Part shown: positions 1-64,000 of the stretch, piece by piece | Position numbering within the stretch: the first letter of the stretch is position 1 | Layout of the letters: every line of letters begins with the position of its first letter | Program-made: the position numbers and the translations under genes | Origin: Candidatus Undinarchaeales archaeon | GTDB lineage: Archaea > SpSt-1190 > JASMDC01 | DNA: 64,000 bases | Assembly: GCA_030753015.1 (NCBI GenBank) | Contig: JASMDC010000017.1 | Coordinates: 1-64,000 of the forward strand | Direction of reading: 5' to 3' | The notes under the pieces: model-generated | Told to the model about the DNA's origin: nothing | Database searches by the model: none | The model's input: the letters and a program-made list of their open reading frames with translations, nothing else

Positions 1-32
1 GGGCCGCGTCTGTGAGTCCTTATCCGTTGTAC

Positions 33-284
33 GCCATCCGCGCAGTGGCATTTGTTTCTCTTTGAATGCTTCTATCCTCAGGGGTATATTGGCCAAGGTC
101 CAGAGACAGCTTCGTGTCACCATCAAGAATGTGGTTGCCCCTCCAGACCTCTGATTAAACGCATAAGCCTGTGCCGCTCAGACTGGGCTCCCAAGCTCGA
201 GGTCCAGCAGAAGTATTGATGTACTGGGCAATATCGCTGGGTCGATCCACGCTGGACGACCACGCTACGACACGACGGACGAGC
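33..284. other. Cassette A body, no confident gene
   Basis: This is the 252-nt content of the first cassette. A plus-strand frame stays open from about 52 (TTG codon) to the stop near 217-219, about 55 codons with several cysteines, but it has no ATG, no ribosome-binding site and no recognisable similarity. Cassettes without ORFs are common. No other feature was seen. Confidence 0.4.
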
Positions 285-426
285 GTACAACAACCGGCCT
301 TCTAGCTCCGGGCCGCTGAGACGGCCCTCCGCCCACACGCCCCCGAATATCCTGGAGCCTCGCTGGTTTGAGCTTCGCTACAGATTCGTGTTACGTGGGC
401 GCGATAGAAGGCCTTGACCGTTATCT
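285..426 (+). repeat. attC recombination site 1
   Basis: The R'' box GTACAAC (285-291) is followed by a 4-nt spacer and the L'' box GGCCTTCTA (296-304). The exact complement TAGAAGGCC (405-413) is L', followed by a 6-nt spacer and the R' box GTTATCT (420-426). The 100-nt segment between the L boxes is the variable terminal part; its left half is nearly identical to that of site 2 and its right half differs. Unequal spacers beside the L arms and a total of about 140 nt agree with known long attC sites. Confidence 0.82.
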
Positions 427-712
427 GAAAGCCCCAATATATAATAATGAGTTAATTATTGATTAATAATAGATGACATGGGGAAAGACTAGGTATTTAA
501 CTTTAAATCTCCTATGATAGCATTGCCACCAAGGGTGCAAGGGGAGCTTCACCGTATTTACGATTAGCCAAGCGCCGATGTCTTCCATTCGACTGCCTTG
601 ACCGCTCCCCTTGCATCCAAATCCTTATCATTCATCGTTTATAGAACAATAGTATCAACTTGTTTTGTCGGAGCATTTGTTAGGATAGCCACTTATGCTA
701 GGTGGGGCATAC
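427..712. other. Cassette B body: AT-rich, non-coding, with an inverted repeat
   Basis: The 286-nt cassette has a strongly AT-rich left part (about 435-505, including TATATAATAATG). It also has an inverted repeat with arms 533-547 (GGGTGCAAGGGGAGC) and 604-618, 14 of 15 positions paired, around a 56-nt loop. The only reading frames are about 34-41 codons on the minus strand and look random. The hairpin could be a structured RNA or a relic of another element. Confidence 0.4.
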
Positions 713-855
713 AGATAACAATCGGCCTTCTAGCTCCGGGCCGCTGAGACGGCCCTCCGCCAACACGCCCCCGCGGAGTTTGAACATCGCTTTAGGATAC
801 TTCGCATAAGGTGATCCTGGCGGGTACGCGTCATAGAAGGCCTTGGCCGTTATAC
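713..855 (+). repeat. attC recombination site 2
   Basis: The boxes are R'' AGATAAC (713-719), L'' GGCCTTCTA (724-732), L' TAGAAGGCC (834-842) and R' GTTATAC (849-855). L'' and L' are perfectly complementary over 9 bp, and the R boxes flank them through 4- and 6-nt spacers as in site 1. The left 60 nt are almost the same as site 1, so the two sites belong to one family, as expected in an array evolved with one integrase. Confidence 0.82.
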
Positions 856-880
856 GACAACGTTCCCCAAATGGAAAACC

Positions 881-920
881 ATAAATATACAAACATATAC
901 AAACATATACTTATGTATAC
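881..920. promoter_or_regulatory. Four 10-bp direct repeats: likely antitoxin operator
   Basis: Two exact copies of AAACATATAC (891-900, 901-910) are flanked by the related units ATAAATATAC (881-890) and TTATGTATAC (911-920). Ten-base spacing places each unit on the same helix face. The repeats lie 30-70 nt before the ATG of a ribbon-helix-helix antitoxin and include TATA-like sequence. Such antitoxins usually repress their own operon through tandem short repeats. The operator role is inferred. Confidence 0.6.
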
Positions 921-949
921 AGATGTAAATCAATCTAAAGGTGGTCATT

Positions 950-1189
950 ATGGGAGCTACTACGATCAGGATACACGATGATACAAAGCATGATCTGGAT
1001 CTGTTAAGGGAATATCGGAATGAAAGTTATGATGAAGTTATTAAGAAAATCCTCTTTGTCATAAATACCTACAAGACCGAGCCTGAATTGAGCCAGGAGA
1101 CAATTGATTCGATCGAAAGAGCGAGGAAAAGGATGAAGAAAGGGGATTTCTTATCTGAAGAGGAAGCGAGAAAGAGGCTTGGCCTTTAA
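950..1189 (+). CDS. Ribbon-helix-helix antitoxin (RelB/VapB-type)
   Basis: This is a 79-residue DNA-binding antitoxin. Residues 4-35 give the strand-helix-helix pattern of the ribbon-helix-helix fold (TTIRIHDDTK, then two amphipathic helices). The charged C-terminal helices (about 48-79) are where such antitoxins bind their toxin. ATG 950 is preferred over GTG 941 because AAGGTGG lies just upstream of it. The stop overlaps the start of the relE reading frame, giving the usual antitoxin-toxin coupling. The tandem 10-bp repeats upstream fit autoregulation. The gene is AT-rich compared with the chromosome and sits in an integron cassette, so it was acquired. The partner toxin is frameshifted. 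Confidence 0.75.
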   Translation: MGATTIRIHDDTKHDLDLLREYRNESYDEVIKKILFVINTYKTEPELSQETIDSIERARKRMKKGDFLSEEEARKRLGL

Positions 1190-1442
1190 TGCATGAAATC
1201 AACTTTGATGAGGAAGTAATTGATACCCTCAAGAAATTACCAAAGCTACTAGAAAGAGGATTTTCAATAAGATCGTATCATCTAAAGAGAATCCCTTCTT
1301 GTTCTTTGAGAGATTAAAGGGGAGACGAGATTACAGAATGCGGATAGGGGATTTCAGGGTAATCGCAGATATCGATTCAAATCTGAAGAGGATCCAAGTG
1401 ACTTTGATCGGGCATAGGAAGAACATCTACAAGAGAATCTGA
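1189..1442 (+). pseudogene. Frameshifted RelE/ParE-type toxin
   Basis: Translation from the ATG overlapping the antitoxin stop gives a RelE-like start (MHEINFDEEVIDTLKKLPK) but stops near 1314. The rest of the family continues in another frame: the segment with RLKGRRDYRMRIGDFRVIAD and then IQVTLIGHRKNIYKRI, ending at TGA 1440-1442. One missing base near 1259-1263 (after codons for LLER) explains the break, because adding one base gives a continuous protein of about 84 residues. The Arg/Lys-rich core and terminal HRKNIYKR are typical of RelE mRNA endonucleases. The frameshift is either inactivation or a sequencing error. Confidence 0.72.
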
Positions 1443-1642
1443 TCGTGATAGAACGTCGGTCGCCTAACACAAAGGTATCCAGCTCCAGGCCTCCAGCCTT
1501 CCGCCCACACTCCGACTCATACATTATACGCAATCTGCTTCAGGAGTCTTTGGTATCATGAGATCCATCCTTGCACTTCGCCCTCAGAATCCTTTCCTGA
1601 CACTTCGTCCTTGAAATGGTCGTCATGATAGTCGCTTTCCTT
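1443..1642. other. Junction between cassette array and chromosome
   Basis: This stretch contains the decayed attC (1462-1530) and then about 110 nt with no recognisable feature before the end of the minus-strand membrane-protein gene. Base composition changes from AT-rich to GC-rich across it, so it probably marks the right edge of the acquired segment. Confidence 0.4.
1462..1530 (+). repeat. Degenerate attC-like remnant (site 3)
   Basis: A consensus-like R'' box GCCTAAC (1462-1468) is followed by a segment similar to the left halves of sites 1 and 2 (shared words include AGCTCC and CCGCCCACAC). It ends at about 1523-1530 with TTATACG, which resembles the R' box of site 2. No convincing L' arm can be drawn, and R'' does not match the start of the toxin-antitoxin cassette (GTTATAC), so the site is truncated or rearranged. 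It lies 20 nt after the relE stop, where an attC is expected. Confidence 0.5.
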
Positions 1643-2413
1643 TCAGCCGACCTCACGGGCCAGTGCCTCGCACGGGACGTCCACTCCAGCGGTCTGGGTG
1701 CGTCCAACGGGGGAGAGGCAGTACACCATCATGTCGCAGTCCACGAACGCCAGTGGGTAGCAGAGCTTGGTATCGCCCGCGCCCTCCATGCAGATCCGGC
1801 TCCCCTCCTCGATGGTGGCGGAGGTGCCCTCGCCCGGAGCACAGTACGGTCCGCGCCCTTCGCACCCGAGCACAGCGGTCCCGTCATCGCCCACGGTGAC
1901 GGTCCGCGCATAGTCCTCCAGTGCCACAGCGCACGGTCGCTCTGCACCGTTGGCGGAGGCGCACCCTGTCTGTCGCCAGCGCCCGATGGCCGAGCACTCG
2001 AGGTCGAGGTCCACGGCCCGTGGCGGAGGTGTAGGGCTTGCAGGGGTGGTGAGATGCGGTGCGGCCTGCGCGCCCGGAACGGTCTGGCGCTCCGTACGGA
2101 CAATAGGTCCCGGGACGGCCCCACTACCGGCTGTGATCCTCTCAAGTAGCCCCTGATGGAGCATCACGGCCAGCCCTGCGGCGAGGACCACCACGGCAAG
2201 GAGACCGACCACTGCACCCCAGGACCGTCCCTCGCTGACGGGTGCAGGAGGCTCCTCCCCACGCACCAGTGCCTCGGCCGTGGCCTCGTCGTACCCCATC
2301 TCGAGGAAGAGCTCCTTGACCTGCTCGGGCGGGTAGCCCATCTGCAGGTACTCCTGGGCATAGGATGCGTAGTAGCTGGAGCACTGGGCATCCCCCATCG
2401 GGAGGATACTCAT
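1643..2413 (-). CDS. Membrane-anchored Cys-rich surface protein with N-terminal helical module
   Basis: The 256-residue protein has three parts. Residues about 10-52 form a short helical module (motif GYPPEQVKELFLEMGYDEA). Residues 65-90 are one transmembrane helix. The rest is a Pro/Thr linker and an ectodomain with ten cysteines (140-248) that could form five disulfides. Related N-terminal modules occur on the proteins at 9135, 16946, 17711 and 53939. The module would be cytoplasmic and the Cys-rich part outside. ATG 2413 is used; an in-frame GTG lies 3 nt upstream. No known family was recognised for the ectodomain. Confidence 0.72.
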   Translation of the reverse strand: MSILPMGDAQCSSYYASYAQEYLQMGYPPEQVKELFLEMGYDEATAEALVRGEEPPAPVSEGRSWGAVVGLLAVVVLAAGLAVMLHQGLLERITAGSGAVPGPIVRTERQTVPGAQAAPHLTTPASPTPPPRAVDLDLECSAIGRWRQTGCASANGAERPCAVALEDYARTVTVGDDGTAVLGCEGRGPYCAPGEGTSATIEEGSRICMEGAGDTKLCYPLAFVDCDMMVYCLSPVGRTQTAGVDVPCEALAREVG

Positions 2414-2453
2414 CACTAGTGCTTAAGTTGATTTCTATGGGATCTCTGCAAGC

Positions 2454-2978
2454 TCAGAGCTTCTCGAAGATGAGGTCTTTTGGGGGCATGCACATGGAGG
2501 CCACTGTGATGTGGAGCCGGTCCTCCTCGCCCTGGTAAATGGCAAGGGTCCGTGCGTCCATGGCGCGACCCTCGGATACTCGATATGCCTTGTTCCGCGC
2601 GAGGTAGTGGGACCCGGTGAAGGTCACGTCGAGCCATGTATCCTCGCTCATGCCGTTGCCCCGCCCCTGGAGATGGAGCCCCTGCTCGTCCTCGTAGATG
2701 AAGAGCTTCGGGGCCTCGGGGAGGAGTGAATCGGCCTGGATGAGGTAACCATTGTCCAGTTCCATATAGGAGCCGTTCTCGAACAGCGACTCCACGAGGT
2801 CGAGCTGGTTGTAGAGGGACTCGAGAGCTGCCCCGGGGACTGGTCTCAGTGAGCCGGCGAACCCGACGTTGTAGCCAGCGGCGGCGGGCGAGGCGAAGGG
2901 CTCGAACACCTCGAAATCCGATACGTCCAATCCGGTCCCGGCCTCGGCCGCGTCCATCTCGAGAAGGTACATGATCAT
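2454..2978 (-). CDS. Hypothetical soluble acidic protein
   Basis: This 174-residue protein has no signal peptide or transmembrane segment and is rich in Asp and Glu. Its sequence alternates short predicted strands and turns, for example GLHLQGRGNGMSEDTWLDV, suggesting a beta-rich fold. No family was recognised. Several start codons are clustered (GTG 2981, ATG 2978, ATG 2972). A TATA-like stretch (TTTTTAAAC) lies at about 3017-3026. The gene lies 41 nt upstream of the surface-protein gene on the same strand, so the two may be co-transcribed. Confidence 0.6.
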   Translation of the reverse strand: MIMYLLEMDAAEAGTGLDVSDFEVFEPFASPAAAGYNVGFAGSLRPVPGAALESLYNQLDLVESLFENGSYMELDNGYLIQADSLLPEAPKLFIYEDEQGLHLQGRGNGMSEDTWLDVTFTGSHYLARNKAYRVSEGRAMDARTLAIYQGEEDRLHITVASMCMPPKDLIFEKL

Positions 2979-3180
2979 CACTTGTCCTTGCGAACGGAGG
3001 CGACAAGCGATGGTCCGTTTTTAAACATTTTCATTTGATTTGACACGAACTCGCACGATTTGGGCTTATTTGGGGAAAAAACGCCTATTAAGCCTTAATA
3101 ACTTCATTGAGCGTCTGTGAGACGTCAAAGCACACCGCATACTTTCATGCTATTTAACATTAATCACCGCAAGAGTGGTC

Positions 3181-4494
3181 ATGCGGGTGCTCCTCCTGGC
3201 CCCACGCGTGTCGGACGGCGAGTCCACCCTCCCTTTGGGGCTGGCCTACATCGCCGCCGTGCTCGAGGCCGACGGGTGCGAGGTCTTTGGGCGCGACCTC
3301 TCCTTCACAGGACCTGAGGATGTTGCCCGGGAGGCCGCCGACCTGGGGGTGGACGCGGTGCTCGCATCCTCTCTTACCAGCACCTTGGGCCAGGTCGCGG
3401 CCGCGTGCGATATGGTCCGATGCGCGACGGGGGCTCCCGTTGCACTGGGTGGCCCTCACGCGACCGCCCTTCCGGCGCACGCACTGGGCGCTGGTGACTT
3501 CGATGCCCTGATGGTGGGCGAGGGCGAGGACAGGGTGGTCCCGCTCGTCAGGGCATTGACGGGGAACGGCCGGTTGGCGCGCGTTCCCGGACTACTTCTC
3601 CCCGGCGGCATTTCGACAGGTCCCGCCCCGCTCCCTCCCGATCCAGACAGCCTTCCCTATCCTCGACGAGAGGCTTTCCCCGAGAGCCTGTACTCGGGGA
3701 TGCCCGCTCGGGGCCCGTACACTCCGCTTGTCACATCGCGCGGATGCCGTCGCCGGTGCGCTCACTGCCCTTCCCATTCCCTTGTGGGAGGTCCTCGACG
3801 ACGTTCTCCCGCCAACGTGGCAGATGAGGTGGAACACCTCCTCTCACGCGGTTACCGTGAGTTCCAGGTGGAGGATGATGGATTCGCCGAGGACCGGGGC
3901 CATGTGGTCGGTATATGTGATGCCTTTCGGGAGCGGGGATTGGACATCGACTGGGCGTGTACCAACGGACTCCATCCGGATGATCTGGACGAGGGCCTCC
4001 TCGCTGCCTTGGCAGAGACAGGTTGTTACTCGATCGCCCTGGGTATCGAGTCCCTTGACCGCTCGGTCCTCGCAACCCTGTGCCGACCTATGGACCTGGA
4101 GAGGATCGCAGGACTTGTCCGTGCGGCCCATGACCACGGTATGGAGGTCAGTGGTTACTTCATGCTCGGCCTTCCGGGGACTGTGCTCAATGACGGAGGG
4201 CTCCTGGCCGACGAGGCACTCGCCCTTGATCTCGACACGGCCCATTTCTCTGTGTTCTCGCCCTTACCCGGCTCCCCCATATTCTCCCGTTTGATAGCGG
4301 AAGGAGCATCAGTGGACGAGCTGGTGGCCGGTAACGTCCCTGGGATGGACCGGATCGCCCTCGATGCGGAGAGCGCTAGGGCATACCGCCGCTTCTACGC
4401 AGGGCGCAAGGGCGTGGCCGTGGTACACCAGGCCCTATCCACAGGCAGACCGTTCGAGCCGTTAGTCAAAAAGTTTAAAGGCTGGTTCCTCTAA
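3181..4494 (+). CDS. B12-binding-domain radical SAM enzyme
   Basis: The N-terminal ~140 residues resemble the cobalamin-binding Rossmann domain of class B radical SAM proteins (PLGLAYIAAVLE near residue 18, GGPHAT near 90, GEGE near 113). The radical SAM core follows, with the 4Fe-4S ligands C189, C193 and C196 in GCRRRCAHC. The usual GIES motif is present. Members methylate or otherwise alter unreactive carbons in lipids, sugars or cofactors; the substrate is unknown. ATG 3181 is preferred to GTG 3175: a TATA-like TATTTAAC lies about 28 nt upstream. A second enzyme of this family follows 10 nt downstream, and sugar-related genes come next, so a role in glycolipid or surface-glycan synthesis is a reasonable inference. 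Confidence 0.8.
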   Translation: MRVLLLAPRVSDGESTLPLGLAYIAAVLEADGCEVFGRDLSFTGPEDVAREAADLGVDAVLASSLTSTLGQVAAACDMVRCATGAPVALGGPHATALPAHALGAGDFDALMVGEGEDRVVPLVRALTGNGRLARVPGLLLPGGISTGPAPLPPDPDSLPYPRREAFPESLYSGMPARGPYTPLVTSRGCRRRCAHCPSHSLVGGPRRRSPANVADEVEHLLSRGYREFQVEDDGFAEDRGHVVGICDAFRERGLDIDWACTNGLHPDDLDEGLLAALAETGCYSIALGIESLDRSVLATLCRPMDLERIAGLVRAAHDHGMEVSGYFMLGLPGTVLNDGGLLADEALALDLDTAHFSVFSPLPGSPIFSRLIAEGASVDELVAGNVPGMDRIALDAESARAYRRFYAGRKGVAVVHQALSTGRPFEPLVKKFKGWFL

Positions 4495-4504
4495 TCCCCA
4501 CCTT

Positions 4505-5920
4505 ATGGCCGAGCGCGTCCTGTTCCTTCGGGCCGATCCGGAACGGCTCTCGCCAGGACATCATCCGCGCAACTCCTACCCCTCCATGAACATCCGCTAT
4601 AGTGCCTCCGTGGCCATGGCCATGGGGTACGATGTGGACGTCATCGACATGGCAGCGAGCCTGCCGAGCGGCACACTGGCCGAGTCTGTGGCCGCAGCAC
4701 GACCAGACGTGGTACTGTGCGATGTAATCACCCCTGCCGTCCAGTTCACCCTCGACGCCGTCGAGCGGATCGGGGTTCCGGTCATCGCCCTGGGACAGCA
4801 TCCGTCAGCGCTCCCGCGGACGCTCCTCGATAGAGAGGGTCCGGTGGATGCCTGTATCGTGGGCGAGCCCGAACGCACGCTCCAAGAGGCGCTACCCTAC
4901 GTCATGGCGGGAGACCTATCGTCCCTCGCTGGTATGGCCGGGCTCGTTGTCCGGTCACCTGACGGTCCCATCGAAGGGCCGTCCCGTCCACCTATCGAGC
5001 GGCTCGATGAGCTTCCCTACCAGGCACACACCTCCCACCATGGGAGCTACTACACACACTATCCCATTCGGACCAGGGGCCGCCGCCGGTTCGGTTTCAT
5101 CGAGGCGGGCCGTGGATGCCCGCATTCGTGCTTATTCTGTTCACAGACGCTGCGCATCTCCTACGGCAAATGCGTTCGACTGCGATCGCACGAGAGCGTG
5201 GCCGCCGAGGTCGAGTACCTCGTCCGGGAGCTCGACGTGAACGCGCTGGTGTTCCTCGACGATGCCTTCTGTCTCGATCACAGGTTCGCTCACGGCATCT
5301 GCGACTCCCTTATCGAGCGAGGGCTCAACGACAAGGTCTCATGGCTCGTGCAGACCCGGGTCGACGCCGTGGACGAGGACCTCCTGACCCACATGCACGA
5401 GGCCGGCTGTTCCACCGTGTGCTTCGGTGTCGAGTCGGGCAGCCAGCGTGTGCTCGACACATTGCGCAAGGGCGTCACCCTCGACCGGATCCGGACAGCT
5501 TTCCAAGCGGCACATGATGCGGGCCTGCTCAGGGTCGGGTTCTTCATGCTCGGCAATCCGACCGAGACCCGAGAGGAGCTGGAGAGCACCATGGCCTTCT
5601 GCCGTGAGCTGGCCCCGGACTTTATCCAGGTCGCGTTCTTCACGGCGTATCCGGGCTCGGCCGCTTGGGCGGAATGGGGCGACACGACGGACTACGACTC
5701 CTACACCCACTATAACGCCGTGATTAGCAACAGGAGCCAGATGAGCAACGACGAACTGGTTGAGCTCCATCGGCGGTTCTACCTAAGCTTCCTGTCCCGC
5801 CCCCAATTCGTCGCACGCTACGCCCGCTACCGCCTGCCCCGGGCCCTTGCGAACTGGCGCGAGGAGGCAGAGCTGATGCGGACGGCGCTCGGGTTCTTTA
5901 CGTCCCACCACGAGGATTAG
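4505..5920 (+). CDS. B12-binding-domain radical SAM enzyme (second copy)
   Basis: The 471-residue protein has the same layout as its upstream neighbour: a cobalamin-binding-type domain (about 1-150), then a radical SAM core with C205, C209 and C212 in GCPHSCLFC, and GVESGSQ in the barrel. The two are distant paralogs, so they probably catalyse different steps. A TATA-like TTTAAAGG about 28 nt before ATG 4505 lies inside the preceding gene, so this gene may also have its own leaderless promoter. The last 4 nt overlap the stop of the convergent glycosyltransferase gene. The substrate is unknown. Confidence 0.8.
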   Translation: MAERVLFLRADPERLSPGHHPRNSYPSMNIRYSASVAMAMGYDVDVIDMAASLPSGTLAESVAAARPDVVLCDVITPAVQFTLDAVERIGVPVIALGQHPSALPRTLLDREGPVDACIVGEPERTLQEALPYVMAGDLSSLAGMAGLVVRSPDGPIEGPSRPPIERLDELPYQAHTSHHGSYYTHYPIRTRGRRRFGFIEAGRGCPHSCLFCSQTLRISYGKCVRLRSHESVAAEVEYLVRELDVNALVFLDDAFCLDHRFAHGICDSLIERGLNDKVSWLVQTRVDAVDEDLLTHMHEAGCSTVCFGVESGSQRVLDTLRKGVTLDRIRTAFQAAHDAGLLRVGFFMLGNPTETREELESTMAFCRELAPDFIQVAFFTAYPGSAAWAEWGDTTDYDSYTHYNAVISNRSQMSNDELVELHRRFYLSFLSRPQFVARYARYRLPRALANWREEAELMRTALGFFTSHHED

Positions 5921-6624
5921 GCGCGCCCGGTGAGCCGGAGCACGCCCTCCCGGAGCAGGGGGCGGAGGATCGAGTACCAGTCGAGGAAGGGTCGCATCTT
6001 GCTATAACCCTTCTTCTGGTCGAAGCGCTTGGTCACTGGGACCTCGGTGTACTGGTAGCGCTTGACCGCCTGAATGAGCATGTAGGGCTCGAACTCGTAC
6101 CGGTCAAGCCACGGGGCCGAGAGGTCGAGCTCCTCGACGAGCTTGATCTTATAGGCGCGGAAGCCGTTCGAGGCGTCCGTTACCTTCTTCCCGGTCACCA
6201 GCCGGAACGTGATGGTGAACAGGCGGGTGGTCACACGCCTGAAGAGTGGGATGTCCGGGTCCCCCTCGAGGTACCGGGAACCCTGGACCAGGTCGTTCCC
6301 TTCGAAGAGCGGATCCAGAAGGAGTGGGATCTCGGCCGGCTCATCCTGGTCATCACCTGCGATGGCCACGATGATGTCGTACTTCCTCTCCATTGCATAG
6401 GCCTGGACGCGTCGGGTGAGGAATCCTGGGCCACGGTTGACATCATTGCGTAGCACGGTCGCACCGGCCTCCCGGGCCTCATTCCCCGTGTCGTCTGTAC
6501 TTCCATCGTCCACGACCACGAACTCGTCAACGATGTCCCATGGGACCTTGCGCACTGTGCGTCCGATCTTACCTTCCTCGTTGAAGGCGCCGGTCATTAG
6601 CAGAACACGCTTGCCCCGGTACAC
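5917..6624 (-). CDS. GT2-family glycosyltransferase (polyprenyl-phosphate type)
   Basis: This GT-A fold glycosyltransferase resembles dolichyl-phosphate mannose/glucose synthases. Nucleotide-sugar motifs are VVVDDGSTDDT and a GDDQDEP metal-binding segment. No C-terminal transmembrane helices are present, so it is probably a peripheral membrane enzyme loading a sugar onto a lipid carrier. The reading frame opens with GTG at 6642, but the TATA box (TTTATATAC, about 6647-6656) is only 10 nt from it and 28 nt from GTG 6624, so the leaderless start is probably 6624. The neighbouring Gfo/Idh oxidoreductase and radical SAM genes suggest a shared glycan pathway. Confidence 0.82.
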   Translation of the reverse strand: MYRGKRVLLMTGAFNEEGKIGRTVRKVPWDIVDEFVVVDDGSTDDTGNEAREAGATVLRNDVNRGPGFLTRRVQAYAMERKYDIIVAIAGDDQDEPAEIPLLLDPLFEGNDLVQGSRYLEGDPDIPLFRRVTTRLFTITFRLVTGKKVTDASNGFRAYKIKLVEELDLSAPWLDRYEFEPYMLIQAVKRYQYTEVPVTKRFDQKKGYSKMRPFLDWYSILRPLLREGVLRLTGRA

Positions 6625-6655
6625 ATCAGGGGGACGGGCCACATGATTTATATAC

Positions 6656-7672
6656 TCAGGGGAAGGGGACCGGTGCCCGGTCCTCGGCCGAACGCAGGGC
6701 CGCCTCTGCCATGCGCACCGCCCGGACGCCCACCTCGCCCGGAGTGTTGGGCTTCTCCCCGGTCCTGATGCAGTCGAGGAAGTGCTCTATCTCAAGGCGC
6801 AAAGGTTCGTGCTGATCGATATATGGCTGTGAAACGTTCCCCATCCGGCGCATGGCCCTGAAAGCACCGTAGGAGTCGTAGCGGTAGCCATTGGACTCTA
6901 GGAAGGCCATGTAGTCGAAGTCGAACACGTTGAGCAGCGGTGTGATGCTGTCGAGCTGTGCCGAACGCGTCTCCCCCACAAGCCACATCTCGCGCACTTT
7001 TCGCGGGGTGAGCCAGCTAACGGTGATGTTGGCCAGGATGTTATCAGGGAATCTGAGAGTGATGAACGCTACGTCCTCGAAAGGGGTCTGAGGGAGCACC
7101 GAGCTGGACGTGGCGGATATCTCTGTGGGGGTGGCGCCCAGCAATAGGCAGACCGTGTCGAAGTCGTGGACGGCGAAGTCGAAGATGACCCCGCAGTCCT
7201 GGCGAGGAGTGCGGAACCCGATACGCGAGCAGTGGAGCATGTAGATCTTGCCGAATGTGCCTGAGTCGATCTCACGCTTGAGCGCCATCACAGATGGATC
7301 GAACCTGAAGATATGGCCTACCTGGAGGGTGAGCCTATCACGTTGGGCCAGCTTCATGAGGCCCTCGCACGCAGGTGAGTTCAGGGCGAAGGGTTTCTCC
7401 ACAAGGAGGTGCTTTCCTGCTTCCAGGACGGCGCGGGCCACGTCCGCGTGAGTGGCTGCAGGGGTGCAGACGCACACCGCGTCGATGTCGTCACGGGCGA
7501 GCAGAGAGTCCATGTCCTCGACGGTGTCGACCCCGAAGGAGCGCTCGATCATGTGGCACCGGGACGCGCTGATGTCGCAAACCTGGACGAGGTTGGCCTG
7601 GGGTAGTTCAGTGAGCACACGAACGTGGTTCTTGCCCCACTCGCCAGCCCCTATGACCCCGACTCCGAGCAT
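6656..7672 (-). CDS. Gfo/Idh/MocA-family sugar oxidoreductase
   Basis: This 338-residue NAD(P)-dependent dehydrogenase has a Rossmann motif at residues 5-16 (GVIGAGEWGKNH), the family motif EKPFAL near 93-98 whose Lys is catalytic, and the C-terminal alpha/beta substrate domain. Such enzymes oxidise or epimerise sugars or inositols, often nucleotide sugars for surface glycans. A TATA box (GGTTTATTTAG on the minus strand) is centred 25 nt from ATG 7672, so the mRNA is probably leaderless. It lies directly upstream of the GT2 gene on the same strand. The substrate cannot be told from sequence. Confidence 0.85.
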   Translation of the reverse strand: MLGVGVIGAGEWGKNHVRVLTELPQANLVQVCDISASRCHMIERSFGVDTVEDMDSLLARDDIDAVCVCTPAATHADVARAVLEAGKHLLVEKPFALNSPACEGLMKLAQRDRLTLQVGHIFRFDPSVMALKREIDSGTFGKIYMLHCSRIGFRTPRQDCGVIFDFAVHDFDTVCLLLGATPTEISATSSSVLPQTPFEDVAFITLRFPDNILANITVSWLTPRKVREMWLVGETRSAQLDSITPLLNVFDFDYMAFLESNGYRYDSYGAFRAMRRMGNVSQPYIDQHEPLRLEIEHFLDCIRTGEKPNTPGEVGVRAVRMAEAALRSAEDRAPVPFP

Positions 7673-7778
7673 GGGTGGGCGGAGAGAGGTTAACTAAATA
7701 AACCTTACGCGGGGCTGCCGGGAATACCGGCACGCCACCCCGGTTCGGTTATAATATGATGAACGTCTCCTCCTAGCC

Positions 7779-8072
7779 ATGCGATGGCAGCAGCAATCGG
7801 AGAGGGTCCTCGTAAGGGAGATCGGCAAGCGCGGTGGTCTTCTGCCCATGCAGGTGGCATCCCCCCTCCTCGCCGACAGCCTGGGAATCTCGAGGGAGTT
7901 CGCCTCGGACCTCGTGAGGACCCTGGTCCGCTCCCAGCGGCTGGCCGCTCACCAAAGTTATTTATCTATCCACAACCATATCAGGTGTCAGTGTGGGGCG
8001 CGGATGTTTCCCGCCGCCTTGGCCCGGACGGGGGGCGTGTGCCCGCACTGCAGAAGGATGATGACCACCTGA
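7779..8072 (+). CDS. Small helix-turn-helix/zinc-ribbon protein
   Basis: The 97-residue basic protein has an N-terminal helical part (about 5-60) compatible with a winged helix: SLGISREFASDLVRTLVR resembles a recognition-helix region. A C-terminal zinc site is formed by C70, C72, C88 and C91. The layout suggests a small transcription factor or nucleic-acid-binding protein. TATA-like TTATAATATG is centred 27 nt upstream of ATG 7779, giving a leaderless start. It is divergent from the Gfo/Idh gene, with about 106 nt of promoter sequence between them. Confidence 0.65.
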   Translation: MRWQQQSERVLVREIGKRGGLLPMQVASPLLADSLGISREFASDLVRTLVRSQRLAAHQSYLSIHNHIRCQCGARMFPAALARTGGVCPHCRRMMTT

Positions 8073-8080
8073 TCATTATC

Positions 8081-9079
8081 TCATGTTCCCAACCTCCCTT
8101 TTTCTTTTTTAGTTCCCCAGGGTGTGGATTCGGTCCATACCCTGCGGAACTCTTTTTTGAAGCTCGCACCCAATCGCCCGTCCCGGATAACTAGGATGTT
8201 CTCGTCGTTCCCCATAAGTCCGCCCTTCGTCGGATTCGCCGAGCCGGTCATAACGGTCTCGTCATCGACGATGAATGTCTTGTGGTGCATCATACCCTTG
8301 TTCCCATCGGCCCTGACATCGCCGCCCGCAGACTGGACCGCAGTGCATCGTTCCCAGCGTCGCGCCTGTACGCGTTCGCATACTCCTGATACCGAGACCC
8401 CCCGATGGACGGCCCGGATCAGCGCGTCGGCCACGGCGCCGTCGGTGAAGGAGAAGGCAAGGAACCGGACATCCCGCTCAGCACCGTCTATCACGTCGAC
8501 GATCAGCTCACGGCAGCCATCGTCGGGGCAGAACGCGACATGGAAGGGCGTCCCACCCAGCTCCATCACGGGATCTACAGTGGGGTCTCCCGCGGAGAAC
8601 ACACCTTCCCATAGCTCCTCGAACTCAGCATTGTAGGCGGCCGCCAGGAGCCGTGAGCGTACTTGGAGGAGGACGTTATCGTTCCGCGCCGCGCCCCTAC
8701 CCGTCGGATTAAAGGAACAGGTCACGACCAGCTGGTCATCGATGATGCAGAACTTGTTGTGCATCAGTGCGCGCTCAGCATGTCCCCATCGGACCGGGAT
8801 CCCCGCCGGTCCGTCTCTCCCATGTACGACCACACGCGCGCTGGTTCGTCTGAGGGCGGCGACCACGGCTGGATGATCTACATCATAGAAAGCACAGCTC
8901 ACCGAGCGATGTGCTGAGAGGATCGCAGCGGCCAGGATATCCCCACAAGGCTCGCGCGGACAGAAGTGCACTGTTGGTGTAGGGGCAGCCTCATATGGGA
9001 TGCTGGGTTCCTGCCAATAAGCGGCCACAGCGACGCACACCACAAGGATGATAATCGGTAGAAGAGGCCTTAGTCCCAT
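8081..9079 (-). CDS. Membrane-anchored phospholipase D-like protein
   Basis: The 332-residue protein has an N-terminal signal anchor (about 5-22) and two HxKxxxxD catalytic motifs: H107/K109/D114 (MHNKFCIID) and H265/K267/D272 (MHHKTFIVD). Each is followed by the usual S-x-N segment (SFNPTG, SANPTK). Paired motifs make one active site in the PLD superfamily, which includes phospholipases and Nuc-type nucleases. The protein probably acts outside the membrane. Two Cys near residues 40-45 and two near 184-189 could form disulfides. The frame can be extended to GTG 9133, but ATG 9079 is 29 nt from a TATA box shared with the divergent gene at 9135. Confidence 0.82.
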   Translation of the reverse strand: MGLRPLLPIIILVVCVAVAAYWQEPSIPYEAAPTPTVHFCPREPCGDILAAAILSAHRSVSCAFYDVDHPAVVAALRRTSARVVVHGRDGPAGIPVRWGHAERALMHNKFCIIDDQLVVTCSFNPTGRGAARNDNVLLQVRSRLLAAAYNAEFEELWEGVFSAGDPTVDPVMELGGTPFHVAFCPDDGCRELIVDVIDGAERDVRFLAFSFTDGAVADALIRAVHRGVSVSGVCERVQARRWERCTAVQSAGGDVRADGNKGMMHHKTFIVDDETVMTGSANPTKGGLMGNDENILVIRDGRLGASFKKEFRRVWTESTPWGTKKEKGRLGT

Positions 9080-9104
9080 GAAAAGAAAGGCGGTCTGACA
9101 AACC

Positions 9105-9112
9105 TTTTTAAA
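9105..9112. promoter_or_regulatory. Bidirectional TATA box
   Basis: The near-symmetric TTTTTAAA (9105-9112) is centred 29 nt from the ATG at 9079 (minus) and 26 nt from the ATG at 9135 (plus). One TATA element therefore seems to drive two leaderless divergent transcripts: the PLD-like protein and the surface protein. Confidence 0.6.
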
Positions 9113-9134
9113 CCTGCGACGGGAACGTTCCACT

Positions 9135-10661
9135 ATGTCGGAATCCCTGGCGTCCTATGTGGCACAGCTGATGCGCCAGGGATACACGAACGACCAGGTG
9201 ATAGAGACCCTGCGGGAGCAGGGATGGGATAAGAAGGCTATCACTGAGGCCCTTGAGCAGGCAGCAGTGCTCGCAGATCAGCCGGATCCGCGGCTCGCAT
9301 CCTTTCCCAAGCCCTTGATCCCGCCGGTGGTAGTAGCCGGAGCCCTGGGTCTCGTTGTCGTGCTCGTGTTCGTATCCATGTTCATGGGCGGATCGGAGCC
9401 AGTACCGGTGGAACCGACACCCACACCGCGCCCTACTCCCGAACCTACCCCCGAAACAACGGTGGTACCCACACCCACGCCGAAACCGGAACCGAAAGGC
9501 TTGGGTGTCGACCTGATCGGAGTGACCGTACGCTCCAAGGACGAGACACAGTTCGTCCACCGGGACTTTACCGTTGACGCGATCAAGCTCGTGTACGATG
9601 TCCTCTCCGCACCTGGCGCCCAGGAGCGCTACGAGTCTATCCAGAAATTCGTGGGCTATTGTCAGAACAGGACCTTCCCTAATCCCGAGCTCGACCGTGA
9701 GCTCGAGGAAATGGATAAGGACATGGAGAACTACAAGTTCTACTTAGAGACGAACAACATCCCCAAGGCCACCGAGGTGCTGGAAAGCGATATCTTCGGA
9801 AGGTTCAGCGCTAAGAGTGTCGAGGGACCGCTGCCCGTCACCGTCTCGCTGAGCTACGGGACCGGCCTTGTCCTCAACCTCACCTCCACGACCAATCTCA
9901 TAGGCGTTAACACGCTCTGGGAGACGTCCCATCTGATCCAATCGAACATCCCTGACGACGTGTGGACCGGAGTATGGGACGAGGCGTGGAAGAACACGTT
10001 CCCCGCGGACGCCGACCGCTCGTCCTTCACTGTGGACATCCTCTACCTTGACCCGACCTCGCTCGAAGTGACCAGGCCGCGGGCGGCGGACTTCCGGTAC
10101 TACGGGAAGAGCGGTCTGCGACCGCTCCAGGGGAACGGCTACACGATCCCAAGCTTCGAGGCCGTGCTCGTCTACCTGATCGGCGGCGAGGTGTGCACCC
10201 AGACCGAGCGAACATGGTCCGGCGCGAAGGTCGGACAGTGGTCGTGCTCCGAGAGGGTGAAGGAGGGCGAGTTCTTCGTCAAGAAGAACGTGACCTTCGC
10301 GTTCCTTGATCTATCTCCCGTGCAGGGGGACCTCACGGCGGTCTACCGTACCGAGCTCAAGGCGAGCATCGGCGGCAATCCCATCGACTTCACGTTCCTA
10401 TTCCTTGAGGGGAAGGAGCCCTTCTCCGAATCATCGGTCACCGACCTCCTTGAGAAGCTCAAGCTCAAGATCTACGGTGAGCCGAAGACGGAAGGGACGG
10501 CAAAATGTCCCATCCATGTTGTTGACACCTTCACGGACGCACCGGTCAGGTACGTGGCCGCCGTTGCCGTCGGAGAGTACATGATGGTGATGTACGCCGA
10601 CGACAAGCCCAATCCCGCCTACTTCCGCAGCATAGCCGACGCGCTGTGCGCCAAGGTCTAG
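9135..10661 (+). CDS. Surface protein with N-terminal helical module, TM helix and large ectodomain
   Basis: The 508-residue protein starts with the shared helical module (residues 4-45, GYTNDQVIETLREQGWDKKA). A transmembrane helix (62-84) and a Pro/Thr spacer (about 88-121), probably extending from the envelope, come next. The ectodomain of about 380 residues has five cysteines and no family I recognise. Topology is N-in, C-out. The start is fixed by the shared TATA box 26 nt upstream. The stop overlaps that of the convergent UbiV-like gene by 4 nt. The module recurs at 1643, 16946, 17711 and 53939. Confidence 0.72.
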   Translation: MSESLASYVAQLMRQGYTNDQVIETLREQGWDKKAITEALEQAAVLADQPDPRLASFPKPLIPPVVVAGALGLVVVLVFVSMFMGGSEPVPVEPTPTPRPTPEPTPETTVVPTPTPKPEPKGLGVDLIGVTVRSKDETQFVHRDFTVDAIKLVYDVLSAPGAQERYESIQKFVGYCQNRTFPNPELDRELEEMDKDMENYKFYLETNNIPKATEVLESDIFGRFSAKSVEGPLPVTVSLSYGTGLVLNLTSTTNLIGVNTLWETSHLIQSNIPDDVWTGVWDEAWKNTFPADADRSSFTVDILYLDPTSLEVTRPRAADFRYYGKSGLRPLQGNGYTIPSFEAVLVYLIGGEVCTQTERTWSGAKVGQWSCSERVKEGEFFVKKNVTFAFLDLSPVQGDLTAVYRTELKASIGGNPIDFTFLFLEGKEPFSESSVTDLLEKLKLKIYGEPKTEGTAKCPIHVVDTFTDAPVRYVAAVAVGEYMMVMYADDKPNPAYFRSIADALCAKV

Positions 10662-11458
10662 ACCGGTACCTGAGGGGACTCGACCATTCGGTCGATGCCC
10701 ATGTGCACAAGCTCATCCTCGCTGGGGAGGGCGTCGTTCTTGGCGAACACAGCACATCCCTTGAGATAGAGGGGCACACCCATGGTAGGATGGTCGAGAC
10801 GGAAGAGCGAATCCTTGCAAGCCTGGGTGCAGGGGAACACGCCCCACTCGGGCCGTCCGGGGCGGGTAGAGGCGAGCCCTACCAGGCAGTACCTGCTGAT
10901 GGTGACGAACACGTACGGGTGATGGAATGAGCCATGAAAGGGATTCTTTCCCTCACCCAGGCGAAGGGAGACGCCTTGGAAGGGATTCTCCACCTCAACC
11001 CGGCGGACGCCACGCGAAGCTAGCAGGCTGCGCACCACGGGGACGTCCATGTTGGTCGTGCGGAACCGCTCCCAGGCTTCGGTCGTTAGGGCCTCCTTTG
11101 CTAGCATGAGGCGCGGACCACGCTTCTGCTTATGGATGATGCCGCCTACCACGGGCTCGAGCCGGCCCTCCTCGGCGACAACGTCGATCACACCCCAGTC
11201 GTTGGCGACGATCTCGGTACCGTCGGGGAGTTCGGCAAGGAGGGGCTTCAGCCGTGCAATGCCATCCTGTGTGACGGGCGGTGTGACGAAGGTGACGGCC
11301 ACACCCGCGTCATCAGCTCTCTTAAGGGCGCCTGTGAGCTCGGTGCGTGTGGGCATGAGGCGCTGGCAATAGCCGTTTCCCAGGTAGAGCCGGTCGTGCC
11401 CGGTCCAGTCGATTGTGTCCAACAACGCCACACGGGCGACGATGATCGCACGCTCCAT
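10658..11458 (-). CDS. U32-family protein, UbiV-like
   Basis: The 266-residue U32 protein has cysteines C31, C191, C210 and C214. This matches the pattern of the UbiV 4Fe-4S ligands: one N-terminal Cys, then a cluster ending C-x3-C. It also has an NDWG motif near residue 87. UbiU and UbiV form a heterodimer for oxygen-independent hydroxylation of ubiquinone; archaeal relatives have no assigned substrate. The frame is open upstream to 11701, but the true start is ATG 11458, which overlaps the stop of the upstream U32 gene (TGATG), as in a tightly coupled pair. Confidence 0.75.
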   Translation of the reverse strand: MERAIIVARVALLDTIDWTGHDRLYLGNGYCQRLMPTRTELTGALKRADDAGVAVTFVTPPVTQDGIARLKPLLAELPDGTEIVANDWGVIDVVAEEGRLEPVVGGIIHKQKRGPRLMLAKEALTTEAWERFRTTNMDVPVVRSLLASRGVRRVEVENPFQGVSLRLGEGKNPFHGSFHHPYVFVTISRYCLVGLASTRPGRPEWGVFPCTQACKDSLFRLDHPTMGVPLYLKGCAVFAKNDALPSEDELVHMGIDRMVESPQVPV

Positions 11459-12555
11459 CACCTCACCACCTCGGGCCAATAGCACTCGGCGGCCGAGCAG
11501 TTCCAGCCATAGAGCTCCATGTACAGGGCCCTGCATCGTTCCATGTATGCAGTACTGTCCTCCGATCCCTCGAGCTCCTCCAGCGCACGGCGCACGAGGA
11601 TGACGTCGTCCACCTTCTTGCTCGTGGGATGGATCCTGCCCTGGATCTTCAAGACGCTGATGCCCGCGTCGCGCATAGCGCCCAGGCCGCAGATACCGCA
11701 TCCGCTACCGCCCCAGTTGGGCGACCATTGCAGGCCGAACCGTTCCTGAACGGCTGTGGCGAGCTCATCGCTCCCCTCCAGGGGTTCGACATGGACCGCC
11801 GAGGAATTGAGGCAGAGATGGGTGGATGCTATACGCGCCACCGGTCCGGAGTACTGGACGGTCTTTGGGATGTGCCGCATGGCGCGAACGAGGTGCGCCC
11901 TGCTGCGGCCCAGACGGGGATTGAGGAGAGCCCACATCCCCTTTGCAGTGTCCTTGTGCCTGATCTCGGTAAGACCGTGGAAATAGGTGCACAGCCCCTC
12001 CACATAGGGGCAACGGGCGTTGAGCACGAATCCCTCAAGGGTGATGTCGGGGGCCGCTTGGGCTATGTCGGCGATCTCCTTGATGGAGAGGTGATGGGGG
12101 AGGATCACACGTGAGGCGCCTAGACGTTGGTAGAACCGGGCGGCCTGGGCGTTGAACACCGCGTTGATGGTGCTGACGTGGATATCGATGCCCACGTCGT
12201 TGTCGTGGAGGTGGGACATGAGGCCAAGATCGGCAACGATGAGGGCGTCAGCTTCCGCAGCGATGGCCTCCTCGACCTCCTCGACGAGATGTGTGAACTG
12301 TGCAGCGGAGTAGAAGTCCTGGTTAAATGCGACGTTCACGCGTATACCGAGGTCATGAGCGATGGTCAGGGCCTTGCGCAGTTCGTCATAGGACTGCATG
12401 GACGAGCGGGTGTACATCTCGCGGCTGACGCCTCCCATGTGAGTGTAGCGCTTGCGCCACCGCTCGGAGAGCACGGCGCAGTACAGTTCTGTGGCTCCCG
12501 CACGGGCGAGGGGTTCCACCTCCTCGGCCCGGTTGATGGGAGCAAGGATGTCCAT
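11458..12555 (-). CDS. U32-family protein, UbiU-like
   Basis: The 365-residue U32 'peptidase' family protein opens with MDILAPINRAEEVEPLARAG, the usual barrel start. Cysteines C182 and C189 (C-x6-C), C248 and C286 have spacing close to the UbiU cluster ligands. Downstream lies a UbiV-like partner, so this looks like an archaeal UbiUV-type complex, possibly hydroxylating a quinone or another aromatic or RNA substrate; tRNA/rRNA hydroxylation is also known for U32 proteins. ATG 12555 is chosen over the open frame to 12642 because the TATA-like ATTTATAC is centred about 27 nt upstream. Confidence 0.75.
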   Translation of the reverse strand: MDILAPINRAEEVEPLARAGATELYCAVLSERWRKRYTHMGGVSREMYTRSSMQSYDELRKALTIAHDLGIRVNVAFNQDFYSAAQFTHLVEEVEEAIAAEADALIVADLGLMSHLHDNDVGIDIHVSTINAVFNAQAARFYQRLGASRVILPHHLSIKEIADIAQAAPDITLEGFVLNARCPYVEGLCTYFHGLTEIRHKDTAKGMWALLNPRLGRSRAHLVRAMRHIPKTVQYSGPVARIASTHLCLNSSAVHVEPLEGSDELATAVQERFGLQWSPNWGGSGCGICGLGAMRDAGISVLKIQGRIHPTSKKVDDVILVRRALEELEGSEDSTAYMERCRALYMELYGWNCSAAECYWPEVVR

Positions 12556-12626
12556 CGCAAGCTTCCCCAACGGACAGGTATAAATGTGCTTCGACAGGGC
12601 TCCGCCGTGAGCACCCAATAAAAACG

Positions 12627-14441
12627 ATGAACGCGCATCCAATGCTTGTAATGGAGCCCGCGCTCTCGGTGGACGATCCTTTCGGTGTACTGGAACGACT
12701 GGAGTCCATGGCCTTCGAGCCCTCCGAGTGGCACGACCTCAACCTCGCTGCTCACGGGCTCTCCCTGACGGGACAGTTCGAGCGTGCAGCCATCGTCGAA
12801 CGTGTCAAGCAGAAGATACGCATCCTCCCACACCAGATCGAGACGGCGCTGCGTGTGCTCAATGACCTTGGTCATCGCGCATTATTGGCCGATGAGGTCG
12901 GGCTGGGCAAGACAGTGGAAGCGGGTATCGTGCTCAAGGAGTACCTCGTCCGTGGGCTTGTGGAACGCGTGCTCATCCTTACTCCCGCTCCTCTGGTCCG
13001 CCAGTGGCAGGGAGAGCTCGAAGAGAAGTTCGGTGAAGGGTTCATCACTCCTCTTGACGAGGGGTTCCGTGGGTTCGAGAAGGAGGACCGTCTCATCTGC
13101 TCAATGGACAGAGCCCGTCAGCCCAAGAACGCCCCCTTTGTCCAGGCCCGTCCCTGGGACCTACTCATCGTGGACGAGGCTCATCGTCTGCGCAACGTGG
13201 AGACCAAACTCCACCAGTTCGTGGCGGGGATCGACGCCCGTTACTTCCTAATGCTCACCGCGACACCCATCCAGAACAACCTCTTCGAGCTGTTCAACCT
13301 CATAGACCTCCTCAAACCGGGTCATCTGGGTACGCGGAACCAGTTCGCGGTCTATTTCGTGGGGGACCGTAAGGCACAGACGCTCGAGAACGAGGGGGAG
13401 CTGCGAGAGCTGCTGGGCCAGGTCATGGTGCGCAACCGCCGCGCCGAGGTCGGACTTCAGCTCCCCGACCGACACGTCCACGACATCATGCTTGATCCTT
13501 CTCCCCAGGAGGCCGAGCTGTACCGTCGGGTCATCGGATACATAGCGGACATGTACGACGAGGTGGACGAGGGCGCGGAGTTCGACGCTGAAGAGGCCCG
13601 TCGGACCACCCGTGGTATCGACCTGCTGCGGCTCATGACGCTCGAGCGTGAGCTCGTGTCGTCCAGCCAAGCCCTGGCCGCCACTCTGCGCAAGATAATC
13701 CCGCGCGAGCCCGATCCCGAGAAACGCGTGCTCTTGGACGAGCTGTACGAGCTGTGCCTGTCGGCCCGGGACAGCACCAAGGCTTGCCATCTCTTGGAGC
13801 TCGCTCGGCGCTTGGACACTCCCCTCATCGTGTTCACGCAGTTCATCTCCACCCAGGAGCACCTGCGGGGACGTCTGGAGGCCGCAGGCTTGGCGCCCGT
13901 GGTGTTCAACGGCAGCATGTCACCATCCGACAAGGAGTCCGCTATCCAGCGTTTCAAGGAGCGGGGCGGTGTGCTCCTGTGCACTGACTCGGGGAGCGAG
14001 GGCCGGAACCTCCAGTTCGCCAACGTGCTGGTGAACTACGATCTTCCCTGGAATCCCATGCGTCTGGAGCAGCGTATCGGCCGGATCCACCGCATTGGCC
14101 AGGAACGGGACGTGCATGTGTTCAACCTCACGCTCGCGGGTACGATCGAGGACCACATCCTGACAACGCTCTATCGCAAGATCGACCTCGTCACCGCGGC
14201 CGTGGGCGACATGGACCTTATCCTTTCCAAGCTGCCCGATGGCGTGTCGTTCGAGCGCCGGTTGTTCGAGCTGTCGCTGCGCATCAAGGACAAGCGTTCC
14301 TTCGACGAGGGGATGAAGGGGCTCGCTGATGAGATGGCGGAGGCCAAGGAGCTGGCTGCAAAGGTGCACCAGTTGGATGCCCGGGTGCTCGAGCGCTTCG
14401 ACCTATCGTCCCTGGAGGACGCGGGGGTGCGTATCAAGTGA
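12627..14441 (+). CDS. SNF2-family DNA translocase/helicase
   Basis: The 604-residue superfamily 2 ATPase has Walker A in ADEVGLGKT (about 88-96), DEAH box VDEAHR (182-187), motif III LTATPIQNN, and motif VI QRIGRIHRIGQ in the C-terminal RecA domain. It is of the RapA/SNF2 type that moves on double-stranded DNA to remodel protein-DNA complexes. It lacks the accessory domains of RapA. The next gene starts inside its stop codon (GTGA), so the two products probably act together. Start: ATG 12627, though ATG 12642 is about 25 nt from a TATA-like AATAAAAA and may be the leaderless start. Confidence 0.85.
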   Translation: MNAHPMLVMEPALSVDDPFGVLERLESMAFEPSEWHDLNLAAHGLSLTGQFERAAIVERVKQKIRILPHQIETALRVLNDLGHRALLADEVGLGKTVEAGIVLKEYLVRGLVERVLILTPAPLVRQWQGELEEKFGEGFITPLDEGFRGFEKEDRLICSMDRARQPKNAPFVQARPWDLLIVDEAHRLRNVETKLHQFVAGIDARYFLMLTATPIQNNLFELFNLIDLLKPGHLGTRNQFAVYFVGDRKAQTLENEGELRELLGQVMVRNRRAEVGLQLPDRHVHDIMLDPSPQEAELYRRVIGYIADMYDEVDEGAEFDAEEARRTTRGIDLLRLMTLERELVSSSQALAATLRKIIPREPDPEKRVLLDELYELCLSARDSTKACHLLELARRLDTPLIVFTQFISTQEHLRGRLEAAGLAPVVFNGSMSPSDKESAIQRFKERGGVLLCTDSGSEGRNLQFANVLVNYDLPWNPMRLEQRIGRIHRIGQERDVHVFNLTLAGTIEDHILTTLYRKIDLVTAAVGDMDLILSKLPDGVSFERRLFELSLRIKDKRSFDEGMKGLADEMAEAKELAAKVHQLDARVLERFDLSSLEDAGVRIK

Positions 14442-15520
14442 GCAACGACCTTGAGCGGTTCCTTGCGGCCTACAAGCGTGTGGCCGGACTATCTCCCAGG
14501 GAAGCAGAAACGGACGTGGGGGTGGCCGATGCCATCGCCGTGGCCAAGGGTAGAGGATTGGTGGCTGCAAAGCGGCTGGTCGAGCCTCCTGGTGTGAGTA
14601 AAGATCCTTTTAGCGGTGTACAGCTCACTCACTGCCGCACGGTCCATCGCTCGACCCGTAGAAGCAGCCGTAACTTCGCACTCTGCTTCTCTTTCCGGAT
14701 AGGGGTCCGCACCGCCAGTCTTCGAGAAACGGTGTATCACGTGGCAGTGGACCTGGCCACAATGGAGCCGCTGGACGGGTTCACGGGATTCGTCGAACTG
14801 CACTACGAGAACGTCGACTACCGTCCCCGTCTCTCACCCGAGCTCATCCAGCGTGCCTTCGCACGAGCGCAAGCGGAGCTCGGCCGCCGGATGGAGCCCA
14901 TGCAGGAGGAAGAACTGGCGCGGTTAACGGTCCAGCACCGGACCGCGGCTACCAGGGTGAAGGCCTACTTCCATCAGCTCCAGAAGGAGGTGCTCGAGGC
15001 AGAGCGCCGTGTCCAGCAGCGCATCGATTCCACTCGTGCCATGATAGCTTCTGCCACAACGCTAGAACTGAAGGAGAAGCGTCAGAAACGGTTGGTCCAG
15101 CTCGAGGCCGAGCTGGAGAAGGTGCGGGACCAGAACGACTTCACACTCCTTGAATACCGGAAGCGCATGGAGGGCGAGCTCACGAAGGAGGAGGACCGAT
15201 GCGGTCTGGAGACCGACGTGACCATGACCTCTGCTGTGGTTCTGGAGTACGACACGTCGGTAGAGACCTATCTTCTAGTGGGCCGACACGCACATGCCGA
15301 GCTGGAGCGAGCACACTCGCCCTTCGCACGGCCCGAGCCGCCACGGTGCGCCTGCTGTGGCCAAGAGGCGGAAACGCTGGCCCTCGATGCAGCCGGCAAC
15401 CTGGTGTGTCCCTCCTGTGCCCGGGTCTGTACATTATGCGGTTCCGTGCGTAGCGAACGGTGCCCCCCTGGCCGTCCCTCGAAGCTCCTTGCCCAGCCCT
15501 GTCCCCAGTGCGGGCTGTGA
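14438..15520 (+). CDS. Coiled-coil zinc-ribbon partner of the SNF2 ATPase
   Basis: The 360-residue protein has three parts: an N-terminal mixed domain (1-150), a long charged helical region that should form a coiled coil (about 150-240), and a Cys-rich C-terminus (about 306-358) with CACC, CPSC, CTLC and CPQC pairs that would bind two or more zinc ions. GTG 14438 overlaps the helicase stop, indicating translational coupling. No named family was recognised. By position it is probably the DNA-binding or substrate-recognition subunit of the helicase; that is inference. Confidence 0.7.
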   Translation: MSNDLERFLAAYKRVAGLSPREAETDVGVADAIAVAKGRGLVAAKRLVEPPGVSKDPFSGVQLTHCRTVHRSTRRSSRNFALCFSFRIGVRTASLRETVYHVAVDLATMEPLDGFTGFVELHYENVDYRPRLSPELIQRAFARAQAELGRRMEPMQEEELARLTVQHRTAATRVKAYFHQLQKEVLEAERRVQQRIDSTRAMIASATTLELKEKRQKRLVQLEAELEKVRDQNDFTLLEYRKRMEGELTKEEDRCGLETDVTMTSAVVLEYDTSVETYLLVGRHAHAELERAHSPFARPEPPRCACCGQEAETLALDAAGNLVCPSCARVCTLCGSVRSERCPPGRPSKLLAQPCPQCGL

Positions 15521-15583
15521 GGGGACCCGGCCAATCCCCTGGGTGGCGGTTTTAAATATCAACGGCCGTACCCTTGGCCGTCC

Positions 15584-16255
15584 ATGGCCGAGCTGCGCGT
15601 CACGTGCATCGTTCCTACCCGGAACGAAGAGCGGACCATCGGTGAGCTTTTGGAGCGCATCCGCCCGCACTGCGACGAGATCGTCGTCGTCGACTCGAGC
15701 ACAGACAGCACCCCCGAACGTGCGGCCAAGCATGCTCGCGTCGTACGGGAGGATCGACCAGGGAAGGGGATCGCGCTCCGCACGGGGGCGCGGGAGGCCA
15801 CGGGCGACATCCTCGTGTTCATCGACGCCGATGGCTCCCACATCCCCGAGGACATCCCCGAGCTGGTCCTGCCCATCAAGGAAGGCCGTGCCGACATGGT
15901 CCTCGCCTCACGCTCGCTCGGCGGGAGCGAGGAGCTATCAGGCACTCTCAACCAGTGGTTCAGAGCAACGGCCAGCGGTGTCATCACCCTCATAATCAAT
16001 TACCGCTTCGGCTCGTGGATCACCGACAGCCAGAACGGCTTCCGCGCAATCAAACGGGATGTCTTCCTCAAGCTTGGGACCACCGCCCGCATCTTCGACA
16101 TCGAGACGGAGATGCTCATGAAGGCCCTGAAGCAGGACTACACCGTGGACGAGGTGCCCAGTCGCGAGAAGAGACGACGGTACGGGAGTTCAGGCATCAA
16201 CCTCTGGTGGATGTGGTACCGGTACACGTGGACCACCCTCCGTAACCTCGTGTAG
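15584..16255 (+). CDS. GT2-family glycosyltransferase (dolichyl-phosphate sugar synthase-like)
   Basis: The 223-residue GT-A enzyme has the N-terminal signature CIVPTRNEE, the nucleotide-binding VVVDSSTDSTPE and the metal-binding DADGSH at 81-86. It ends without transmembrane helices, like a single-domain dolichyl-phosphate mannose or glucose synthase. TATA-like TTTTAAATATC is centred about 28 nt before ATG 15584, giving a leaderless start. It is one of three GT2 genes in the window (also 5917 and 50865), consistent with an active surface N-glycosylation pathway. Confidence 0.82.
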   Translation: MAELRVTCIVPTRNEERTIGELLERIRPHCDEIVVVDSSTDSTPERAAKHARVVREDRPGKGIALRTGAREATGDILVFIDADGSHIPEDIPELVLPIKEGRADMVLASRSLGGSEELSGTLNQWFRATASGVITLIINYRFGSWITDSQNGFRAIKRDVFLKLGTTARIFDIETEMLMKALKQDYTVDEVPSREKRRRYGSSGINLWWMWYRYTWTTLRNLV

Positions 16256-16412
16256 ACGTGTCCCGTGTGCTATGCTGTGCCAAGGCAGATTAATAACCCT
16301 TAATAACTTATATTCGGCCGAATTAGGCCAAAAAACGCGATTTCCTTCCGATTTAGAGAAATGTTTATATACGGCTTGTGTTGCGCAGGTTATACTAGTA
16401 GAAGAGGTGAAG

Positions 16413-16850
16413 ATGATGTTCATGACTGAGGCCATGTACGACGTTGCGGCTGTGGACCTTGCCGGTCACAACTCAGCGTACGATGGCCGTCTCGTTATTC
16501 AGGGCTATGACAGCACGGGCAACGACTTCGACTCGGGCCGCTACACGGTCGATTTCGACCTTTGTGAGCGCACCGATGGCGAGTTCGACCTGATCGTCCA
16601 TGGTATAGCTCAGGTGAAGAAGGAATTCGCTCATCCCAGCTCGCCCGCCTACGGCGGCGCCTGGCTCAAGTACGCCGATCACGACGATGTCCATGTCACC
16701 GAGGACACCCAGGAAACCGTCATTGACATTCGATCGGACCGCACCTACACGATCCACCTCATCGATGAGCCATCGGGCACAACCCAGGACTACCTCCTCA
16801 CGAAGGAGGCCGGTGAACTGATCATCGAGCCCGTGCTCGGCGACCTCTAG
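16413..16850 (+). CDS. Hypothetical acidic beta-rich protein
   Basis: The 145-residue protein has high Asp content and many short alternating polar/hydrophobic segments, no membrane segment and one Cys. No family was recognised. The start is ATG 16413, just after a good ribosome-binding site (GAGGTGA); an upstream open frame to 16272 is unlikely. A TATA box TTTATATAC at about 16365-16373 predicts a short leader, unlike most neighbours. The 3' side has a T/C-rich run (CTTTCTTTCTTTCC) that may act as terminator. Confidence 0.65.
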   Translation: MMFMTEAMYDVAAVDLAGHNSAYDGRLVIQGYDSTGNDFDSGRYTVDFDLCERTDGEFDLIVHGIAQVKKEFAHPSSPAYGGAWLKYADHDDVHVTEDTQETVIDIRSDRTYTIHLIDEPSGTTQDYLLTKEAGELIIEPVLGDL

Positions 16851-16945
16851 GGAGCCAGCGATTTCACAGCGTACCTTTCTTTCTTTCCAGGCCCGAGTGC
16901 CCAGTCCTCGCTGACCTTAGAAACAGTGCTGCCGTGGCCGCGGGC

Positions 16946-17659
16946 TCATCCGACGGTCACTGTCAGCTCACTTTGCATGAGGTGACGGTAGTTACCGCCA
17001 GCGTCCGACGTGCACTGGGCCGGCTCGCAGAATGCGCAATCACCACTGGTGAAAAGGCACAAATCGACGGCGAACGTCCTAGTCCCCGCAGTGGTGTTGG
17101 CCGGGAGCGTGAGCATCAATTTGGCGAACCCGGACTTGTGGCCTTCCACCGCGATAGTGGGCTTACCCGAGAACCAGTCCTCTCCCGCGAAGGTCTCATC
17201 CTCCTTCGGATGCAGATTGACGCAGAAGCATCGCTGGTCCAGGTCGTCGTTCTTGACCGCCACGTAAAGGGAGCGTGGAGTTGCATTGGAGGCGACTTCC
17301 ATATTGGTGGCCTCTAATACTATCAGCTCGTTCGACTTCCGCAGTTCATCCTCAAGGCGTTCCCGACGCTCGGCATCTGCACGGGCCTCGGGATCGAGGT
17401 TATCATCGGTCTCGAACTGAGCACCTGTGATCCACTTCATGAACGGCGGGATGAGCACCGTGACCATGATGAGGACGATTATGGCGATGAGCGTCTTGAT
17501 GATGCGTGGCGGCATCTCGGTATCATCGCCTGAGAGAGCCTGTGCCACCTCGGCGGAGCCGACACCCTTCTTGATCAGCGCCTTGCGTATCTCGGCTTTG
17601 GAATGTCCACGCTCCTCGAGCGTACGGATCCAGTCACGGAGCTCTTCCTGGGACGGCAT
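16946..17659 (-). CDS. Surface protein with N-terminal helical module and disulfide-rich ectodomain
   Basis: The 237-residue protein has the shared helical module (5-42, ERGHSKAEIRKALIKKGVG), a transmembrane helix (53-75), a short helical stalk and an ectodomain (about 110-237). The ectodomain carries CFC at 144-146 and later CAFCEPAQC. The same domain with CFC and CDTCEASNC occurs in the neighbour at 17711 (its residues 405-500), so the two share an extracellular beta-type domain. TATA-like CTTAAG is centred about 24 nt before ATG 17659. It is probably co-oriented with the whole minus-strand surface block. Confidence 0.75.
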   Translation of the reverse strand: MPSQEELRDWIRTLEERGHSKAEIRKALIKKGVGSAEVAQALSGDDTEMPPRIIKTLIAIIVLIMVTVLIPPFMKWITGAQFETDDNLDPEARADAERRERLEDELRKSNELIVLEATNMEVASNATPRSLYVAVKNDDLDQRCFCVNLHPKEDETFAGEDWFSGKPTIAVEGHKSGFAKLMLTLPANTTAGTRTFAVDLCLFTSGDCAFCEPAQCTSDAGGNYRHLMQSELTVTVG

Positions 17660-17710
17660 CTACCAGTTGATAAAGCCCTTAAGATTAAAAAACCGGCGTT
17701 CGGGGCACGT

Positions 17711-20700
17711 TCACCGCGTGCAGCAGCGGAACCCGAAGTTCGACTGGGAGTCGACCGGCTTGAGGTAAAGTCCCAAGCAGAAGCAACCCCTGCTGGGTGA
17801 TCCGTCAGGGACTTCGCTGTGACCGCAGCCCCGGAAGAAGACGTTCCCCTCTCCACCGGACGACGGCCGGTAGACGAGGTCGTCACCATAACGCCTCGGG
17901 TCCTTCCCGAGCAGCGTTCCAACGGTCTGGGTTGGGACGCCATCGTGCTGAAGCCACGCCTCACTGTGCACCTTGGCGTCCGTCCATTCACCGATGTTCC
18001 CGATCATATCGTGTACACCTGCGGCCGATGTGCAGTTCTCGTGAGAACCGGTCGGGCGGTTGTCGAATCCCTTGGTGTGGCACCCGTACTGTTCGTGGGA
18101 CTCCTCGAAGATGAGGTCGTACCGCGTTCGGTTCAGGCCGCAGGACGCCACCCACTCGTAGTCCTTGCAAAGGTATTTCCCGGCCGCCTGGCACGCCATA
18201 CGCGCCTCGTACCAGGTGACATCGGTCCACGGCAGGGCACCGGGCACCGAGGCGGCCATGCTCCCCGCCCCTCGCGATGCCTCGTACTTGTCGATGCAGA
18301 ATCCACCGCACTGAGCGATGAACGCCATCCCCGACGGGCAGCTCCGAGGAGGTACGGGCTCCTCGGCGCAGATGGGATCAAGGGCCACCTCCAGGCTCGG
18401 GTAGACATCGAGCTGCGCCCGGGGAAGTGCCCCCTCAGGCGGCACCCAGGGCTCCGGCGTGGCGGCCGGTCCCGGTGTCGTTGTTGGCTCGGGAGTGGGC
18501 GTGCCCTCGCCCGGTGGCCCCTCTGTCGGCTCTGGGCTGGTGCCGGGAGGCGGGGCACGGGGATCGTGGCAGCAGCGGAATCCCGTCGCCCCTTCCGAGT
18601 ACGTGGGACCGCTCACCAGGTGGAGGTAGAAGCAGCCGGCCCACGCCGACATCCCCTCGATGGGTGACGAGCGGGAGCCGCCCCGCAGGAAAGGATTCCC
18701 CTCCTTGAGCCCCGATGGATTGTGGATGATCCAGTCGTCGCCGTACCTTGCCGCCTCATCGCCGAGGTACGCACCGACGCTCCCGTCGGTACCGGCCCAC
18801 GTCTCGCTGGGCACCGTTGCGTTCGTCCACTCGCGCACGTTCCCTACCATGTCGTACACGCCCTCGGCTGATACGCAGTTGAGGCGGAAACCCGAAGCGA
18901 CGTTGTTGCGTCCGTGGGTGTAGCACCCGAATCCTTCACCATGCTCCTCCTCGGTGAGTTGGTACCGTTCACCATCGAGGTTGCACGCCGCCATCCATTC
19001 GTAGTCCTTACACAGGTGCTTACCCGCGGCCTCGCAGGCGTGCGATGCCTCCTCCCAGGTGATGCTGGCCCATGGCAGAGCGCCCTCCCGGGACGTTGCG
19101 GCCCCATCCTCGCCCCTGGACGCCTCGTACTTGTCGATGCAGAATCCACCGCACTGGTCGATGAACGCCATCGCCTCGGGGCACGGCAGCACTTCGGATG
19201 ACGGCTCAGAGCACACAGGGTCCAATGCGACCGTGAGATCCGCGTAGTTGTCGAGTTCTTCCCGTGGCCACGGTCCATGCCCCTCTGGGGGACCGGGCGT
19301 GGCCGTCGGTCCGCTGCCTGGTGGCTCGTCAACCGGTTTGGAGGAGGGATCGAGCGGATCGGTCCCAGCGTCCACCTCCTCGCCATCGGAGGCGCCATCG
19401 TCGTCGGTGTCCTCGTCGTTTGGATCGGTCCTGTGCTCCTTCTCGACATCGTTGGTCAGTCCGTCCTCGTCAGGGTCCTCGGTGCCCGCGTCCTCTGGCG
19501 TGCTGGAGGGATCGAGCGGATCGGTCCCGGCGTCCACCTCCTCGCCATCGGAAGCGCCGTCGTCGTCGGTGTCCTCGTCGTTTGGATCGGTCCCGTGCAC
19601 CCGCTCGGTCGCGTTTGTTAGCCCGTCGCCATCAGGATCGTCACTGGCGCCACCGTCGACAGGGGGCTCGGCGACCTCCTCCTCGCAGTCCGCATCGGTG
19701 CCAACGTCACAGCCCAGGGGGCAGACCCCGTCCCCGCCACGGCATCCCGGACCAGTGGTCTGGTTCCCGAAGTCCAGCTCGTACCGCTCGGTTGCGTACA
19801 AGCTGTAGCCAGCCTCGTCCGTACCCGGGTGGCAATTAGACGCTTCGCACGTGTCGCAGTCCTCTGAGGTGAGGGTGCATACGTGGATCGTGAGATTCCA
19901 CGAGCCAGCGGGCATCTCCTTCGGGAGCGTCAGGTCGATTCTTGGGAAGCCGATCCTGTCACCCGCCACACGTGTGGTGGTCACACCCAGGAAGAACGGA
20001 ACCCGGTCGGTGCGCCCGAGGTTGGGATTGATACAGAAGCATGTTTCTTTGCTCTCTTCGTTGGCGAGGGCCATGATGATCTGCCGCAAGGGGACCTCGC
20101 TGGAAATAGTATCCTTCGGTTCGATGTCCAATGCGATCAATGATCCCGTGACCGCCAGTTCCTGACTGATCCGCTCCTCCACCACCTTCGCGTCCACATC
20201 CTCGGGTGTGGGCGTGGGGGTCTCCGGTGCCTCATAGACGCACGAGGCCGACACCCAGTCGCCGATGGTCACGCATTCACCCGTCTTGGCGTCGACCGTA
20301 CACGACACGGTGCCCACCGCAGTGCCGGCCTGGATCCGCTCCAGGAGACGTGTCAGTTCCCGGGTGCCCTCGAAGGTGCAGCTGACAACGACGTCCACGA
20401 GCCGGCCGGCCTGATCGACGACCCGACGTTGTTCCTTTACGAGGTCATCGGGTGTCACACCTGAAGCGAACAAGGATTCCACGGCGACGTCATCGTAATC
20501 GGCCTCGACCTTGCTGAGCACCTTGGTGAGCGTGCACCCGCCGGCGGGAGCCACTTCAATGGAATAAGAGACCGTGGTCGTCCGATGTAGGTGGGGCTGG
20601 ACCTCGATGGTGACAGTGTGATCGATGGACGCCGTGCGGCAGGTCCTCGAGGCCTCTATGAAGCACGTGAAGTCCGTACCGCATCCGATGGGGGTCCGGT

Positions 20701-21271
20701 CCTCGATACGACAATCGGCGTCGTCGGAATCGGTGCAGCCCTCGGGACAGCGGCCGTCGCCGTCACGACATCGAGGGACGGGAGTGTGGACGCACTCCAT
20801 GGGATGGCCCGTGCACTCGTCCCTTGTATCGGGATCACTGTCGTCGCAGTCGTCGTCAGAGCAGCACTCGGACTCTCTACATACGGTCCCGTCGACGTAC
20901 TGGCACGGGGCGCACTGGGGGCCGGTGCACGCGTCATCGATGCAGGTCTGGTCGCCGGGACAACCGGCATCACGGCAGCACGTCGTGGACATCTCACCGG
21001 GTTCACTGATGCCGTTGCCGCACTGTGGGCCTGTAAAGTGGCCGCCCAGGGCGACAGCACTGATGACGATGACGACGACGGCAATGGCGACGAGCTGACC
21101 GATGGTCACACTTGAGTGAGCGGGGACTTTTGGCGGGGGGCCGTACAGGGCGCGGGCCACGACGTCCGGCGGGAATCCCTTGTACTGCACCAGGTAGTAG
21201 TTGATTTGCTGAGGATTGTACCCGTTGCTTCGGAGATATTCCACCCATGCCTCCACCTGACCTTCGGGCAT
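17711..21271 (-). CDS. Giant multidomain surface protein with two FGE-sulfatase-type domains
   Basis: The 1186-residue protein contains, in order: N-terminal helical module (3-43); transmembrane helix (56-77); Cys-rich region with CxxDxDC-type repeats (84-187); an unassigned domain (200-350); the CFC domain shared with its neighbour (405-500); a second small Cys-rich segment (510-530); two thrombospondin type 3-like acidic repeats (544-645, DGDGLTN...[11 protein letters not shown]), probably calcium-binding; a linker; and two formylglycine-generating-enzyme-type domains (about 697-920 and 985-1186). The FGE domains carry [16 protein letters not shown] and VGN(V/I)xEWT motifs. Such domains often act as binding or structural modules rather than sulfatase activators. 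TATA-like TCTTAAGAAC lies 28 nt before ATG 21271. Confidence 0.82.
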
Positions 21272-21339
21272 CGATCACCAGTATGGGTTGGAATGTTCTT
21301 AAGACTACCTCTCGTGCAAAGGCAGGTCCGGATCGTGGC

Positions 21340-22095
21340 CTACATCTTCGCGCCGCACCGGGCGCAGAAGGCGGTCCTTCGCTTGTTGACGAACCCACAG
21401 GTATTGCAGGGGAATCCCTCAGGGCCCTTGTCCTCTTCAAATTCCTCATCATCGGTCGGCTCGGGTGGTGGTCTCACGGCCTCGCCCACGGGGGAGATAC
21501 GCTCAGCGATGCTGCCACCACTAGCTGCCGGGGGAGGCTCCGGTTGTGCCATGGCTCCCCCATACTCGTATCCCTCGGATGTCGTGCTCGGCTCTTTCTG
21601 AGGTGCTGCGAGCTGTTCCTCAAGGGCATCGATCCGTGCTGCGAGCTCTTTGATGCGTTCGGCCGTTTCAGCAGCGCCAGCGCCAGCGGCGTCAAGGCCG
21701 TCGTGCGACTCGGTCCGCGCCGTCTCTAGCGCCCCGGTCAGTTCGTCCACGCGCTTCTTCAGGTCAAGCTCCTCGCTCTCCACACGGGAGAGCGTCTCCA
21801 GCTCCTCCTTGGAAAGGTGGGCCTCCACGGGGGCCGCTGGCTTCTCGGTTTTTGGAACCTCCGCTGGTGCATGGTGTACAACGACCTCCTCATCGTCAGA
21901 ATCACCCGCGGTAGATGGGAGCATCAGGGCGCTTCCCAGACCTGCGAGGGCTAACAGTGCTCCGACACCTATGAGGAACGTGGCCTTGAAGTCCATGACC
22001 ATCTTCTCCACGCCCAGCATGAGCATGACGATGCCCACGGCAAGGATGGCAGGGGGAAGGATGGCGAGGATGCGCCGTGGATCCGGTGCTGACAT
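21340..22095 (-). CDS. Two-TM coiled-coil zinc-ribbon membrane protein
   Basis: The 251-residue protein has transmembrane helices at about 9-28 and 38-59, an acidic linker, a coiled coil (about 95-170) and a C-terminal zinc ribbon with CNTC and CARC (about 230-248). The bulk probably faces the cytoplasm, making this a membrane-tethered adaptor. Its ATG directly follows the stop of the E2-like repeat gene (TAGATG), so the two are co-translated and may form a complex at the membrane. No named family was recognised. Confidence 0.72.
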   Translation of the reverse strand: MSAPDPRRILAILPPAILAVGIVMLMLGVEKMVMDFKATFLIGVGALLALAGLGSALMLPSTAGDSDDEEVVVHHAPAEVPKTEKPAAPVEAHLSKEELETLSRVESEELDLKKRVDELTGALETARTESHDGLDAAGAGAAETAERIKELAARIDALEEQLAAPQKEPSTTSEGYEYGGAMAQPEPPPAASGGSIAERISPVGEAVRPPPEPTDDEEFEEDKGPEGFPCNTCGFVNKRRTAFCARCGAKM

Positions 22096-23940
22096 CTAAC
22101 GGAACACCCCCATGACCTTGTCAAGCAGCCCTTTCTTCGCTTCGGGGCGCAGGGTCTTCACCAGCTTGGCCACGGTCTTGAGGTCCGTCCGCCTGAAGTG
22201 CTTCTGGGTTATGAACTCCTCCTTCACTCGACCGTCGGTCTCGACGTTGTCGTTGATGAATGGTTTGGGATCAACGACTGACACCCTGGGGGGTGAGAGG
22301 GGGTAGTTCTGTGAGAGGCGGACCTCGTAGTGCACCTTCTTGAGCTGGGCGCCATATAGCGCCTTATACTCTCCGCTCCAGAGGTAGATGTTGTTCGCGA
22401 GCGGCTTGAACGTGGTGACCATATCGGAGACGAGGATGTTCCCGATCTCCTCGAAGAACTCCTCGGAGCTGGTGATCTCGAACTTACGTACCCTCAGACG
22501 CTCCTTCACGAGCTCCAATGCCTCGCACAGGCTCATATCACCCTCCCATTCCAGGCCAGAACCGGGGTGGCCGAAGAGTACGAGCCCGGTAGGGGAATGG
22601 ATGGCGCCGAAGAGGAGGATCCGCTCGGTGACATCGAGCCGGGAGTCGAACTTGATCATAGGAGGGGTCTGCGGGAAGTACGGATCCACCAGGACCACGG
22701 CCTCGTAGGTGCGGCTGGTCAACACTCCTTCACCTTTGATGGTCACCGTCCAGCCCCCCAGGACCTCCCTGTTCAGGTCCTGTGCGTACTGTCCCACCTC
22801 GTTGTCGGGGATCTGGGTGATGGAAGGCTCGTACTTCTCGAGGTAGCCCGCCTCGTAGGAGAGACGGGTCGTAGGGTCCATGGAGACAAGGTCTGTGCGC
22901 TTGAGGGCACGGATGTCCTCAAGGACCTCAACGATATGGGTCTCCTCGGTCCATGTTGACGTGAGCCGGGGGATTACTACCGAGCCCCCCACGTCGATAT
23001 GATCATTGGGGAACACGTTACGAAGGGACACGCGCGGGGGAACCCGGGGGAATTCCTTGGGCACGTCCACGGCAAGGTCGAGCGTGATGCCCTGATGGGT
23101 CGTCACCGGCCCCTCCCATCGCTCCACGTTGCCCTTCACGGGGCGCAGCTGGCTCTGACGCAGGAGCTGATAGGTCTCCAGGTACAGCCGCGGTACCTCG
23201 CGGTGCACGCGCTCGATGCGACGGCGCAGGGCATCCAGCACACCGCTCAGATCGGGATCCTTGCTCCACTGGTACGTGGCCAGGTTCTCGAGCTTGGCAT
23301 AGCCCTCCTCGTCAGTTAGACGGGGATGGACGATCCCTACACGCACTGAGGGGGGGCTCTTGGGATACCCCTGGGGGAGCTTCACGACCACTTTCTCGCT
23401 CTCCAGACGCCCCGTGAACGTGGCCTTGCCGGACTCCTGGAATCCCTGCTTGAGCAGCAGACGCCGGTCCTTCCCGGCCTCGACACGTTCCCCGATATCG
23501 TCTAGGCGCGTGTAAATGAACTCGCCCGGAGGTATCTGCTCCTCGAACGAGTAACTGTCCAGGGTGAACCGCGCCGGTGAGCGTGGATAGCCAGGAGGTA
23601 GTAGCACCTCCATCCGCTTTCCCTTGTGCTTTCCTGTGAGCGTGACCCCGCTGGCATCCTCCTTGTGCGAGAATCCCTCCTCGTGCAGGAATGAGACCTC
23701 GAGCGTCTTCTTGATCTCGCCGTCAAGGAACTGGGCGAGCGGAAGGCCGTCGGGGATGGGGACATTCCGGTTCACTCCCCCGCCGGAGATGCTCGCGCTC
23801 TTGGTGCCCTCCACCTGGAGCTTCACCTGGACCGTCTTGCCATGGAACTCACCACGGAGGTCGTAGATGGAGTCGCCGACGAACGAGAATCCGCTCCCAC
23901 GGAGCTGATGGATCTCGCGGAGGATACGTGGATCGGGCAT
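22096..23940 (-). CDS. Tandem E2/UBC-like fold protein without catalytic cysteines
   Basis: The 614-residue protein repeats the hallmark of ubiquitin-conjugating (UBC/RWD) folds: a strand ending in (Y/F)P-x-x-P(P/A) followed by a hydrophobic strand. Copies are at 115-125 (PPGYPRSPARF), 189-199 (PQGYPKSPPSV), 294-304 (PKEFPRVPPRV), 419-429 (DPYFPQTPPMI) and 543-553 (SQNYPLSPPRV). Several are followed by E2-like tails, for example HIDVGGS...W and a helix (313-347), and NDNVETDGRV (563-572). The only cysteine is C472, in a helix, so no unit can be an E2 thioester enzyme. The role is probably scaffold or binding. Start: ATG 23940, because TTATTAAT about 25 nt upstream is a TATA box; the frame is open to 24207 within the upstream gene. 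Confidence 0.78.
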   Translation of the reverse strand: MPDPRILREIHQLRGSGFSFVGDSIYDLRGEFHGKTVQVKLQVEGTKSASISGGGVNRNVPIPDGLPLAQFLDGEIKKTLEVSFLHEEGFSHKEDASGVTLTGKHKGKRMEVLLPPGYPRSPARFTLDSYSFEEQIPPGEFIYTRLDDIGERVEAGKDRRLLLKQGFQESGKATFTGRLESEKVVVKLPQGYPKSPPSVRVGIVHPRLTDEEGYAKLENLATYQWSKDPDLSGVLDALRRRIERVHREVPRLYLETYQLLRQSQLRPVKGNVERWEGPVTTHQGITLDLAVDVPKEFPRVPPRVSLRNVFPNDHIDVGGSVVIPRLTSTWTEETHIVEVLEDIRALKRTDLVSMDPTTRLSYEAGYLEKYEPSITQIPDNEVGQYAQDLNREVLGGWTVTIKGEGVLTSRTYEAVVLVDPYFPQTPPMIKFDSRLDVTERILLFGAIHSPTGLVLFGHPGSGLEWEGDMSLCEALELVKERLRVRKFEITSSEEFFEEIGNILVSDMVTTFKPLANNIYLWSGEYKALYGAQLKKVHYEVRLSQNYPLSPPRVSVVDPKPFINDNVETDGRVKEEFITQKHFRRTDLKTVAKLVKTLRPEAKKGLLDKVMGVFR

Positions 23941-23989
23941 GGGCAGGTGGATGTGCGCAACATTAATAACGGTAGCGTCGACGGCCGGA

Positions 23990-26860
23990 TCACGCCGGAA
24001 TGCACTGTCGCGGTAGTATCCAGGATCCTGGATTGCGTGCGAAGTACACGGCCCGAGTGGCATTGTGCTCGAACAGTACACCGCTACGCTCGGTGATGAC
24101 AGAAACGGTGAGCTCTTCCCATCCCTCCAATGCCTTATCGCAGAATCGGAACGGTTCAAGGTGGACGAGGTAGCCGCCGGGTGCCGATGTGACGTACAGC
24201 GACTCACGAACGGATCCGCCCAGATATGCCCGCACCGTCCGGGCAGCAGGGACTATATCGCGACCCGCCACGGACACAAGCACGTCCATGTCGAAGCCCC
24301 ACGCCTGGAGCACTTGGTAGATGGGCTCCTCACGCGAGCCCGGTCGTACCTCTTCGATGGTCAGACGCGTCTCCCCGGGGGCTACGAGAGTGATATGGTC
24401 ATTTCCGCTTCCCGTGCGGCCCAGACGTGCCACGCTGACATCCACGGTGGCGCGGCCAGCGCTCAGGGAGCCGGAGACCACGAGCGTCAGCACCCACTGA
24501 CGCAAAGCGGGCACGTAACGCATGGAGAACACCCGCGCCTCCGTACCGCGGACGGAGGCCCGCACGTCATCGCGTGTAAGGGTTGTGACGGGAGTCCCGT
24601 CCCGGGCGTCCACCACGGAGACGTAGGCATGAAGGAACGCACCCTGTTGTGCTTCCTTGAGTGGGACAGTCCTGGGTTCGAGGGACTGTACGATCACCTC
24701 GTAGCCGACGGTCATGGAACCGTACCAGAGGGGGATGGAGGACCGTGCCGCCCCCAGCTCGCCGTCGTGGACTAATTTGAGGAACAGTGGGACGGACCCT
24801 GGTGAGAGCGTCCCTGCAAGGTGGGGCGGGAGCCGGGCACGGACCCGCCAGACCTCGTCCCGCCACGCCACCTCCACGTTCTCTGGAGGGAGCGGGAGGT
24901 CGCCCACGACAAGTGTGATCGAATCGGCCGAGATCCCTCTGGAGATCGGACGACTCTGCAGGCGCACCGAGAGGTCGAGGCTGACGACCACCTCGCCAGT
25001 GGCCAGGGTGTCCATGTCCAACGCTTCGGGCCGGACGTCCTCCACATGGACCGAGAGACCTTCCGGTGAGCAGCCATCCTCGCGACATATCTCGCCCGGA
25101 CCGCAGACGTGACCGAACGAGGTCTCTTCGTCCGTGCACAGGCAATGGGACGGGCACAGTTCCCACGGGAGAAGGGCCGGGATCCGTTGGAGTCCAACGC
25201 GCGCCACACGCTCGCCGTCCTCCATCGCTACGACGAAAGGTGGTTCGTCCCCGCCGCCGGCGCATCCGCTGGCCGTGCACTGCTGACCGTGCTCGCACAC
25301 GTCCGCCAACCGACCGTCCTCGGTGAAGCACGCGCACACCGGGTGGCGGTCGGAGGCCGGTACGCACCGCCCGCCGGGGCCCATGCAGCGAAGTGTGATG
25401 TCCCTCGTGCCCAGTATTCCGTCGCGGCACAGGCGATCGTAATCGGTACCCCTGAGGCCGGTGGGCACCCACGGCTCGACCTCGAGCGGAACTGTGTGAA
25501 CGCCCGATTCGTCGCCACGGAACGCCGTGAGACGGAGCTGGTAATGGCCGGGCGGGACCGTCTCGGGGAGCGTGAAGGCGATCTTACCGCAGGGATAGGT
25601 ACGGCGGACGAGGATGCGCTCCTCCGTCCCGGTGTAGTTGATCAGCGCCACCTCGCACCGCTCCCCGGGTGTGTCAACCCACATGCGGACATCCTCGCCC
25701 ACCATGTACGAGGGCTGCTCGAGAGTTACCGGCAGAGGCACCGACCGCCCGGGCTTAAGGAAATGGACAATGGTGTTGGCCGTGGCCGGGAGCCCCATAG
25801 GATTGAACATGGTGACCCGCACCACGTACTCTCCATCCTCGGACATTGTCGAGAGGGTGAGGGGGACGTAGAGGCAGGATGGAAGCCCGTACTGAGCGTT
25901 CACGACATCGCCCTCATGCAGCAGTTCGACAGCACAGCTCGACATGCCAGCTCCGGCGAAGGCGCCCACGACCATTGTCTCGCCGAGGAGGAAGGTGTCC
26001 GTCACACGACCGGCGCCATCACCCACTACAAGTGTCACGGGGAAGAGGCGCGGCCTGACGAGAACCTCGGCAGTGGCGTTGATCAGTTCGTTCGAATCCT
26101 TGAGCTGGAACAGGGTGTGGATGATCACAGGTGTGGCGGGGCATTGGCCCCCTTCGTACTCCTCGCATCCCATCCCCGCGGGGTCGAACTCGAGAAGGAA
26201 CGACTCACAGGAAAAGCACGTGCGGGCTTGTCCAAGGGACTGACCGTCGGTGGAGAACAATCCCCACACAGCGAACTCGACCTCATTGCCGAAGAAGAAC
26301 GTCGCGATATCTCCTGCATAGTACTGATCGAGGTCGGTGAGCAGCTGGCCATTGATGATACAGTCCTCGGTCCCGTCCTGACACTGGAGGGGGAACTCCA
26401 GGCCCACCCGCTCCTTGCGCGTGAGATGGCTGGTCGCCAGTCCCGTGGTGGGGAGGGTATAGGTGACGGTGCGTTCACCGACGTCCTCTGCCTCGTCCAC
26501 GAGCAGGAACCCGCGGGGAGTGTAGGAGAACTTGAGGGTGGGTCGCAGCTCCTGGAGCGAGTACGAACGCGCCACCGTGAGCAAGGGCTCGACTGTGGTG
26601 AACCGAAGCGTGATCCTGTCACCTGTCACGTCGTAGGTGCACGCGCGTGTGTGCGCTGGCGCGAGCTGGGCGCAAGCGCGGTCGAGCACACCTGGCTTGA
26701 GTAGCGTGTCAATCAGCTCATCGCCCACGCCGTCGAGGGTTACGGTGATATGGTTGAGTGGTGAGCGTGATACATCGACCTCCTCGAGGATGGTGTCCAC
26801 TACTACCGCTGTCGCGGGAGCGATCACCAGGAGCAAGGCCAGAAGGATGGCGGTCCTCAT
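23990..26860 (-). CDS. Large secreted Cys-rich protein (module 1)
   Basis: The 956-residue protein has a classical signal peptide (1-20, LLALLLVIAPATA), a long series of probable beta-sandwich domains and, in the middle, two short Cys-rich knots (patterns CxCFxxDGxxADVCxxG and CLCTDEETSFGHVCGPGE). It is a paralog of the 915-residue protein at 60106: signal peptide, domain order, knots and terminal GNPG/RNPG-x-W motif all match. ATG 26860 overlaps the stop of the upstream pilin-like gene (ATGA) and has a GGGGTG ribosome site; an upstream GTG is less likely. No membrane helix follows the signal peptide, so it is exported, perhaps held by the pilin-like partner. Confidence 0.78.
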   Translation of the reverse strand: MRTAILLALLLVIAPATAVVVDTILEEVDVSRSPLNHITVTLDGVGDELIDTLLKPGVLDRACAQLAPAHTRACTYDVTGDRITLRFTTVEPLLTVARSYSLQELRPTLKFSYTPRGFLLVDEAEDVGERTVTYTLPTTGLATSHLTRKERVGLEFPLQCQDGTEDCIINGQLLTDLDQYYAGDIATFFFGNEVEFAVWGLFSTDGQSLGQARTCFSCESFLLEFDPAGMGCEEYEGGQCPATPVIIHTLFQLKDSNELINATAEVLVRPRLFPVTLVVGDGAGRVTDTFLLGETMVVGAFAGAGMSSCAVELLHEGDVVNAQYGLPSCLYVPLTLSTMSEDGEYVVRVTMFNPMGLPATANTIVHFLKPGRSVPLPVTLEQPSYMVGEDVRMWVDTPGERCEVALINYTGTEERILVRRTYPCGKIAFTLPETVPPGHYQLRLTAFRGDESGVHTVPLEVEPWVPTGLRGTDYDRLCRDGILGTRDITLRCMGPGGRCVPASDRHPVCACFTEDGRLADVCEHGQQCTASGCAGGGDEPPFVVAMEDGERVARVGLQRIPALLPWELCPSHCLCTDEETSFGHVCGPGEICREDGCSPEGLSVHVEDVRPEALDMDTLATGEVVVSLDLSVRLQSRPISRGISADSITLVVGDLPLPPENVEVAWRDEVWRVRARLPPHLAGTLSPGSVPLFLKLVHDGELGAARSSIPLWYGSMTVGYEVIVQSLEPRTVPLKEAQQGAFLHAYVSVVDARDGTPVTTLTRDDVRASVRGTEARVFSMRYVPALRQWVLTLVVSGSLSAGRATVDVSVARLGRTGSGNDHITLVAPGETRLTIEEVRPGSREEPIYQVLQAWGFDMDVLVSVAGRDIVPAARTVRAYLGGSVRESLYVTSAPGGYLVHLEPFRFCDKALEGWEELTVSVITERSGVLFEHNATRAVYFARNPGSWILPRQCIPA

Positions 26861-28917
26861 GCAGCGCACCCCCGTACCCCTGCTACCGGTACGAAACCGT
26901 GGTCGGTCTTCGTCGTGAACAGTGGGTCCATCACCACATCGTGCTCGCTATCCCCCTCGATGGTTAGGACGGTGGCGACGGTGCGCACCTTGTACACAGG
27001 GGTTCCGTCCTGGTCCGTTGGTGTGGCAACGAGGATGTACCGACCAGGGAGCACCCGGGGGACGACATACCGTCCGTCGGCGTCGGTCCGTACTTCGAGC
27101 GTCTCCAGGTCGGGATCGACGGGAAGGAGCGTCAGTCGTACCGCTGCTGGTGGCGAGCCGGGGACGAATGATAGAGGCCGCATGCCGACGATATCATTAC
27201 AGGGTCCATCAGTCACAGTATCTGACCGGTGGTCGAGGCACCCCAGTGTGAGCGTGTCCGCGCACAGTATGGTTGTGTTCTCGACCACGAGCCCTGACAG
27301 GGACGCATACTGTGGGAGCTCCACATCGATCGGTCCCTGAGCAGGGAGCGCGACGTTCACGGAAGTACCGCCTACGCCCTCAGTGTCGAGGGGGACCACC
27401 GTGAGCCTGCGGATACCGCAGGGGAGGCCTGAAAGAAGGGTCTCGCCCGTCACCTCGAAGGTCAGCGCTCCACCGCACGGCTCCACTATGACCAGTGCCC
27501 GTTCTGCACCTAAAGGTCTGATCGTTGCTTCGCAGGTCCCCGTGCAGGCGAGGTCCACCTCGCGAGGGGGTCCATCGGGGGCCCTAGGGAGGATCGTGGC
27601 TCCACCTGTGACCAACCAAGGAACTATCACGAACCGCAACCGGAGGGGGCGCATGAGGGATCCGGAGGGAAGGCGTCCGGCAGGCGTGAGATCGGTGAGC
27701 TCCACCTCGAGAGGGAACTGGATGTCGTACACGGCCCGGTAGCTCTTGTACCATGGAGCGCGACCTGAGCACAGTTCGACCGCGCATGGTCGCTCATCTC
27801 TGGCGACTCCACGCACCGTGATGGTACGTTCGCCACCGTTGACAGAGAGATTGAGGAGGGGATAGGCGCTCGCGGCGCCCTCGCCCTTGTCACCAAGGCG
27901 GAGCCGCGCCGACCACGAGAGGGAGCGCATGAGGGCCACTGGGTCGGCAGCGTCCTCGTCGACACCGGCTAGCTCGGCGCCAAGGCGGCTGAACAGGCGT
28001 TCGGACCGCATACGTGCAGCGAAGAGGGTAGCGGCTACGCCAAGGTCCTCTCCGATAGCTCTTCGCAGGGCCTGTTCGTCCAGGGAGACTTCGCCCTCCT
28101 CTGTCATACAGAAGCCAGGATGGCGGCGTCCTCTGGCGTCCGGAAGGGAGAACGGATCGCAGGTGAGGTCCGCAGTGGGGCCGGGCACACGGGGATCCCG
28201 CTCCATAAGGAAGGCGGCCAGGCTCTCGACTCCGCGGTACCAGAGGTTATCGACCTCGCCGGATTCTGGGCCCGCCTCGGTGTACAGTCGTGCAACGGTA
28301 CGCGCGATGCGTACAAGCCGTAGGAGACGTAGCGGTAGCTCAACGGCCACTTGCTCCTTGATGGAGGAGCTGGCCCCGCCATGGGTGATGGTCAGGGGGA
28401 TCTCTGCGGAGAGGCGAACGAAGGCGTTCCCGACCTCCACGTCATTGGCCCCGAGGGAGATGCGGTTCCTCTCAAGCTCCAATCCGTCTATCCCGTCCAC
28501 GCCCGTGGCAGCGAGCTCCCGGATGTTAGCCTCCAAGCGACGAGCGACCGCCTCGCGCACCATGGCGCGGACCACATCATCAGTGGGAAGGTTCACCACA
28601 CGACCCCCGAGCACGAACACAGGGACGCCGTCCATAGATGGCTCCGGTACCGCTGAGGGTGCGAATCCTCCGCTTTGGGCGACCTCGTCCACGGCCTGTG
28701 CCAGAGATTCCCGTACCACCCCTTCCAGGATCTCGTGGAGCCGTACCGACTCGTCACGCACTTCAACCGCCTGTCGAGTGTCCTCCTTGATATCCTGCTC
28801 GACCTGGCGGGGTGCCCGCAGGGCCAGGAACATCACCGTGACCACTAGCGCGAGCGCAACAATGGCAAGGATAACGGTCTGACCTCTGCTGTTGAAAAGG
28901 TCCTTCCCCCTGGACAC
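26857..28917 (-). CDS. Pilin-like N-terminal anchor protein (module 1)
   Basis: The 686-residue protein begins with a short basic leader ending SRGQ, followed by a hydrophobic helix (about 14-34). This resembles archaeal class III (type IV prepilin-like) signals, where cleavage falls between G and Q, but the +5 Glu of pilins is missing. The large remainder is extracellular. Residues about 60-150 match the protein at 62846 (shared pattern GVPVFV.GGRVVNLPT versus GVPFFF.KGNIVNIPT), so they are paralogs. GTG 28917 is chosen: GGAGGAG lies 6 nt upstream and TATA-like AATTAAACC about 26 nt upstream; a TTG at 28932 is the alternative. It is coupled to the downstream Cys-rich gene. Confidence 0.75.
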   Translation of the reverse strand: MSRGKDLFNSRGQTVILAIVALALVVTVMFLALRAPRQVEQDIKEDTRQAVEVRDESVRLHEILEGVVRESLAQAVDEVAQSGGFAPSAVPEPSMDGVPVFVLGGRVVNLPTDDVVRAMVREAVARRLEANIRELAATGVDGIDGLELERNRISLGANDVEVGNAFVRLSAEIPLTITHGGASSSIKEQVAVELPLRLLRLVRIARTVARLYTEAGPESGEVDNLWYRGVESLAAFLMERDPRVPGPTADLTCDPFSLPDARGRRHPGFCMTEEGEVSLDEQALRRAIGEDLGVAATLFAARMRSERLFSRLGAELAGVDEDAADPVALMRSLSWSARLRLGDKGEGAASAYPLLNLSVNGGERTITVRGVARDERPCAVELCSGRAPWYKSYRAVYDIQFPLEVELTDLTPAGRLPSGSLMRPLRLRFVIVPWLVTGGATILPRAPDGPPREVDLACTGTCEATIRPLGAERALVIVEPCGGALTFEVTGETLLSGLPCGIRRLTVVPLDTEGVGGTSVNVALPAQGPIDVELPQYASLSGLVVENTTILCADTLTLGCLDHRSDTVTDGPCNDIVGMRPLSFVPGSPPAAVRLTLLPVDPDLETLEVRTDADGRYVVPRVLPGRYILVATPTDQDGTPVYKVRTVATVLTIEGDSEHDVVMDPLFTTKTDHGFVPVAGVRGCAA

Positions 28918-28965
28918 AAGGGGCTCCTCCAAGCTAAGGTTTAATTGTGTTTCTGGCAGGAGCCC

Positions 28966-29145
28966 TCAAACCTTTTCCTTTGGGGCTTCGGCGTTAGCGA
29001 TAAGGGCACCCTCGTTCTCGTCTAGGGATTCGCCCCGTCGGAGCTTGTCCATGACGATCATCGCCTGGTCGAAGTAACTGCTGTAGAGCATCAGGAGGGG
29101 TAGGCAGAAGAGGGTCGCTACCACCAGTGCAGCAGCGTGGAACAT
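28966..29145 (-). CDS. 59-residue single-TM protein downstream of lonB
   Basis: This short gene lies 6 nt after the LonB stop on the same strand. ATG 29145 starts a hydrophobic helix (about 3-22, AAALVVATLFCLPLLMLY) and an acidic soluble tail (MDKLRRGESLDENEG...). Its position suggests co-transcription with the membrane protease, possibly as an adaptor or regulator. No homologous family was recognised. It is supported by the clean frame, plausible topology and tight spacing. Confidence 0.6.
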   Translation of the reverse strand: MFHAAALVVATLFCLPLLMLYSSYFDQAMIVMDKLRRGESLDENEGALIANAEAPKEKV

Positions 29146-29151
29146 GGGTGC

Positions 29152-31005
29152 TCACGCCGTGGGGACCGGACCGGACACCACGTCGGTGGTATGCCGTGCC
29201 AGTCGCTTGATCTTGTTGAGGACGTCCTTCTTCTCTTTCCAGACCAGGGCATGCTCGAGCACATCGCTGATAGTGTCCACAGGGATAACCTCGATGAGCC
29301 CCTTCTTGTCATCGTCCAATAGCACGTCCTTGAGGTTGGCGGCAGGGATGAGCACCTTCTGGATGCCTGCCTCGATGGCCGCCTCGATCTTGGATGTGAC
29401 ACCTCCCACGGGGAGCACGTCGCCCCGCACGGACAGGGAGCCTGTCATGGCCACGCTCTGGCGGATGGCGACCTGCTCCAGAGCGGAAACCACGGCAGTG
29501 ACGACCGAGATACTGGCCGAATCACCCTCCACTCCCTCGTAGGTCTGGAGGAACTGGATGTGGACATCGAAGTTGGCGATGTCCTTGCCGAAGTACTTCT
29601 TGATGGGGGCTGAGACGTTCTTGATGGCCTCCTTGGCGATCTCGCCCAGCTTGCCCGTGGCGATGATCCTCGATGATTCGCGGGCCATCGAGGGAGTGAC
29701 GTTGGCGACGATGGGGAGCACGATGCCCGAGTCCCCGAACACCGCTAGGCCGTTGACCTTCCCCACGTGGGTGCCCGTGGAGCGGAATACCTTGTACTCC
29801 TTCTTCTCCTCGATGTACTTGTCGGCGATCTGCTGCTCAAGGGTGCGGGCGAACACCTTGGCCTTTGTGATGTGCGATGGGTCCACGAGGTCGGCGTCCT
29901 CGGACTTGGCGATGTCGCCCGCGGCGCGCACTAGGCCCCCGAGCTCACGGAGCCGGAGGGTGAGGTGGCCCTTGCGGTTGGCCCGCCGACGCGCCTCGTA
30001 GATCACCATCTCGATGGCCGCCTTGGAGAAGTGTGGGATCTTGGCGTCCTTGGTCACTTCCTGGGCCACGAACCGGGCGACCTTCTGCTGGTTCGCCTCG
30101 GTGTCGGGTATGGTGTCGTTCATGTACACCTCGTATCCGTATCCGCGGATGCGCGAGCGCAGGGCAGGGTTCATGGCCTCGATGGTCTTGACGTTGCCGG
30201 CCGCCACGAGCACGAAGTCGCATGGCACGGGCTTGGTGCGTACCATGGCCCCCGACGATCGCTCGCTGCGACCGGTGATGGAGTACTTCTTCTCCTGCAT
30301 TGCAGAGAGCAGGTCGATCTGCATCTCCGGCTTGAGGGTGGCGATCTCGTCGATGAACAGCACGCCCTTGTGTGCGCGGTGGATCGAACCCGGCTCCACG
30401 CGGTCGTGGGCCGGTGTCTCCAGTCCACCTGACTGGAAGGGGTCGTGCCGGACATCGCCCAGGAGCGAGCCCTCGTGTGCACCTGTGGCATCTAAAAAGG
30501 GAGCCTTCTCACCCCGTCTATGGGTGATGAGGAGCTTGGGTACCTTTGACTTGGTCTTGGAGCGCAGGTACTGGAAAGGCACGAACAGCAGGGCGGCGGC
30601 GATGATGCCCGTGAGCAGCTGTCCGGTGAAGAAACCGTACCAGATGAGGCAGAAGATGAGCATGAGGGCGATGAGGTTGCGCAGGGACTCGGTCTTGTTC
30701 ACCTCGTTCTTGTAGGACGAGACGATGAGCTTTCCCTGGCCGGCCTTTACGGTCTTTACGAGAGGCTCGTTGTCGTCCTCTGAGTTGGGGAACACGATGA
30801 CTTCCTCGAGCTCTTCTCGGGAGAGGAGTTCGGCCATCCCCTGGGCCAGCATGGACTTACCGGTGCCGGGCTTACCGATGAGCATGACGTGACGTCGCTG
30901 GAGCGCGGCCTTCTTCATGACCTCCACCCCGCGCTCTTGGCCGATTACCTGCTCGATGATGCCCTCGGGGACCTTGACGTCCCGTGTGGACTCTGGAAGC
31001 TCCAC
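29152..31005 (-). CDS. lonB: Archaeal membrane-bound Lon protease (LonB)
   Basis: The 617-residue ATP-dependent protease has Walker A GKPGTGKS (44-51), two transmembrane helices inserted in the AAA+ domain (about 111-147), Walker B LFIDEI and a C-terminal Lon peptidase domain. The catalytic Ser is S496 in EGDSAS and the Lys is K539 in GVTSK, spaced 43 residues apart as in other Lon enzymes. Length and layout are those of euryarchaeal LonB, which degrades misfolded and regulatory proteins at the membrane. The start is GTG 31005, about 25 nt downstream of TTATAA (leaderless). A tiny membrane protein gene follows immediately. Confidence 0.93.
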
Positions 31006-31068
31006 AGGGGTAGAACTACCGTCACGACTTATAACACTTTTCGTTCGGTTCTCGATATGGGCGTGAGC

Positions 31069-31368
31069 CTACTCTTCTCCGGCCACATCGGTGGCCTCAG
31101 CGACCTCTTGGTCACGGGATGCGAACTCCATGGAGTGGCTGATGATCATGACGTCCCCGACGGCCTTGACCGCCTTGTGGGGTACGATGACGGCACGTAC
31201 GTTCTTGAGCGCCTTGCTCAGAAGGCTATCGGGAGTGGACTTTACCACCCATCCGTTGATCATATACTTGCCGAGGACCGCATCCCCGATCTTACCGAAG
31301 TACATGCCTGCGTCGGTAAAAACGTCGATGTCATAGATATCGGACAGGCGCTTGATGGTGACGACCAT
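31069..31368 (-). CDS. PRC-barrel domain protein
   Basis: The 99-residue protein has the PRC-barrel pattern: DAGMYFGKIGDAVLG followed by strands ending in VPHKAVKAVGDVMII. In archaea such small PRC proteins have been linked to RNA metabolism and cell division. ATG 31368 is preferred to the upstream frame (to 31398) because the latter overlaps the promoter. It is divergent from traB and may share its TATA box (31401-31413). It sits 63 nt upstream of lonB on the same strand. Confidence 0.75.
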   Translation of the reverse strand: MVVTIKRLSDIYDIDVFTDAGMYFGKIGDAVLGKYMINGWVVKSTPDSLLSKALKNVRAVIVPHKAVKAVGDVMIISHSMEFASRDQEVAEATDVAGEE

Positions 31369-31400
31369 ATTATGTAACCCCGCCTCCGCAACCGACACCT

Positions 31401-31413
31401 TTTTTTATAAAAC
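31401..31413. promoter_or_regulatory. Shared TATA box between PRC-barrel and traB genes
   Basis: TTTTTTATAAAAC is centred 24 nt from ATG 31431 (plus strand, leaderless) and 39 nt from ATG 31368 (minus strand, which would have a short leader). No other AT-rich box is present in the 62-nt intergenic region, so both genes probably use it. Confidence 0.5.
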
Positions 31414-31430
31414 TATCATTTTGAAGTCAC

Positions 31431-32327
31431 ATGGGTAGGGTTTACCTGGTCGGCAGCTCCCACGTGTCCGCGTCGGGCGCCGACCAAGTGGCTGATACCA
31501 TCCGCAGGGTTCGTCCGGACGTGGTCGCCGTCGAGCTGTGTTACAAGCGCTACCATGTACTGCGCGAGCATGGCGGTGCGCCACCTCTCCCGCCCTTCCG
31601 CGAAGGCATCCGTGATATAGGGGTGCGACGGTACCTGCTGGTGTGGTTCCTCTCCCGGCTCCAGGAGCATTATGCACGGTTGGCGGGCGCCCCCGTTGGG
31701 ACCGACATGCTCCACGCTCTGGACGCAGCAGCGAAGGATGCCGTCCCCATCGCATTGGTGGACGATGACATAGACGTCACTCTGGAGAGGCTCGTGAATG
31801 CCGTGGGGTTGCGTGACGTCTTCACACTGATATGGATGAGCGCAAAGGGCGATCCCTGGGTCCACAGGTTCGATATCACGAGCGTCCCTGATGATGACCT
31901 TGTCGAAGAGATGTTGGAAGAGCTCGAGCGCGCCTTCCCCGCCGTGTACGACGTGCTCGTTCGAAGGCGGAACCTCCGCATGGCCTCCAGGCTCATGACC
32001 GTGGCGGACGCCAGAGGTACGGTGTTGGCGGTACTGGGTGCAGGCCATAAACGAGGTATCGCTAAGCTGCTCAAAGAAGGCCCTCACACGGTCGTCGTTG
32101 TCGGGCCCGATACGACTCTCCCTGAACCGGATACACCCCGCCTTACAGTGAAGCTATCGCTTCCAGGGGAACCGCCTCTACCCAGCGAGGACCTATCTGC
32201 CGCGGATGCGGAAGTGGGCAGAGAGGTTGTTGAATCCCTCGCTAACGCCGACGTGGCTCCCGCGGTAGTAGCCGATGAGCCCGCCCGAGACGATGCCCAG
32301 CACGAGCACAAAAATGTAGAATCCTAA
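31431..32327 (+). CDS. TraB/PrgY/GumN-family protein
   Basis: The 298-residue protein has the family start VYLVGSSHVSASGADQVAD and the RPDVVAVELCYKRY motif (about 30-43), with a conserved R/H-rich core. The TraB family includes pheromone-shutdown proteins and may be a membrane-associated hydrolase. Most archaeal members continue into C-terminal transmembrane helices. This one ends in an acidic, Pro/Ala-rich tail, so the membrane part is missing. The last 45 codons overlap a small membrane-protein frame on the opposite strand (32193-32339). Confidence 0.82.
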   Translation: MGRVYLVGSSHVSASGADQVADTIRRVRPDVVAVELCYKRYHVLREHGGAPPLPPFREGIRDIGVRRYLLVWFLSRLQEHYARLAGAPVGTDMLHALDAAAKDAVPIALVDDDIDVTLERLVNAVGLRDVFTLIWMSAKGDPWVHRFDITSVPDDDLVEEMLEELERAFPAVYDVLVRRRNLRMASRLMTVADARGTVLAVLGAGHKRGIAKLLKEGPHTVVVVGPDTTLPEPDTPRLTVKLSLPGEPPLPSEDLSAADAEVGREVVESLANADVAPAVVADEPARDDAQHEHKNVES

Positions 32328-32339
32328 TGCTCCGGCCAT
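32193..32339 (-). CDS. 48-residue single-TM protein, antisense to traB 3' end
   Basis: ATG 32339 opens a small protein with a strong transmembrane helix (about 4-25, YIFVLVLGIVSGGLIGYY) and a short polar tail ending RIRGR. A TATA-like TTTTATATACC lies about 30 nt upstream on the minus strand, the same spacing as at other genes here. It overlaps the TraB tail codons in antisense; the TraB tail is low-complexity and the small frame is not, which favours this protein as the constrained one. Confidence 0.5.
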   Translation of the reverse strand: MAGALGFYIFVLVLGIVSGGLIGYYRGSHVGVSEGFNNLSAHFRIRGR

Positions 32340-32363
32340 GGTACGCTATGTTGTACCACAAAA

Positions 32364-32377
32364 GGTATATAAAATAT
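32364..32377. promoter_or_regulatory. Bidirectional TATA region
   Basis: GGTATATAAAATAT is centred about 31 nt from ATG 32339 (minus) and 45 nt from ATG 32415 (plus). The plus-strand gene has a GGAGG ribosome site 5 nt before its ATG, so it should have a short leader; the minus-strand gene would be nearly leaderless. Confidence 0.5.
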
Positions 32378-32414
32378 GCGGATTAGCTATCGCCCGACCC
32401 CGGAGGGAGGCATC

Positions 32415-32759
32415 ATGGTCGTACGAACCACACGCGGAATAACCAGAAGTTTGAAACAGGAGATAACCCTTCTTAGGCGACATGTGGAGATCCTTAGCGT
32501 TCTCCTTGAGACGAAAGAACCTTTAGGCATCCTGCGCCTCTCGGACCGCACGAACTATTCTCCCCACAAAGTGCGCTACACCCTCCGGACTCTCGAGCAC
32601 GAGAAGCTCATCAAGCCCAGTACACGGGGGGCCGAGGTCACCGAGGAGCTCGGTATATTCGTCGAGGATCTCATCCGTGATCTTTCCATCATTCGCGACG
32701 AGCTCAATGAGGTGTACAAGACCGTCCAGCGCGTCCGCGAGGAGTACCCCCGACAATAG
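32415..32759 (+). CDS. UPF0058-family winged-helix regulator
   Basis: The 114-residue predicted transcriptional regulator has a winged-helix segment (EPLGILRLSDRTNYSPHKVR, then YTLRTLEHEKLI) and a helical C-terminus (about 80-114) suited for dimerisation. It matches archaeal UPF0058-type proteins in length and order. ATG 32415 is fixed by GGAGG just upstream; the open frame extends to 32376 but without support. Targets are unknown. Confidence 0.75.
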   Translation: MVVRTTRGITRSLKQEITLLRRHVEILSVLLETKEPLGILRLSDRTNYSPHKVRYTLRTLEHEKLIKPSTRGAEVTEELGIFVEDLIRDLSIIRDELNEVYKTVQRVREEYPRQ

Positions 32760-32821
32760 TGATGGGCCCGGAGGGCCTCGTCGGTTAATCCCATACCCTT
32801 AGTAGTACTTACGGGGCTCCC

Positions 32822-33166
32822 ATGACCGTTCAGTTCGTTCTCATCGTTATCCTGCTCGTTCTGCTCCTTGTTTGGCTCCGCATGACCCTGCTGCCCGACC
32901 GAGTGGGCACGTTGGTCGCGATCAGGGGGACGGTGGCCTGTGCCGAAGGCGACAGCGCGACCTGTGCTCGCCAGACGGTGGGCAGCTCTGCTGTCACAGT
33001 GAGCGTTGACCTTGGGGACGAGACCGTGGAGGCCGAGTGCTCAGCGTGCGTACTGTGCATGGGCGATCTTCGAGAGGGCTATCCCGTGGGCATCACTCGC
33101 ATCGGCTCTCGCCTCATCGCCCAGCCTCTGCTGTTCCCCTCACTCCAGAAACGGTGGATGTCTTAG
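32822..33166 (+). CDS. Membrane-anchored Cys-containing small protein
   Basis: The 114-residue protein has an N-terminal signal anchor (about 5-24) and a beta-rich exterior domain. Its cysteines include C-x2-C-x2-C (CSACVLC) and two more upstream. The next gene, a CcdA-like membrane protein, starts in its stop codon (TAG/GTG overlap). CcdA/DsbD proteins move reducing power across membranes, so this protein may be the exposed thiol partner. This is inferred from position and cysteines only. Confidence 0.65.
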   Translation: MTVQFVLIVILLVLLLVWLRMTLLPDRVGTLVAIRGTVACAEGDSATCARQTVGSSAVTVSVDLGDETVEAECSACVLCMGDLREGYPVGITRIGSRLIAQPLLFPSLQKRWMS

Positions 33167-33813
33167 TGGTGGAGGGGCTCGATCTCGTAGGTGCCTTCGT
33201 GCTGGGACTTGCCCAGGGTGCAGGACCCTGCCTGGCCATTTGTGCTCCGATCATCTTCCCTCTCACAGCTGCTACGGCGGGGAGCGCTCGGGAGGGGTTC
33301 ATTGTTGCTGGCCTCGCCGCATTGGGACGGCTTCTGGCGTACGTCGTTCTGGGTGCAGGGGCCGGGCTCTTGGGCGGCGCGGTCCAAGCCATTGCTGAAG
33401 GAAGTAGTGCATGGTACGTGTATATGGCCTGCGGGTTCGCTTCCGGTGTTCTCGGTGGCTACTATCTGGTAAAGGCCCACACCTGCGCCTGCATCGAGAT
33501 GGGAGTGACCAATCCTTTCATCCTTGGCGTGCTCCTGGGATTGGCACCGTGCGCACCGCTCACCCTTATCCTCGTACAGGCCTTCGCTACAGGATCTGCT
33601 TTCTACGGCATGATCCTTGTGACCGTGTTCGGCATCGCAAGCTCGCTCCCGCTCCTGCTTGGTGGGGGTTTCGTGGGCCATCTCGTGCGTCATATACAGA
33701 CGGGGGGCGATTTCTCACGGAACGTACAGCGTGTCAGCGGTGTTCTCCTCATCATGGCCGGGGCCAAGTTCATGCTGATGGCCCGAGCCGTGGAACTGGT
33801 AGCGGGATCCTGA
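33166..33813 (+). CDS. CcdA/DsbD-type transmembrane protein
   Basis: The 215-residue protein has about six transmembrane helices in two related halves, each marked by a PC motif (GAGPCLAICAP near the start and GLAPCAPL near the middle). This is the signature of the CcdA/DsbD transmembrane electron-carrier superfamily; related families carry sulfite or metals. The GTG start at 33166 overlaps the preceding stop; the longer frame from 33037 overlaps the whole neighbour and is rejected. The likely role is thiol-redox transfer to the exterior, fitting the many Cys-rich surface proteins here. Confidence 0.75.
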   Translation: MVEGLDLVGAFVLGLAQGAGPCLAICAPIIFPLTAATAGSAREGFIVAGLAALGRLLAYVVLGAGAGLLGGAVQAIAEGSSAWYVYMACGFASGVLGGYYLVKAHTCACIEMGVTNPFILGVLLGLAPCAPLTLILVQAFATGSAFYGMILVTVFGIASSLPLLLGGGFVGHLVRHIQTGGDFSRNVQRVSGVLLIMAGAKFMLMARAVELVAGS

Positions 33814-33816
33814 GGA

Positions 33817-34737
33817 TTATTCCTCGGGGCGCTCGACACGCACCTTCAGCACCTTGTGACCGAAGATAGGGAAGGTCCGTCCGCTCTCGACCTTCAGCTC
33901 GTACGCACCCTGTTCGTCCTTCCCACGGAAGGTGAGCCGGTCAGTGGCCTCGAGCCGCCAGCCGCCGACGTACCCGTTGTTGAACCGCTCCTCAGAATGT
34001 ACAACCCATATCTCATCGAGCGCCTCTACGCTCTCGAGCACTTCGCCGATGGATGTTTTGTCCCAGTGGTCGATGGGGGGCAGGCCGTACCGGCTCCCGC
34101 CCTTACCGAATACCGGTCTCGGCCGGTCGAGCTTACGGGAGATGGGAGCATCGGTTATCGTAACGTCGTACGAGGACGTCCCCAGATTCCATCCCATGTG
34201 GGCGTCGATGACGGCGTACCGCTCCTCGTGCTCACGTGACTTCAGCACGAAGGAGCCCCACTGTTGGAAGGATTGTCCCAGTACCGATCCGAGGACCGAT
34301 GTGTAGTCGGGCAGGGACCCGAAGAAGGAGATATGGTCGACCGAGTCCATGGTCGCGACCTTGTCCGCTGCATCGGTGGCCGTCGTGTACTCCCAGTGGT
34401 CTACCGGTGGGACCTGGTAGGGACCGCCTCCGCCCTGCTTGAAGATCGGTCTGGGTGAGGAGAGCTCGATGGCCTCGTCCTTCCCCTCGATGCTTGCACG
34501 TTTTGAGATGTAGTACTCGTCGCCGAGGTCGTTCAGTGCGGTCTCGAGCGCACCCTTACGATCACCCTGACAGCGATAGGTCGTCGTATGCGACTCTCCG
34601 GGTGGGCTCCTGAGGACGTGCTCCTTAGACAGATAGAGCCCGGGAGCGGCCTCCTGGAGGTCGGACAGTGCCGTGATGAGCGCCTCGCGGTACCCTCCTT
34701 CCATCGAATAGTTCAGTGTTAGGTCCTCGGCGAGCAT
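33817..34737 (-). CDS. Hypothetical protein with two internal duplications
   Basis: The 306-residue protein has two repeat pairs. Residues 95-140 and 206-247 share RP(I/V)F-x2-GG, then Y-x-(V/L)PP(V/I)DHW. Residues 15-42 and 59-83 share AL-x-TAL-x-DL and Y(L/I)SK. No membrane segment is present. The conserved PPxDHW could be a ligand or active-site loop. ATG 34737 is 28 nt from a TATA-like GGTTTATC, so a leaderless start is chosen over GTG 34746. No family was recognised. Confidence 0.68.
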   Translation of the reverse strand: MLAEDLTLNYSMEGGYREALITALSDLQEAAPGLYLSKEHVLRSPPGESHTTTYRCQGDRKGALETALNDLGDEYYISKRASIEGKDEAIELSSPRPIFKQGGGGPYQVPPVDHWEYTTATDAADKVATMDSVDHISFFGSLPDYTSVLGSVLGQSFQQWGSFVLKSREHEERYAVIDAHMGWNLGTSSYDVTITDAPISRKLDRPRPVFGKGGSRYGLPPIDHWDKTSIGEVLESVEALDEIWVVHSEERFNNGYVGGWRLEATDRLTFRGKDEQGAYELKVESGRTFPIFGHKVLKVRVERPEE

Positions 34738-34785
34738 GGGGCGCACGGCGTGGTGGCCGATTGATAAACCTTTCGATGGGTCGCG

Positions 34786-36891
34786 CTATCCCACCGATCC
34801 CCTTAGAGAATCCTTGTCCTGGAAGAACGGGTCGACGTCCCCTTCCTCCTCCATCTCCTCGTCAGCCTCCCTCTTCTTGCTCAGCGCCGTAAGCTTGGCG
34901 CTGATGATGTCCACGGGCTTGAGGAGCTTGCCCAGTAGATCGATCAGGACAGAGCTCACGGTCTTCCCCTTGGGCTTCGTTGCCTCGCCGCCTTCACCAT
35001 AGCCTGCCACCTGGGCTGCCAGACGTTCCGCTTCGATCTCCTCGTCGCTCTTTCTCCGGAAGGTCTTATAGAGACCGTCGCGCAGCGGTACGAGCGATCG
35101 GGTCAGCGAACCGAAGACCCCCCTGACCTGGGCTACTAGGCCGCTCTCCTCCTCATCGGCCTCAACCATCTCCGCCTCGGCCTCTATCTCCTCCTTGGTC
35201 TTCTCCCGCTCCGGAGTGAGGACCTTGCGGATCTGTACGACGAGCTTGTCCACCGGTGCGAACACCGAGCCCACGGTAAGTGCGATCCGTTTCAGGAGCG
35301 TGGGTCCCTGCTGGGTCTCATCGATCATCGACTCCATGCGATTCTCTTCGACCTTCATCCGCTCCATTTCCAGTTCTTCTTCGGTCTTGTCCCTATTCAG
35401 GCTGGCAAGCCCTTCGGTGATGGGGCGGAAGGTCTTGGCGATGGTGATGAAAATACGCCGGAAGTGGAGCTGGAGGGCCGACATCTCCTCCTCCTTGAGG
35501 ACGTTCCCGTACTCGTCACGCTCGACCTCCTCTTCCTCAGTAAGCGCTTTATGAAGTGCCTTGAAGCTTCGGATGAGCCCCTCGAAGGGATGGGTTATCT
35601 TAAACGCCACTGCCATAATCTTGGCACCGATCACGCTGGTCTCATTCTCCTCGCTCAGTACCTGATTGAGCTTCGCGGCCTGCTCACGCTCGGCCTCCAG
35701 CGCTGCCTGTTCATCGGGTGTCGGGAAGTACTTGTGTCGGGCCGCTGTTATCTGATTAGCCAGGGCGTTTGCCCGCGGCCTGATGGCGTGGGTCACTTTC
35801 AGAGCGACACCCTTGACTCGTCGTCCCACCTTCCTTTGCACGTTCTGGATAACTTGGATGCGGTAGAGGGCGTTGAGCACAAAGATGAGCCCGCCCAACG
35901 GCACGAGCGCAACACCGGCGACGATGTAGATGGACAGGTCGCTGATGAACGCGTACGCGACCCCACCCGCTCCGAGGAGCATGACGGCGCTCGCCATCGC
36001 CATCCCGGTCCGCACCTGACCGCTGTACTCGACCCACAAAGCCTCGCCCGTGGCGTTGAGTGCGAACCGATAGGTGTTCTTTTCGTGGCACTCCTTGAGC
36101 GAGGAGTACGCACGTCCGCAGTTCATGCACGCGACGACACCCGCTGGGACGACATGGGTCTGGCAGGAGGGGCATGCCGAGTATCCCTCCTTCGATGGTA
36201 CGGGGACATCGCACCCACAAGAGGGGCAGGTGTGTCGCTCCGACACCACACCATAACAATCGCAGAAATGCGATGTTGCCACCCGTGTCTTGGTGATGCG
36301 ATCCTTCTCGATGAGGACCTTGAAGACGCTAAGTAGCGTACGTTGGGGGATGTCCCACGTGTCCATGGTGATGTACAGTTGGCCGACGAACTCGTCCACC
36401 AACACATCGTTCGACATGAGGAAGTGGAATATCTTCCGTTTCAGGTCAGTGCGGAACCACGGTTGGGCGATCTCGTCGTAGAGATTATAGGGCAGGAAGA
36501 CGGGATCGAGCGTCGTGGCCTGCTTGTAACACGTGATCGTCTGCTTGATGGCGCCGTAATTGTAGTACGCTCTGCCGAGCAGGTACCATGCATCACCCGA
36601 TTGGGGGTCCTGTTGGATGGCGTTGTTCAGCGCGTTGATGGCATCCAGAGGTTTCTTGGCCTCGATGAAAGCAGTGCCGAGTGCAATCCAAGCTTCAACG
36701 AAGTCAGGAGTCAGGTTGGCAGCCGCTTGGAAGGCTTCGATGGCCTTGGGATAGTCCTGCTTACTCAGGAAGTCCTGTCCGACGGAATACTTGGCCTTGG
36801 CATAAGTGGTGTCCTTTGTGGCCTCATCGCGATAGTACTTGTAGGCGCTCTTCTCGCCCTCGACCGGTGCCACTTGGTTCCCTTGGTCCAT
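34786..36891 (-). CDS. TPR/zinc-ribbon membrane protein with six C-terminal repeats
   Basis: The 701-residue protein contains three tetratricopeptide repeats (about 31-133); a helical domain; a zinc-ribbon region with at least three CxxC pairs (about 207-271); two transmembrane helices (about 290-345); and about six 50-60-residue units. Each unit is an amphipathic helix (e.g. KVTHAIRPRANALANQI, KITHPFEGLIRSFKALH, TIAKTFRPITEGLASL) plus an acidic Glu-rich stretch. The units could lie along the membrane. GGGAGAG precedes ATG 36891. It may be a membrane platform for protein assembly. No family was recognised for the repeats. Confidence 0.72.
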   Translation of the reverse strand: MDQGNQVAPVEGEKSAYKYYRDEATKDTTYAKAKYSVGQDFLSKQDYPKAIEAFQAAANLTPDFVEAWIALGTAFIEAKKPLDAINALNNAIQQDPQSGDAWYLLGRAYYNYGAIKQTITCYKQATTLDPVFLPYNLYDEIAQPWFRTDLKRKIFHFLMSNDVLVDEFVGQLYITMDTWDIPQRTLLSVFKVLIEKDRITKTRVATSHFCDCYGVVSERHTCPSCGCDVPVPSKEGYSACPSCQTHVVPAGVVACMNCGRAYSSLKECHEKNTYRFALNATGEALWVEYSGQVRTGMAMASAVMLLGAGGVAYAFISDLSIYIVAGVALVPLGGLIFVLNALYRIQVIQNVQRKVGRRVKGVALKVTHAIRPRANALANQITAARHKYFPTPDEQAALEAEREQAAKLNQVLSEENETSVIGAKIMAVAFKITHPFEGLIRSFKALHKALTEEEEVERDEYGNVLKEEEMSALQLHFRRIFITIAKTFRPITEGLASLNRDKTEEELEMERMKVEENRMESMIDETQQGPTLLKRIALTVGSVFAPVDKLVVQIRKVLTPEREKTKEEIEAEAEMVEADEEESGLVAQVRGVFGSLTRSLVPLRDGLYKTFRRKSDEEIEAERLAAQVAGYGEGGEATKPKGKTVSSVLIDLLGKLLKPVDIISAKLTALSKKREADEEMEEEGDVDPFFQDKDSLRGSVG

Positions 36892-36989
36892 GTTCTCTCC
36901 CTGACTTTATTTGTTCGTACCTCTACCTATGCGTTGTGTATTGCCTTTGGTAACCTTTAAAAAACTACAATGGGGAATAACTACTGCAA

Positions 36990-37298
36990 GTGGCCGATAT
37001 ATGTAAGGTCTGTGGACTGCCTGAGGACCTTTGTGTCTGCGAGGCGATCGCGAAGGAGACCCAGAAGATCACCGTGAGAACGGTGACCCGGCGTTATGGG
37101 AAGAAGATTACGATAATAGAGGGCATTGAAGGCAAGCACATCGATACCAAGCAGCTTGCCAAGAAGCTGAAATCCTACCTTGCGTGTGGAGGCACTCTGA
37201 AGAAAGATTCTATCGAGCTCCAGGGTGCCCAGGCGCGCAAGGCCAAGGTGGCCCTCATCAAGTTCGGCTTCCCACCTGAGTCGGTAGTACTGACCTAG
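36990..37298 (+). CDS. Translation initiation factor aIF1 (SUI1)
   Basis: The 102-residue SUI1/eIF1 homolog has an N-terminal zinc motif (CKVCGLPEDLCVC), the RRYGKKITIIEGI region and CGGTLKKDSIELQG typical of the family. aIF1 binds the 30S subunit and controls start-codon choice. The start is GTG 36990, about 30 nt downstream of a TTTAAAAAA box. A small hairpin (37299-37313) follows immediately. Confidence 0.93.
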   Translation: MADICKVCGLPEDLCVCEAIAKETQKITVRTVTRRYGKKITIIEGIEGKHIDTKQLAKKLKSYLACGGTLKKDSIELQGAQARKAKVALIKFGFPPESVVLT

Positions 37299-37313
37299 AT
37301 GCCCTACGGGCAT
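37299..37313 (+). terminator. Small hairpin after aIF1 gene
   Basis: ATGCCC-TAC-GGGCAT forms a 6-bp stem with a 3-nt loop directly after the stop codon, between convergent genes. No long T-run follows, so it is a weak terminator or transcript-end stabiliser. Confidence 0.4.
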
Positions 37314-37352
37314 ACTCGGCAGTAAGGTCCCCCTACGCCCTAGGAACGGCTA

Positions 37353-38426
37353 TCACTTGAACAATTGAAAGAGCGACGCCGCCACTTCGAACGGATCAGT
37401 AGTGATTATGCTCGACCCGTACAGCTCCATCGCAGCTATATCCGAACTGGGATGGGCGGGATCTCCCCGGTCCACCAACCGGACCACGACTGGGAATCCT
37501 TCCCAGCGCGGATCATCGGGCGGTGGGATGGCGATGGCGAGGTTGAAGGCCCTGGTGCCGAGCTTGTGGAGATGATGGTCGAGCACGCGGAACACCGCTT
37601 CCTTCAGGGCGTCGGTTACCGTCGGGGAAAATAGAATGACCTCCCGCTCCTTGATGGGTGTGAGGTTCACGAGCACCCGCACGTCCCGCCACTCACGGCC
37701 GAGGCCCAGAGCATGCTGGAGATCGGACAGGTCGTCGAAGTAGTCGGCACCGTGCGCCTCCAGATAGCGGGCAGCAGCGGCTCGTAGGTGTTCAACGTGG
37801 GCGTAGTGGAGCCCTTTGGAGCACACGACCTGGGCATGACCGTGGATGATGGACGCCCCGCCCTTCCAGAGGCAGTTCCAGATTATTAGCACGTTCTTGG
37901 CATCTGGATCGAGCTGCCTGCACCGGTCGGCCCAGGCGAGAGCGCAGTCGATGTAGTCGGCCACCCGCTCAGAAGAGATGTGCAGGGGGTCGTGCTCATC
38001 GAACACGATCAGACCATGTAAACCGTCGTACTTGGCGATGTTCGATGCTGTGACACAATGCTTACCCTTCACGCGCCCGAACGGATCCTCAGGCGTGAGG
38101 TCGAGGGGCGTGCAGAATGGGCCTCCGCTGCTTCTCTTCACCTCATCTGACACGTCCCCGAGCGGCTTGGCGTCAAGTGGGCGATGGGCACGCAGGGGAT
38201 TGAACAACGAGCCCTCACCCACTACGGTGTTCATCACGTGGACTATTTGTTGTGACGTTACGGCTTCGATGCTCCCGAACCGGTTTGCCACCCATCCCTC
38301 CATCGGGGGAGGTACGCTCAGAGCCCCCGTGGATGATCGCACATCAAAGATACGCTCCCACCGCGCACGGTCGCCGGGGGACAACCGTTCGACGAGTCCT
38401 GGAAGGTCGAGGATGGTGGCAGCCAT
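37353..38426 (-). CDS. Galactose-1-phosphate uridylyltransferase-like (HIT superfamily) protein
   Basis: The 357-residue protein has the GalT/HIT-type active-site motif in IIHGHAQVV (H-x-H-x-Q), about residue 200, and the preceding WNCLWKGGAS strand. These enzymes transfer nucleotidyl groups through a histidine intermediate. Here the substrate is unclear, since no Leloir pathway genes are nearby. TATA-like CATAAAAG is centred 28 nt before ATG 38426, giving a leaderless start. It may feed sugar nucleotides to the surface glycosyltransferases. Confidence 0.75.
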   Translation of the reverse strand: MAATILDLPGLVERLSPGDRARWERIFDVRSSTGALSVPPPMEGWVANRFGSIEAVTSQQIVHVMNTVVGEGSLFNPLRAHRPLDAKPLGDVSDEVKRSSGGPFCTPLDLTPEDPFGRVKGKHCVTASNIAKYDGLHGLIVFDEHDPLHISSERVADYIDCALAWADRCRQLDPDAKNVLIIWNCLWKGGASIIHGHAQVVCSKGLHYAHVEHLRAAAARYLEAHGADYFDDLSDLQHALGLGREWRDVRVLVNLTPIKEREVILFSPTVTDALKEAVFRVLDHHLHKLGTRAFNLAIAIPPPDDPRWEGFPVVVRLVDRGDPAHPSSDIAAMELYGSSIITTDPFEVAASLFQLFK

Positions 38427-38515
38427 TCCCTCGATGAGGCCGACGTGACTTTTATGTGTTGGCGCCCCGGTCGCCGGTGAAACCCTTTAATTTCTTGGCA
38501 TTGATGAGCAGGCCT

Positions 38516-38776
38516 ATGGATGAAATCCCGATCGCCGCCATCGGCGAGAAGGCCAAGGACACCCTCAGGCAGGAGACAAGGCGCTTCTTGGAGATCGACC
38601 GAGAGATCAACCAGGCGTTCATGTTCGGCTTCATGGCCGGGGGCCTCCTGGGGATTGCCGTTGGCTACGCCCTGCACGAGCTTGAGATCCCGCAGGAAGT
38701 CGAGACCGCCAGTCAGTTCTCGTACGAGGACGTGGCGGAGGACATCAAGTCCCGGCTCCGCACGGCTCTGCAGTAG
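38516..38776 (+). CDS. Small single-TM protein
   Basis: The 86-residue protein has an N-terminal amphipathic helix, a Gly-rich transmembrane helix (about 32-50, FMFGFMAGGLLGIAVGYAL) and an acidic helical tail. The glycine spacing suggests helix packing or oligomerisation. ATG 38516 is 28 nt from TATA-like CTTTAA (38485-38490); earlier ATGs (38504, 38456) are less consistent. No family was recognised. Confidence 0.62.
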   Translation: MDEIPIAAIGEKAKDTLRQETRRFLEIDREINQAFMFGFMAGGLLGIAVGYALHELEIPQEVETASQFSYEDVAEDIKSRLRTALQ

Positions 38777-38908
38777 TGCCGAAGTCGGATGGGCATTCCC
38801 CTCGCTCGGCCGAAGCACCGCAGACCTTACTGTCATGCACTCCTATTTAGGATTGCCCTCTAGCGCCAAGGCTGCAAAATCGAGAATTGTTCGTGACGGA
38901 CCTTTCGC

Positions 38909-39529
38909 TCACCAGCCGCCTTCGCTGTCGCTCCATCCCTCGCTGGATTCGTTACTCCAGCTCTGCTGCTGTTCGGCCGGTTGCTCCTGCGGAGCGCTCT
39001 CCTGCGGAGGCGGTGCGGGGGGCTGCCCCGTATCGGGGTAATCGGCTCTTGCGTCGTCTTGTTCCGCGCTTTCCTGGGCGGGCTGGCCCTTGTACTGGTC
39101 GAGCTTCTGTTCCTCGGCCTTTCGTTCCTCGGCCCGCTCCTGGATGGAGAGCACGACGAAGATGACCATCCCGACGAGGGAGCCAAAGAAGGTGCCGATG
39201 CAAACGTAGAACATCTTGCCTGTTGTACCATCCCACTGGTTGCTAGCTTGGATGCAGGTCCGCTCGGTCAGCTGCGGAGTGGTATCGCCGTTGAGATCGG
39301 TACATGAACCCTCCCACAGCTGCGCCATGGTGTCGGTGAGGGTCCAGCAATCGGGATCGTTCTCCTTCGTGCACTCCTCCGGGCACTTCTTGTCGCTCTC
39401 TTTCTGGCACACAGCAGGGGCACCGCCGCCTTCACCACTTCCGCCCCACTCTTCCCACTCTTCCTCAGCTGCAACTCCTATCAGGAGAAGCGTTATTAGG
39501 ACGAACGTAAGAGTATATCGGCGGTCCAT
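38909..39529 (-). CDS. Type I membrane protein with Cys-rich ectodomain and Q/E/P-rich tail
   Basis: The 206-residue protein has a signal peptide (about 1-21), an acidic Gly-rich stretch, an ectodomain with six or seven cysteines (CxxE..CPEEC..C pattern), a transmembrane helix (about 105-128) and a cytoplasmic tail very rich in Gln, Glu, Pro and Ser. The tail is probably disordered. ATG 39529 lies about 27 nt after a TATA-like TATATAATTG; an upstream frame reaches 39553. Together with the surface proteins it supports an elaborate envelope. Confidence 0.65.
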   Translation of the reverse strand: MDRRYTLTFVLITLLLIGVAAEEEWEEWGGSGEGGGAPAVCQKESDKKCPEECTKENDPDCWTLTDTMAQLWEGSCTDLNGDTTPQLTERTCIQASNQWDGTTGKMFYVCIGTFFGSLVGMVIFVVLSIQERAEERKAEEQKLDQYKGQPAQESAEQDDARADYPDTGQPPAPPPQESAPQEQPAEQQQSWSNESSEGWSDSEGGW

Positions 39530-39576
39530 ATGTAGAAGGAAGGACGTCATCAATTATATATGAGCGTGTTCCGGGG

Positions 39577-40731
39577 CTATGGTATACCCTTTACGGGCAG
39601 GGAGGTACATCGCTTCTCCAACGTGCTCCAATCGGTCGCTAGAGGGGCGATCGTGGGTGCCGGTCGTGAGGAAATAACGCTCCGGATCTCGGTTGCTCGG
39701 TCAGCGCTCACCGGATGGGTCGAGGCCACCTCCATGAAGTCCTCTAGTAGGGTGTCGTCCGCTGCCAAGCGGTCGAAGAATCGGGGGAGACCGTCAGGAT
39801 CGAGCCTAGCGGCATAGAGGACCTCCAGGCCCACAGCGTCCGCATCCCGCTCCTGTTCCCTGCTGAACGCAAGGGCGGAGAGCTGGCCCGCGAGGGGTAC
39901 CAAGTCCACGATGTCCGAGTCGGTCCCGCTCATGATGATCGCCACCATGATCCTGATACCAGCGTTAGCGACCACGTTCCGCAGACCATGGCGTTCGGTC
40001 ACGTGGGCCATCTCGTGGCCGAGCACTCCTGCGACCTCGTGAGGGTCGTCGGTGACGTTAAGAAGGCCGTAGGTCACGAACATCCGTCCTCCTGGGAGGG
40101 CGAACGCGTTCACCATATTGGTATCGATGATGGTGAAGTTGAAGGTATATCGCTGGTCGCCCGATGCTGCCACGAGCCGATCGGTGACCTCCGCGAGGGC
40201 GGTATAAAGCTCTGTGTTCGTGCACTCGCCATAATTTCGAGTGATATCCCCGGCGGCAGCGGCCCCGAGCGATACCTCCCAGTCGACCGGGATCCTGTCA
40301 ACCGCCATATCGAGGAGAATGGGGACACCGGCATAGATTCCTGCGAGGAAAACAACGATGAATAGAACGAACAGGGCCAACGCCACCTTCTGCCCTGAAG
40401 AGTGCGCTTCCTTCGCCGATGCCAGCTTGTCGATCCGCTCGATAACAGATGGATGTGCGCCCGAGCTCCTGATGATGTCGGGGAGCGAGTCCTCGTTGAT
40501 GTAGATAAGGAGGTCCTTACTCAAAGCATGGCCCTTGAACACCCAGAACTCGTCATCGGGCCCAAGCTCCATGGTGACGGATCCGTACGTGAGCCGGAGG
40601 GGGCCCTGGTCCTTCATGGTAATCTCGATGGCCGAGGGGAGGAACCGCACTCTCACTGGTGTCGACTCGCCCTTCTCCCCCAGGCCGAACAAGGTGGCCG
40701 GGAGCTCGCTTCGGGGCTCGGCCATTACCAT
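39577..40731 (-). CDS. M48-family membrane metalloprotease
   Basis: The 384-residue zinc protease has HEMAH (239-243) as the HExxH site and a third ligand Glu near 294 in EQERDADAVG. A transmembrane helix lies at about 115-136; an N-terminal ~90-residue cytoplasmic domain of unknown type precedes it. The layout recalls HtpX/BepA-like quality-control proteases, but with one main anchor and an exterior catalytic domain. The first ATG is 40731; ATG 40725 is 28 nt from a TATA-like CTTAACG and may be used. Confidence 0.82.
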   Translation of the reverse strand: MVMAEPRSELPATLFGLGEKGESTPVRVRFLPSAIEITMKDQGPLRLTYGSVTMELGPDDEFWVFKGHALSKDLLIYINEDSLPDIIRSSGAHPSVIERIDKLASAKEAHSSGQKVALALFVLFIVVFLAGIYAGVPILLDMAVDRIPVDWEVSLGAAAAGDITRNYGECTNTELYTALAEVTDRLVAASGDQRYTFNFTIIDTNMVNAFALPGGRMFVTYGLLNVTDDPHEVAGVLGHEMAHVTERHGLRNVVANAGIRIMVAIIMSGTDSDIVDLVPLAGQLSALAFSREQERDADAVGLEVLYAARLDPDGLPRFFDRLAADDTLLEDFMEVASTHPVSADRATEIRSVISSRPAPTIAPLATDWSTLEKRCTSLPVKGIP

Positions 40732-40767
40732 ACCGATGGGGTGCGGAACGTTAAGTATGTTGCGCCG

Positions 40768-42231
40768 CTATGAGCTTTCCAGCAACCCGGTCCGCCGGTT
40801 GAAGTCCTCGATGAGCTCGTCGTACCGCTCGGCCATGTGCCAGCGGTCCGGCCAGTAATTTGGATCGTTCCACTGGGCATTGAGCTCGGCAAGGTCCTTT
40901 CCCTGCTGCTCGATCCACGTGAAGTACTTGAGGTTGTGGATACGCTTGCGGTCGTAGTGTCCGAGCTCCTTCATGAAGTCCGTCTTGAGGCCGTGGATAT
41001 CCCTGTGGAATGCCAAGATGGCGTCGTCGCGCGTGAATGGCCCGTTCTGGACATTCTGCTCCTCGAGACGTGAGCCGTACATCCCCATGGAGTCGGTGAA
41101 GATAGTGAAGAGGACATCGCTCTCGCCCAGCTCGAAGTACTTGGCAGCTTTGATGCACGTCATCATGTTGCTGATCGAGGATATGCCCAGTAGAGGGAGT
41201 TTGTCGATGAGCTCTTGGGAGACGCCCTGGTCCACAAGGTATTTCTTGCCGGCCTCCTCGTTGAAAAGACGCATGGCGTTCATTACCGGAACGTCGTCCA
41301 TAGCGACGATCATATCCGTGTTCTTCACATTGTGCACCCATGGGACGTGCTTGTCGCCGATACCCTCGATTCGGTGAGCGCCGAAGCCGTTCATGAGCAG
41401 TGTTGGGCACTGGAGGGCCTCGCTGGCTATGACCTTGGACGTGGGGTATCGCTCTTTGAGGTACTCGCCGGCACCGATTGTACCCGCGGACCCGGTCGCA
41501 ACGCAGTAGCCGAAGTACCTGTCCCCGGTGCGCATTTCCTTTTTCAACACGTCCTCGATCGCGTGACCTGTGACCTCATAGTGCCAGAGGGGATTGCCGG
41601 GCTCATCGAACTGGTTGAAGATGGTCAGGGCATCCCCGCTACGCCTGAGCTCCCAGCATTTATCATAGATCTCCTTGACGTTGGACTCGCACCCGGGCGT
41701 GGCGATGACCTCGCTTCCGATGGACTTGAGCCACTCGAACCGCTCCTTGCTCATCTCCTCAGGGAGGATGGCTACTGAGTGGCAGCCCATGAGGGAGGAC
41801 ACATAGGCACCACCCCGGCAGTAGTTCCCCGTGGAAGGCCACACGGCCTTCTCGTTGATCGGATCGAACTCCCCCGTGACCAAGCGGGGCGCCAGGCATC
41901 CATAGGCCGCTCCGACCTTGTGGGCGCCAGTGGGGAACCACTTGCCGACCAAGGCAATGATCCTGGTGTCGACACCAGTGAGCTCAGGGGGCATCTCCAA
42001 ATAATTGACGCCATTGAACCCACCGTTCGACATATCGTTCTTCCAGGAGATGCGGAAAAGATTAGATGAGTCCACGTCCCAAAGCCCGATGTCCTTCAGC
42101 TTCTGTGAGATCTTGTCTGGTACGAGGTCGGGATTCTTCATCTGCTTGAATGTGGGAAGGATTATGTTGCGCTCCCGGAATCTCTCGATGGTCTTTTGAA
42201 CCCGCTTCTCGTTGATGGTGATGTCCAGCAT
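40768..42231 (-). CDS. Fold-type II PLP-dependent enzyme
   Basis: The 487-residue enzyme belongs to the tryptophan synthase beta/cysteine synthase superfamily. The PLP Lys is probably K105 in PTGAHKVGA; STGNYCRGGA (133-142) binds the substrate carboxylate and ATGSAGT (about 240) the cofactor phosphate. It is longer than cysteine synthase and has an extended C-terminus (about 400-487). The reaction is not assignable; beta-replacement or beta-elimination on an amino acid is expected. A perfect inverted repeat overlaps its predicted transcription start (42239-42271), suggesting repression by a dimeric regulator. Confidence 0.8.
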   Translation of the reverse strand: MLDITINEKRVQKTIERFRERNIILPTFKQMKNPDLVPDKISQKLKDIGLWDVDSSNLFRISWKNDMSNGGFNGVNYLEMPPELTGVDTRIIALVGKWFPTGAHKVGAAYGCLAPRLVTGEFDPINEKAVWPSTGNYCRGGAYVSSLMGCHSVAILPEEMSKERFEWLKSIGSEVIATPGCESNVKEIYDKCWELRRSGDALTIFNQFDEPGNPLWHYEVTGHAIEDVLKKEMRTGDRYFGYCVATGSAGTIGAGEYLKERYPTSKVIASEALQCPTLLMNGFGAHRIEGIGDKHVPWVHNVKNTDMIVAMDDVPVMNAMRLFNEEAGKKYLVDQGVSQELIDKLPLLGISSISNMMTCIKAAKYFELGESDVLFTIFTDSMGMYGSRLEEQNVQNGPFTRDDAILAFHRDIHGLKTDFMKELGHYDRKRIHNLKYFTWIEQQGKDLAELNAQWNDPNYWPDRWHMAERYDELIEDFNRRTGLLESS

Positions 42232-42238
42232 GGGTGGT

Positions 42239-42271
42239 GTCCCCTACCCGCCAGAGCGGGTCGCAGGGGAC
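42239..42271. promoter_or_regulatory. Inverted-repeat operator or leader hairpin of the PLP enzyme gene
   Basis: GTCCCCT (42239-42245) pairs perfectly with AGGGGAC (42265-42271), and the inner CCCGC pairs with GCGGG. The minus-strand TATA-like ATTTATAG (about 42282-42290) puts the transcription start inside this palindrome. A repressor site is the simplest reading; an RNA hairpin in the leader is the alternative. Confidence 0.5.
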
Positions 42272-42704
42272 AACAGTGTTAACTATAAATGGGTTTTGCA
42301 CGAGCAGGTCCGACGTGATCTCACTAGCCCTGTACCGGTCCTATTGCCGCCAGTCGATTCGGCGATCCATGCATATCGGGCCCCACGTGCGATCATATGG
42401 GGATGGATGATGATAATGCTGAGGATGTGAGGGGGGCGGTCCTAGATGAAGGCGGAATCATACGCAGAGCCACTCGTTTACTGTACTGTAGGATAAAATC
42501 AAATAATTCATTATGATTTGCATAATTATCACGTAATTTTACTAATAACGGACAATTTGTAGCTATAATCACGCATGGGGCGTTTTTATCCCGAATACAA
42601 GACTGGCTTCCGGTGTCACGATTAGCGTAAAAAACGGGATAAGGGATGCCAATAAAGCAAATCAATTTAAAGGAAAACGCTATCGGGGAAGGCAGTGTGA
42701 TATC
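42272..42704. other. Intergenic region before the MC1 gene
   Basis: The 433-nt stretch has an AT-rich part (about 42475-42560) and the promoter of the MC1 gene (TATA-like TTTAAAGG at about 42664-42671). Reading frames here (the longest is 90 codons, minus strand) have no start signals and no familiar motif. No tRNA-like fold was seen. Confidence 0.4.
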
Positions 42705-42977
42705 ATGGCTGGAAATGTCAAGTACTTTGTTCTACAGCAGAACGGTAAGGACAGCAACCACGTCTTCTCCGGTAAGCAGCCCCGCGCCGCTGCCCTGAAG
42801 GCTGCCGCTCGCGGCTTCAAGAAGATCGAACTCCGAGAGCGCGGTGCCAAGCGCATCCATATCTTCGAGGGCAATGTGAAGGTCGTTGACGCGCCTCCGA
42901 ATGCCCCCTCCTGGATGCCGGCGAAGGTCAAGAAGGCCAACGTCAAGAAGCTCGGCATCAAGCGCCTCGACAAGTAA
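42705..42977 (+). CDS. Chromosomal protein MC1
   Basis: The 90-residue basic protein matches the archaeal MC1 family: KYFVLQQNGKDSNHVFSGKQ, PRAAALKAAARG and a C-terminal Lys-rich VKKANVKKLGIKRL. MC1 is a monomeric architectural protein that bends DNA sharply and compacts the chromosome. It is found in Methanosarcina, haloarchaea and some other archaeal groups. ATG 42705 is about 38 nt after the TATA box. A strong hairpin plus T-run terminator follows. Confidence 0.92.
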   Translation: MAGNVKYFVLQQNGKDSNHVFSGKQPRAAALKAAARGFKKIELRERGAKRIHIFEGNVKVVDAPPNAPSWMPAKVKKANVKKLGIKRLDK

Positions 42978-43000
42978 GTCCGAGACGCAAGGTTGCATTG

Positions 43001-43040
43001 GGGGTCGGGTCCATCCGGCCCCCTTCCTTGTTTTTTTTCT
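43001..43040 (+). terminator. Hairpin and poly-T terminator after MC1
   Basis: GGGGTCGG pairs with CCGGCCCC (43001-43022) around a short loop, and an 8-T run follows at about 43031-43038. Archaeal termination relies mainly on the T-run; this is the clearest terminator in the window, as expected after a highly expressed gene. Confidence 0.7.
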
Positions 43041-43081
43041 TATCCCCGCCCGGTCCTACTTGCAGTTATGAGAAAGTATTC

Positions 43082-43963
43082 TCAATGGCGTTTCCGCCAC
43101 TTCTGTTCTCTGGAATAGTACCAGATGCCCACGGCGATAGCACCAACGAAGAACCCCGCCTCGAGGATGTCCACGATGTTATACAGAGGCTCTAGAATGG
43201 AAGCGGGCTCTTCCCATTCGTCATTCTCCTCAGGCACGCAATAATACCTTTCCTTGTCGCATCGTTTGCCGCTTGAGCAGTGAACGTTGGATAGACAGCA
43301 TATGTTGCCCGCGAGGCAGCAGACGAAAACGCAGTTGCCCGAGGCGCACCTGCTATCATCAGCACACCGCTCTCCGGCATCGAGTAGGCGTAGGTGTGGT
43401 GGTTCCGTTGCGGTAGCTACTGTCGGTACGGGGGACGGTGTACTTCCTGCGACCTCGCTCGGTACCGGGCTGACCGCGACCGAGGGTGCAGGGGTCGGCG
43501 TAGGCTCCCGTTGATACTGGACGAGGACAAAGGAGTTCCCGAAGATTGTGATATCCTCGCAATAGCCGAGCCGCTGGGTGACACGGAGGGTGATGGTGTT
43601 CTCGCCCTTACCCAGATTATAATCGTGCGTACCGAGATCCCAGCGCATGTTGAAGTTAGAGCGTACGGTCCACCAGTCGGAATAGGTGCGCTCTCCAGGG
43701 ACGGGGACGCCGTTGACGATGACGTGGAGTCGCGGTGCATAGGTGCTCGACGCATGGATGTTGAGGGTGGTCGACTCGGGTCTCTCGGGCACTGTGAAGG
43801 GGATGGAGATTTCCGTGACGAGCTCGCGGTCCTCGGAGGTGCATTTGAAGGTCTTTGTGGGGGATCCCAGGTCATCGAACGTCATCTCGTCTTGGAACCA
43901 CTCCCCCGCAGCGTGGGTCATCATTACGAGGATGACGATGATCCAGACCGCGTTCCGGTGCAT
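43082..43963 (-). CDS. Type I membrane protein with beta-sandwich and cysteine-knot domains
   Basis: The 293-residue protein has a signal peptide (about 1-19), a probable beta-sandwich domain (25-150), a Pro/Thr/Ser linker (155-190), a dense Cys-rich knot (about 195-245, with CVFVCCLAGNICC) and a C-terminal transmembrane helix (about 263-280) with a basic tail inside. The knot resembles small disulfide-rich modules of secreted eukaryotic-type proteins. TATA-like TTATTAAG is centred 27 nt before ATG 43963. Confidence 0.72.
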   Translation of the reverse strand: MHRNAVWIIVILVMMTHAAGEWFQDEMTFDDLGSPTKTFKCTSEDRELVTEISIPFTVPERPESTTLNIHASSTYAPRLHVIVNGVPVPGERTYSDWWTVRSNFNMRWDLGTHDYNLGKGENTITLRVTQRLGYCEDITIFGNSFVLVQYQREPTPTPAPSVAVSPVPSEVAGSTPSPVPTVATATEPPHLRLLDAGERCADDSRCASGNCVFVCCLAGNICCLSNVHCSSGKRCDKERYYCVPEENDEWEEPASILEPLYNIVDILEAGFFVGAIAVGIWYYSREQKWRKRH

Positions 43964-44016
43964 GGCATTGACGTGTACGTTCTTCTTAATAAGACTGAGT
44001 CCCAGGGCATTCGCCC

Positions 44017-44523
44017 CTATCGTTCTTCTTCCTCATCCTCGTCAAGAAGGTAGTCGGGCGTTGGTGACCAGGTCCCAACGAGCACGGCCGCCATGAACAC
44101 CAGTACAAGGAGCACACCGAGCCCTGTGGACCCGAACGCGAGCCCCACTGCTGCGAAAGCCAGGAAGGCACCGAGGAGCATCACGCCCCGTCGGAGCCCG
44201 CTCACCTCGTCCTCGCCCCCGAAAAGGTAGCTGAAGAGGTACGTGGCTGAAAGACCGACCACTAGGAACACGGGGAACATGAGATTCTGGGCCTGGATCA
44301 TTGTCGCAGCAAGTGCGGAGCTCGCCCTGCTCGCGCCCATGAAGAGCGTAAGGGCCCAGAAACCTAGCAAAGTGGCAACGAATGTACGTTCACGGAACCC
44401 CCACCGGCCATCACCCTCTCGGTCGAGAGCGGCATGGAATACATAGGTGGCCGCCAGGGCGACGACGGGGCCGGCAACCAGAAGGGAGACGAGGAGCTGT
44501 AGCTCCATGCCAGCAGTGGCCAT
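44017..44523 (-). CDS. Multi-pass membrane protein with acidic tail
   Basis: The 168-residue protein has about five hydrophobic helices and an acidic C-terminus (DEDEEEER). Its gene overlaps or abuts the stop of the DUF835 gene (GTGATCATG), so the two are coupled. ATG 44523 is chosen; GTG 44529 overlaps the upstream stop. No family was recognised. It may anchor the DUF835 protein at the membrane. Confidence 0.65.
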   Translation of the reverse strand: MATAGMELQLLVSLLVAGPVVALAATYVFHAALDREGDGRWGFRERTFVATLLGFWALTLFMGASRASSALAATMIQAQNLMFPVFLVVGLSATYLFSYLFGGEDEVSGLRRGVMLLGAFLAFAAVGLAFGSTGLGVLLVLVFMAAVLVGTWSPTPDYLLDEDEEEER

Positions 44524-44525
44524 GA

Positions 44526-47500
44526 TCACCGTCCTTCGCTGCTCGTCTCGTGCCCCAGGGTCTCAAGCTCGCGTTGGAGGAGCGTGAGCTCGCGCTCGCC
44601 AAGAGCGAACCTGCTCACCGTTACGATGAGTGAGGTATCACCCATGGACACACGGTCCCTGAGGGATTGGATGGCTCGGAACACGGAGTCGAAACCGTTG
44701 TGGCCCACCAGGTACTCCATCCCGTCCAGGAGCACGACCGACGATGGCGAGTCCTCGACGAAACGCTTGATAGCCTGGACCGTGTCGATATGCGATGGGC
44801 TTAGGGTCACGTTATCGATGGATTGTTCGTCAGTGAGCCAACGCACTGCGACATCCTCGGTCAGTCCGTAGCGACGGCGAAGGATTTCAGGATTGGTACG
44901 AGTGATACAGAGGGTGGGCTTTCCGAGAGTGTGGGCGTATGCAAGGAGGCGAAAGCTCGTTCCGGGTTTGCTCTCGATCACTAGGTAGGAGCATCCAGAG
45001 CGAACGGCATAATCCTCTTCGGCAACGAGAACGGGCTCGGGCACCTCCAAGGGTTGGGGTGTGTCGACAGGGGCCTGTGTGGGGCCCGTAGTGGTGGGGA
45101 TGGGAGCTACCACCGCATTGGCCAGTGGCCTGGTGATGTCCAGAGATCCGAGCGCCTTCCTGCTACGTCCGATAGCTGCAAGTGCTGGGCCATCCAGTAC
45201 TGCACCAAGGGCCTGGCGGCGTGGTACTGGTGGGAGGGGCGAGAGGGCGACCTGAGCGAGCGCTCGGTAGACGTCGGTCCGGCCTGCTTCCAGAGAGGCG
45301 ATGAGCAGAGGCCGGGCCTCGGCGTCGAGCACCCTGCGTAGACAACGAACACGGGCGAGGGTCGTAGCGGCCCCAATGCCCACAGTTTCAAGGACACCCT
45401 CAAGAGCGTGAAGGTCCTCGGAGCCGGGTGCTCGGCGAGCCCAGGCAATCCCTTTGACACGGTCTTGGAGCGCCAAGGTCCGCCGTGCATCCGCTAGTAC
45501 CCGGTCGGTCCCCGCTGTCGCGAGGACAACCTTCATCCTCCGCACACAGTCCGGTGGGAACAGGAGGAGGTCGATCAAACGGATGAGCGCACCTTCCTGG
45601 GAAAGTTCTCTATTGGCATAGCGACCGATGGTATCGAGGGCTAAATGTACTGCAGGGATTGGATTATCGACCGATGCAAGCTCATTGGTAATGTCTATGA
45701 GGAGGTCGCGACGCTCGTCGGTGGGCGCCTCGCAGATAGCGGGGACTGACCTGAGGATGAGCCGGTATTCTTTGGTCTCGCATCCCTCTGCTGCCGGGCA
45801 GAACATGCACGGGGCAGGAGCGGACCGCCCCTCGAGCACCTCCAGGCTATGCTCCAGGTAGCCCATGAGCTTTGTGATGGACGAGCACTCCACCTCGGCA
45901 CTGATCTTATGTACGGTTGCTAGTACGTCCGCCAGCGAGACGGCGCTCGTCCTAGCAAGGAGCGCGATGCCCGCTGCTTCGGGCACTAGGTGTGCAGAGG
46001 ATGTCTCGCCTTCTACGAGGAGACGGGCTGCAAGGTCATCAGCGAAGCTGGTGGGAGGAAGAAGCTCACGCGCCACGGCACCGACGTCACCCGCGGGAGG
46101 CGGTGTGGAAAGACCGGCTGCAGTGAGCATGCTCCAAGGTCCTCCTGAACCGGGGTCCGGTGGAGGCCAGCCGGGGAGGGCAATGGGACTGATGCGAGGG
46201 CATTGGAGGTCGAACTCAGTAAGGACCTTTACTGTCGATTGGTGCCCGGCCGTGGCCTTGAGCAGGGATGCGAACGTGGGTCCTGCCAGTTCGGGAGGAG
46301 CGTCCCTTGGTGGGAGGAGCGTGGAAATCCGCTCGTTCAGGAGTCGCTCGGCCAGATGCTCCAGGATCGAACGTTCTCGCATCTTGGAGAGGGCCTTGGC
46401 ACGTCTGGCAGGATCGGATACGGCGTCGAACGTGCGGACGATGGCCGCCTCTGTCTGATCGGAGGTGAGCACCTTGGTGAGAGCGAGGAGAGCATCCATG
46501 TGGAGCCAAGGGTCCTGGATGCTCTCGGTCATCTCCAAGAGGGCATCGGTCCGATCGGCGAGTTCAGCGCCCACGATCTCAGGTCCCACGAGGTCTCCCA
46601 GTATCCCGAGTGATGTGGCCCTTTCCCAAGGATCTGAGATGTCAGTGCACGTCCGTACTAGCTCTCTGAGGAGTGGCGTCAGGTGGTCGCGAACCGCTCC
46701 GGCGACGTACTGGCTTGAAGCAGCTAGGTCACGGAGCACTTCCAGTCTACGGGGGAGGGCCTTGATGTCAGCAGCGGGTACAAGCGCCTCGAGAGCCGTG
46801 CCGGCGACCGCCTCGAGGAGGTCGGGGCGTGGCGTACAATGTGCACGTGCACCCTTGATCACGTGAGCGGTATGCTCGGGATCGGGCAGTTCTATCGCTG
46901 CAGCGAGCACCGTGCGGGCCGTATCCCTCGGGCATCCTGAGGAGAGCTTGAGGAGGCTGCGCACTGCCTCGGCACGGCTCCACGGGTCCTCCAGTTCGGC
47001 CAGCTCGTGGAGAACTCTTGGGACGAGGCCCTCCATGAGCCGGCAGAACGCGGCGTCCGATAGAGGGGCTCGGGCGAGATGGGCAAGGAGCGTTACTGCC
47101 TCGTCCGGTCTCGAATCCTTCACGAGATCAATTGCCGCTTCCATGGCAGTTTGGGGTGCACGGTCACCCAGACCTTCGACGAGGTGGAAGAGCGTGCGAC
47201 AACGTTCCTTTCGGGGCAGGGATGTGGCATCGATGACAATGCTGTCGGCGAATCCGACCATACTATCCGGACCGAGCGCCTGACCCAGTGCGGCTGCCCA
47301 TCGTGCTCGACTAGAGACGTCGGACTCGGCCATTTCTCGCATGAGCCAATCCCCCATCTCTGCTGCACTGGCAGATGGGAATGCTGCGAGGAAGGTGGCA
47401 GCGCGCCTGGGCGCGTCCTCAGCAACGATGGAAGAGAGGACTTCCTTGGCCTGGCGCGAGAGACGTGGGCGTGTCCTCTCATCGGCTGCTGTCATGAGGG

Positions 47501-47972
47501 GAGGGATGATGTCCAGGCGTACGGTATCGCTCGTACGCTTCAGCTCTCTGAGCACGGACGGTGCGAGCCGCTCCGCTGTAGGTGAATCGGCCAGGACCTC
47601 ACCAAGGATACCAAGAACGATAGCGCGGTCAACGGGATTATCGAGGCGCTCTACGGCATCAAGTATGCCCCTGAGTGATCGTCCAAGCTCACGAAGCGCC
47701 CCCTCCAAGGCCTCCATCAGTGCTGGACCTCTTCGGTCTATGATAACGGAGACAACCGCGTCTGCGTCACGTGGCCCTAGCTCGCTGGCAGCGAGCCGTA
47801 GGAGGAGGGCGGACCGTCTGAGGCCGACCGCATCGCACCTTGCTGCCAGCTCCGAGAGCTCCCGGTCATTTCCCGGGACGGCCGTCAACTCTTCAACGGA
47901 CTTAGCGACCTCGTCGAGGTACTGCCAGGGCTCGTTCCCATCGAGAAGAGAACGGAGGGAGACGGCGCCCAT
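44526..47972 (-). CDS. Large helical solenoid protein with C-terminal DUF835 domain
   Basis: The 1148-residue protein is almost entirely helical. The first ~950 residues look like a HEAT-type solenoid (recurring D-P-W-x-R-A and L-x-x-L helix pairs). A Pro/Thr linker and a DUF835-type domain (about 990-1140; GCSYLVIESKPG at its start, VVLLDGMEYLVGHNGFD in the middle) follow. DUF835 is an archaeal domain often found near signalling and KaiC-like proteins. ATG 47972 is 26 nt from TTTATAG; ATG 47993 lies within 2 nt of that box and is rejected. It is divergent from a KaiC-like ATPase. Confidence 0.75.
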   Translation of the reverse strand: MGAVSLRSLLDGNEPWQYLDEVAKSVEELTAVPGNDRELSELAARCDAVGLRRSALLLRLAASELGPRDADAVVSVIIDRRGPALMEALEGALRELGRSLRGILDAVERLDNPVDRAIVLGILGEVLADSPTAERLAPSVLRELKRTSDTVRLDIIPPLMTAADERTRPRLSRQAKEVLSSIVAEDAPRRAATFLAAFPSASAAEMGDWLMREMAESDVSSRARWAAALGQALGPDSMVGFADSIVIDATSLPRKERCRTLFHLVEGLGDRAPQTAMEAAIDLVKDSRPDEAVTLLAHLARAPLSDAAFCRLMEGLVPRVLHELAELEDPWSRAEAVRSLLKLSSGCPRDTARTVLAAAIELPDPEHTAHVIKGARAHCTPRPDLLEAVAGTALEALVPAADIKALPRRLEVLRDLAASSQYVAGAVRDHLTPLLRELVRTCTDISDPWERATSLGILGDLVGPEIVGAELADRTDALLEMTESIQDPWLHMDALLALTKVLTSDQTEAAIVRTFDAVSDPARRAKALSKMRERSILEHLAERLLNERISTLLPPRDAPPELAGPTFASLLKATAGHQSTVKVLTEFDLQCPRISPIALPGWPPPDPGSGGPWSMLTAAGLSTPPPAGDVGAVARELLPPTSFADDLAARLLVEGETSSAHLVPEAAGIALLARTSAVSLADVLATVHKISAEVECSSITKLMGYLEHSLEVLEGRSAPAPCMFCPAAEGCETKEYRLILRSVPAICEAPTDERRDLLIDITNELASVDNPIPAVHLALDTIGRYANRELSQEGALIRLIDLLLFPPDCVRRMKVVLATAGTDRVLADARRTLALQDRVKGIAWARRAPGSEDLHALEGVLETVGIGAATTLARVRCLRRVLDAEARPLLIASLEAGRTDVYRALAQVALSPLPPVPRRQALGAVLDGPALAAIGRSRKALGSLDITRPLANAVVAPIPTTTGPTQAPVDTPQPLEVPEPVLVAEEDYAVRSGCSYLVIESKPGTSFRLLAYAHTLGKPTLCITRTNPEILRRRYGLTEDVAVRWLTDEQSIDNVTLSPSHIDTVQAIKRFVEDSPSSVVLLDGMEYLVGHNGFDSVFRAIQSLRDRVSMGDTSLIVTVSRFALGERELTLLQRELETLGHETSSEGR

Positions 47973-48034
47973 GTGTGGGGAGGTGGCCCTCATCTATAAA
48001 TCTTTGATGCCGGGCACCTCGCCCGCGGCATCCC

Positions 48035-48044
48035 TTTTTATGTT
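48035..48044 (+). promoter_or_regulatory. TATA box of the KaiC-like gene
   Basis: TTTTTATGTT is centred 26 nt before ATG 48066, which implies leaderless initiation. The divergent DUF835 gene has its own TATA element (TTTATAG, about 47994-48000) 26 nt before ATG 47972, so the 72-nt gap holds two back-to-back promoters. Confidence 0.5.
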
Positions 48045-48065
48045 TTGCATGCCCCATGAACGGAC

Positions 48066-48821
48066 ATGTCCGTGTTCGGCGAGGACCCCAATCTTACAAG
48101 GATGGACGCGCCCGCGCGGCCCCAGAACATTGACGAGAAGGTTCTCACCCACGTTCCGGGCCTCGACAAGCTCATGGGGGGCGGGTTCGAGCGCAACGCA
48201 ACGATCTGCCTCTTCGGCGGGCCCGGCACCGGCAAGACCACGCTCGCCCTCCAGATCCTTCACAATGCCGCCGTGACCGATGGCGAACCGGGACTCTATA
48301 TCTCATTCGAGCAGTCGCGTGACGAGGTGTACCGGTTCATGAAGCGCATGGGATACGACCTGGAGGCGCTGGAGAAGAAAGGACTGTTCACCTTCAAGAA
48401 CTATTACCCGACGCATCTCCAGAGCTTCATCAAGGAGGACCGGGGCCCTATCGAGAAGACGATCGAGACCATCGGCGCCACCCTACTGGGGATCGACTCC
48501 CTCACTGCCCTGGCGATGGTTAGCGAAGGTGAAATGGAACGCCGGCGCACCTTCCTCAAGCTATTCGAGACGGTCAAGATCCACAACACGACCAGCATCT
48601 TCACCGTTGAAGAACACCTAACTCCCGACAATATCAAGAGCGCCTACGGCACCGAGTTCCTGGCCGATGGCGTGGTCAACCTCTACAACCTTCGCCGGGA
48701 ATGGACACGTCGATTGGGGCTGGAGATCATTAAGATGCGGGGGGTCGCCTTTCCCCGCAAGATCGTACCCTATACGATCGAGTCCAACGGTATCAACGTG
48801 TTCCCTGATCTCAACCTTTAA
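48066..48821 (+). CDS. KaiC-like RecA-superfamily ATPase
   Basis: The 251-residue single-domain ATPase has Walker A GGPGTGKT (51-58), ISFEQSRDEVYRFM after strand 2 as in KaiC proteins, and Walker B LLGIDSLTAL (about 131-140). Archaeal single-domain KaiC-like proteins act as switches for motility, transcription or other complexes, often with autophosphorylation. It lies divergent from the DUF835 protein, an association that suggests a shared signalling function. It is not the archaellum ArlH: no archaellum operon surrounds it. Confidence 0.85.
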   Translation: MSVFGEDPNLTRMDAPARPQNIDEKVLTHVPGLDKLMGGGFERNATICLFGGPGTGKTTLALQILHNAAVTDGEPGLYISFEQSRDEVYRFMKRMGYDLEALEKKGLFTFKNYYPTHLQSFIKEDRGPIEKTIETIGATLLGIDSLTALAMVSEGEMERRRTFLKLFETVKIHNTTSIFTVEEHLTPDNIKSAYGTEFLADGVVNLYNLRREWTRRLGLEIIKMRGVAFPRKIVPYTIESNGINVFPDLNL

Positions 48822-48824
48822 TGC

Positions 48825-49283
48825 TCAGATCAGCCCGTCGGTGTCGCGTACGAGGCCTGCTAAGAGCTTAGATAGTTCATTCAGCTGGCCCCGACTCACT
48901 GACACTGATCCCTTCTCGGTCGAGATGATGAGACTGATGGAATTGGCATCCACGTCAATGTGCTTGTCCTCGATGGCATGATGAAGCTTGGTAACGGTAC
49001 GGAACGCCGCGGGGTACTCCTCGTTGAATCCGTGCTCCTTCACAAGCACTTCCTCGAAGACCTCCGACCTGTATCGGTCAATGGTCGGTACGTTGGGGAT
49101 GTGCCCGCGCTTCCGGGCGATGATAAGGGCGGCGGTGATGGCGTTGTCCATACCTGTGTAGAGCTGTTTGATGGCTGAGATGAGGAGGTGTGGGTCCTTT
49201 GCCCGTGTCATCGCGACATCGATGAGGAACGTTGCGGTCTTACTGGCCTTCCGTGCCTCCTTCAGATGGGAGGACGGGTCCAT
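48825..49283 (-). CDS. Helical protein, possibly HEPN-like
   Basis: The 152-residue protein is helical in its first ~110 residues (KEARKASKTATFLIDVA and LLISAIKQLYTGMDNAI resemble HEPN helices) and ends with a short strand-helix unit. The classical HEPN catalytic R-x4-6-H is not obvious. It converges on the KaiC-like gene with 3 nt between stops. The function is unknown. Confidence 0.6.
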   Translation of the reverse strand: MDPSSHLKEARKASKTATFLIDVAMTRAKDPHLLISAIKQLYTGMDNAITAALIIARKRGHIPNVPTIDRYRSEVFEEVLVKEHGFNEEYPAAFRTVTKLHHAIEDKHIDVDANSISLIISTEKGSVSVSRGQLNELSKLLAGLVRDTDGLI

Positions 49284-49336
49284 ATTGTCGGCGGGAATCT
49301 CTATCTATTAAAAGCTTGCGTGCGACCGAGCCTGCC

Positions 49337-49996
49337 ATGCCATCCGAGCAGGAGGAGGATGGACTGGGCGAGCCTGAGCCCAGTAGCTCGCTTCCTCTGG
49401 TGCGTGTGTGTATTGTCCTGGCAGTGCTCTGTCTGCTACTCTATACGGCCGCCCGCTTGAAAGCCCCCCATGGATGTGCGGTCATCAATATCAAGGGGGC
49501 ATTGGCTGGTGGCAAAGAGTCCCGGATCACCTATGAAGGGGCAAGGGGGGTGATCACCGTCGAAGGAGGGGACTTCAACCAGTTGGTCCGGGCCGCTGAC
49601 CGGCTGGCGCTCCTCTTCCTGGGCGTTTCAGGTGAAAAGTACAACCTCAACCTCTTGGGTGAGATGCGGACCTATGAGATCCCCTTCCCCGTCCAGACCA
49701 TTGACGGGGGGATGACCGAGATAATGGTGGGAATGCGTTCCAATCCCTCCCGCCTGGGTGACGTCCCCGTAGATGATCTGGAGGGGCTCAAGTGGTTAAT
49801 AGAGAGCCGGCCGGCCCGGTTCGCCTTCGCCTTCCATCCCCGTGCTGGAGGCGAGGACGTGGTGGCCGCAACCGAAGTGTCCACAGCTCTGGCGCTCCGG
49901 TTCACCTACCTGAACACCACCGACGACATCATGACCTTCGATGAGGCGACCGGCGGTGTCCACACACTTGAAACTGCACTGGAGGCGTGCACATGA
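49337..49996 (+). CDS. Signal-anchored exterior protein
   Basis: The 219-residue protein has an acidic cytoplasmic N-terminus, a transmembrane helix (about 20-39) and an exterior domain of about 175 residues rich in beta structure. ATG 49337 is 29 nt after CTATTAAAAG, giving a leaderless start. carS starts inside its stop codon (ATGA), so it heads an operon with carS and pth2. No family was recognised. Confidence 0.65.
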   Translation: MPSEQEEDGLGEPEPSSSLPLVRVCIVLAVLCLLLYTAARLKAPHGCAVINIKGALAGGKESRITYEGARGVITVEGGDFNQLVRAADRLALLFLGVSGEKYNLNLLGEMRTYEIPFPVQTIDGGMTEIMVGMRSNPSRLGDVPVDDLEGLKWLIESRPARFAFAFHPRAGGEDVVAATEVSTALALRFTYLNTTDDIMTFDEATGGVHTLETALEACT

Positions 49997-50499
49997 GCCT
50001 TCCGATGGAGGTCCTGAACGCCTTCCTGTACTTCCTACCGGCATATATGGCGAATATGGCCCCCTGCTACATGGCGCATTTCTCTTTCTTCAAAGCCCTG
50101 GCCTACCCCCTGGATATGGGCCGGGAGTGGACGGATGGCCGACGCATCCTGGGTGATGGCAAGACGCTTGCCGGTATAGTGTACGCTGCAGTCATCGGTG
50201 CGGCAGTGTCTCTGGGTCAGGGCGAGACTTGGTTGCTCGGTTTCGTGATGGCTATCGGTGCGCTCGCGGGCGACCTCGTCGGATCCTTCCTGAAGCGTCG
50301 GATCGATGTGGGCCGTGGGGAACGAACGCTGCTGCTTGACCAGCTCGACTTCGTGGTCGGAGCGCTGGTCGTCCTGTACCTTGTCGGATGGGCGCCACCG
50401 GCGAGGACCATGATCATTCTCCTCCTCATAACTCCCCCGCTCCACCTGCTGATGAACTACGTCGGTTACGCCCTCAAATACAAGGGGGTGCCTTGGTGA
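49993..50499 (+). CDS. carS: CDP-archaeol synthase (CarS)
   Basis: The 168-residue integral membrane enzyme activates unsaturated archaeal diether phospholipid precursor with CTP. Evidence is the DUF46/CarS signature DGRRILGDGKTLAG (49-61) and GDLVGSFLKRR...LDQLDFV in the second half, plus four to five transmembrane helices. ATG 49993 overlaps the upstream stop. The downstream pth2 also overlaps (GTGA). This gene is firm evidence for an archaeal membrane. Confidence 0.92.
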   Translation: MSLPMEVLNAFLYFLPAYMANMAPCYMAHFSFFKALAYPLDMGREWTDGRRILGDGKTLAGIVYAAVIGAAVSLGQGETWLLGFVMAIGALAGDLVGSFLKRRIDVGRGERTLLLDQLDFVVGALVVLYLVGWAPPARTMIILLLITPPLHLLMNYVGYALKYKGVPW

Positions 50500-50855
50500 C
50501 GGATGAGCTGAAGCAGGTCATCGTGTTCCGTAGAGATCTCAAGCTCAGCCGCGGGAAGGTGGTCGTCCAAGGGGCCCACGCTGCCCTTGGCGCCTTTGAG
50601 CGTGCCCAGCGCTCACGCCGGGAGTGGGTGGACACGTGGAGTCGAGAGGGGCAACGCAAGATCGCTGTCCAGGTGGACTCCCTCGACGACCTCCTGGATC
50701 TCCATAGCCGTGCCCAGCGCATACCGCTCCCCTGTTTCCTGGTCCGCGACGCTGGCTACACCGAGATCCCGCCCGGCACTGTTACGGCCTTGGGCATTGG
50801 CCCGGCACCCGAGGACGCGATGGACCGCCTCACGGGCGACCTCAAGCTCATGTGA
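50496..50855 (+). CDS. pth2: Peptidyl-tRNA hydrolase, Pth2 family
   Basis: The 119-residue enzyme frees tRNA from stalled peptidyl-tRNA. Family motifs are LKLSRGKVVVQGAHAALGA near the N-terminus and the C-terminal IPPGTVTALGIGPAPE. GTG 50496 overlaps the carS stop; the longer open frame from 50388 lies within carS and is rejected. Archaea and eukaryotes use this Pth2 type. Confidence 0.93.
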   Translation: MTDELKQVIVFRRDLKLSRGKVVVQGAHAALGAFERAQRSRREWVDTWSREGQRKIAVQVDSLDDLLDLHSRAQRIPLPCFLVRDAGYTEIPPGTVTALGIGPAPEDAMDRLTGDLKLM

Positions 50856-50864
50856 GGGTGTCCG

Positions 50865-51518
50865 ATGCTCGCCGCGATCATCCCAGCCTTCCACGAGACC
50901 GATGCTATCGCCACTGTGGTCAAGAACACACTCCCTCACGTCGACCGCGTTGTAGTGGTGGATGATGGATCGAAGGACGGGACCGACGCCGCTGCCCGCG
51001 AAGCCGGAGCTGAGGTCGTTGTCCATCCGGAGAACCGTGGGAAGGGCGCGGCCATGGAGACGGGCGTTGCCGCCGTGGCCGCTGATATCTATGTGATGCT
51101 CGACGCTGACGGTCAGCATGACCCTTCCGATATCCCTCAACTGGTTAAGGGGCTGGAGGGAAGCACAATGTGTATCGGGAGCAGGTTCCTGGGGGATATT
51201 TCCCAGATGCCCTTCCAGCGACGGCTGTCCAACCGCCTCGTTAGTGGCATATGCACCCTCACAACCGGTATTCACCTCACTGATGTCCAGTCAGGGTTCC
51301 GTGCGTTCCGCGGTGAGCACGCTGCAGAACTTGTGCGTGGTTTCGAGCGCTATACAGTGGAGGTCGGGATGGTGCTCCGTGCCGCCGACCTCAGTCTTGT
51401 CGTGACCGAGACGCCCATCATTGCAGTCTACGGCGACGAGCGCTCAAAGGTCAATCCGCTGGTCGACGGCCTGCGCGTGATCCGCCTCCTCGTAGGCCAC
51501 CTCCTGGGTCGTCGGTGA
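50865..51518 (+). CDS. GT2-family glycosyltransferase (dolichyl-phosphate sugar synthase-like)
   Basis: The 217-residue GT-A enzyme has IIPAFHETDAI, VVVDDGSKDGT and LDADGQHDP metal-binding segments and no transmembrane helices. It is closest in layout to dolichyl-phosphate glucose/mannose synthases. It lies 9 nt after pth2 in the same operon as carS, which links lipid synthesis and surface glycosylation. It is one of three GT2 paralogs in the window. Confidence 0.82.
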   Translation: MLAAIIPAFHETDAIATVVKNTLPHVDRVVVVDDGSKDGTDAAAREAGAEVVVHPENRGKGAAMETGVAAVAADIYVMLDADGQHDPSDIPQLVKGLEGSTMCIGSRFLGDISQMPFQRRLSNRLVSGICTLTTGIHLTDVQSGFRAFRGEHAAELVRGFERYTVEVGMVLRAADLSLVVTETPIIAVYGDERSKVNPLVDGLRVIRLLVGHLLGRR

Positions 51519-51554
51519 ACCTTTAAAAGCGATGATTGGACCATCCACCTTTTT

Positions 51555-51734
51555 GTGAGAACAGACGAGGTCACAGAATGCTTCTTCTGCATGATCGTAG
51601 AGGACGATCCAGTGCAGACGCCCCTGGTGTGCGATGAGTGTGGCACGCCCGCCTGTTGCGCACGGGGACATATGGAGCACGAGATAGAGGGCGACGCCAT
51701 CCGGCACGTGTGTCAGGACTGCCTCGATGGCTAA
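51555..51734 (+). CDS. 59-residue zinc-finger protein
   Basis: GTG 51555 starts a small Cys-rich protein with CFFC, CDEC, a CC pair, two His and CQDC, enough for two zinc sites; the spacing suggests a B-box/AN1-like cross-brace. TATA-like TTTAAAAG is centred about 31 nt upstream. It overlaps the dphB start by 8 nt, so it is probably co-transcribed with it. Confidence 0.6.
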   Translation: MRTDEVTECFFCMIVEDDPVQTPLVCDECGTPACCARGHMEHEIEGDAIRHVCQDCLDG

Positions 51735-52560
51735 GGGTCAGCTCATCCTTATCGGCCTGGGGCTTTACGATGAGCGAAGCCCGTCCCTTGAAGCTCTAGA
51801 GACCATGCGCTCCTGCACGACACTGTTCGCTGAATTCTACACGGGTCTCATGGCTGGGCTCGATCCCACACGTCTTGAAGAGCTCGTGGGTGGACCTATC
51901 GAAGTGCTCAGCCGCGAGGAGGTAGAGTCACGGGCGGAGCGGATAATCGAGGCCTCCGCGAAGGGTGATGTGGGATTCCTGGTCCAAGGGGACCCCATGG
52001 TCGCCACGACACATCCTGACCTGAGATTGCGGGCCCATGCGGAGGGTGTCGCTACCCGTGTTGTGCACGGCGCCTCCATCTACTCGGCAGTTGGAGTGAC
52101 GGGGCTTCAGCTCGTGCGGTTCGGCAAGGCGGGTTCCGTACCTTTTCCCCATCCCAGCTACCTTCCCACTTCGCCGCTCGAGGTGGTCCACCAGAACCTT
52201 GAGCGGGACTGCCATACCCTGCTGGTCATGGACATAGTGGCGGACGAGGGACGCTACATGACCGCTAACGAGGGCATGGACACTCTCATGACTATGGAAC
52301 GTCGACTTGCGGAGCGGCGGAGTGGCCCGCTTCCGGACGGTGCTCCTCGGATCGATGGTGACTCCCTGATGATAGCCCTGGCCCGGGCCGGATCCCCGGA
52401 GCCCGTGGTGCGGGCCGGCCCCCTCCGGACGCTGCAGAGGGAGGACATCGGCCCACCGCCTCATCTGCTCGTGGTCCCCGCCAAGCTCCATTACATGGAG
52501 GCGGCCTACCTCCACGCCTTCGCCGGACTGCCGGCGGAGCTCGTCCCCGATGAGGGGTGA
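51727..52560 (+). CDS. dphB: Diphthine synthase (DphB)
   Basis: The 277-residue SAM-dependent methyltransferase makes the diphthine intermediate of diphthamide on elongation factor 2. Family features are LILIGLGLYDERSPSLEALE at the N-terminus, FLVQGDPMVATTH (SAM binding, about 80-92), and the HGASIYSAVG segment. Length and order match archaeal and eukaryotic Dph5/DphB. ATG 51727 overlaps the zinc-finger gene. Confidence 0.92.
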   Translation: MAKGQLILIGLGLYDERSPSLEALETMRSCTTLFAEFYTGLMAGLDPTRLEELVGGPIEVLSREEVESRAERIIEASAKGDVGFLVQGDPMVATTHPDLRLRAHAEGVATRVVHGASIYSAVGVTGLQLVRFGKAGSVPFPHPSYLPTSPLEVVHQNLERDCHTLLVMDIVADEGRYMTANEGMDTLMTMERRLAERRSGPLPDGAPRIDGDSLMIALARAGSPEPVVRAGPLRTLQREDIGPPPHLLVVPAKLHYMEAAYLHAFAGLPAELVPDEG

Positions 52561-52622
52561 GCCGACGCTCCCGGGCGTTCGATAGATAAAGTATAGTATC
52601 CATCCAGTCCAACGGCGGGACC

Positions 52623-52871
52623 ATGGCCCAGGGACAGACGATGAACATGACGTTCTTGCTCTATCTCGCTGCCTTCCTGCTGTTGCTAAGGGGTGGGTTC
52701 TATGATATCGTGGCCGGTTCCCTAGGTATCTTTCATGTCCGTAGTGCTCATCCTCGCAATGGATCTGTACAGCGTGGTGTTCCTGATCCTACGACAGCGA
52801 AGGTCGGATGCACAGGGCCCTACGAAAGAAGGACCACCCGGCTGGCCTCCTGCTCGTCCTTGATCTCGTAG
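52623..52871 (+). CDS. Small membrane protein, possibly frameshifted
   Basis: ATG 52623 opens a frame with a clear transmembrane helix (about 9-24, TFLLYLAAFLLLLRGGFYD), but its last ~40 residues look like out-of-frame sequence and overlap the 3' end of taw1. Another frame holds ATG 52735 to stop 52863 (42 codons) with its own hydrophobic helix (SVVLILAMDLYSVVFLIL). Either there are two tiny overlapping proteins or one two-helix protein split by a frameshift between about 52695 and 52735. The RGGFYD motif occurs in small archaeal membrane proteins. Confidence 0.4.
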   Translation: MAQGQTMNMTFLLYLAAFLLLLRGGFYDIVAGSLGIFHVRSAHPRNGSVQRGVPDPTTAKVGCTGPYERRTTRLASCSSLIS

Positions 52872-53731
52872 CCGGTCGCTTTCGCGATCCGCTTGGCGAA
52901 GTCCTTTACCTCTTGATGGGACGGCATGGCCTCGCGGGGAAGACGTTTGCGGGAAAAACCCACATGCATGTATGACTTACACTCGATATAGGTCGGTTCG
53001 GCCTTCTTGATGAGCTGGGCGTAGCCCTCGGGATTGGTCATGTTATGTCCCTTGACCAAGGTGAGCCTGATGACCGTCCTGCAGCGGAACGACGGGAGCT
53101 TCTCGAGGCTCTCGTTCAGCCGGTCCCAGGAAGAAGCGTCCATGGGCCTGTCCATGGCAAGGTACCGTTCACGGTCAGGGGCGTCGAGGGATATGTAGAG
53201 CTGGGTCGGTTCCGTGAACGTGGGGAGCCGGTCCGGCCGAGTGCCGTTCGTGACCAGAAATGTAGTGATCCCGCGGTTGTGGAACTCGAATATGAGGTCG
53301 TCGATCCGGCTGTAGAGTGTGGGCTCGCCCGCAAGTGAGATGGCGGCGTTGCGGGGGCTGAACGACTCCTCCAAACGGTCCTTATCGACTTCGTCAAGTC
53401 CTTTGAACCCTATGAGCAGCTTGCGCTGGGCGGCTATCGCTCCGTCCACGATGTCCTTGGGCTCGTCCACATCCTCGTCCATCTCACCCCCCAGTGTGTT
53501 CTCCACGGGGCGCCAGCAGAGGAGACATTGGTGGTTGCACCACCCGACCGCAGGGGTCATCTGGAGGCAGCGGTGGCTCTCGATCCCGTAGAATTTCTGC
53601 TTGTAGCACACTCGACCTTCTCGAATCGAGCGTTTCGTCCAGTGGCAGGTCTTGACCGCTGAGTGCTTGCCGATCACCGCGTAATGGTGCTTGATGAGCA
53701 GTTCACGAAGCTCGGGGGTGAGCTCGGGCAT
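52820..53731 (-). CDS. taw1: tRNA 4-demethylwyosine synthase (Taw1/TYW1)
   Basis: The 303-residue radical SAM enzyme forms the tricyclic base of wyosine derivatives at G37 of tRNA-Phe from pyruvate. Two clusters are readable: C65, C69 and C72 (CNHQCLLC) for the radical SAM cluster, and C29, C42 and C55 for the second 4Fe-4S cluster; the 13/13/10/4/3 spacing is that of Taw1. ATG 53731 is chosen; the open frame to 53863 is low-complexity Pro/Arg. Wyosine synthesis is restricted to archaea and eukaryotes. Confidence 0.93.
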   Translation of the reverse strand: MPELTPELRELLIKHHYAVIGKHSAVKTCHWTKRSIREGRVCYKQKFYGIESHRCLQMTPAVGWCNHQCLLCWRPVENTLGGEMDEDVDEPKDIVDGAIAAQRKLLIGFKGLDEVDKDRLEESFSPRNAAISLAGEPTLYSRIDDLIFEFHNRGITTFLVTNGTRPDRLPTFTEPTQLYISLDAPDRERYLAMDRPMDASSWDRLNESLEKLPSFRCRTVIRLTLVKGHNMTNPEGYAQLIKKAEPTYIECKSYMHVGFSRKRLPREAMPSHQEVKDFAKRIAKATGYEIKDEQEASRVVLLS

Positions 53732-53744
53732 GATATCTTGGGGT

Positions 53745-53930
53745 GGAGGGCACACTTTTGAATGTTTGGAAAACTGGGCAGAACAAGGCAGCGGCGAGCG
53801 CGTGACCGGCGCCCGCCGCCGCGGGTTGGGAGGGGGAGGGAGCAAAGCTCCCGGACGGACCATCGTCGCCTTCCCCTACGGGCGACTCCCCTTCAGCGCG
53901 GACTGCCAGCACGCTTTCGGGGGTCCTTGA
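53745..53930. other. GC-rich structured intergenic segment, candidate ncRNA
   Basis: The segment holds several strong inverted repeats: GCGGCG with CGCCGC (about 53790-53820), GGGAGC-AAA-GCTCCC (53838-53852) and GTCGCC with GGCGAC around a 10-nt loop (53865-53886). A short T-run follows on the plus strand (53935-53939). GC content is higher than in neighbouring genes and no frame is convincing. It could be a structured RNA (strand uncertain) or the leader of taw1. It does not show the conserved bases of RNase P or SRP RNA. Confidence 0.35.
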
Positions 53931-53938
53931 CACCTTTT

Positions 53939-55009
53939 TCACTCGTGGATCTTCTGGACCTGCTCCTTGGCACGGAGGCGTTTCATGTCGCGAACGACAT
54001 CGGACAGTTCACGCACGTTCTCCGCGATCGTTGGGAAGATCCGCTGGAGCACACGCTGGAGCGCATTGATCTGGGCGCCCACGCCCTCAAGCTCCTTGCT
54101 GTACTCCTCCAAGCGCACGGTGGAGTGCTCCTGCAGTTCCACATAGCGCGACTTGAGCTCGGCCAGTTCCTCACGGATCTCGGCCATGCTCTCGTGCAGG
54201 TCGGTGCGGAAGGACTCGAGATCCTCGATGCGGACTTCAGCTTCCTTCCATTTCTCGTCCACGATCTTCTCTACCAAGGCCTCGATATTTCGTCCACCGG
54301 GAGCTCCGGGGCCTCCCATGTCGGGTCCCATTCCCGGTGGTCCCATTCCTGGCGGTCCGCCCATTCCTGGCGGTCCGCCCATTCCTGGTGGCCCCATTCC
54401 CGGTGGCCCCATTCCCGGTGGTCCCATTCCTGGTGGTCCCATTCCTGGTGGTCCCATTCCTGGTGGCCCCATCCCAGGTGGTCCCATTCCTGGTGGCCCC
54501 ATCCCAGGTGGTCCCATTCCTGGTGGTCCCATGTCCATCCCTGGTGGTCCCATCCCTGGTGGTCCCATTCCTGGTGGTCCCATGTCCATCCCCGGTGGTC
54601 CCATTCCTGGTGGTCCCATCCCTGGTGGCCCCATACCGGGGGGTCCCATTCCTGGCGGACCCATACCGGGCGGTCCCATATCCATTCCTGGCGGTCCCAT
54701 CCCCGGCGGTCCCATCCCTGGTGGACCCATACCGGGCGGCCCCATTCCTGGTGGTCCTCCCGGGGGTCCCATTCCTGGGGGCCCCATCCCTGGTTGCCCC
54801 ATACCTGGCGGTCCCATTCCTGGTGCTCCTCCCATACCCATTTTCATGTCTGCTTGCTGCATTGCAGCTTGGATATCATCAGGTGTGAATCCCTCTTGAG
54901 AGAGGTTCTGAAAGATCACGTTGTCGGGCATTCCCTGCGAGCGCATGTTAACGACCTCGTTGACAGGAGGTCCCTTTTTCCCGAGGAATTTACCCAGAAG
55001 CGAGTCCAT
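53939..55009 (-). CDS. Soluble protein with helical module, GPPGM repeats and coiled coil
   Basis: The 356-residue protein starts with a version of the shared helical module (about 13-50, RSQGMPDNVIFQNLSQEG). About 35 copies of GPPGM follow (about 58-235), interrupted by GPPGMDM units, then a charged coiled coil (about 245-350). The period is five residues, so it is not a collagen G-x-y repeat and should not form a triple helix. No signal or membrane segment is present, so it is cytoplasmic. It lies 2 nt from a second coiled-coil gene upstream of the secretion ATPase, and the two may form a motor accessory. The DNA repeat is prone to slippage. Confidence 0.75.
   Translation of the reverse strand: MDSLLGKFLGKKGPPVNEVVNMRSQGMPDNVIFQNLSQEGFTPDDIQAAMQQADMKMGMGGAPGMGPPGMGQPGMGPPGMGPPGGPPGMGPPGMGPPGMGPPGMGPPGMDMGPPGMGPPGMGPPGMGPPGMGPPGMGPPGMDMGPPGMGPPGMGPPGMDMGPPGMGPPGMGPPGMGPPGMGPPGMGPPGMGPPGMGPPGMGPPGMGPPGMGGPPGMGGPPGMGPPGMGPDMGGPGAPGGRNIEALVEKIVDEKWKEAEVRIEDLESFRTDLHESMAEIREELAELKSRYVELQEHSTVRLEEYSKELEGVGAQINALQRVLQRIFPTIAENVRELSDVVRDMKRLRAKEQVQKIHE
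54301..54833 (-). repeat. Tandem repeat encoding GPPGM units
   Basis: About 35 near-identical 15-bp units (consensus on the plus strand CCCATTCCTGGTGGT) encode the GPPGM stretch. Third positions vary among units, so selection acts on protein rather than DNA. Length variation between strains is expected. Long plus-strand frames across it are shadows. Confidence 0.85.
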
Positions 55010-55011
55010 GG

Positions 55012-55425
55012 TTACTTGCGCTCCTCCACGATATTTCTGGCGATTCGCTCAACATCGGCCGAGGTGAGGATGTTGGCGGGGTTGACGAGGTCGATGAAGC
55101 TCTCGAGCTCAAGAAGTTTCCCGCGAGGGGCGAACTTCTGCATCTCGACGCGCATGAGCTTGAGCTCCTTGATGATGCGACCGATCTGGTCGCGCAATTC
55201 TTCAGTGGCGATTGTGACGTTCTTGAGGTGACTGGCCGTCTTTTTGGACTCTTCCATGTAGTTGTTGTTGAGCATCTCAAGGTCGCCGGAAACCTTCTTG
55301 ATCCGGTCCTCGAGCATACGGATGCGGCGGCTGTTGGAGATAGCTGTCTTGGACGCCTCGTTGATGGCGTTCATCAGCTGGGGGTCGGCTCCGCCCCCCA
55401 TGAACCGGCCCATGTCTAATGGCAC
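55012..55425 (-). CDS. Coiled-coil protein next to secretion ATPase
   Basis: The 137-residue protein is helical: a Gly-rich start, then a long coiled coil (about 20-100), and a compact tail LLELESFIDLVNPANILT with ADVERIARNIVEE. This tail resembles those of small proteins that accompany ArlI-type ATPases in some archaea. It is coded divergently from the ATPase gene (140 nt apart) and just before the GPPGM gene. AGGAGGT lies 9 nt before GTG 55425; ATG 55413 is an alternative. It is a possible cytoplasmic accessory of the filament motor. Confidence 0.65.
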   Translation of the reverse strand: MPLDMGRFMGGGADPQLMNAINEASKTAISNSRRIRMLEDRIKKVSGDLEMLNNNYMEESKKTASHLKNVTIATEELRDQIGRIIKELKLMRVEMQKFAPRGKLLELESFIDLVNPANILTSADVERIARNIVEERK

Positions 55426-55564
55426 TGTGGCTATACCTCCTGCTACTCTTTTACTTTACATTACTAATAAAGGTTAGCAGTTTCGATTCCTGGTGCCCGT
55501 TCCCGGTGCTTGTAGCCATCCTTTATAATACAGGAAGAACACTACTTCTACTAGAGGAGAGACC

Positions 55565-57868
55565 ATGGTTCGTCCGGCGGTGGCCTGCTGCGAGTTCGAG
55601 CTCGTGGGCGAGGAGAGCGGTGAGGACACGATCCGCGTGAACTGTGTGGGGTGTCCCTACGGTTCATCCCTCGAGGACAGCGAGGTCTGCATGCTCAGGA
55701 CCATGAACAAGCTCTCCCAGGTGCGGACCGCGAGCCGGGTGATCCTGGCCGAGCGTCGGCTCTATGAGTACGGTCAGAACCAGACCGCCATGCTCAAGGA
55801 GATCATTCGTGTTATCGAGCAGATCCGCGCCACGCCCCAGCTCTTCAGCCCGGCGATGATGGGCACCAACAACATCCGCTGCACTCGGTGCTTCCCGGCG
55901 CGCTTCCGCTACATGCAGACCATGGTCACCGACACCCTACGCCGGGACCCGGTCTCCGCCTACGTGGACATGCGCAGGACCATCCGACACGAGGAGATGT
56001 ACGTCAAGAAGGAGGTGGGCGAGTGCCAGGCATGCACGGCCTACTACGTCTCTCGGGTGCTCAAGGTGGTACTCAACCTGTTTGAGGGCCTTCACCTCAT
56101 CCGGGGATTGAAGCCCTATCTCGAGGGCCACCGCGAGGGCGACCGGAGCATCTATCAGAAGGTGCTCAAGCCGGCCATCCGCCCCAACTTCATGCTCACG
56201 CGCATGATGGCGGACTTCCCTCAGGATGCAGAGGAGGTGGATAGTTACAAGGTACCGGGCGACATCAAGGTCACCATCCTGAAGGTCCCCGGCGCGGTCC
56301 GCTTTATTTATCATACAATGCCTCCCGAGCTCAGGCTCTCCGAGGACGAGTTCAGTGTCCTCGATATGGCCCGGCAGGTATTGGCCGCCCACAATCCCGA
56401 GAGCGCCGAGCTGCTGGACCCGGAGCGCATGCGCACCACCTTCCTCGACATATCCAAGGACCTCATCAGCGAGTTCGCGCTGCGCGAGCAGATCCAGTTC
56501 GACAGGGATCGGTTGGACGTGCTCTCCGAGGTGCTCACCCGCGAGACAACCGGGTACGGTATCCTAGAGGTCATGCTCGCCGACGAACGGGCACAGGACC
56601 TGTCGGTGAACGCGCCGCCCGGGGAGCTGCCGGTGTTCATCTTTCACGCTGACTTCGAGGACATGGAGTCCAACATCATCCCCACACGCGAGGAGGTGGA
56701 GAGCTGGGCCGCCCGCATGCGTCTATCGTCCGGCCGCCCCCTGGACCAGGCCAATCCCATTCTCGACACGTCCATCGAGCTGCCCTTCGCCCGCGCACGT
56801 GTGTGCGCAGTCACCCGCTCGTTGTCAGCCTATGGGCTGGCCTTCTCCATTCGGCGTCACCGGGACAATCCCTGGACCCATCCCCTGTTCATGAAGGTGA
56901 AGATGATCAACGCCCTCGGGTGTGGGCTGATGTCCTTCTTCATCGACGGCGCCCGCACCATGCTCATATGCGGTACCCGCGGCTCGGGGAAGTCGGCGTT
57001 CCTCGGCTCGAACCTAATTGAGATCATGCGGCGTTATCGCATCATCACCATTGAGGACACCCTGGAGCTGCCTACGGTGTTCATGCGCAAGTTGGGGTTC
57101 AACATCCTCTCCATGAAGGTGGGCTCGGCGGTGGGCGGGGCATCCAGCTCCGAGCTGACGCCCGCTGACGGCATCCGGTCGTCCCTGCGTCTTGGCGACT
57201 CGGCCCTCATCCTGGGCGAGGTGCGCTCACTTGAGACGCTCGCACTTTACGAGGCCATGCGGGTCGGCGCGGCGGCCAACGTGGTGGCGGGGACCATCCA
57301 CGGCGACAGCCCCTTCGGTGTGTTCGACCGTGTGGTCAACGACCTGGGGGTTCCCAAGACATCTTTCAAGGCGACCGACATAATCGTGTTCGTACGCCCC
57401 ATCCGCTCAGCGGACGGGCTGCACAAGCTTCGGCGCGTCACCGAGATCGTGGAGGTTGGCAAGGAATGGGTGGACGATCCCGAGCGGGAGAACGCCTTTC
57501 ATACCCTCATGGAGTACGACACCAAGAAGGATGAGATGATTCCCACCTCCACCCTCATCGACGGCGAGTCGGAGGCCATCTCGGCCATATCCGGAACGGT
57601 CAAGGAGTGGGTGGGCAACTTCGATGCCGTATGGGCTAACATCGAGATGCGCGCCGAGTACAAGCGACGTATTCTCGACTACGTGACCAGGGCGAAGCTG
57701 CCACAGCTTCTCGAGGCGCCTTTCGTGGTGAGATGCAACGACATGTTCCACATCCTAGTGGGCGAGGTGACCGACGAGCTGGGGAGCGCTGTCCCGGACG
57801 AGGTGCTCGGACGCTGGACCCTGTGGCTCCGCAAGGCGATCAAGGAGGAGCGGACCCGAAAGAAGTGA
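55565..57868 (+). CDS. Type IV filament/secretion ATPase (TadA/GspE family)
   Basis: The 767-residue ATPase powers assembly of type IV filaments or secretion. The C-terminal half has Walker A GTRGSGKS (470-477), an Asp box (TIEDTLELP), Walker B LILGEVRS and the His box (AGTIHGDS). The N-terminal half has two or three CxxC pairs (C27/C30, CTRC near 104, CQAC near 156), probably zinc-binding, and is longer than in TadA. GAGGAGAG sits before ATG 55565 and TTTATAAT about 38 nt upstream. The platform gene follows after 4 nt. No archaellin, ArlH or ArlG was seen, so this is not an archaellum operon. Confidence 0.88.
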   Translation: MVRPAVACCEFELVGEESGEDTIRVNCVGCPYGSSLEDSEVCMLRTMNKLSQVRTASRVILAERRLYEYGQNQTAMLKEIIRVIEQIRATPQLFSPAMMGTNNIRCTRCFPARFRYMQTMVTDTLRRDPVSAYVDMRRTIRHEEMYVKKEVGECQACTAYYVSRVLKVVLNLFEGLHLIRGLKPYLEGHREGDRSIYQKVLKPAIRPNFMLTRMMADFPQDAEEVDSYKVPGDIKVTILKVPGAVRFIYHTMPPELRLSEDEFSVLDMARQVLAAHNPESAELLDPERMRTTFLDISKDLISEFALREQIQFDRDRLDVLSEVLTRETTGYGILEVMLADERAQDLSVNAPPGELPVFIFHADFEDMESNIIPTREEVESWAARMRLSSGRPLDQANPILDTSIELPFARARVCAVTRSLSAYGLAFSIRRHRDNPWTHPLFMKVKMINALGCGLMSFFIDGARTMLICGTRGSGKSAFLGSNLIEIMRRYRIITIEDTLELPTVFMRKLGFNILSMKVGSAVGGASSSELTPADGIRSSLRLGDSALILGEVRSLETLALYEAMRVGAAANVVAGTIHGDSPFGVFDRVVNDLGVPKTSFKATDIIVFVRPIRSADGLHKLRRVTEIVEVGKEWVDDPERENAFHTLMEYDTKKDEMIPTSTLIDGESEAISAISGTVKEWVGNFDAVWANIEMRAEYKRRILDYVTRAKLPQLLEAPFVVRCNDMFHILVGEVTDELGSAVPDEVLGRWTLWLRKAIKEERTRKK

Positions 57869-57872
57869 TGCC

Positions 57873-60053
57873 ATGGCGGACCCACCGAAGCCTGAAGGAA
57901 GGACCATCGGGGCGGGTTCGTACTCCATCAACATGAACGAGCTCGATCAGGTCTACAACAAGTACAAGCAAGGTCCCCAGGTCCCTTTGGGCTGGGGCGC
58001 TGGTCAGCAGCAGAACACGGGGTTCGAGCGGTCTCGCTCCTTCCAGATCTTCAAGGAGGAGGAGTCCGTGCACATGGACAATCCCATCGAGAACGCCTAC
58101 CGGATGGCCGGGCAGTACATCCCCATCGAGGCGCCGCCCGAGATCGCTACCTTCCTCAACAACAGCCTGAAGATGTCCGGATTGCGGATCACGGCCAACG
58201 ACGTCATGGCCCTGGCCATCGGGATCCTTATGGTAACGTTCGTCATCGGGTTCGCCATCATCGCCGTGCCCTTCATGTGCAAGGACACGGGCATAGGCAC
58301 GAAGTGCTACTCTTTGGGCGACCAGTCGGGGCTTGCAGGCATCACCGCGATCATGGCCCCCATCGTTTTTGCTATAGCCATCATCCTCTACCCCATGTTC
58401 CGCACCACGGTGGCCAAGGTGCATATCGCAGGTACAGCGCCGCTGGCCGTGCTGTATATAGTCATCTACCTGCGCTCCTCGCCGAGCCTCGAGTCGGCGG
58501 TGGCGTTCTCCGCAAAGAACGTGACCGGTCCGCTGGGCGACGAGCTCAAGCATCTCCAGTGGGGGGTGGCGACGCGCGAGTTCCCTGACACCCAGCAGGC
58601 CCTGGTGCAGTTCAGCGAGAAGGTGCAGGACTGGGCGCCGGGCATCTCCGATGCCTTCTATCTCATAGCCGGTTCGACCCAGCAGCCTACGCCTGAGAAG
58701 CGGGTAGAGATGCTCGATAAAGCGGTCAATGGCGCCCTCACGTCCACCCGCCACACCATGCAGCAGTTCGGTCGCTCGCTCCAGATGCCCGCCATCGTGG
58801 TGAACGCCCTGGGTATCCTGCTACCGGTCATGGGGCTCGTGATGGCCCCCATCGTCACGATCATGCTCTCTGACGGCGGAGGTGTGGATATAACCCTCGC
58901 TGTGCTCTATAATGTCATCCTACCGGCGATCATCCTGATGATCATCTACGTCCTGGGGAGCCGTCGTCCGGGCTCGTTCTCCAGTGTCGACGTGTCAAAG
59001 CATCCCGACGCCCCCAAGCCGGGCTGCTACAGGCTCTCGATGGGTAGCTCGACCTATGACATCCCACTGCTCCCCATCTCACTGCTGATATTTGTCCTGG
59101 GCGCGGCCTACAGCGGTGCCTTCCTTATCAACGAGTACGTGCTCGGATCCGGCGCTGACGCGACCGCGCTCCAGGATGCGACCCGGGCCTTCCAGACCAT
59201 GCCCATCATCGTATGCTCAGGTTTGGCCATCGGTATCTACGGGATCGGCATGTCCTCGCAGCGCATGTCCATCCGCAACCACATCAAGGACACTGAGAAG
59301 GAGTTCTCCTCGGCCCTATACCAACTTGGGAACATCATGAACCAGGGCCAACCCTTCGAGATCGCCGTCACTCGTGCGGGGGAGATCATGTCCACGTCGG
59401 TCATGCGGCCGTTCCTGTTGTCCATCGCCCGCAACATCCAGCAGCTGGGCATGCCCTTGCACCAGGCCGTGTACGATCCTGAGTACGGCGCCCTGCGATA
59501 CTGCCCTTCAGACCTGGTGGCCAACGTGCTGGAGATCGTCTTGGATTCCACCAAGCGGGGAGTGCGCATTGCGGCCACGACCACCATGAACATCGCCACC
59601 TACCTGGACAACATCGAGGAGGTGTCCACCGAGATCGAGGGCCTGCTCTCCGAGTCCATGTCCAGCATGAAGTTCCAGGCCTACCTCCTCGCCCCCGTGG
59701 TGTGCGGAATCATCGTCGGGCTCTCGCAGATGATCACGGGTATCCTTGCAGGTGTTGGGCAGAAGGTGGACGAAGGCGGCCTGGGAGGTCAGATGTCGGG
59801 CGGCGGGATGGGTGGTGCCTTCAGCGCCGAGAACGCAGTGCCCCCCGACCGGCTTCAGCTCATCGTCGGCATCTACATCGTCCAGCTACTGTCCATCCTC
59901 GGCTACTTCTGTGCCCTCCTAGAGAGCGGGCCCAATGACACGGTGGCCATGTACCAGAGCATAGGGCAGACGGTGCTCATAGGTACTATTGTGTACAGCT
60001 CCGTCTGCATCGTCACCACACTGGTGTTCGCCGGGATGGCCACGTTCGTTTAG
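57873..60053 (+). CDS. Type IV filament platform protein (TadC/ArlJ-like)
   Basis: The 726-residue protein has about nine or ten transmembrane helices in two groups, with the cytoplasmic domains of T2SSF/TadC proteins. Examples are FSSALYQLGNIMNQGQPFEIAV near residue 480 and SSMKFQAYLLAPVV near 600. It sits in the membrane and couples the ATPase to filament growth. Two TadC-like units appear fused, as in ArlJ-type proteins. The ATPase gene ends 4 nt upstream. The Cys-rich exoprotein follows with its own TATA box. Confidence 0.85.
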   Translation: MADPPKPEGRTIGAGSYSINMNELDQVYNKYKQGPQVPLGWGAGQQQNTGFERSRSFQIFKEEESVHMDNPIENAYRMAGQYIPIEAPPEIATFLNNSLKMSGLRITANDVMALAIGILMVTFVIGFAIIAVPFMCKDTGIGTKCYSLGDQSGLAGITAIMAPIVFAIAIILYPMFRTTVAKVHIAGTAPLAVLYIVIYLRSSPSLESAVAFSAKNVTGPLGDELKHLQWGVATREFPDTQQALVQFSEKVQDWAPGISDAFYLIAGSTQQPTPEKRVEMLDKAVNGALTSTRHTMQQFGRSLQMPAIVVNALGILLPVMGLVMAPIVTIMLSDGGGVDITLAVLYNVILPAIILMIIYVLGSRRPGSFSSVDVSKHPDAPKPGCYRLSMGSSTYDIPLLPISLLIFVLGAAYSGAFLINEYVLGSGADATALQDATRAFQTMPIIVCSGLAIGIYGIGMSSQRMSIRNHIKDTEKEFSSALYQLGNIMNQGQPFEIAVTRAGEIMSTSVMRPFLLSIARNIQQLGMPLHQAVYDPEYGALRYCPSDLVANVLEIVLDSTKRGVRIAATTTMNIATYLDNIEEVSTEIEGLLSESMSSMKFQAYLLAPVVCGIIVGLSQMITGILAGVGQKVDEGGLGGQMSGGGMGGAFSAENAVPPDRLQLIVGIYIVQLLSILGYFCALLESGPNDTVAMYQSIGQTVLIGTIVYSSVCIVTTLVFAGMATFV

Positions 60054-60105
60054 GGCGGCCTCGGCGCAGGATTTATATATTGCACGCGCCTCCTCTTCTA
60101 TCGAG

Positions 60106-62853
60106 ATGGTGGACTATCGGGGGAGGCTCGCGGCATTGCTCCTTGCCCTCATACTCCTGCTCGTACCGAGCCTGGGCGCTCAGGCGGAGCGCATCATCGA
60201 GGAGGTGGAAATGCGCCACCTGGACATGATGTCCATCCGGGCACGCTACGTCCTTCCCGCCGAGGCCATGGAGCGGCTCACCGCCACGGCCCTGGCTGAT
60301 ATCTGTCGCCGTCTACCGTTCGATGACTGCACCTATACGGTGGAGGAGGGTGCTCGTACCGTCATCTTCGAGGCGACTGGCGTCCCCGATATTGACCTCA
60401 TTGACGCTACCAAGGTGGGCGCTGAGACTATACTCACCTTCCGTCACCGGTACATTCCCCTCCAATCGCGGTTGGGCTCCATCGGCGGGCAGGAGCAGCG
60501 GCTCACTATCCGCTATCCCACCCACGCCCTGGCTTATGAGGATGTACCGAGTCGGGAGATGGAGAACACATTCGTAATATCAGGAGTGGCTCGACCAGTG
60601 GAGTGGTTCGCCCGGGAGGACCGGGTCCCCGTGGGTGAACCCATCGAGGTCGACATGGGTGCGGGCGAGTTCTGCTTCGTAGGCCTCTATATCGAGGGCC
60701 GGATGGTCGGCCGTGCCATGGCGCTGGGATGCGGCCCGATCATGCTCCCCACCGACTCCGCACTGGTGGGCAAGGATGCCGATGTCCGGCTCGTGAACTA
60801 CGCAATGGGTGCCCTGCGGTACTCCGAGCTCCCGCCCGGTAGTCTTGGCGTGCTACCCCCGGAGTTCCCCATCAGGCTCCAGGTCACCCCGTACGAGGTC
60901 CCATCCGGAGCACCGTTCTACCTGCAGATCTTCACCGATGAACCCTTGACCGGGTGCCACATCTCCCTGAACGACAGGGGCGGCCATACCCTCATGACAA
61001 GCGAGTTCGAGGAGTGCGAGAACATCCTCCTGGGCACGAGCACCGCGTGGCGCGCCGGTGAGCATTATATCAAGGTCAAGGCCTACGCGGGGGCCCGGAC
61101 GGGTGAGGCCGCCACCAACTTCAACCTCGTGGACAAGGTAGGGTTCCGCAAGGGACCCGAGCTCAACCTTGAGCAGAACGTGTACACCGCCGGTGAGCAG
61201 GTGCGATTGTGGGGCGAGGACCTGGGCGGCTCGGCCTACTGCAGCGCACGCCTGGAGACAGCCGATGGCATCCTCGTGGAGGAGACCAACTCCCTGGGGT
61301 GCGAGAAACTCCATATGACCCTGGACGAGGAGCTGCCGGCGGGCAACTACGTGGTCCGCACCGACCTCATCGAGCGTGGACGGCTCACGGGCCGAGCCAG
61401 CTTCCCGGTCCAGGTGCGCGCATGGAATCCTGAGCCAGGATCCCCTGTCGCCCGACTGTGCCCAGGCGGCGCCTTCCGTCTCCGCGAGGAGCGACTGCCT
61501 TGTCTCCGCTCCGGTAACGCCTGCACACCGACCTCCCTGGAAGTGCCCCTCTGCCTGTGCTTCGGTTCCGGCGGGAAGATCGCTGATGTGTGCCACTTCG
61601 GCGAGACCTGCGGTCGTGTCAAGTGCGAGGAGCGGGCCGTCAGTCCCTACATGATCGTGTATCACGAGGGCCAGTGTCTGGCCCGCCGGGGGACCCATGC
61701 CCTTGCCTGCGCCCGCCAGGGCGAGATGTGCACCGAGGCGTGCGTGTGCCTCTCCGATGACGGCAATCCCATCGCTCGCTGCGTGGGCGGGGAGCTGTGC
61801 ACCGAGCGCGGGTGCGAGGAGCCGCGGCTGTTGTTACGCGTGGATTCCGTCGAACCGGACATCGTGCGCGAGAACGAGGTGCGCGACGGCATCATGATCA
61901 AGGTAACAGGTGTCCTGAAGTACGACGGCAAGGTCATCAGGTCGGCGGACGTCCAGGTCAAAGCCTACCTGGCGGGGGAGGAGCACGTCGGGATGATCGA
62001 GGATACCGTGGACGGGGCGCGTGTGATAATCACCGTGCCAGTGACGGGCGAGATGCTACCGGGAGAGTATCAGCTCACTCTGCAGTTCAGCCGCGGGGAC
62101 GACCGTGTGATGGTCCAGAAGCCGTTCACCGTATGGTATGCCGACGATGTCCTCACCATCCAGCAGGTCCAGTTCCAGAAGAGCATCGCCCGGGAGGACC
62201 TGGCAGCCGGCAGCACGTCCAAGATGCGCGTCAAGCTCCTCGACCAGGGCGGTCGGGAGATGCTCGGCGTGCCCGTGGATTCCATGGACCTGGACATCAA
62301 CGACGTGACCATCAACTCACTGGCCGCCAAGTACGAGTCAGGTTCCTACATAGTCGTGGGGAGCCTCGAGGCCGACCTACCCGCAGGTCCCAGACACGTG
62401 AAGTTCGCCGTCAACCACCTGGGGCGCCAGGGCGAGCTCACCGGTACTCTGAACGTTCTTAATGAGCCACCGCTGTCCATGTCCGTCCTCGACGTGGAGC
62501 CCGGGAAGAAAGAGAAGCCCATCCTGTTCATCCTCCTCTCCGGGCTCGGATTCGACCTGGACCTGTACCTTAACATCGGTGGTGTCGAGCAGATCAACAA
62601 AGAGAACACGAAGGTGACGATCAACGGGCAGGACATCACCCGTCTCATGTCGTATGCCGTGAACACGAACAAAGGCGTCCGCATGCACATGACGTCGGTG
62701 AGCCTCTGCCCCGAGGTACCGCCCCAGGGCGCCAAGCTGCTGCTCGAGGTGACCCTCTCACGGGACAGTGAGAGCGTGTCCGACCGGATCGTGCTCCACA
62801 CCAGGGGCAATCCCGGTGACTGGTCCAACATGGGGGTGGCCGGCTGTGCATAG
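60106..62853 (+). CDS. Large secreted Cys-rich protein (module 2)
   Basis: The 915-residue paralog of the 956-residue protein at 23990 has a signal peptide (about 1-25, LLLALILLLVPSLGAQA), a series of beta-type domains, and two Cys-rich knots in the middle (CLCFGSGGKIADVC and CVCLSDDGNPIARC patterns). More beta domains and a final GNPGDWSNMGVAGC follow. The ATTTATATAT box is centred about 30 nt before ATG 60106, giving a leaderless start; the open frame from 59989 overlaps the platform gene. Its location after the ATPase and platform genes suggests it is part of, or exported for, the filament machine. Confidence 0.8.
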   Translation: MVDYRGRLAALLLALILLLVPSLGAQAERIIEEVEMRHLDMMSIRARYVLPAEAMERLTATALADICRRLPFDDCTYTVEEGARTVIFEATGVPDIDLIDATKVGAETILTFRHRYIPLQSRLGSIGGQEQRLTIRYPTHALAYEDVPSREMENTFVISGVARPVEWFAREDRVPVGEPIEVDMGAGEFCFVGLYIEGRMVGRAMALGCGPIMLPTDSALVGKDADVRLVNYAMGALRYSELPPGSLGVLPPEFPIRLQVTPYEVPSGAPFYLQIFTDEPLTGCHISLNDRGGHTLMTSEFEECENILLGTSTAWRAGEHYIKVKAYAGARTGEAATNFNLVDKVGFRKGPELNLEQNVYTAGEQVRLWGEDLGGSAYCSARLETADGILVEETNSLGCEKLHMTLDEELPAGNYVVRTDLIERGRLTGRASFPVQVRAWNPEPGSPVARLCPGGAFRLREERLPCLRSGNACTPTSLEVPLCLCFGSGGKIADVCHFGETCGRVKCEERAVSPYMIVYHEGQCLARRGTHALACARQGEMCTEACVCLSDDGNPIARCVGGELCTERGCEEPRLLLRVDSVEPDIVRENEVRDGIMIKVTGVLKYDGKVIRSADVQVKAYLAGEEHVGMIEDTVDGARVIITVPVTGEMLPGEYQLTLQFSRGDDRVMVQKPFTVWYADDVLTIQQVQFQKSIAREDLAAGSTSKMRVKLLDQGGREMLGVPVDSMDLDINDVTINSLAAKYESGSYIVVGSLEADLPAGPRHVKFAVNHLGRQGELTGTLNVLNEPPLSMSVLDVEPGKKEKPILFILLSGLGFDLDLYLNIGGVEQINKENTKVTINGQDITRLMSYAVNTNKGVRMHMTSVSLCPEVPPQGAKLLLEVTLSRDSESVSDRIVLHTRGNPGDWSNMGVAGCA

Positions 62854-64000
62854 ACGACGGGGCCAGATGGCGCTGATCGGCCTGGCCGCCGTAGCACTGG
62901 TCGTGCTCGTGGTGACCTACATCATGCTCTCAGGCCGCTCTGTCGAGCACAGGGCCGCTATCAAGGAGGGAGAGTTGGAGGACCTTGTTTCCGAGTTCGA
63001 TAACGAGCAGCGGTACATGGAGAAGGTGCTATCGGAGGCGATCAACGGCGCGATCTCCGAGATGGTCTCCCATGGCGGGTACACTGAAGAGTCGCTTCCC
63101 AAGCTCAACCGTCATGGTGTCCCCTTCTTCTTTTACAAGGGGAACATTGTCAACATCCCGACGCTCAACCTCATGAACCAGATGCTCGCCCAGGAGGTCG
63201 AGCGCCGGGTCAACAGCCAGCTCGACAGGCACCGGGAGGAGGTCAAGGGTCGTCGGGACCAGTACGAGATAGGTTACCCTTCCATAAAGGCCAACCTCTC
63301 GGAGGAGTTCGCTATCGCAGGCATGACGATCCCTGTCTCGGTGATGCGTGAAGGTGACAAGGTACGATCCACGATGAATTTCGAGAAGATTCTCCCCTCA
63401 AAGCTGGGTAACTTCCGCAAGCTCGCAGAGGCCTACATAGTTGAGTACGAGCAGATCCGCATCGTGGAGGAAAGCCTCATCTCGGGTATGATCCAGGACG
63501 ATCGGGTTTGGGAGCCGCCGGGCCGGATGATGCACTCCGTGTCCTGTGACGATCCCCCCCACAAGACCTGGTACGATCTCTACAGCCCTATCCAGGAGAA
63601 CGCCGAGGTAGCGGTTGCGCTGGAGCAGGTGCGACTGCGCGCAGTGTACGGGCGCTCGAACCTCCAGTGGGGTCTGGGCTTCAACGTCGCCGACGTGGAG
63701 ATGGCTATCGTCGCGAATATCGGTAACCTTGACTGGTCGGGACGGGACTGGTCAACGGACTCGTACCCCGATAAGGTCTTCCTGGTCCCCCAGAAGTTCC
63801 CGCCCATGAGCGCCTCGACCGATATCTGCTACTCGGTCTACACTTGTGCGTACGATATCACCTTCCCAATCCTGGTCACTGCCATGGACCTCACACCGAC
63901 CGGCCGGCTGGTGAGCAGCGAGGGTCAGGACGTTTCCCAGACGCCGGAATTCCGGTTCTACATCCAGCCCTATCTGGGCCATTACGATGACGGGCGGCCC
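62846..64000 (+). CDS. Pilin-like N-terminal anchor protein (module 2), partial
   Basis: GTG 62846 overlaps the end of the Cys-rich gene by 8 nt and opens a frame that runs off the window (at least 385 codons). It starts with a basic RRRGQM and a hydrophobic helix (about 9-30), as in type IV prepilin-like class III signals, but has no +5 Glu. Residues about 45-130 match the protein at 26857, including GVP-x2-x-(G/N)-x-(V/I)VN(L/I)PT. It is probably the filament-associated partner of the Cys-rich exoprotein. The C-terminus is missing. Confidence 0.72.
   Translation, partial: MHRRRGQMALIGLAAVALVVLVVTYIMLSGRSVEHRAAIKEGELEDLVSEFDNEQRYMEKVLSEAINGAISEMVSHGGYTEESLPKLNRHGVPFFFYKGNIVNIPTLNLMNQMLAQEVERRVNSQLDRHREEVKGRRDQYEIGYPSIKANLSEEFAIAGMTIPVSVMREGDKVRSTMNFEKILPSKLGNFRKLAEAYIVEYEQIRIVEESLISGMIQDDRVWEPPGRMMHSVSCDDPPHKTWYDLYSPIQENAEVAVALEQVRLRAVYGRSNLQWGLGFNVADVEMAIVANIGNLDWSGRDWSTDSYPDKVFLVPQKFPPMSASTDICYSVYTCAYDITFPILVTAMDLTPTGRLVSSEGQDVSQTPEFRFYIQPYLGHYDDGRP

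Follow-up and report, generated by a model that had tools for sequence, protein, structure and literature searches.

Integrons are platforms that collect mobile gene cassettes, which are captured at an attI site and stored in tandem, separated by attC sites with an R''-L''-L'-R' box anatomy. In the classical systems, such as the class 1 integron with IntI1 and the Vibrio superintegrons, the integrase belongs to the IntI type, which is distinguished by an additional insert (I2) known to read an extrahelical base of the folded attC (PMC4792948). Integrons in archaeal chromosomes were first reported in 2022, with integrases described as carrying the IntI-specific domain, attI immediately downstream of the integrase gene and small cassettes rich in toxin-antitoxin (TA) genes; many of the archaeal arrays are CALINs without an integrase (PMC9668308). 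I2 is treated as the feature that made integrons possible, and its origin has been called a chicken-and-egg paradox, namely how I2 was selected without attC, and attC without I2 (PMC4792948). Here we analyze a cassette array from an archaeon whose likely integrase is a XerA-like tyrosine recombinase lacking I2.

An archaeal chromosomal cassette array

The analyzed stretch (hereafter the window) comprises the first 64,000 nucleotides of contig JASMDC010000017.1 (C26) from the draft genome of a Candidatus Undinarchaeales archaeon (GTDB lineage Archaea; SpSt-1190; JASMDC01; assembly GCA_030753015.1). This genome is 3.85 Mb in size, while the other nine genomes of its class available for comparison are 0.6-1.1 Mb. 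The initial annotation recognized an integron cassette array in an archaeal chromosome at the left end of the window, and our analysis supports this interpretation. The relevant features are:

1..32 (+), right end of an attC cut by the contig start, whose R' box GTTGTAC at 26-32 opens cassette 1
27..420 (+), cassette 1, with no convincing gene, including its attC
285..426 (+), attC 1 (R'' 285-291, R' 420-426)
421..849 (+), cassette 2, with no convincing gene and an inverted repeat (533-547/604-618), including its attC
713..855 (+), attC 2 (R'' 713-719, R' 849-855)
850..1565 (+), cassette 3, a toxin-antitoxin cassette closing the array
941..1189 (+), antitoxin-like ORF
1189..1442 (+), ParE/RelE-like toxin gene split over two frames (1189-1317, 1299-1442)
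1462..1565 (+), degenerate terminal attC, with R'' GCCTAAC and CCACACTCC kept and R' lost
29152..31005 (-), archaeal-type LonB protease
51727..52560 (+), diphthine synthase Dph5, an archaeal/eukaryal marker
52820..53863 (-), 4-demethylwyosine synthase TYW1, an archaeal/eukaryal marker

The two complete attC sites, which are 428 bp apart, share left halves (289-345 / 717-773) that are 96% identical and right halves (399-424 / 828-853) that are 88% identical, but differ in the middle, and their L boxes GGCCTTCTA/TAGAAGGCC pair perfectly. As proposed in the initial annotation, the start and end boxes match exactly in both of the first two cassettes (GTTGTAC 26-32 / GTACAAC 285-291, and GTTATCT 420-426 / AGATAAC 713-719). 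Beyond the degenerate third site the chromosome continues with genes on the other strand. The initial annotation had also suggested that the integrase and further cassettes may lie just left of position 1; however, the window starts at base 1 of the contig and nothing lies further left in the assembly. Its claim that one cassette carries a TA pair is only partly right: the antitoxin-like ORF was recovered with DUF7557 (E 4e-4) and VAPB_antitox (E 0.005), both below the Pfam cut-off, whereas the toxin is split, with its second piece matching ParE (PF05016, E 0.0026, below the cut-off). Further along the window (12627-14441) we noticed a SNF2-type helicase related to DrmD of DISARM, well below the family cut-off.

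Rfam has no attC family and gave no hit. We used the window attC to find copies in the same genome and aligned twelve sites on the bottom strand, obtaining a consensus fold with 26 pairs, 11 of which show compensatory changes, in the L boxes, the central stem and a side hairpin; attC 1 was also folded on its bottom strand. A covariance model built from this family (R1) finds 26 attC sites on eight contigs of the genome (C26, C53, C87, C29, C23, C82, C70 and C24). It recovers attC 1 with 128.5 bits (E 1.5e-30) and attC 2 with 113.5 bits, though both were in the training set, and the degenerate terminal site with 17.2 bits (E 0.58). Of 11 cassettes with both ends readable, 6 have exactly matching start and end boxes (permutation p 4e-5). 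TA genes dominate the cassettes that could be read, as in the archaeal integrons described earlier (PMC9668308). The same contig encodes LonB (TIGR00764, 890.6 bits, cut-off 516.6), Dph5 (TIGR00522, 259.4 bits, cut-off 114.3) and TYW1 (TIGR03972, 426.4 bits, cut-off 317.95), which confirms that it is archaeal.

The likely integrase lacks the I2 insert

The initial annotation had called for a tyrosine recombinase with the integron-specific insert, but none was found in this genome, which is 98.9% complete. The IntI model (TIGR02249) hits only enzymes in which model positions 181-233 are missing, namely two enzymes in tandem at the start of contig C31 (C31A and C31B), a copy on contig C76 with an in-frame TAG, and a remnant on contig C53. 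C31A and C31B, which are diverged (49% identical; 2-1081 and 1438-2571 of the C31 locus L017), score 234.1 and 220.4 bits against the IntI model, below its cut-off of 265 bits, and score highest to XerA_Arch (NF040815; 237.7 and 224.7 bits, cut-off 220). Alignment to IntI4 (2A3V) shows that about 42 residues are absent. A stretch upstream of the integrases is conserved between C76 (about 1940-2290 of its locus L018) and C31 (about 1095-1440 of L017), and is a possible promoter or regulatory region. A single in-frame TAG is found both in the C76 enzyme (L018, 915-2009) and in an I2-less integrase from a different archaeal genome (L166, contig C121 of genome G244, 936-1979), suggesting either inactivation or TAG being read as an amino acid.

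On C53 the integrase remnant is followed by a TA pair, an attI-like site with the core ATGCACTAGTTAGAC, a cassette ending in GTCTAAC (an exact match), and further cassettes including an attC 83% identical to that of the window. The attI core ATGCACTAGTTA is also found on C76, which shows the same order up to this core and then ends; the C53-C76 attI rests on two sites. As the TA pair sits between integrase and attI in both platforms (L014, 12865-13475; L018, 370-860), it belongs to the fixed part rather than to a cassette.

I2-less integrases and cassette arrays in other genomes

A scan of named genomes returned 80 relatives, and all 77 that could be measured have 65-73 residues between the GKG and HxLRH motifs, as against 106-108 in IntI controls. 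As R1 reaches few distant attCs (2 hits in 80 relative loci), we devised a generic detector that looks for AAC...GTT with a complementary L stem; its raw counts alone separate poorly, and only the added criterion of box matching discriminates. It finds 16 box-matched attC pairs in 251 kb downstream of these genes and none in 484 kb upstream. Likewise, attI-attC matches occur downstream in 20 of 51 loci and upstream in 2 of 78 (p 7e-8; stem threshold 9), or in 24/51 and 5/78 at threshold 8. About 60% of the relative loci show no match, owing to short flanks, detector sensitivity, or because they are not integron integrases. Contigs end within 500 bp downstream of the gene in 27/81 cases and upstream in 4/81, as repeat arrays would cause. 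As a positive control, 64 I2-bearing IntIs from viral contigs show the known mirror layout, with matches on the divergent side (15/48) and few downstream (2/63).

Examples with cassette chains include loci from Clostridiales (L025, L035), the complete genome of Clostridium sp. OS1-26 (L040), Bacteroidetes (L081, L093, L094) and Spirochaetales (L085), and a closed Chryseobacterium plasmid with a group II intron in its array (NZ_CP041688; chain GTTATAC/GTATAAC, GTTACCT/AGGTAAC). A second archaeal genome (G262) has the full-length enzyme, attI (GTTAGCT) and attC (AGCTAAC) around a methyltransferase-like cassette. Judged by reading alone, the first genes behind attI in two loci look like defence systems, with a PAPS-reductase-like gene and neighbours in L024 (5600-8400), and a methyltransferase-like gene plus a possible restriction gene in L165 (2030-4420). 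Of 15 genomes with I2-less integrons that were tested, 13 have no IntI over the cut-off, whereas G400 (L085, Spirochaetales) and G406 (L050, Gemmatimonadetes) also hold a true IntI (387 and 331 bits).

The attC sites also differ in their anatomy. With one scoring scheme for both sets, a one-base bulge improves the L stem in 60 of 65 attCs of I2-bearing integrons but in only 10 of 52 of the I2-less ones (p 1e-16). Conversely, the spacer on the R' side is 2-3 nt longer in 37 of 50 I2-less attCs as against 5 of 65 classical ones. In the present genome 6 of 11 sites have an offset of +2 and 4 of 11 gain from a bulge. Given that I2 reads the extrahelical base, the two absences fit each other.

Many I2-less enzymes additionally carry about 65 extra N-terminal residues (FxYxxxxIxxIKxIxGRxWxxxxKxWxxP). 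The predicted structure, for which the Methanophagales relative L023 was used (pLDDT 91), resembles the DNA recognition domains of T4 UvsW, XPB and SMARCAL1 HARP, though the scores are moderate (Foldseek E 0.011-0.015, prob 0.97-1.00; VIA Z 8.1, 1.9 A over 60 residues for UvsW). The domain is not universal, as L094 has a cassette chain without it, and a simple motif proved too crude to count its presence exactly. In phylogenetic trees 18 IntIs form one clade (100/100), with the C31 enzymes as its nearest neighbours (98/94) and XerA outside. However, a single clade of all I2-less enzymes is not rejected by the AU test on a smaller tree (p 0.475), and we accordingly do not claim that IntI is nested within the I2-less enzymes.

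A proposed mechanism and alternative interpretations

Based on these observations we propose, with good though not complete confidence in the absence of a recombination assay, that the window opens at the distal end of an archaeal chromosomal integron, whose integrase is a XerA-like tyrosine recombinase without I2, often with the extra N-terminal domain. It is transcribed towards its array, and in most matched loci attI lies about 30-200 bp (most often about 100 bp) downstream of the gene. We infer that the recombinase cuts between G and TT in both attI and attC, that attC is recognized as a folded hairpin, and that strand polarity comes from the asymmetric central spacer rather than from an extrahelical base. 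The N-terminal domain may grip the folded site. It should be noted that the window array and the intact integrases lie on different contigs, with only C53 joining an attI, attCs and a (broken) integrase, and that no archaeal marker was seen in the first 20 kb of C31.

An alternative is that these are ordinary cassettes mobilized by a classical IntI, either present but not assembled or supplied in trans, with the XerA-like recombinases being unrelated neighbours. The existence of archaeal CALINs and the true IntIs of G400 and G406, which could act in trans, are compatible with this. Nevertheless, we consider it unlikely because no IntI over the cut-off was found in this genome or in 13 of 15 others, several of them complete or near complete, attI-attC matching is specific to the downstream side of the I2-less gene, and the attCs mostly lack the base read by I2. 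A search for IntI over 394 archaeal genomes was also silent, but as its controls were likewise silent we do not claim absence from it. Bacterial contamination of an archaeal bin appears very unlikely: the draft has an estimated 5% contamination and relatives of the integrase occur in many bacteria, but LonB, Dph5 and TYW1 lie on the same contig as the array, and other archaeal genomes have full-length relatives, one with attI and attC. A MITE or other dispersed inverted-repeat family, despite the several copies with strong inverted repeats, is refuted by the box matching; the consistent orientation within arrays and the attI linkage also speak against it.

More tentatively, and perhaps somewhat less likely than not, there might be a second, widespread class of integrons in archaea, Clostridia, Bacteroidetes and Spirochaetes that works without I2 and, in most sites, without extrahelical bases in attC, using spacer asymmetry and often a branched-DNA-recognition domain instead, and which represents the ancestral state from which classical IntI integrons arose, so that attC cassettes came before I2. 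Integrons whose enzymes lack I2 and whose attCs mostly lack the matching base would offer a natural answer to the above-noted paradox. They would also explain why Firmicutes and Bacteroidetes seem to have almost no complete integrons but scattered CALINs (PMC9024848), as searches demanding the IntI-specific profile would not count this integrase, and the cassette pool open to archaea and anaerobic bacteria would be much larger than counted.

Comparison with known systems

Archaeal integrons are already known, whereas we found no report of I2-less integrons beside arrays in the literature searched, which excluded preprints and most subscription journals. The system described here shares with the archaeal integrons of Ghaly et al. 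(PMC9668308) the attC arrays on archaeal chromosomes, the small TA-rich cassettes and the attI downstream of the integrase gene, but differs in that its integrases lack the IntI-specific domain. With classical integrons it shares the GTT boxes, the R/L box anatomy, tandem cassettes, attI and box matching between cassette ends; it differs in lacking I2, in an integrase pointing towards the array instead of away from it, in L boxes mostly without an extrahelical base, in the +2/+3 spacer asymmetry and often in the N-terminal domain. XerA (NF040815, annotated as site-specific tyrosine recombinase/integron integrase) is the best family match and likewise has no insert in the catalytic domain, but it resolves chromosome dimers, lacks the N-terminal domain and is not known to work on attI/attC arrays. 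The study defining an integron-like subgroup of tyrosine recombinases (Smyshlyaev et al. 2021, PMC8138268) calls the insertion essential for integron function and, as far as we could determine, does not link insert-less members to cassette arrays. Finally, CTXphi and other IMEX elements using XerCD are reminiscent of the present system in that a Xer-type enzyme without I2 acts on folded single-stranded DNA (PMC4792948), but theirs is a phage integration with no cassettes, no attI and no array.

What the first reader, a model, noticed from the sequence alone, without database searches (positions are those of the whole stretch)
22096..23940. Archaeal protein of at least five tandem E2/UBC-like folds, all lacking the catalytic Cys
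Five copies of the E2 YPxxPP strand motif at about 70-130-residue spacing, with E2-like following segments, sit in one 614-residue chain having a single, misplaced cysteine. Catalytic E2s in archaea are single-domain. A multi-unit inactive chain would be a scaffold, perhaps analogous to UEV or RWD proteins, and I know of no described family like it. It is coupled (TAGATG) to a membrane zinc-ribbon protein.
Basis: partly seen in the sequence, partly recalled or inferred. Interest (0 to 1): 0.85.

Follow-up and report, generated by a model that had tools for sequence, protein, structure and literature searches.

The report
Archaeal chain of dead E2-like domains
A non-Asgard archaeon encodes one protein made of at least five, probably six, ubiquitin-conjugating-enzyme-like folds in a row, all without the catalytic cysteine; it most likely works as a scaffold, and such chains have until now been described mainly from eukaryotes.

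Summary
P0001 (window 22096-23940, minus strand, 614 aa) carries four exact [YF]PxxPP motifs plus YPRSPA (0.013 exact motifs expected by chance) and one cysteine (C472), outside any E2 catalytic position. Pfam UQ_con hits the whole protein at E 3e-23. Units 3, 4, 5 and 6 each match E2/UEV models alone (E 8e-5, 7e-8, 4.5e-3, 8e-5). Unit 4 models confidently (pLDDT 90+), and its nearest solved structures are TSG101 UEV domains (Z 12.6). Unit 2 is a clear internal repeat of unit 3. Unit 1 folds as a minimal alpha-beta4-alpha domain with borderline matches to BRCC45/BRE, FANCL and E2s. The chain is therefore 5-6 Cys-less UBC folds.

"No described family like it" is too strong. Eukaryotic BRE (UEV-RWD-UEV) works on this principle, and Asgard genomes hold a separate chain of four Cys-less UBC units plus a RING (found here). 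P0001 has no full-length relative in the 600-odd archaeal genomes searched, plasmids or phages. Its genome also encodes a Ubl-E2(Cys)-JAMM-E1 cluster on another contig. Best reading: a multivalent pseudo-E2 scaffold, possibly membrane-recruited by the adjoining membrane zinc-ribbon protein. Ubl binding is inferred, not shown.

The parts
22096..23940 (-). P0001, 614-aa chain of 5-6 Cys-less UBC/UEV-like units (whole gene)
   Evidence: Pfam UQ_con E 3.1e-23, RWD 3.2e-9, UEV 1.1e-8; shuffle controls
23743..23940 (-). Unit D1 (residues 1-66): minimal alpha-beta4(-alpha) unit without the YPxxPP motif
   Evidence: Single-sequence AF2 pLDDT about 68-84 for residues 1-90 or so; VIA best BRISC/BRCA1-A chain C (BRE) Z 7.9/7.3, FANCL Z 5.0, UBE2W Z 5.0, but also non-E2 folds and below Z 8; weak repeat of D2, p 0.015; no Pfam hit
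23518..23742 (-). Unit D2 (residues 67-141): YPRSPA unit lacking the post-motif part of an E2
   Evidence: Repeat of D3, p<=0.0005; alpha-beta4 topology in the full-length model, pLDDT about 78-89, but not reproduced alone
23203..23517 (-). Unit D3 (residues 142-246): YPKSPP ... HPRL ... W ... LxxVLxxL
   Evidence: UEV HMM i-E 1.2e-8; Pfam UQ_con 7.9e-5 alone
22885..23202 (-). Unit D4 (residues 247-352): complete UEV, FPRVPP
   Evidence: Pfam UQ_con 7.1e-8 alone; UEV HMM 1.1e-15; model pLDDT 90+; TSG101 UEV Z 12.6, rmsd 2.2, 103 residues; Asgard UEVs to 37% identity
22465..22884 (-). Unit D5 (residues 353-492): FPQTPP unit holding the only Cys (C472)
   Evidence: Pfam UQ_con 4.5e-3 alone; all 14 PDB matches at E<=10 are E2/UEV, best a Plasmodium E2-family chain (2q0v, 3e95_C) at 5e-4
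22099..22464 (-). Unit D6 (residues 493-614): YPLSPP unit, no Trp (HF instead)
   Evidence: UEV HMM 3.4e-10; Pfam UQ_con 8.1e-5 alone; repeat of D4 p<=0.0005
21340..22095 (-). P0002, 251 aa: two TM segments, coiled coil, C-terminal four-Cys zinc ribbon; starts at the base after the stop of P0001
   Evidence: TAGATG junction; hydropathy and Cys positions; only sub-cut-off zinc-ribbon Pfam hits
23990..26869 (-). Upstream gene, 959 aa, one N-terminal hydrophobic segment, Cys-rich (probably exported), 49 bp before P0001
   Evidence: no Pfam hit
17711..21271 (-). Downstream gene, 1186 aa: TM segment, TSP3 repeats, two FGE-sulfatase-like domains
   Evidence: Pfam FGE-sulfatase 2.2e-19, TSP3_bac 3e-18

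Best explanation
P0001 is a non-catalytic scaffold made by repeated duplication of a UEV/RWD-type (E2-like) fold: four recognisable UBC units (D3-D6), a shortened one (D2), and probably a sixth minimal one (D1). With no catalytic Cys it cannot carry a thioester. Its units should instead dock partner proteins, as UEV and RWD domains do. Most likely it holds several partners, or several copies of the genome's ubiquitin-like modifier, on one cytosolic chain. It may be held at the membrane by P0002, which is translated directly after it. Shown here: the repeats, the UBC fold for D4 by model and for D3, D5 and D6 by sequence, the missing Cys, the gene coupling, and a Ubl-E2-JAMM-E1 cluster in the same genome. 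Inferred: scaffolding, Ubl binding, and membrane recruitment.
For: UQ_con 3.1e-23 and UEV 1.1e-8 for the chain. D3-D6 match alone. D4 is nearest to TSG101 UEV. Internal repeats. Cys column empty in all units. Ubl with C-terminal GG, Cys-bearing E2, JAMM and ThiF-type E1 on contig C68 of the same genome. Stop-start junction with P0002. Precedent: BRE (UEV-RWD-UEV) is a scaffold whose complex with MERIT40 binds ubiquitin (PMC7692841).
Against: No partner or Ubl binding has been shown. The Ubl cluster is on another contig. Neighbours are mostly membrane or exported proteins with no ubiquitin theme. No full-length homologue exists to show conserved surfaces. D3, D5 and D6 were not modelled with confidence (mostly pLDDT < 50, no alignment there), so their fold rests on sequence. 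The model of D4 was built with UEVs in its alignment, which favours UEV matches.
Confidence: 0.62

Rival explanations
1. The UBC folds are generic RWD-like protein-docking modules of a membrane or secretion complex encoded by this gene run, with no link to any ubiquitin-like modifier.
For: All six genes from 28932 down to 16946 are on one strand with small gaps, and the other five each carry a hydrophobic TM/signal-like segment. RWD domain 3.2e-9. The Ubl cluster is elsewhere. D1 also resembles type III secretion chaperones (STM2138 Z 6.8, ExsC Z 6.0).
Against: D4 and D5 are closest to UEVs, which usually work with ubiquitin, and the genome does have a Ubl system.
Confidence: 0.3
2. P0001 is an E2-variant partner of the catalytic E2 on contig C68, as Mms2/UEV1 is of Ubc13, orienting the acceptor Ubl.
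For: A single Cys-bearing E2 exists in the genome. Most PDB matches of D5 alone are UBE2V1/V2.
Against: Different contig; five or six units where one would do; no co-evolution data.
Confidence: 0.12
3. Contamination or recent transfer from a eukaryote or Asgard archaeon.
For: The bin is 3.85 Mb with 5% contamination while its class relatives are 0.6-1.1 Mb. UEVs are otherwise Asgard/eukaryotic.
Against: The contig carries archaeal LonB (up to 64% identity to archaea), diphthine synthase and TYW1 above cut-off. P0001's third-position GC (0.81) lies within its neighbours' range (0.66-0.85). No close homologue in 227 Asgard genomes.
Confidence: 0.04

Closest known systems
BRE/BRCC45/BABAM2 of BRISC and BRCA1-A (UEV-RWD-UEV)
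   Same: One chain of tandem Cys-less UBC folds acting as scaffold; D1's best structural rows are chain C of BRISC and BRCA1-A, taken to be BRE from its 383-residue length (Z 7.9, 7.3)
   Different: Three units, not 5-6; eukaryotic; Pfam BRE not found in P0001 at E<=5; no MPN partner next door
Asgard tandem UBC + RING family (L048, L049, L050, A3)
   Same: Four Cys-less UBC/RWD units in one 550-620 aa archaeal chain
   Different: Ends in a RING-H2-like module; profile aligns only its unit 1 with D4; not shown to be an orthologue
Vps23/TSG101 UEV (ESCRT-I), Asgard and eukaryotic
   Same: Closest fold and sequence to D4
   Different: Single UEV followed by coiled coil and steadiness box, both absent in P0001; no Snf7 match in this genome
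FANCL (UBC-like units then RING) and D-RWD proteins such as CENP-O
   Same: Tandem inactive UBC folds; weak D1 rows (FANCL Z 5.0)
   Different: Eukaryotic; FANCL has a catalytic RING (own knowledge); P0001 has none
Bacterial inactive E2/RWD-like domain of polyUbl operons (Iyer et al. 2006, PMC1779556)
   Same: Prokaryotic Cys-less UBC fold tied to a Ubl/E1/JAB system
   Different: Single domain, in the operon itself

Membership tests
UBC (E2-like) fold superfamily | Sequence match of the repeated unit to UBC models | tested here: met
   D3-D6 individually; whole chain 3.1e-23
UBC (E2-like) fold superfamily | Confident UBC structure of the unit | tested here: met
   D4 only: pLDDT 90+, TSG101 UEV Z 12.6; D1 borderline, D2/D3/D5/D6 unresolved by structure
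Catalytic E2 | Active-site Cys after the HPN region | tested here: not met
   No Cys in that column in any unit; only C472 in a helix
Vps23/TSG101 (ESCRT-I) | Vps23 core/steadiness box after the UEV | tested here: not met
   No Vps23_core in P0001 at E<=5; real Asgard Vps23 shows it
BRE/BRCC45 | Match to the Pfam BRE model (PF06113) | tested here: not met
   No hit at E<=5
BRE/BRCC45 | Assembly with MPN/JAMM and VWA partners | not testable with these tools
   A JAMM exists on contig C68 but interaction is unknown
Asgard tandem UBC-RING family | C-terminal RING-H2-like zinc module | tested here: not met
   P0001 has one Cys and ends in unit D6
Asgard tandem UBC-RING family | Collinear profile match over several units | tested here: not met
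   hhalign aligns one unit only, 93% probability, 92 columns
FANCL | Tandem UBC-like units followed by RING | tested here: not met
   No RING in P0001; fold likeness of D1 only, inconclusive

The most novel reading that the evidence does not exclude
A new, lineage-specific multivalent reader of a ubiquitin-like modifier: a 5-6-unit pseudo-E2 scaffold in a non-Asgard archaeon, tethered to the membrane by its translationally coupled partner, evolved in parallel with BRE/FANCL-type chains.
Probability: 0.3. Interest if true: 0.78.

Novelty: new variant of a known kind. Interest (0 to 1): 0.6.

Why it matters
Tandem inactive E2 folds are the backbone of important eukaryotic complexes (BRISC, BRCA1-A, FANCL), and their prokaryotic roots are unknown. 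An archaeal chain of five or six such units outside Asgard, in a genome that also has a Ubl-E2-JAMM-E1 set, suggests that pseudo-E2 scaffolding arose more than once or is older than eukaryotes. It can be tested directly with recombinant proteins. The Asgard UBC-RING chains found on the way are a second case.

Tried and rejected
Orthologues of P0001: none in its phylum (10 genomes), in 394 archaeal genomes except single UEV/E2 matches, in 227 Asgard genomes beyond D4, in genome contigs or viral contigs pattern scans (these reach close relatives only), or in plasmids and phages. The Asgard chain as an orthologue: not supported. An ESCRT link in this genome: Snf7 not found; the control rang in only 1 of 14 genomes. 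RING in this genome: no zf-RING_2 match, but the controls did not ring either, so absence is not shown. BRE model in Asgard genomes: none, controls silent. UBC_like PF23009 in Asgard genomes: three sub-cut-off hits. The structure of D1-D2 alone did not fix D2, and Foldseek gave nothing significant for it (E >= 0.1). In the full-length model D3, D5 and most of D6 stayed below pLDDT 50 for want of homologues. A defence-system reading: only weak E1-E2/E2 PADLOC hits, through the UBC fold. Naming the lineage: the LonB search gives archaea of many phyla at 54-64%, so no name is offered. The literature searches found no report of an archaeal multi-UBC chain, but subscription papers are not covered.

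Full report
OBSERVATION. The 614-aa ORF lies at 22096-23940 on the minus strand. It has four exact [YF]PxxPP motifs and one YPRSPA, at residues 118, 192, 297, 422 and 546; shuffling the protein gives 0.013 exact motifs on average and never more than one. A UEV profile built from Asgard UEVs and E2s finds five domains (107.7 bits), against at most 6.1 bits in 1,000 shuffles and none in the reversed sequence. The only Cys is C472. The stop TAG is followed directly by the ATG of P0002.

WHAT IT IS. Pfam matches the chain to UQ_con (3.1e-23), RWD (3.2e-9) and UEV (1.1e-8). Cut into units, D3 (142-246; residues 157-246 scanned), D4 (247-352), D5 (353-492) and D6 (493-614) each match UQ_con on their own, at 7.9e-5, 7.1e-8, 4.5e-3 and 8.1e-5. 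D5 alone finds only E2/UEV chains in the PDB: a Plasmodium E2-family protein at 5e-4, then UBE2V1 and UBE2V2. The aligned units share the strand motif and the later 'W...LxxVLxxI' helix segment (D6 has HF for W, and D2 lacks most of it). None has Cys in the catalytic column. Local alignments tie D2-D3, D3-D4, D3-D6 and D4-D6 together at p<=0.0005, D2-D4 and D2-D5 at about 0.007-0.008, and D1-D2 weakly at 0.015 (15 pairs tested).

STRUCTURE. AlphaFold2, with Asgard UEVs aligned on D4, gives pLDDT above 90 for most of D4. Residues 1-155 reach about 60-89, and D3, D5 and most of D6 stay below 50. D4's nearest solved structures are the TSG101 UEV domains (Z 12.6, rmsd 2.2, 103 residues). Residues 1-165 folded alone give an alpha-beta4-alpha unit for about 1-90 (pLDDT 71-84). 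Its best rows are chain C of the BRISC and BRCA1-A complexes, taken to be BRE from its length (Z 7.9, 7.3), with FANCL, UBE2W, VPS37A and CENP-O/Mcm21 rows further down; Mediator subunits and secretion chaperones appear too, and all are below Z 8. So D1 is plausibly, not certainly, a sixth unit. D2 was not resolved alone.

SURROUNDINGS. The contig is archaeal: LonB, diphthine synthase and TYW1 are above their cut-offs. P0001 lies in a run of six same-strand genes (28932 down to 16946); the others carry hydrophobic TM or signal-like segments. P0002 has two TM segments, a coiled coil and a four-Cys ribbon whose spacing fits both generic zinc ribbons and RanBP2-type fingers; no Pfam model passes its cut-off. 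The same genome carries, on contig C68, a protein ending in GGSR that looks like a ubiquitin-like modifier (reading of the sequence; no Pfam hit), an E2 with its Cys (UQ_con 5.8e-12), a JAMM (Prok-JAB 1.3e-10) and an E1-like ThiF protein (1.3e-52), beside SWIM-finger proteins. A modifier to be read therefore probably exists, though unlinked.

DISTRIBUTION. Among 394 archaeal genomes 22 have a UQ_con match. P0001 itself finds only single UEV/E2 domains, through unit D4, in Asgard-type genomes and nothing else in its own phylum. The survey turned up a separate Asgard family: four Cys-less UBC/RWD units plus a C-terminal RING-H2-like module. All 16 aligned members hit UQ_con and RWD, 12 hit UBC_like, two hit BRE (best 3.7e-4) and one FANCL_d1 (8.5e-4). 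Against the PDB, its first unit resembles UBE2K, its last Ubc13, and its end RBX1, all weakly. Profile comparison aligns only one of its units with P0001, so the two chains share a building principle, not demonstrable orthology.

FUNCTION. UEV and RWD domains dock proteins, often ubiquitin. BRE is the clearest precedent: UEV-RWD-UEV, a scaffold whose complex with MERIT40 binds ubiquitin at about 20 uM (PMC7692841). Bacterial polyUbl operons contain a single inactive E2-like domain (PMC1779556). The best-supported model is a multivalent pseudo-E2 scaffold in the cytosol, possibly tethered by P0002. Ubl reading is inferred. The main rival is a generic docking scaffold for the membrane complex encoded by this run.

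NOVELTY. New variant of a known kind: more units than the precedents considered here, outside Asgard and eukaryotes, with no relative found.

Noticed in passing
L048:475-2226, L049:3431-5092, L050:1956-3611, L063-L082: Asgard family of four tandem Cys-less UBC/RWD units plus a C-terminal RING-H2-like module, 550-620 aa. Weak hits to Pfam BRE (2 of 16 members) and FANCL_d1 (1 of 16) and, in 12 of 16, UBC_like. Possible archaeal counterpart of FANCL-type E3s; no report found in the open literature searched.
   Followed up: partly
L007 (G000:C68) 2316-13032: Ubiquitin-like cluster in the window's genome: Ubl-like protein ending GGSR, Cys-bearing E2, JAMM, 897-aa ThiF-type E1, and SWIM-finger proteins (sub-cut-off). 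SWIM fingers beside a Ubl system look unusual.
   Followed up: partly
G000, whole genome: 3.85 Mb assembly whose nine class relatives are only 0.6-1.1 Mb, with 5% contamination reported: either an unusually large member of a small-genome archaeal phylum or a partly mixed bin.
   Followed up: no
window 17711-21271: 1186-aa membrane protein with TSP3 repeats and two FGE-sulfatase-like domains in tandem.
   Followed up: no
window 21340-22095: Zinc ribbon of P0002 (CNTCGFVNKRRTAFCARCG) has the C-x2-C-x3-N-x6-C-x2-C spacing shared by generic zinc ribbons and ubiquitin-binding NZF fingers; which it is remains open.
   Followed up: no
L196:4078-4449: Truncated extra copy of the Asgard UBC chain, with broken frames, about 4 kb upstream of the intact gene.
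   Followed up: no
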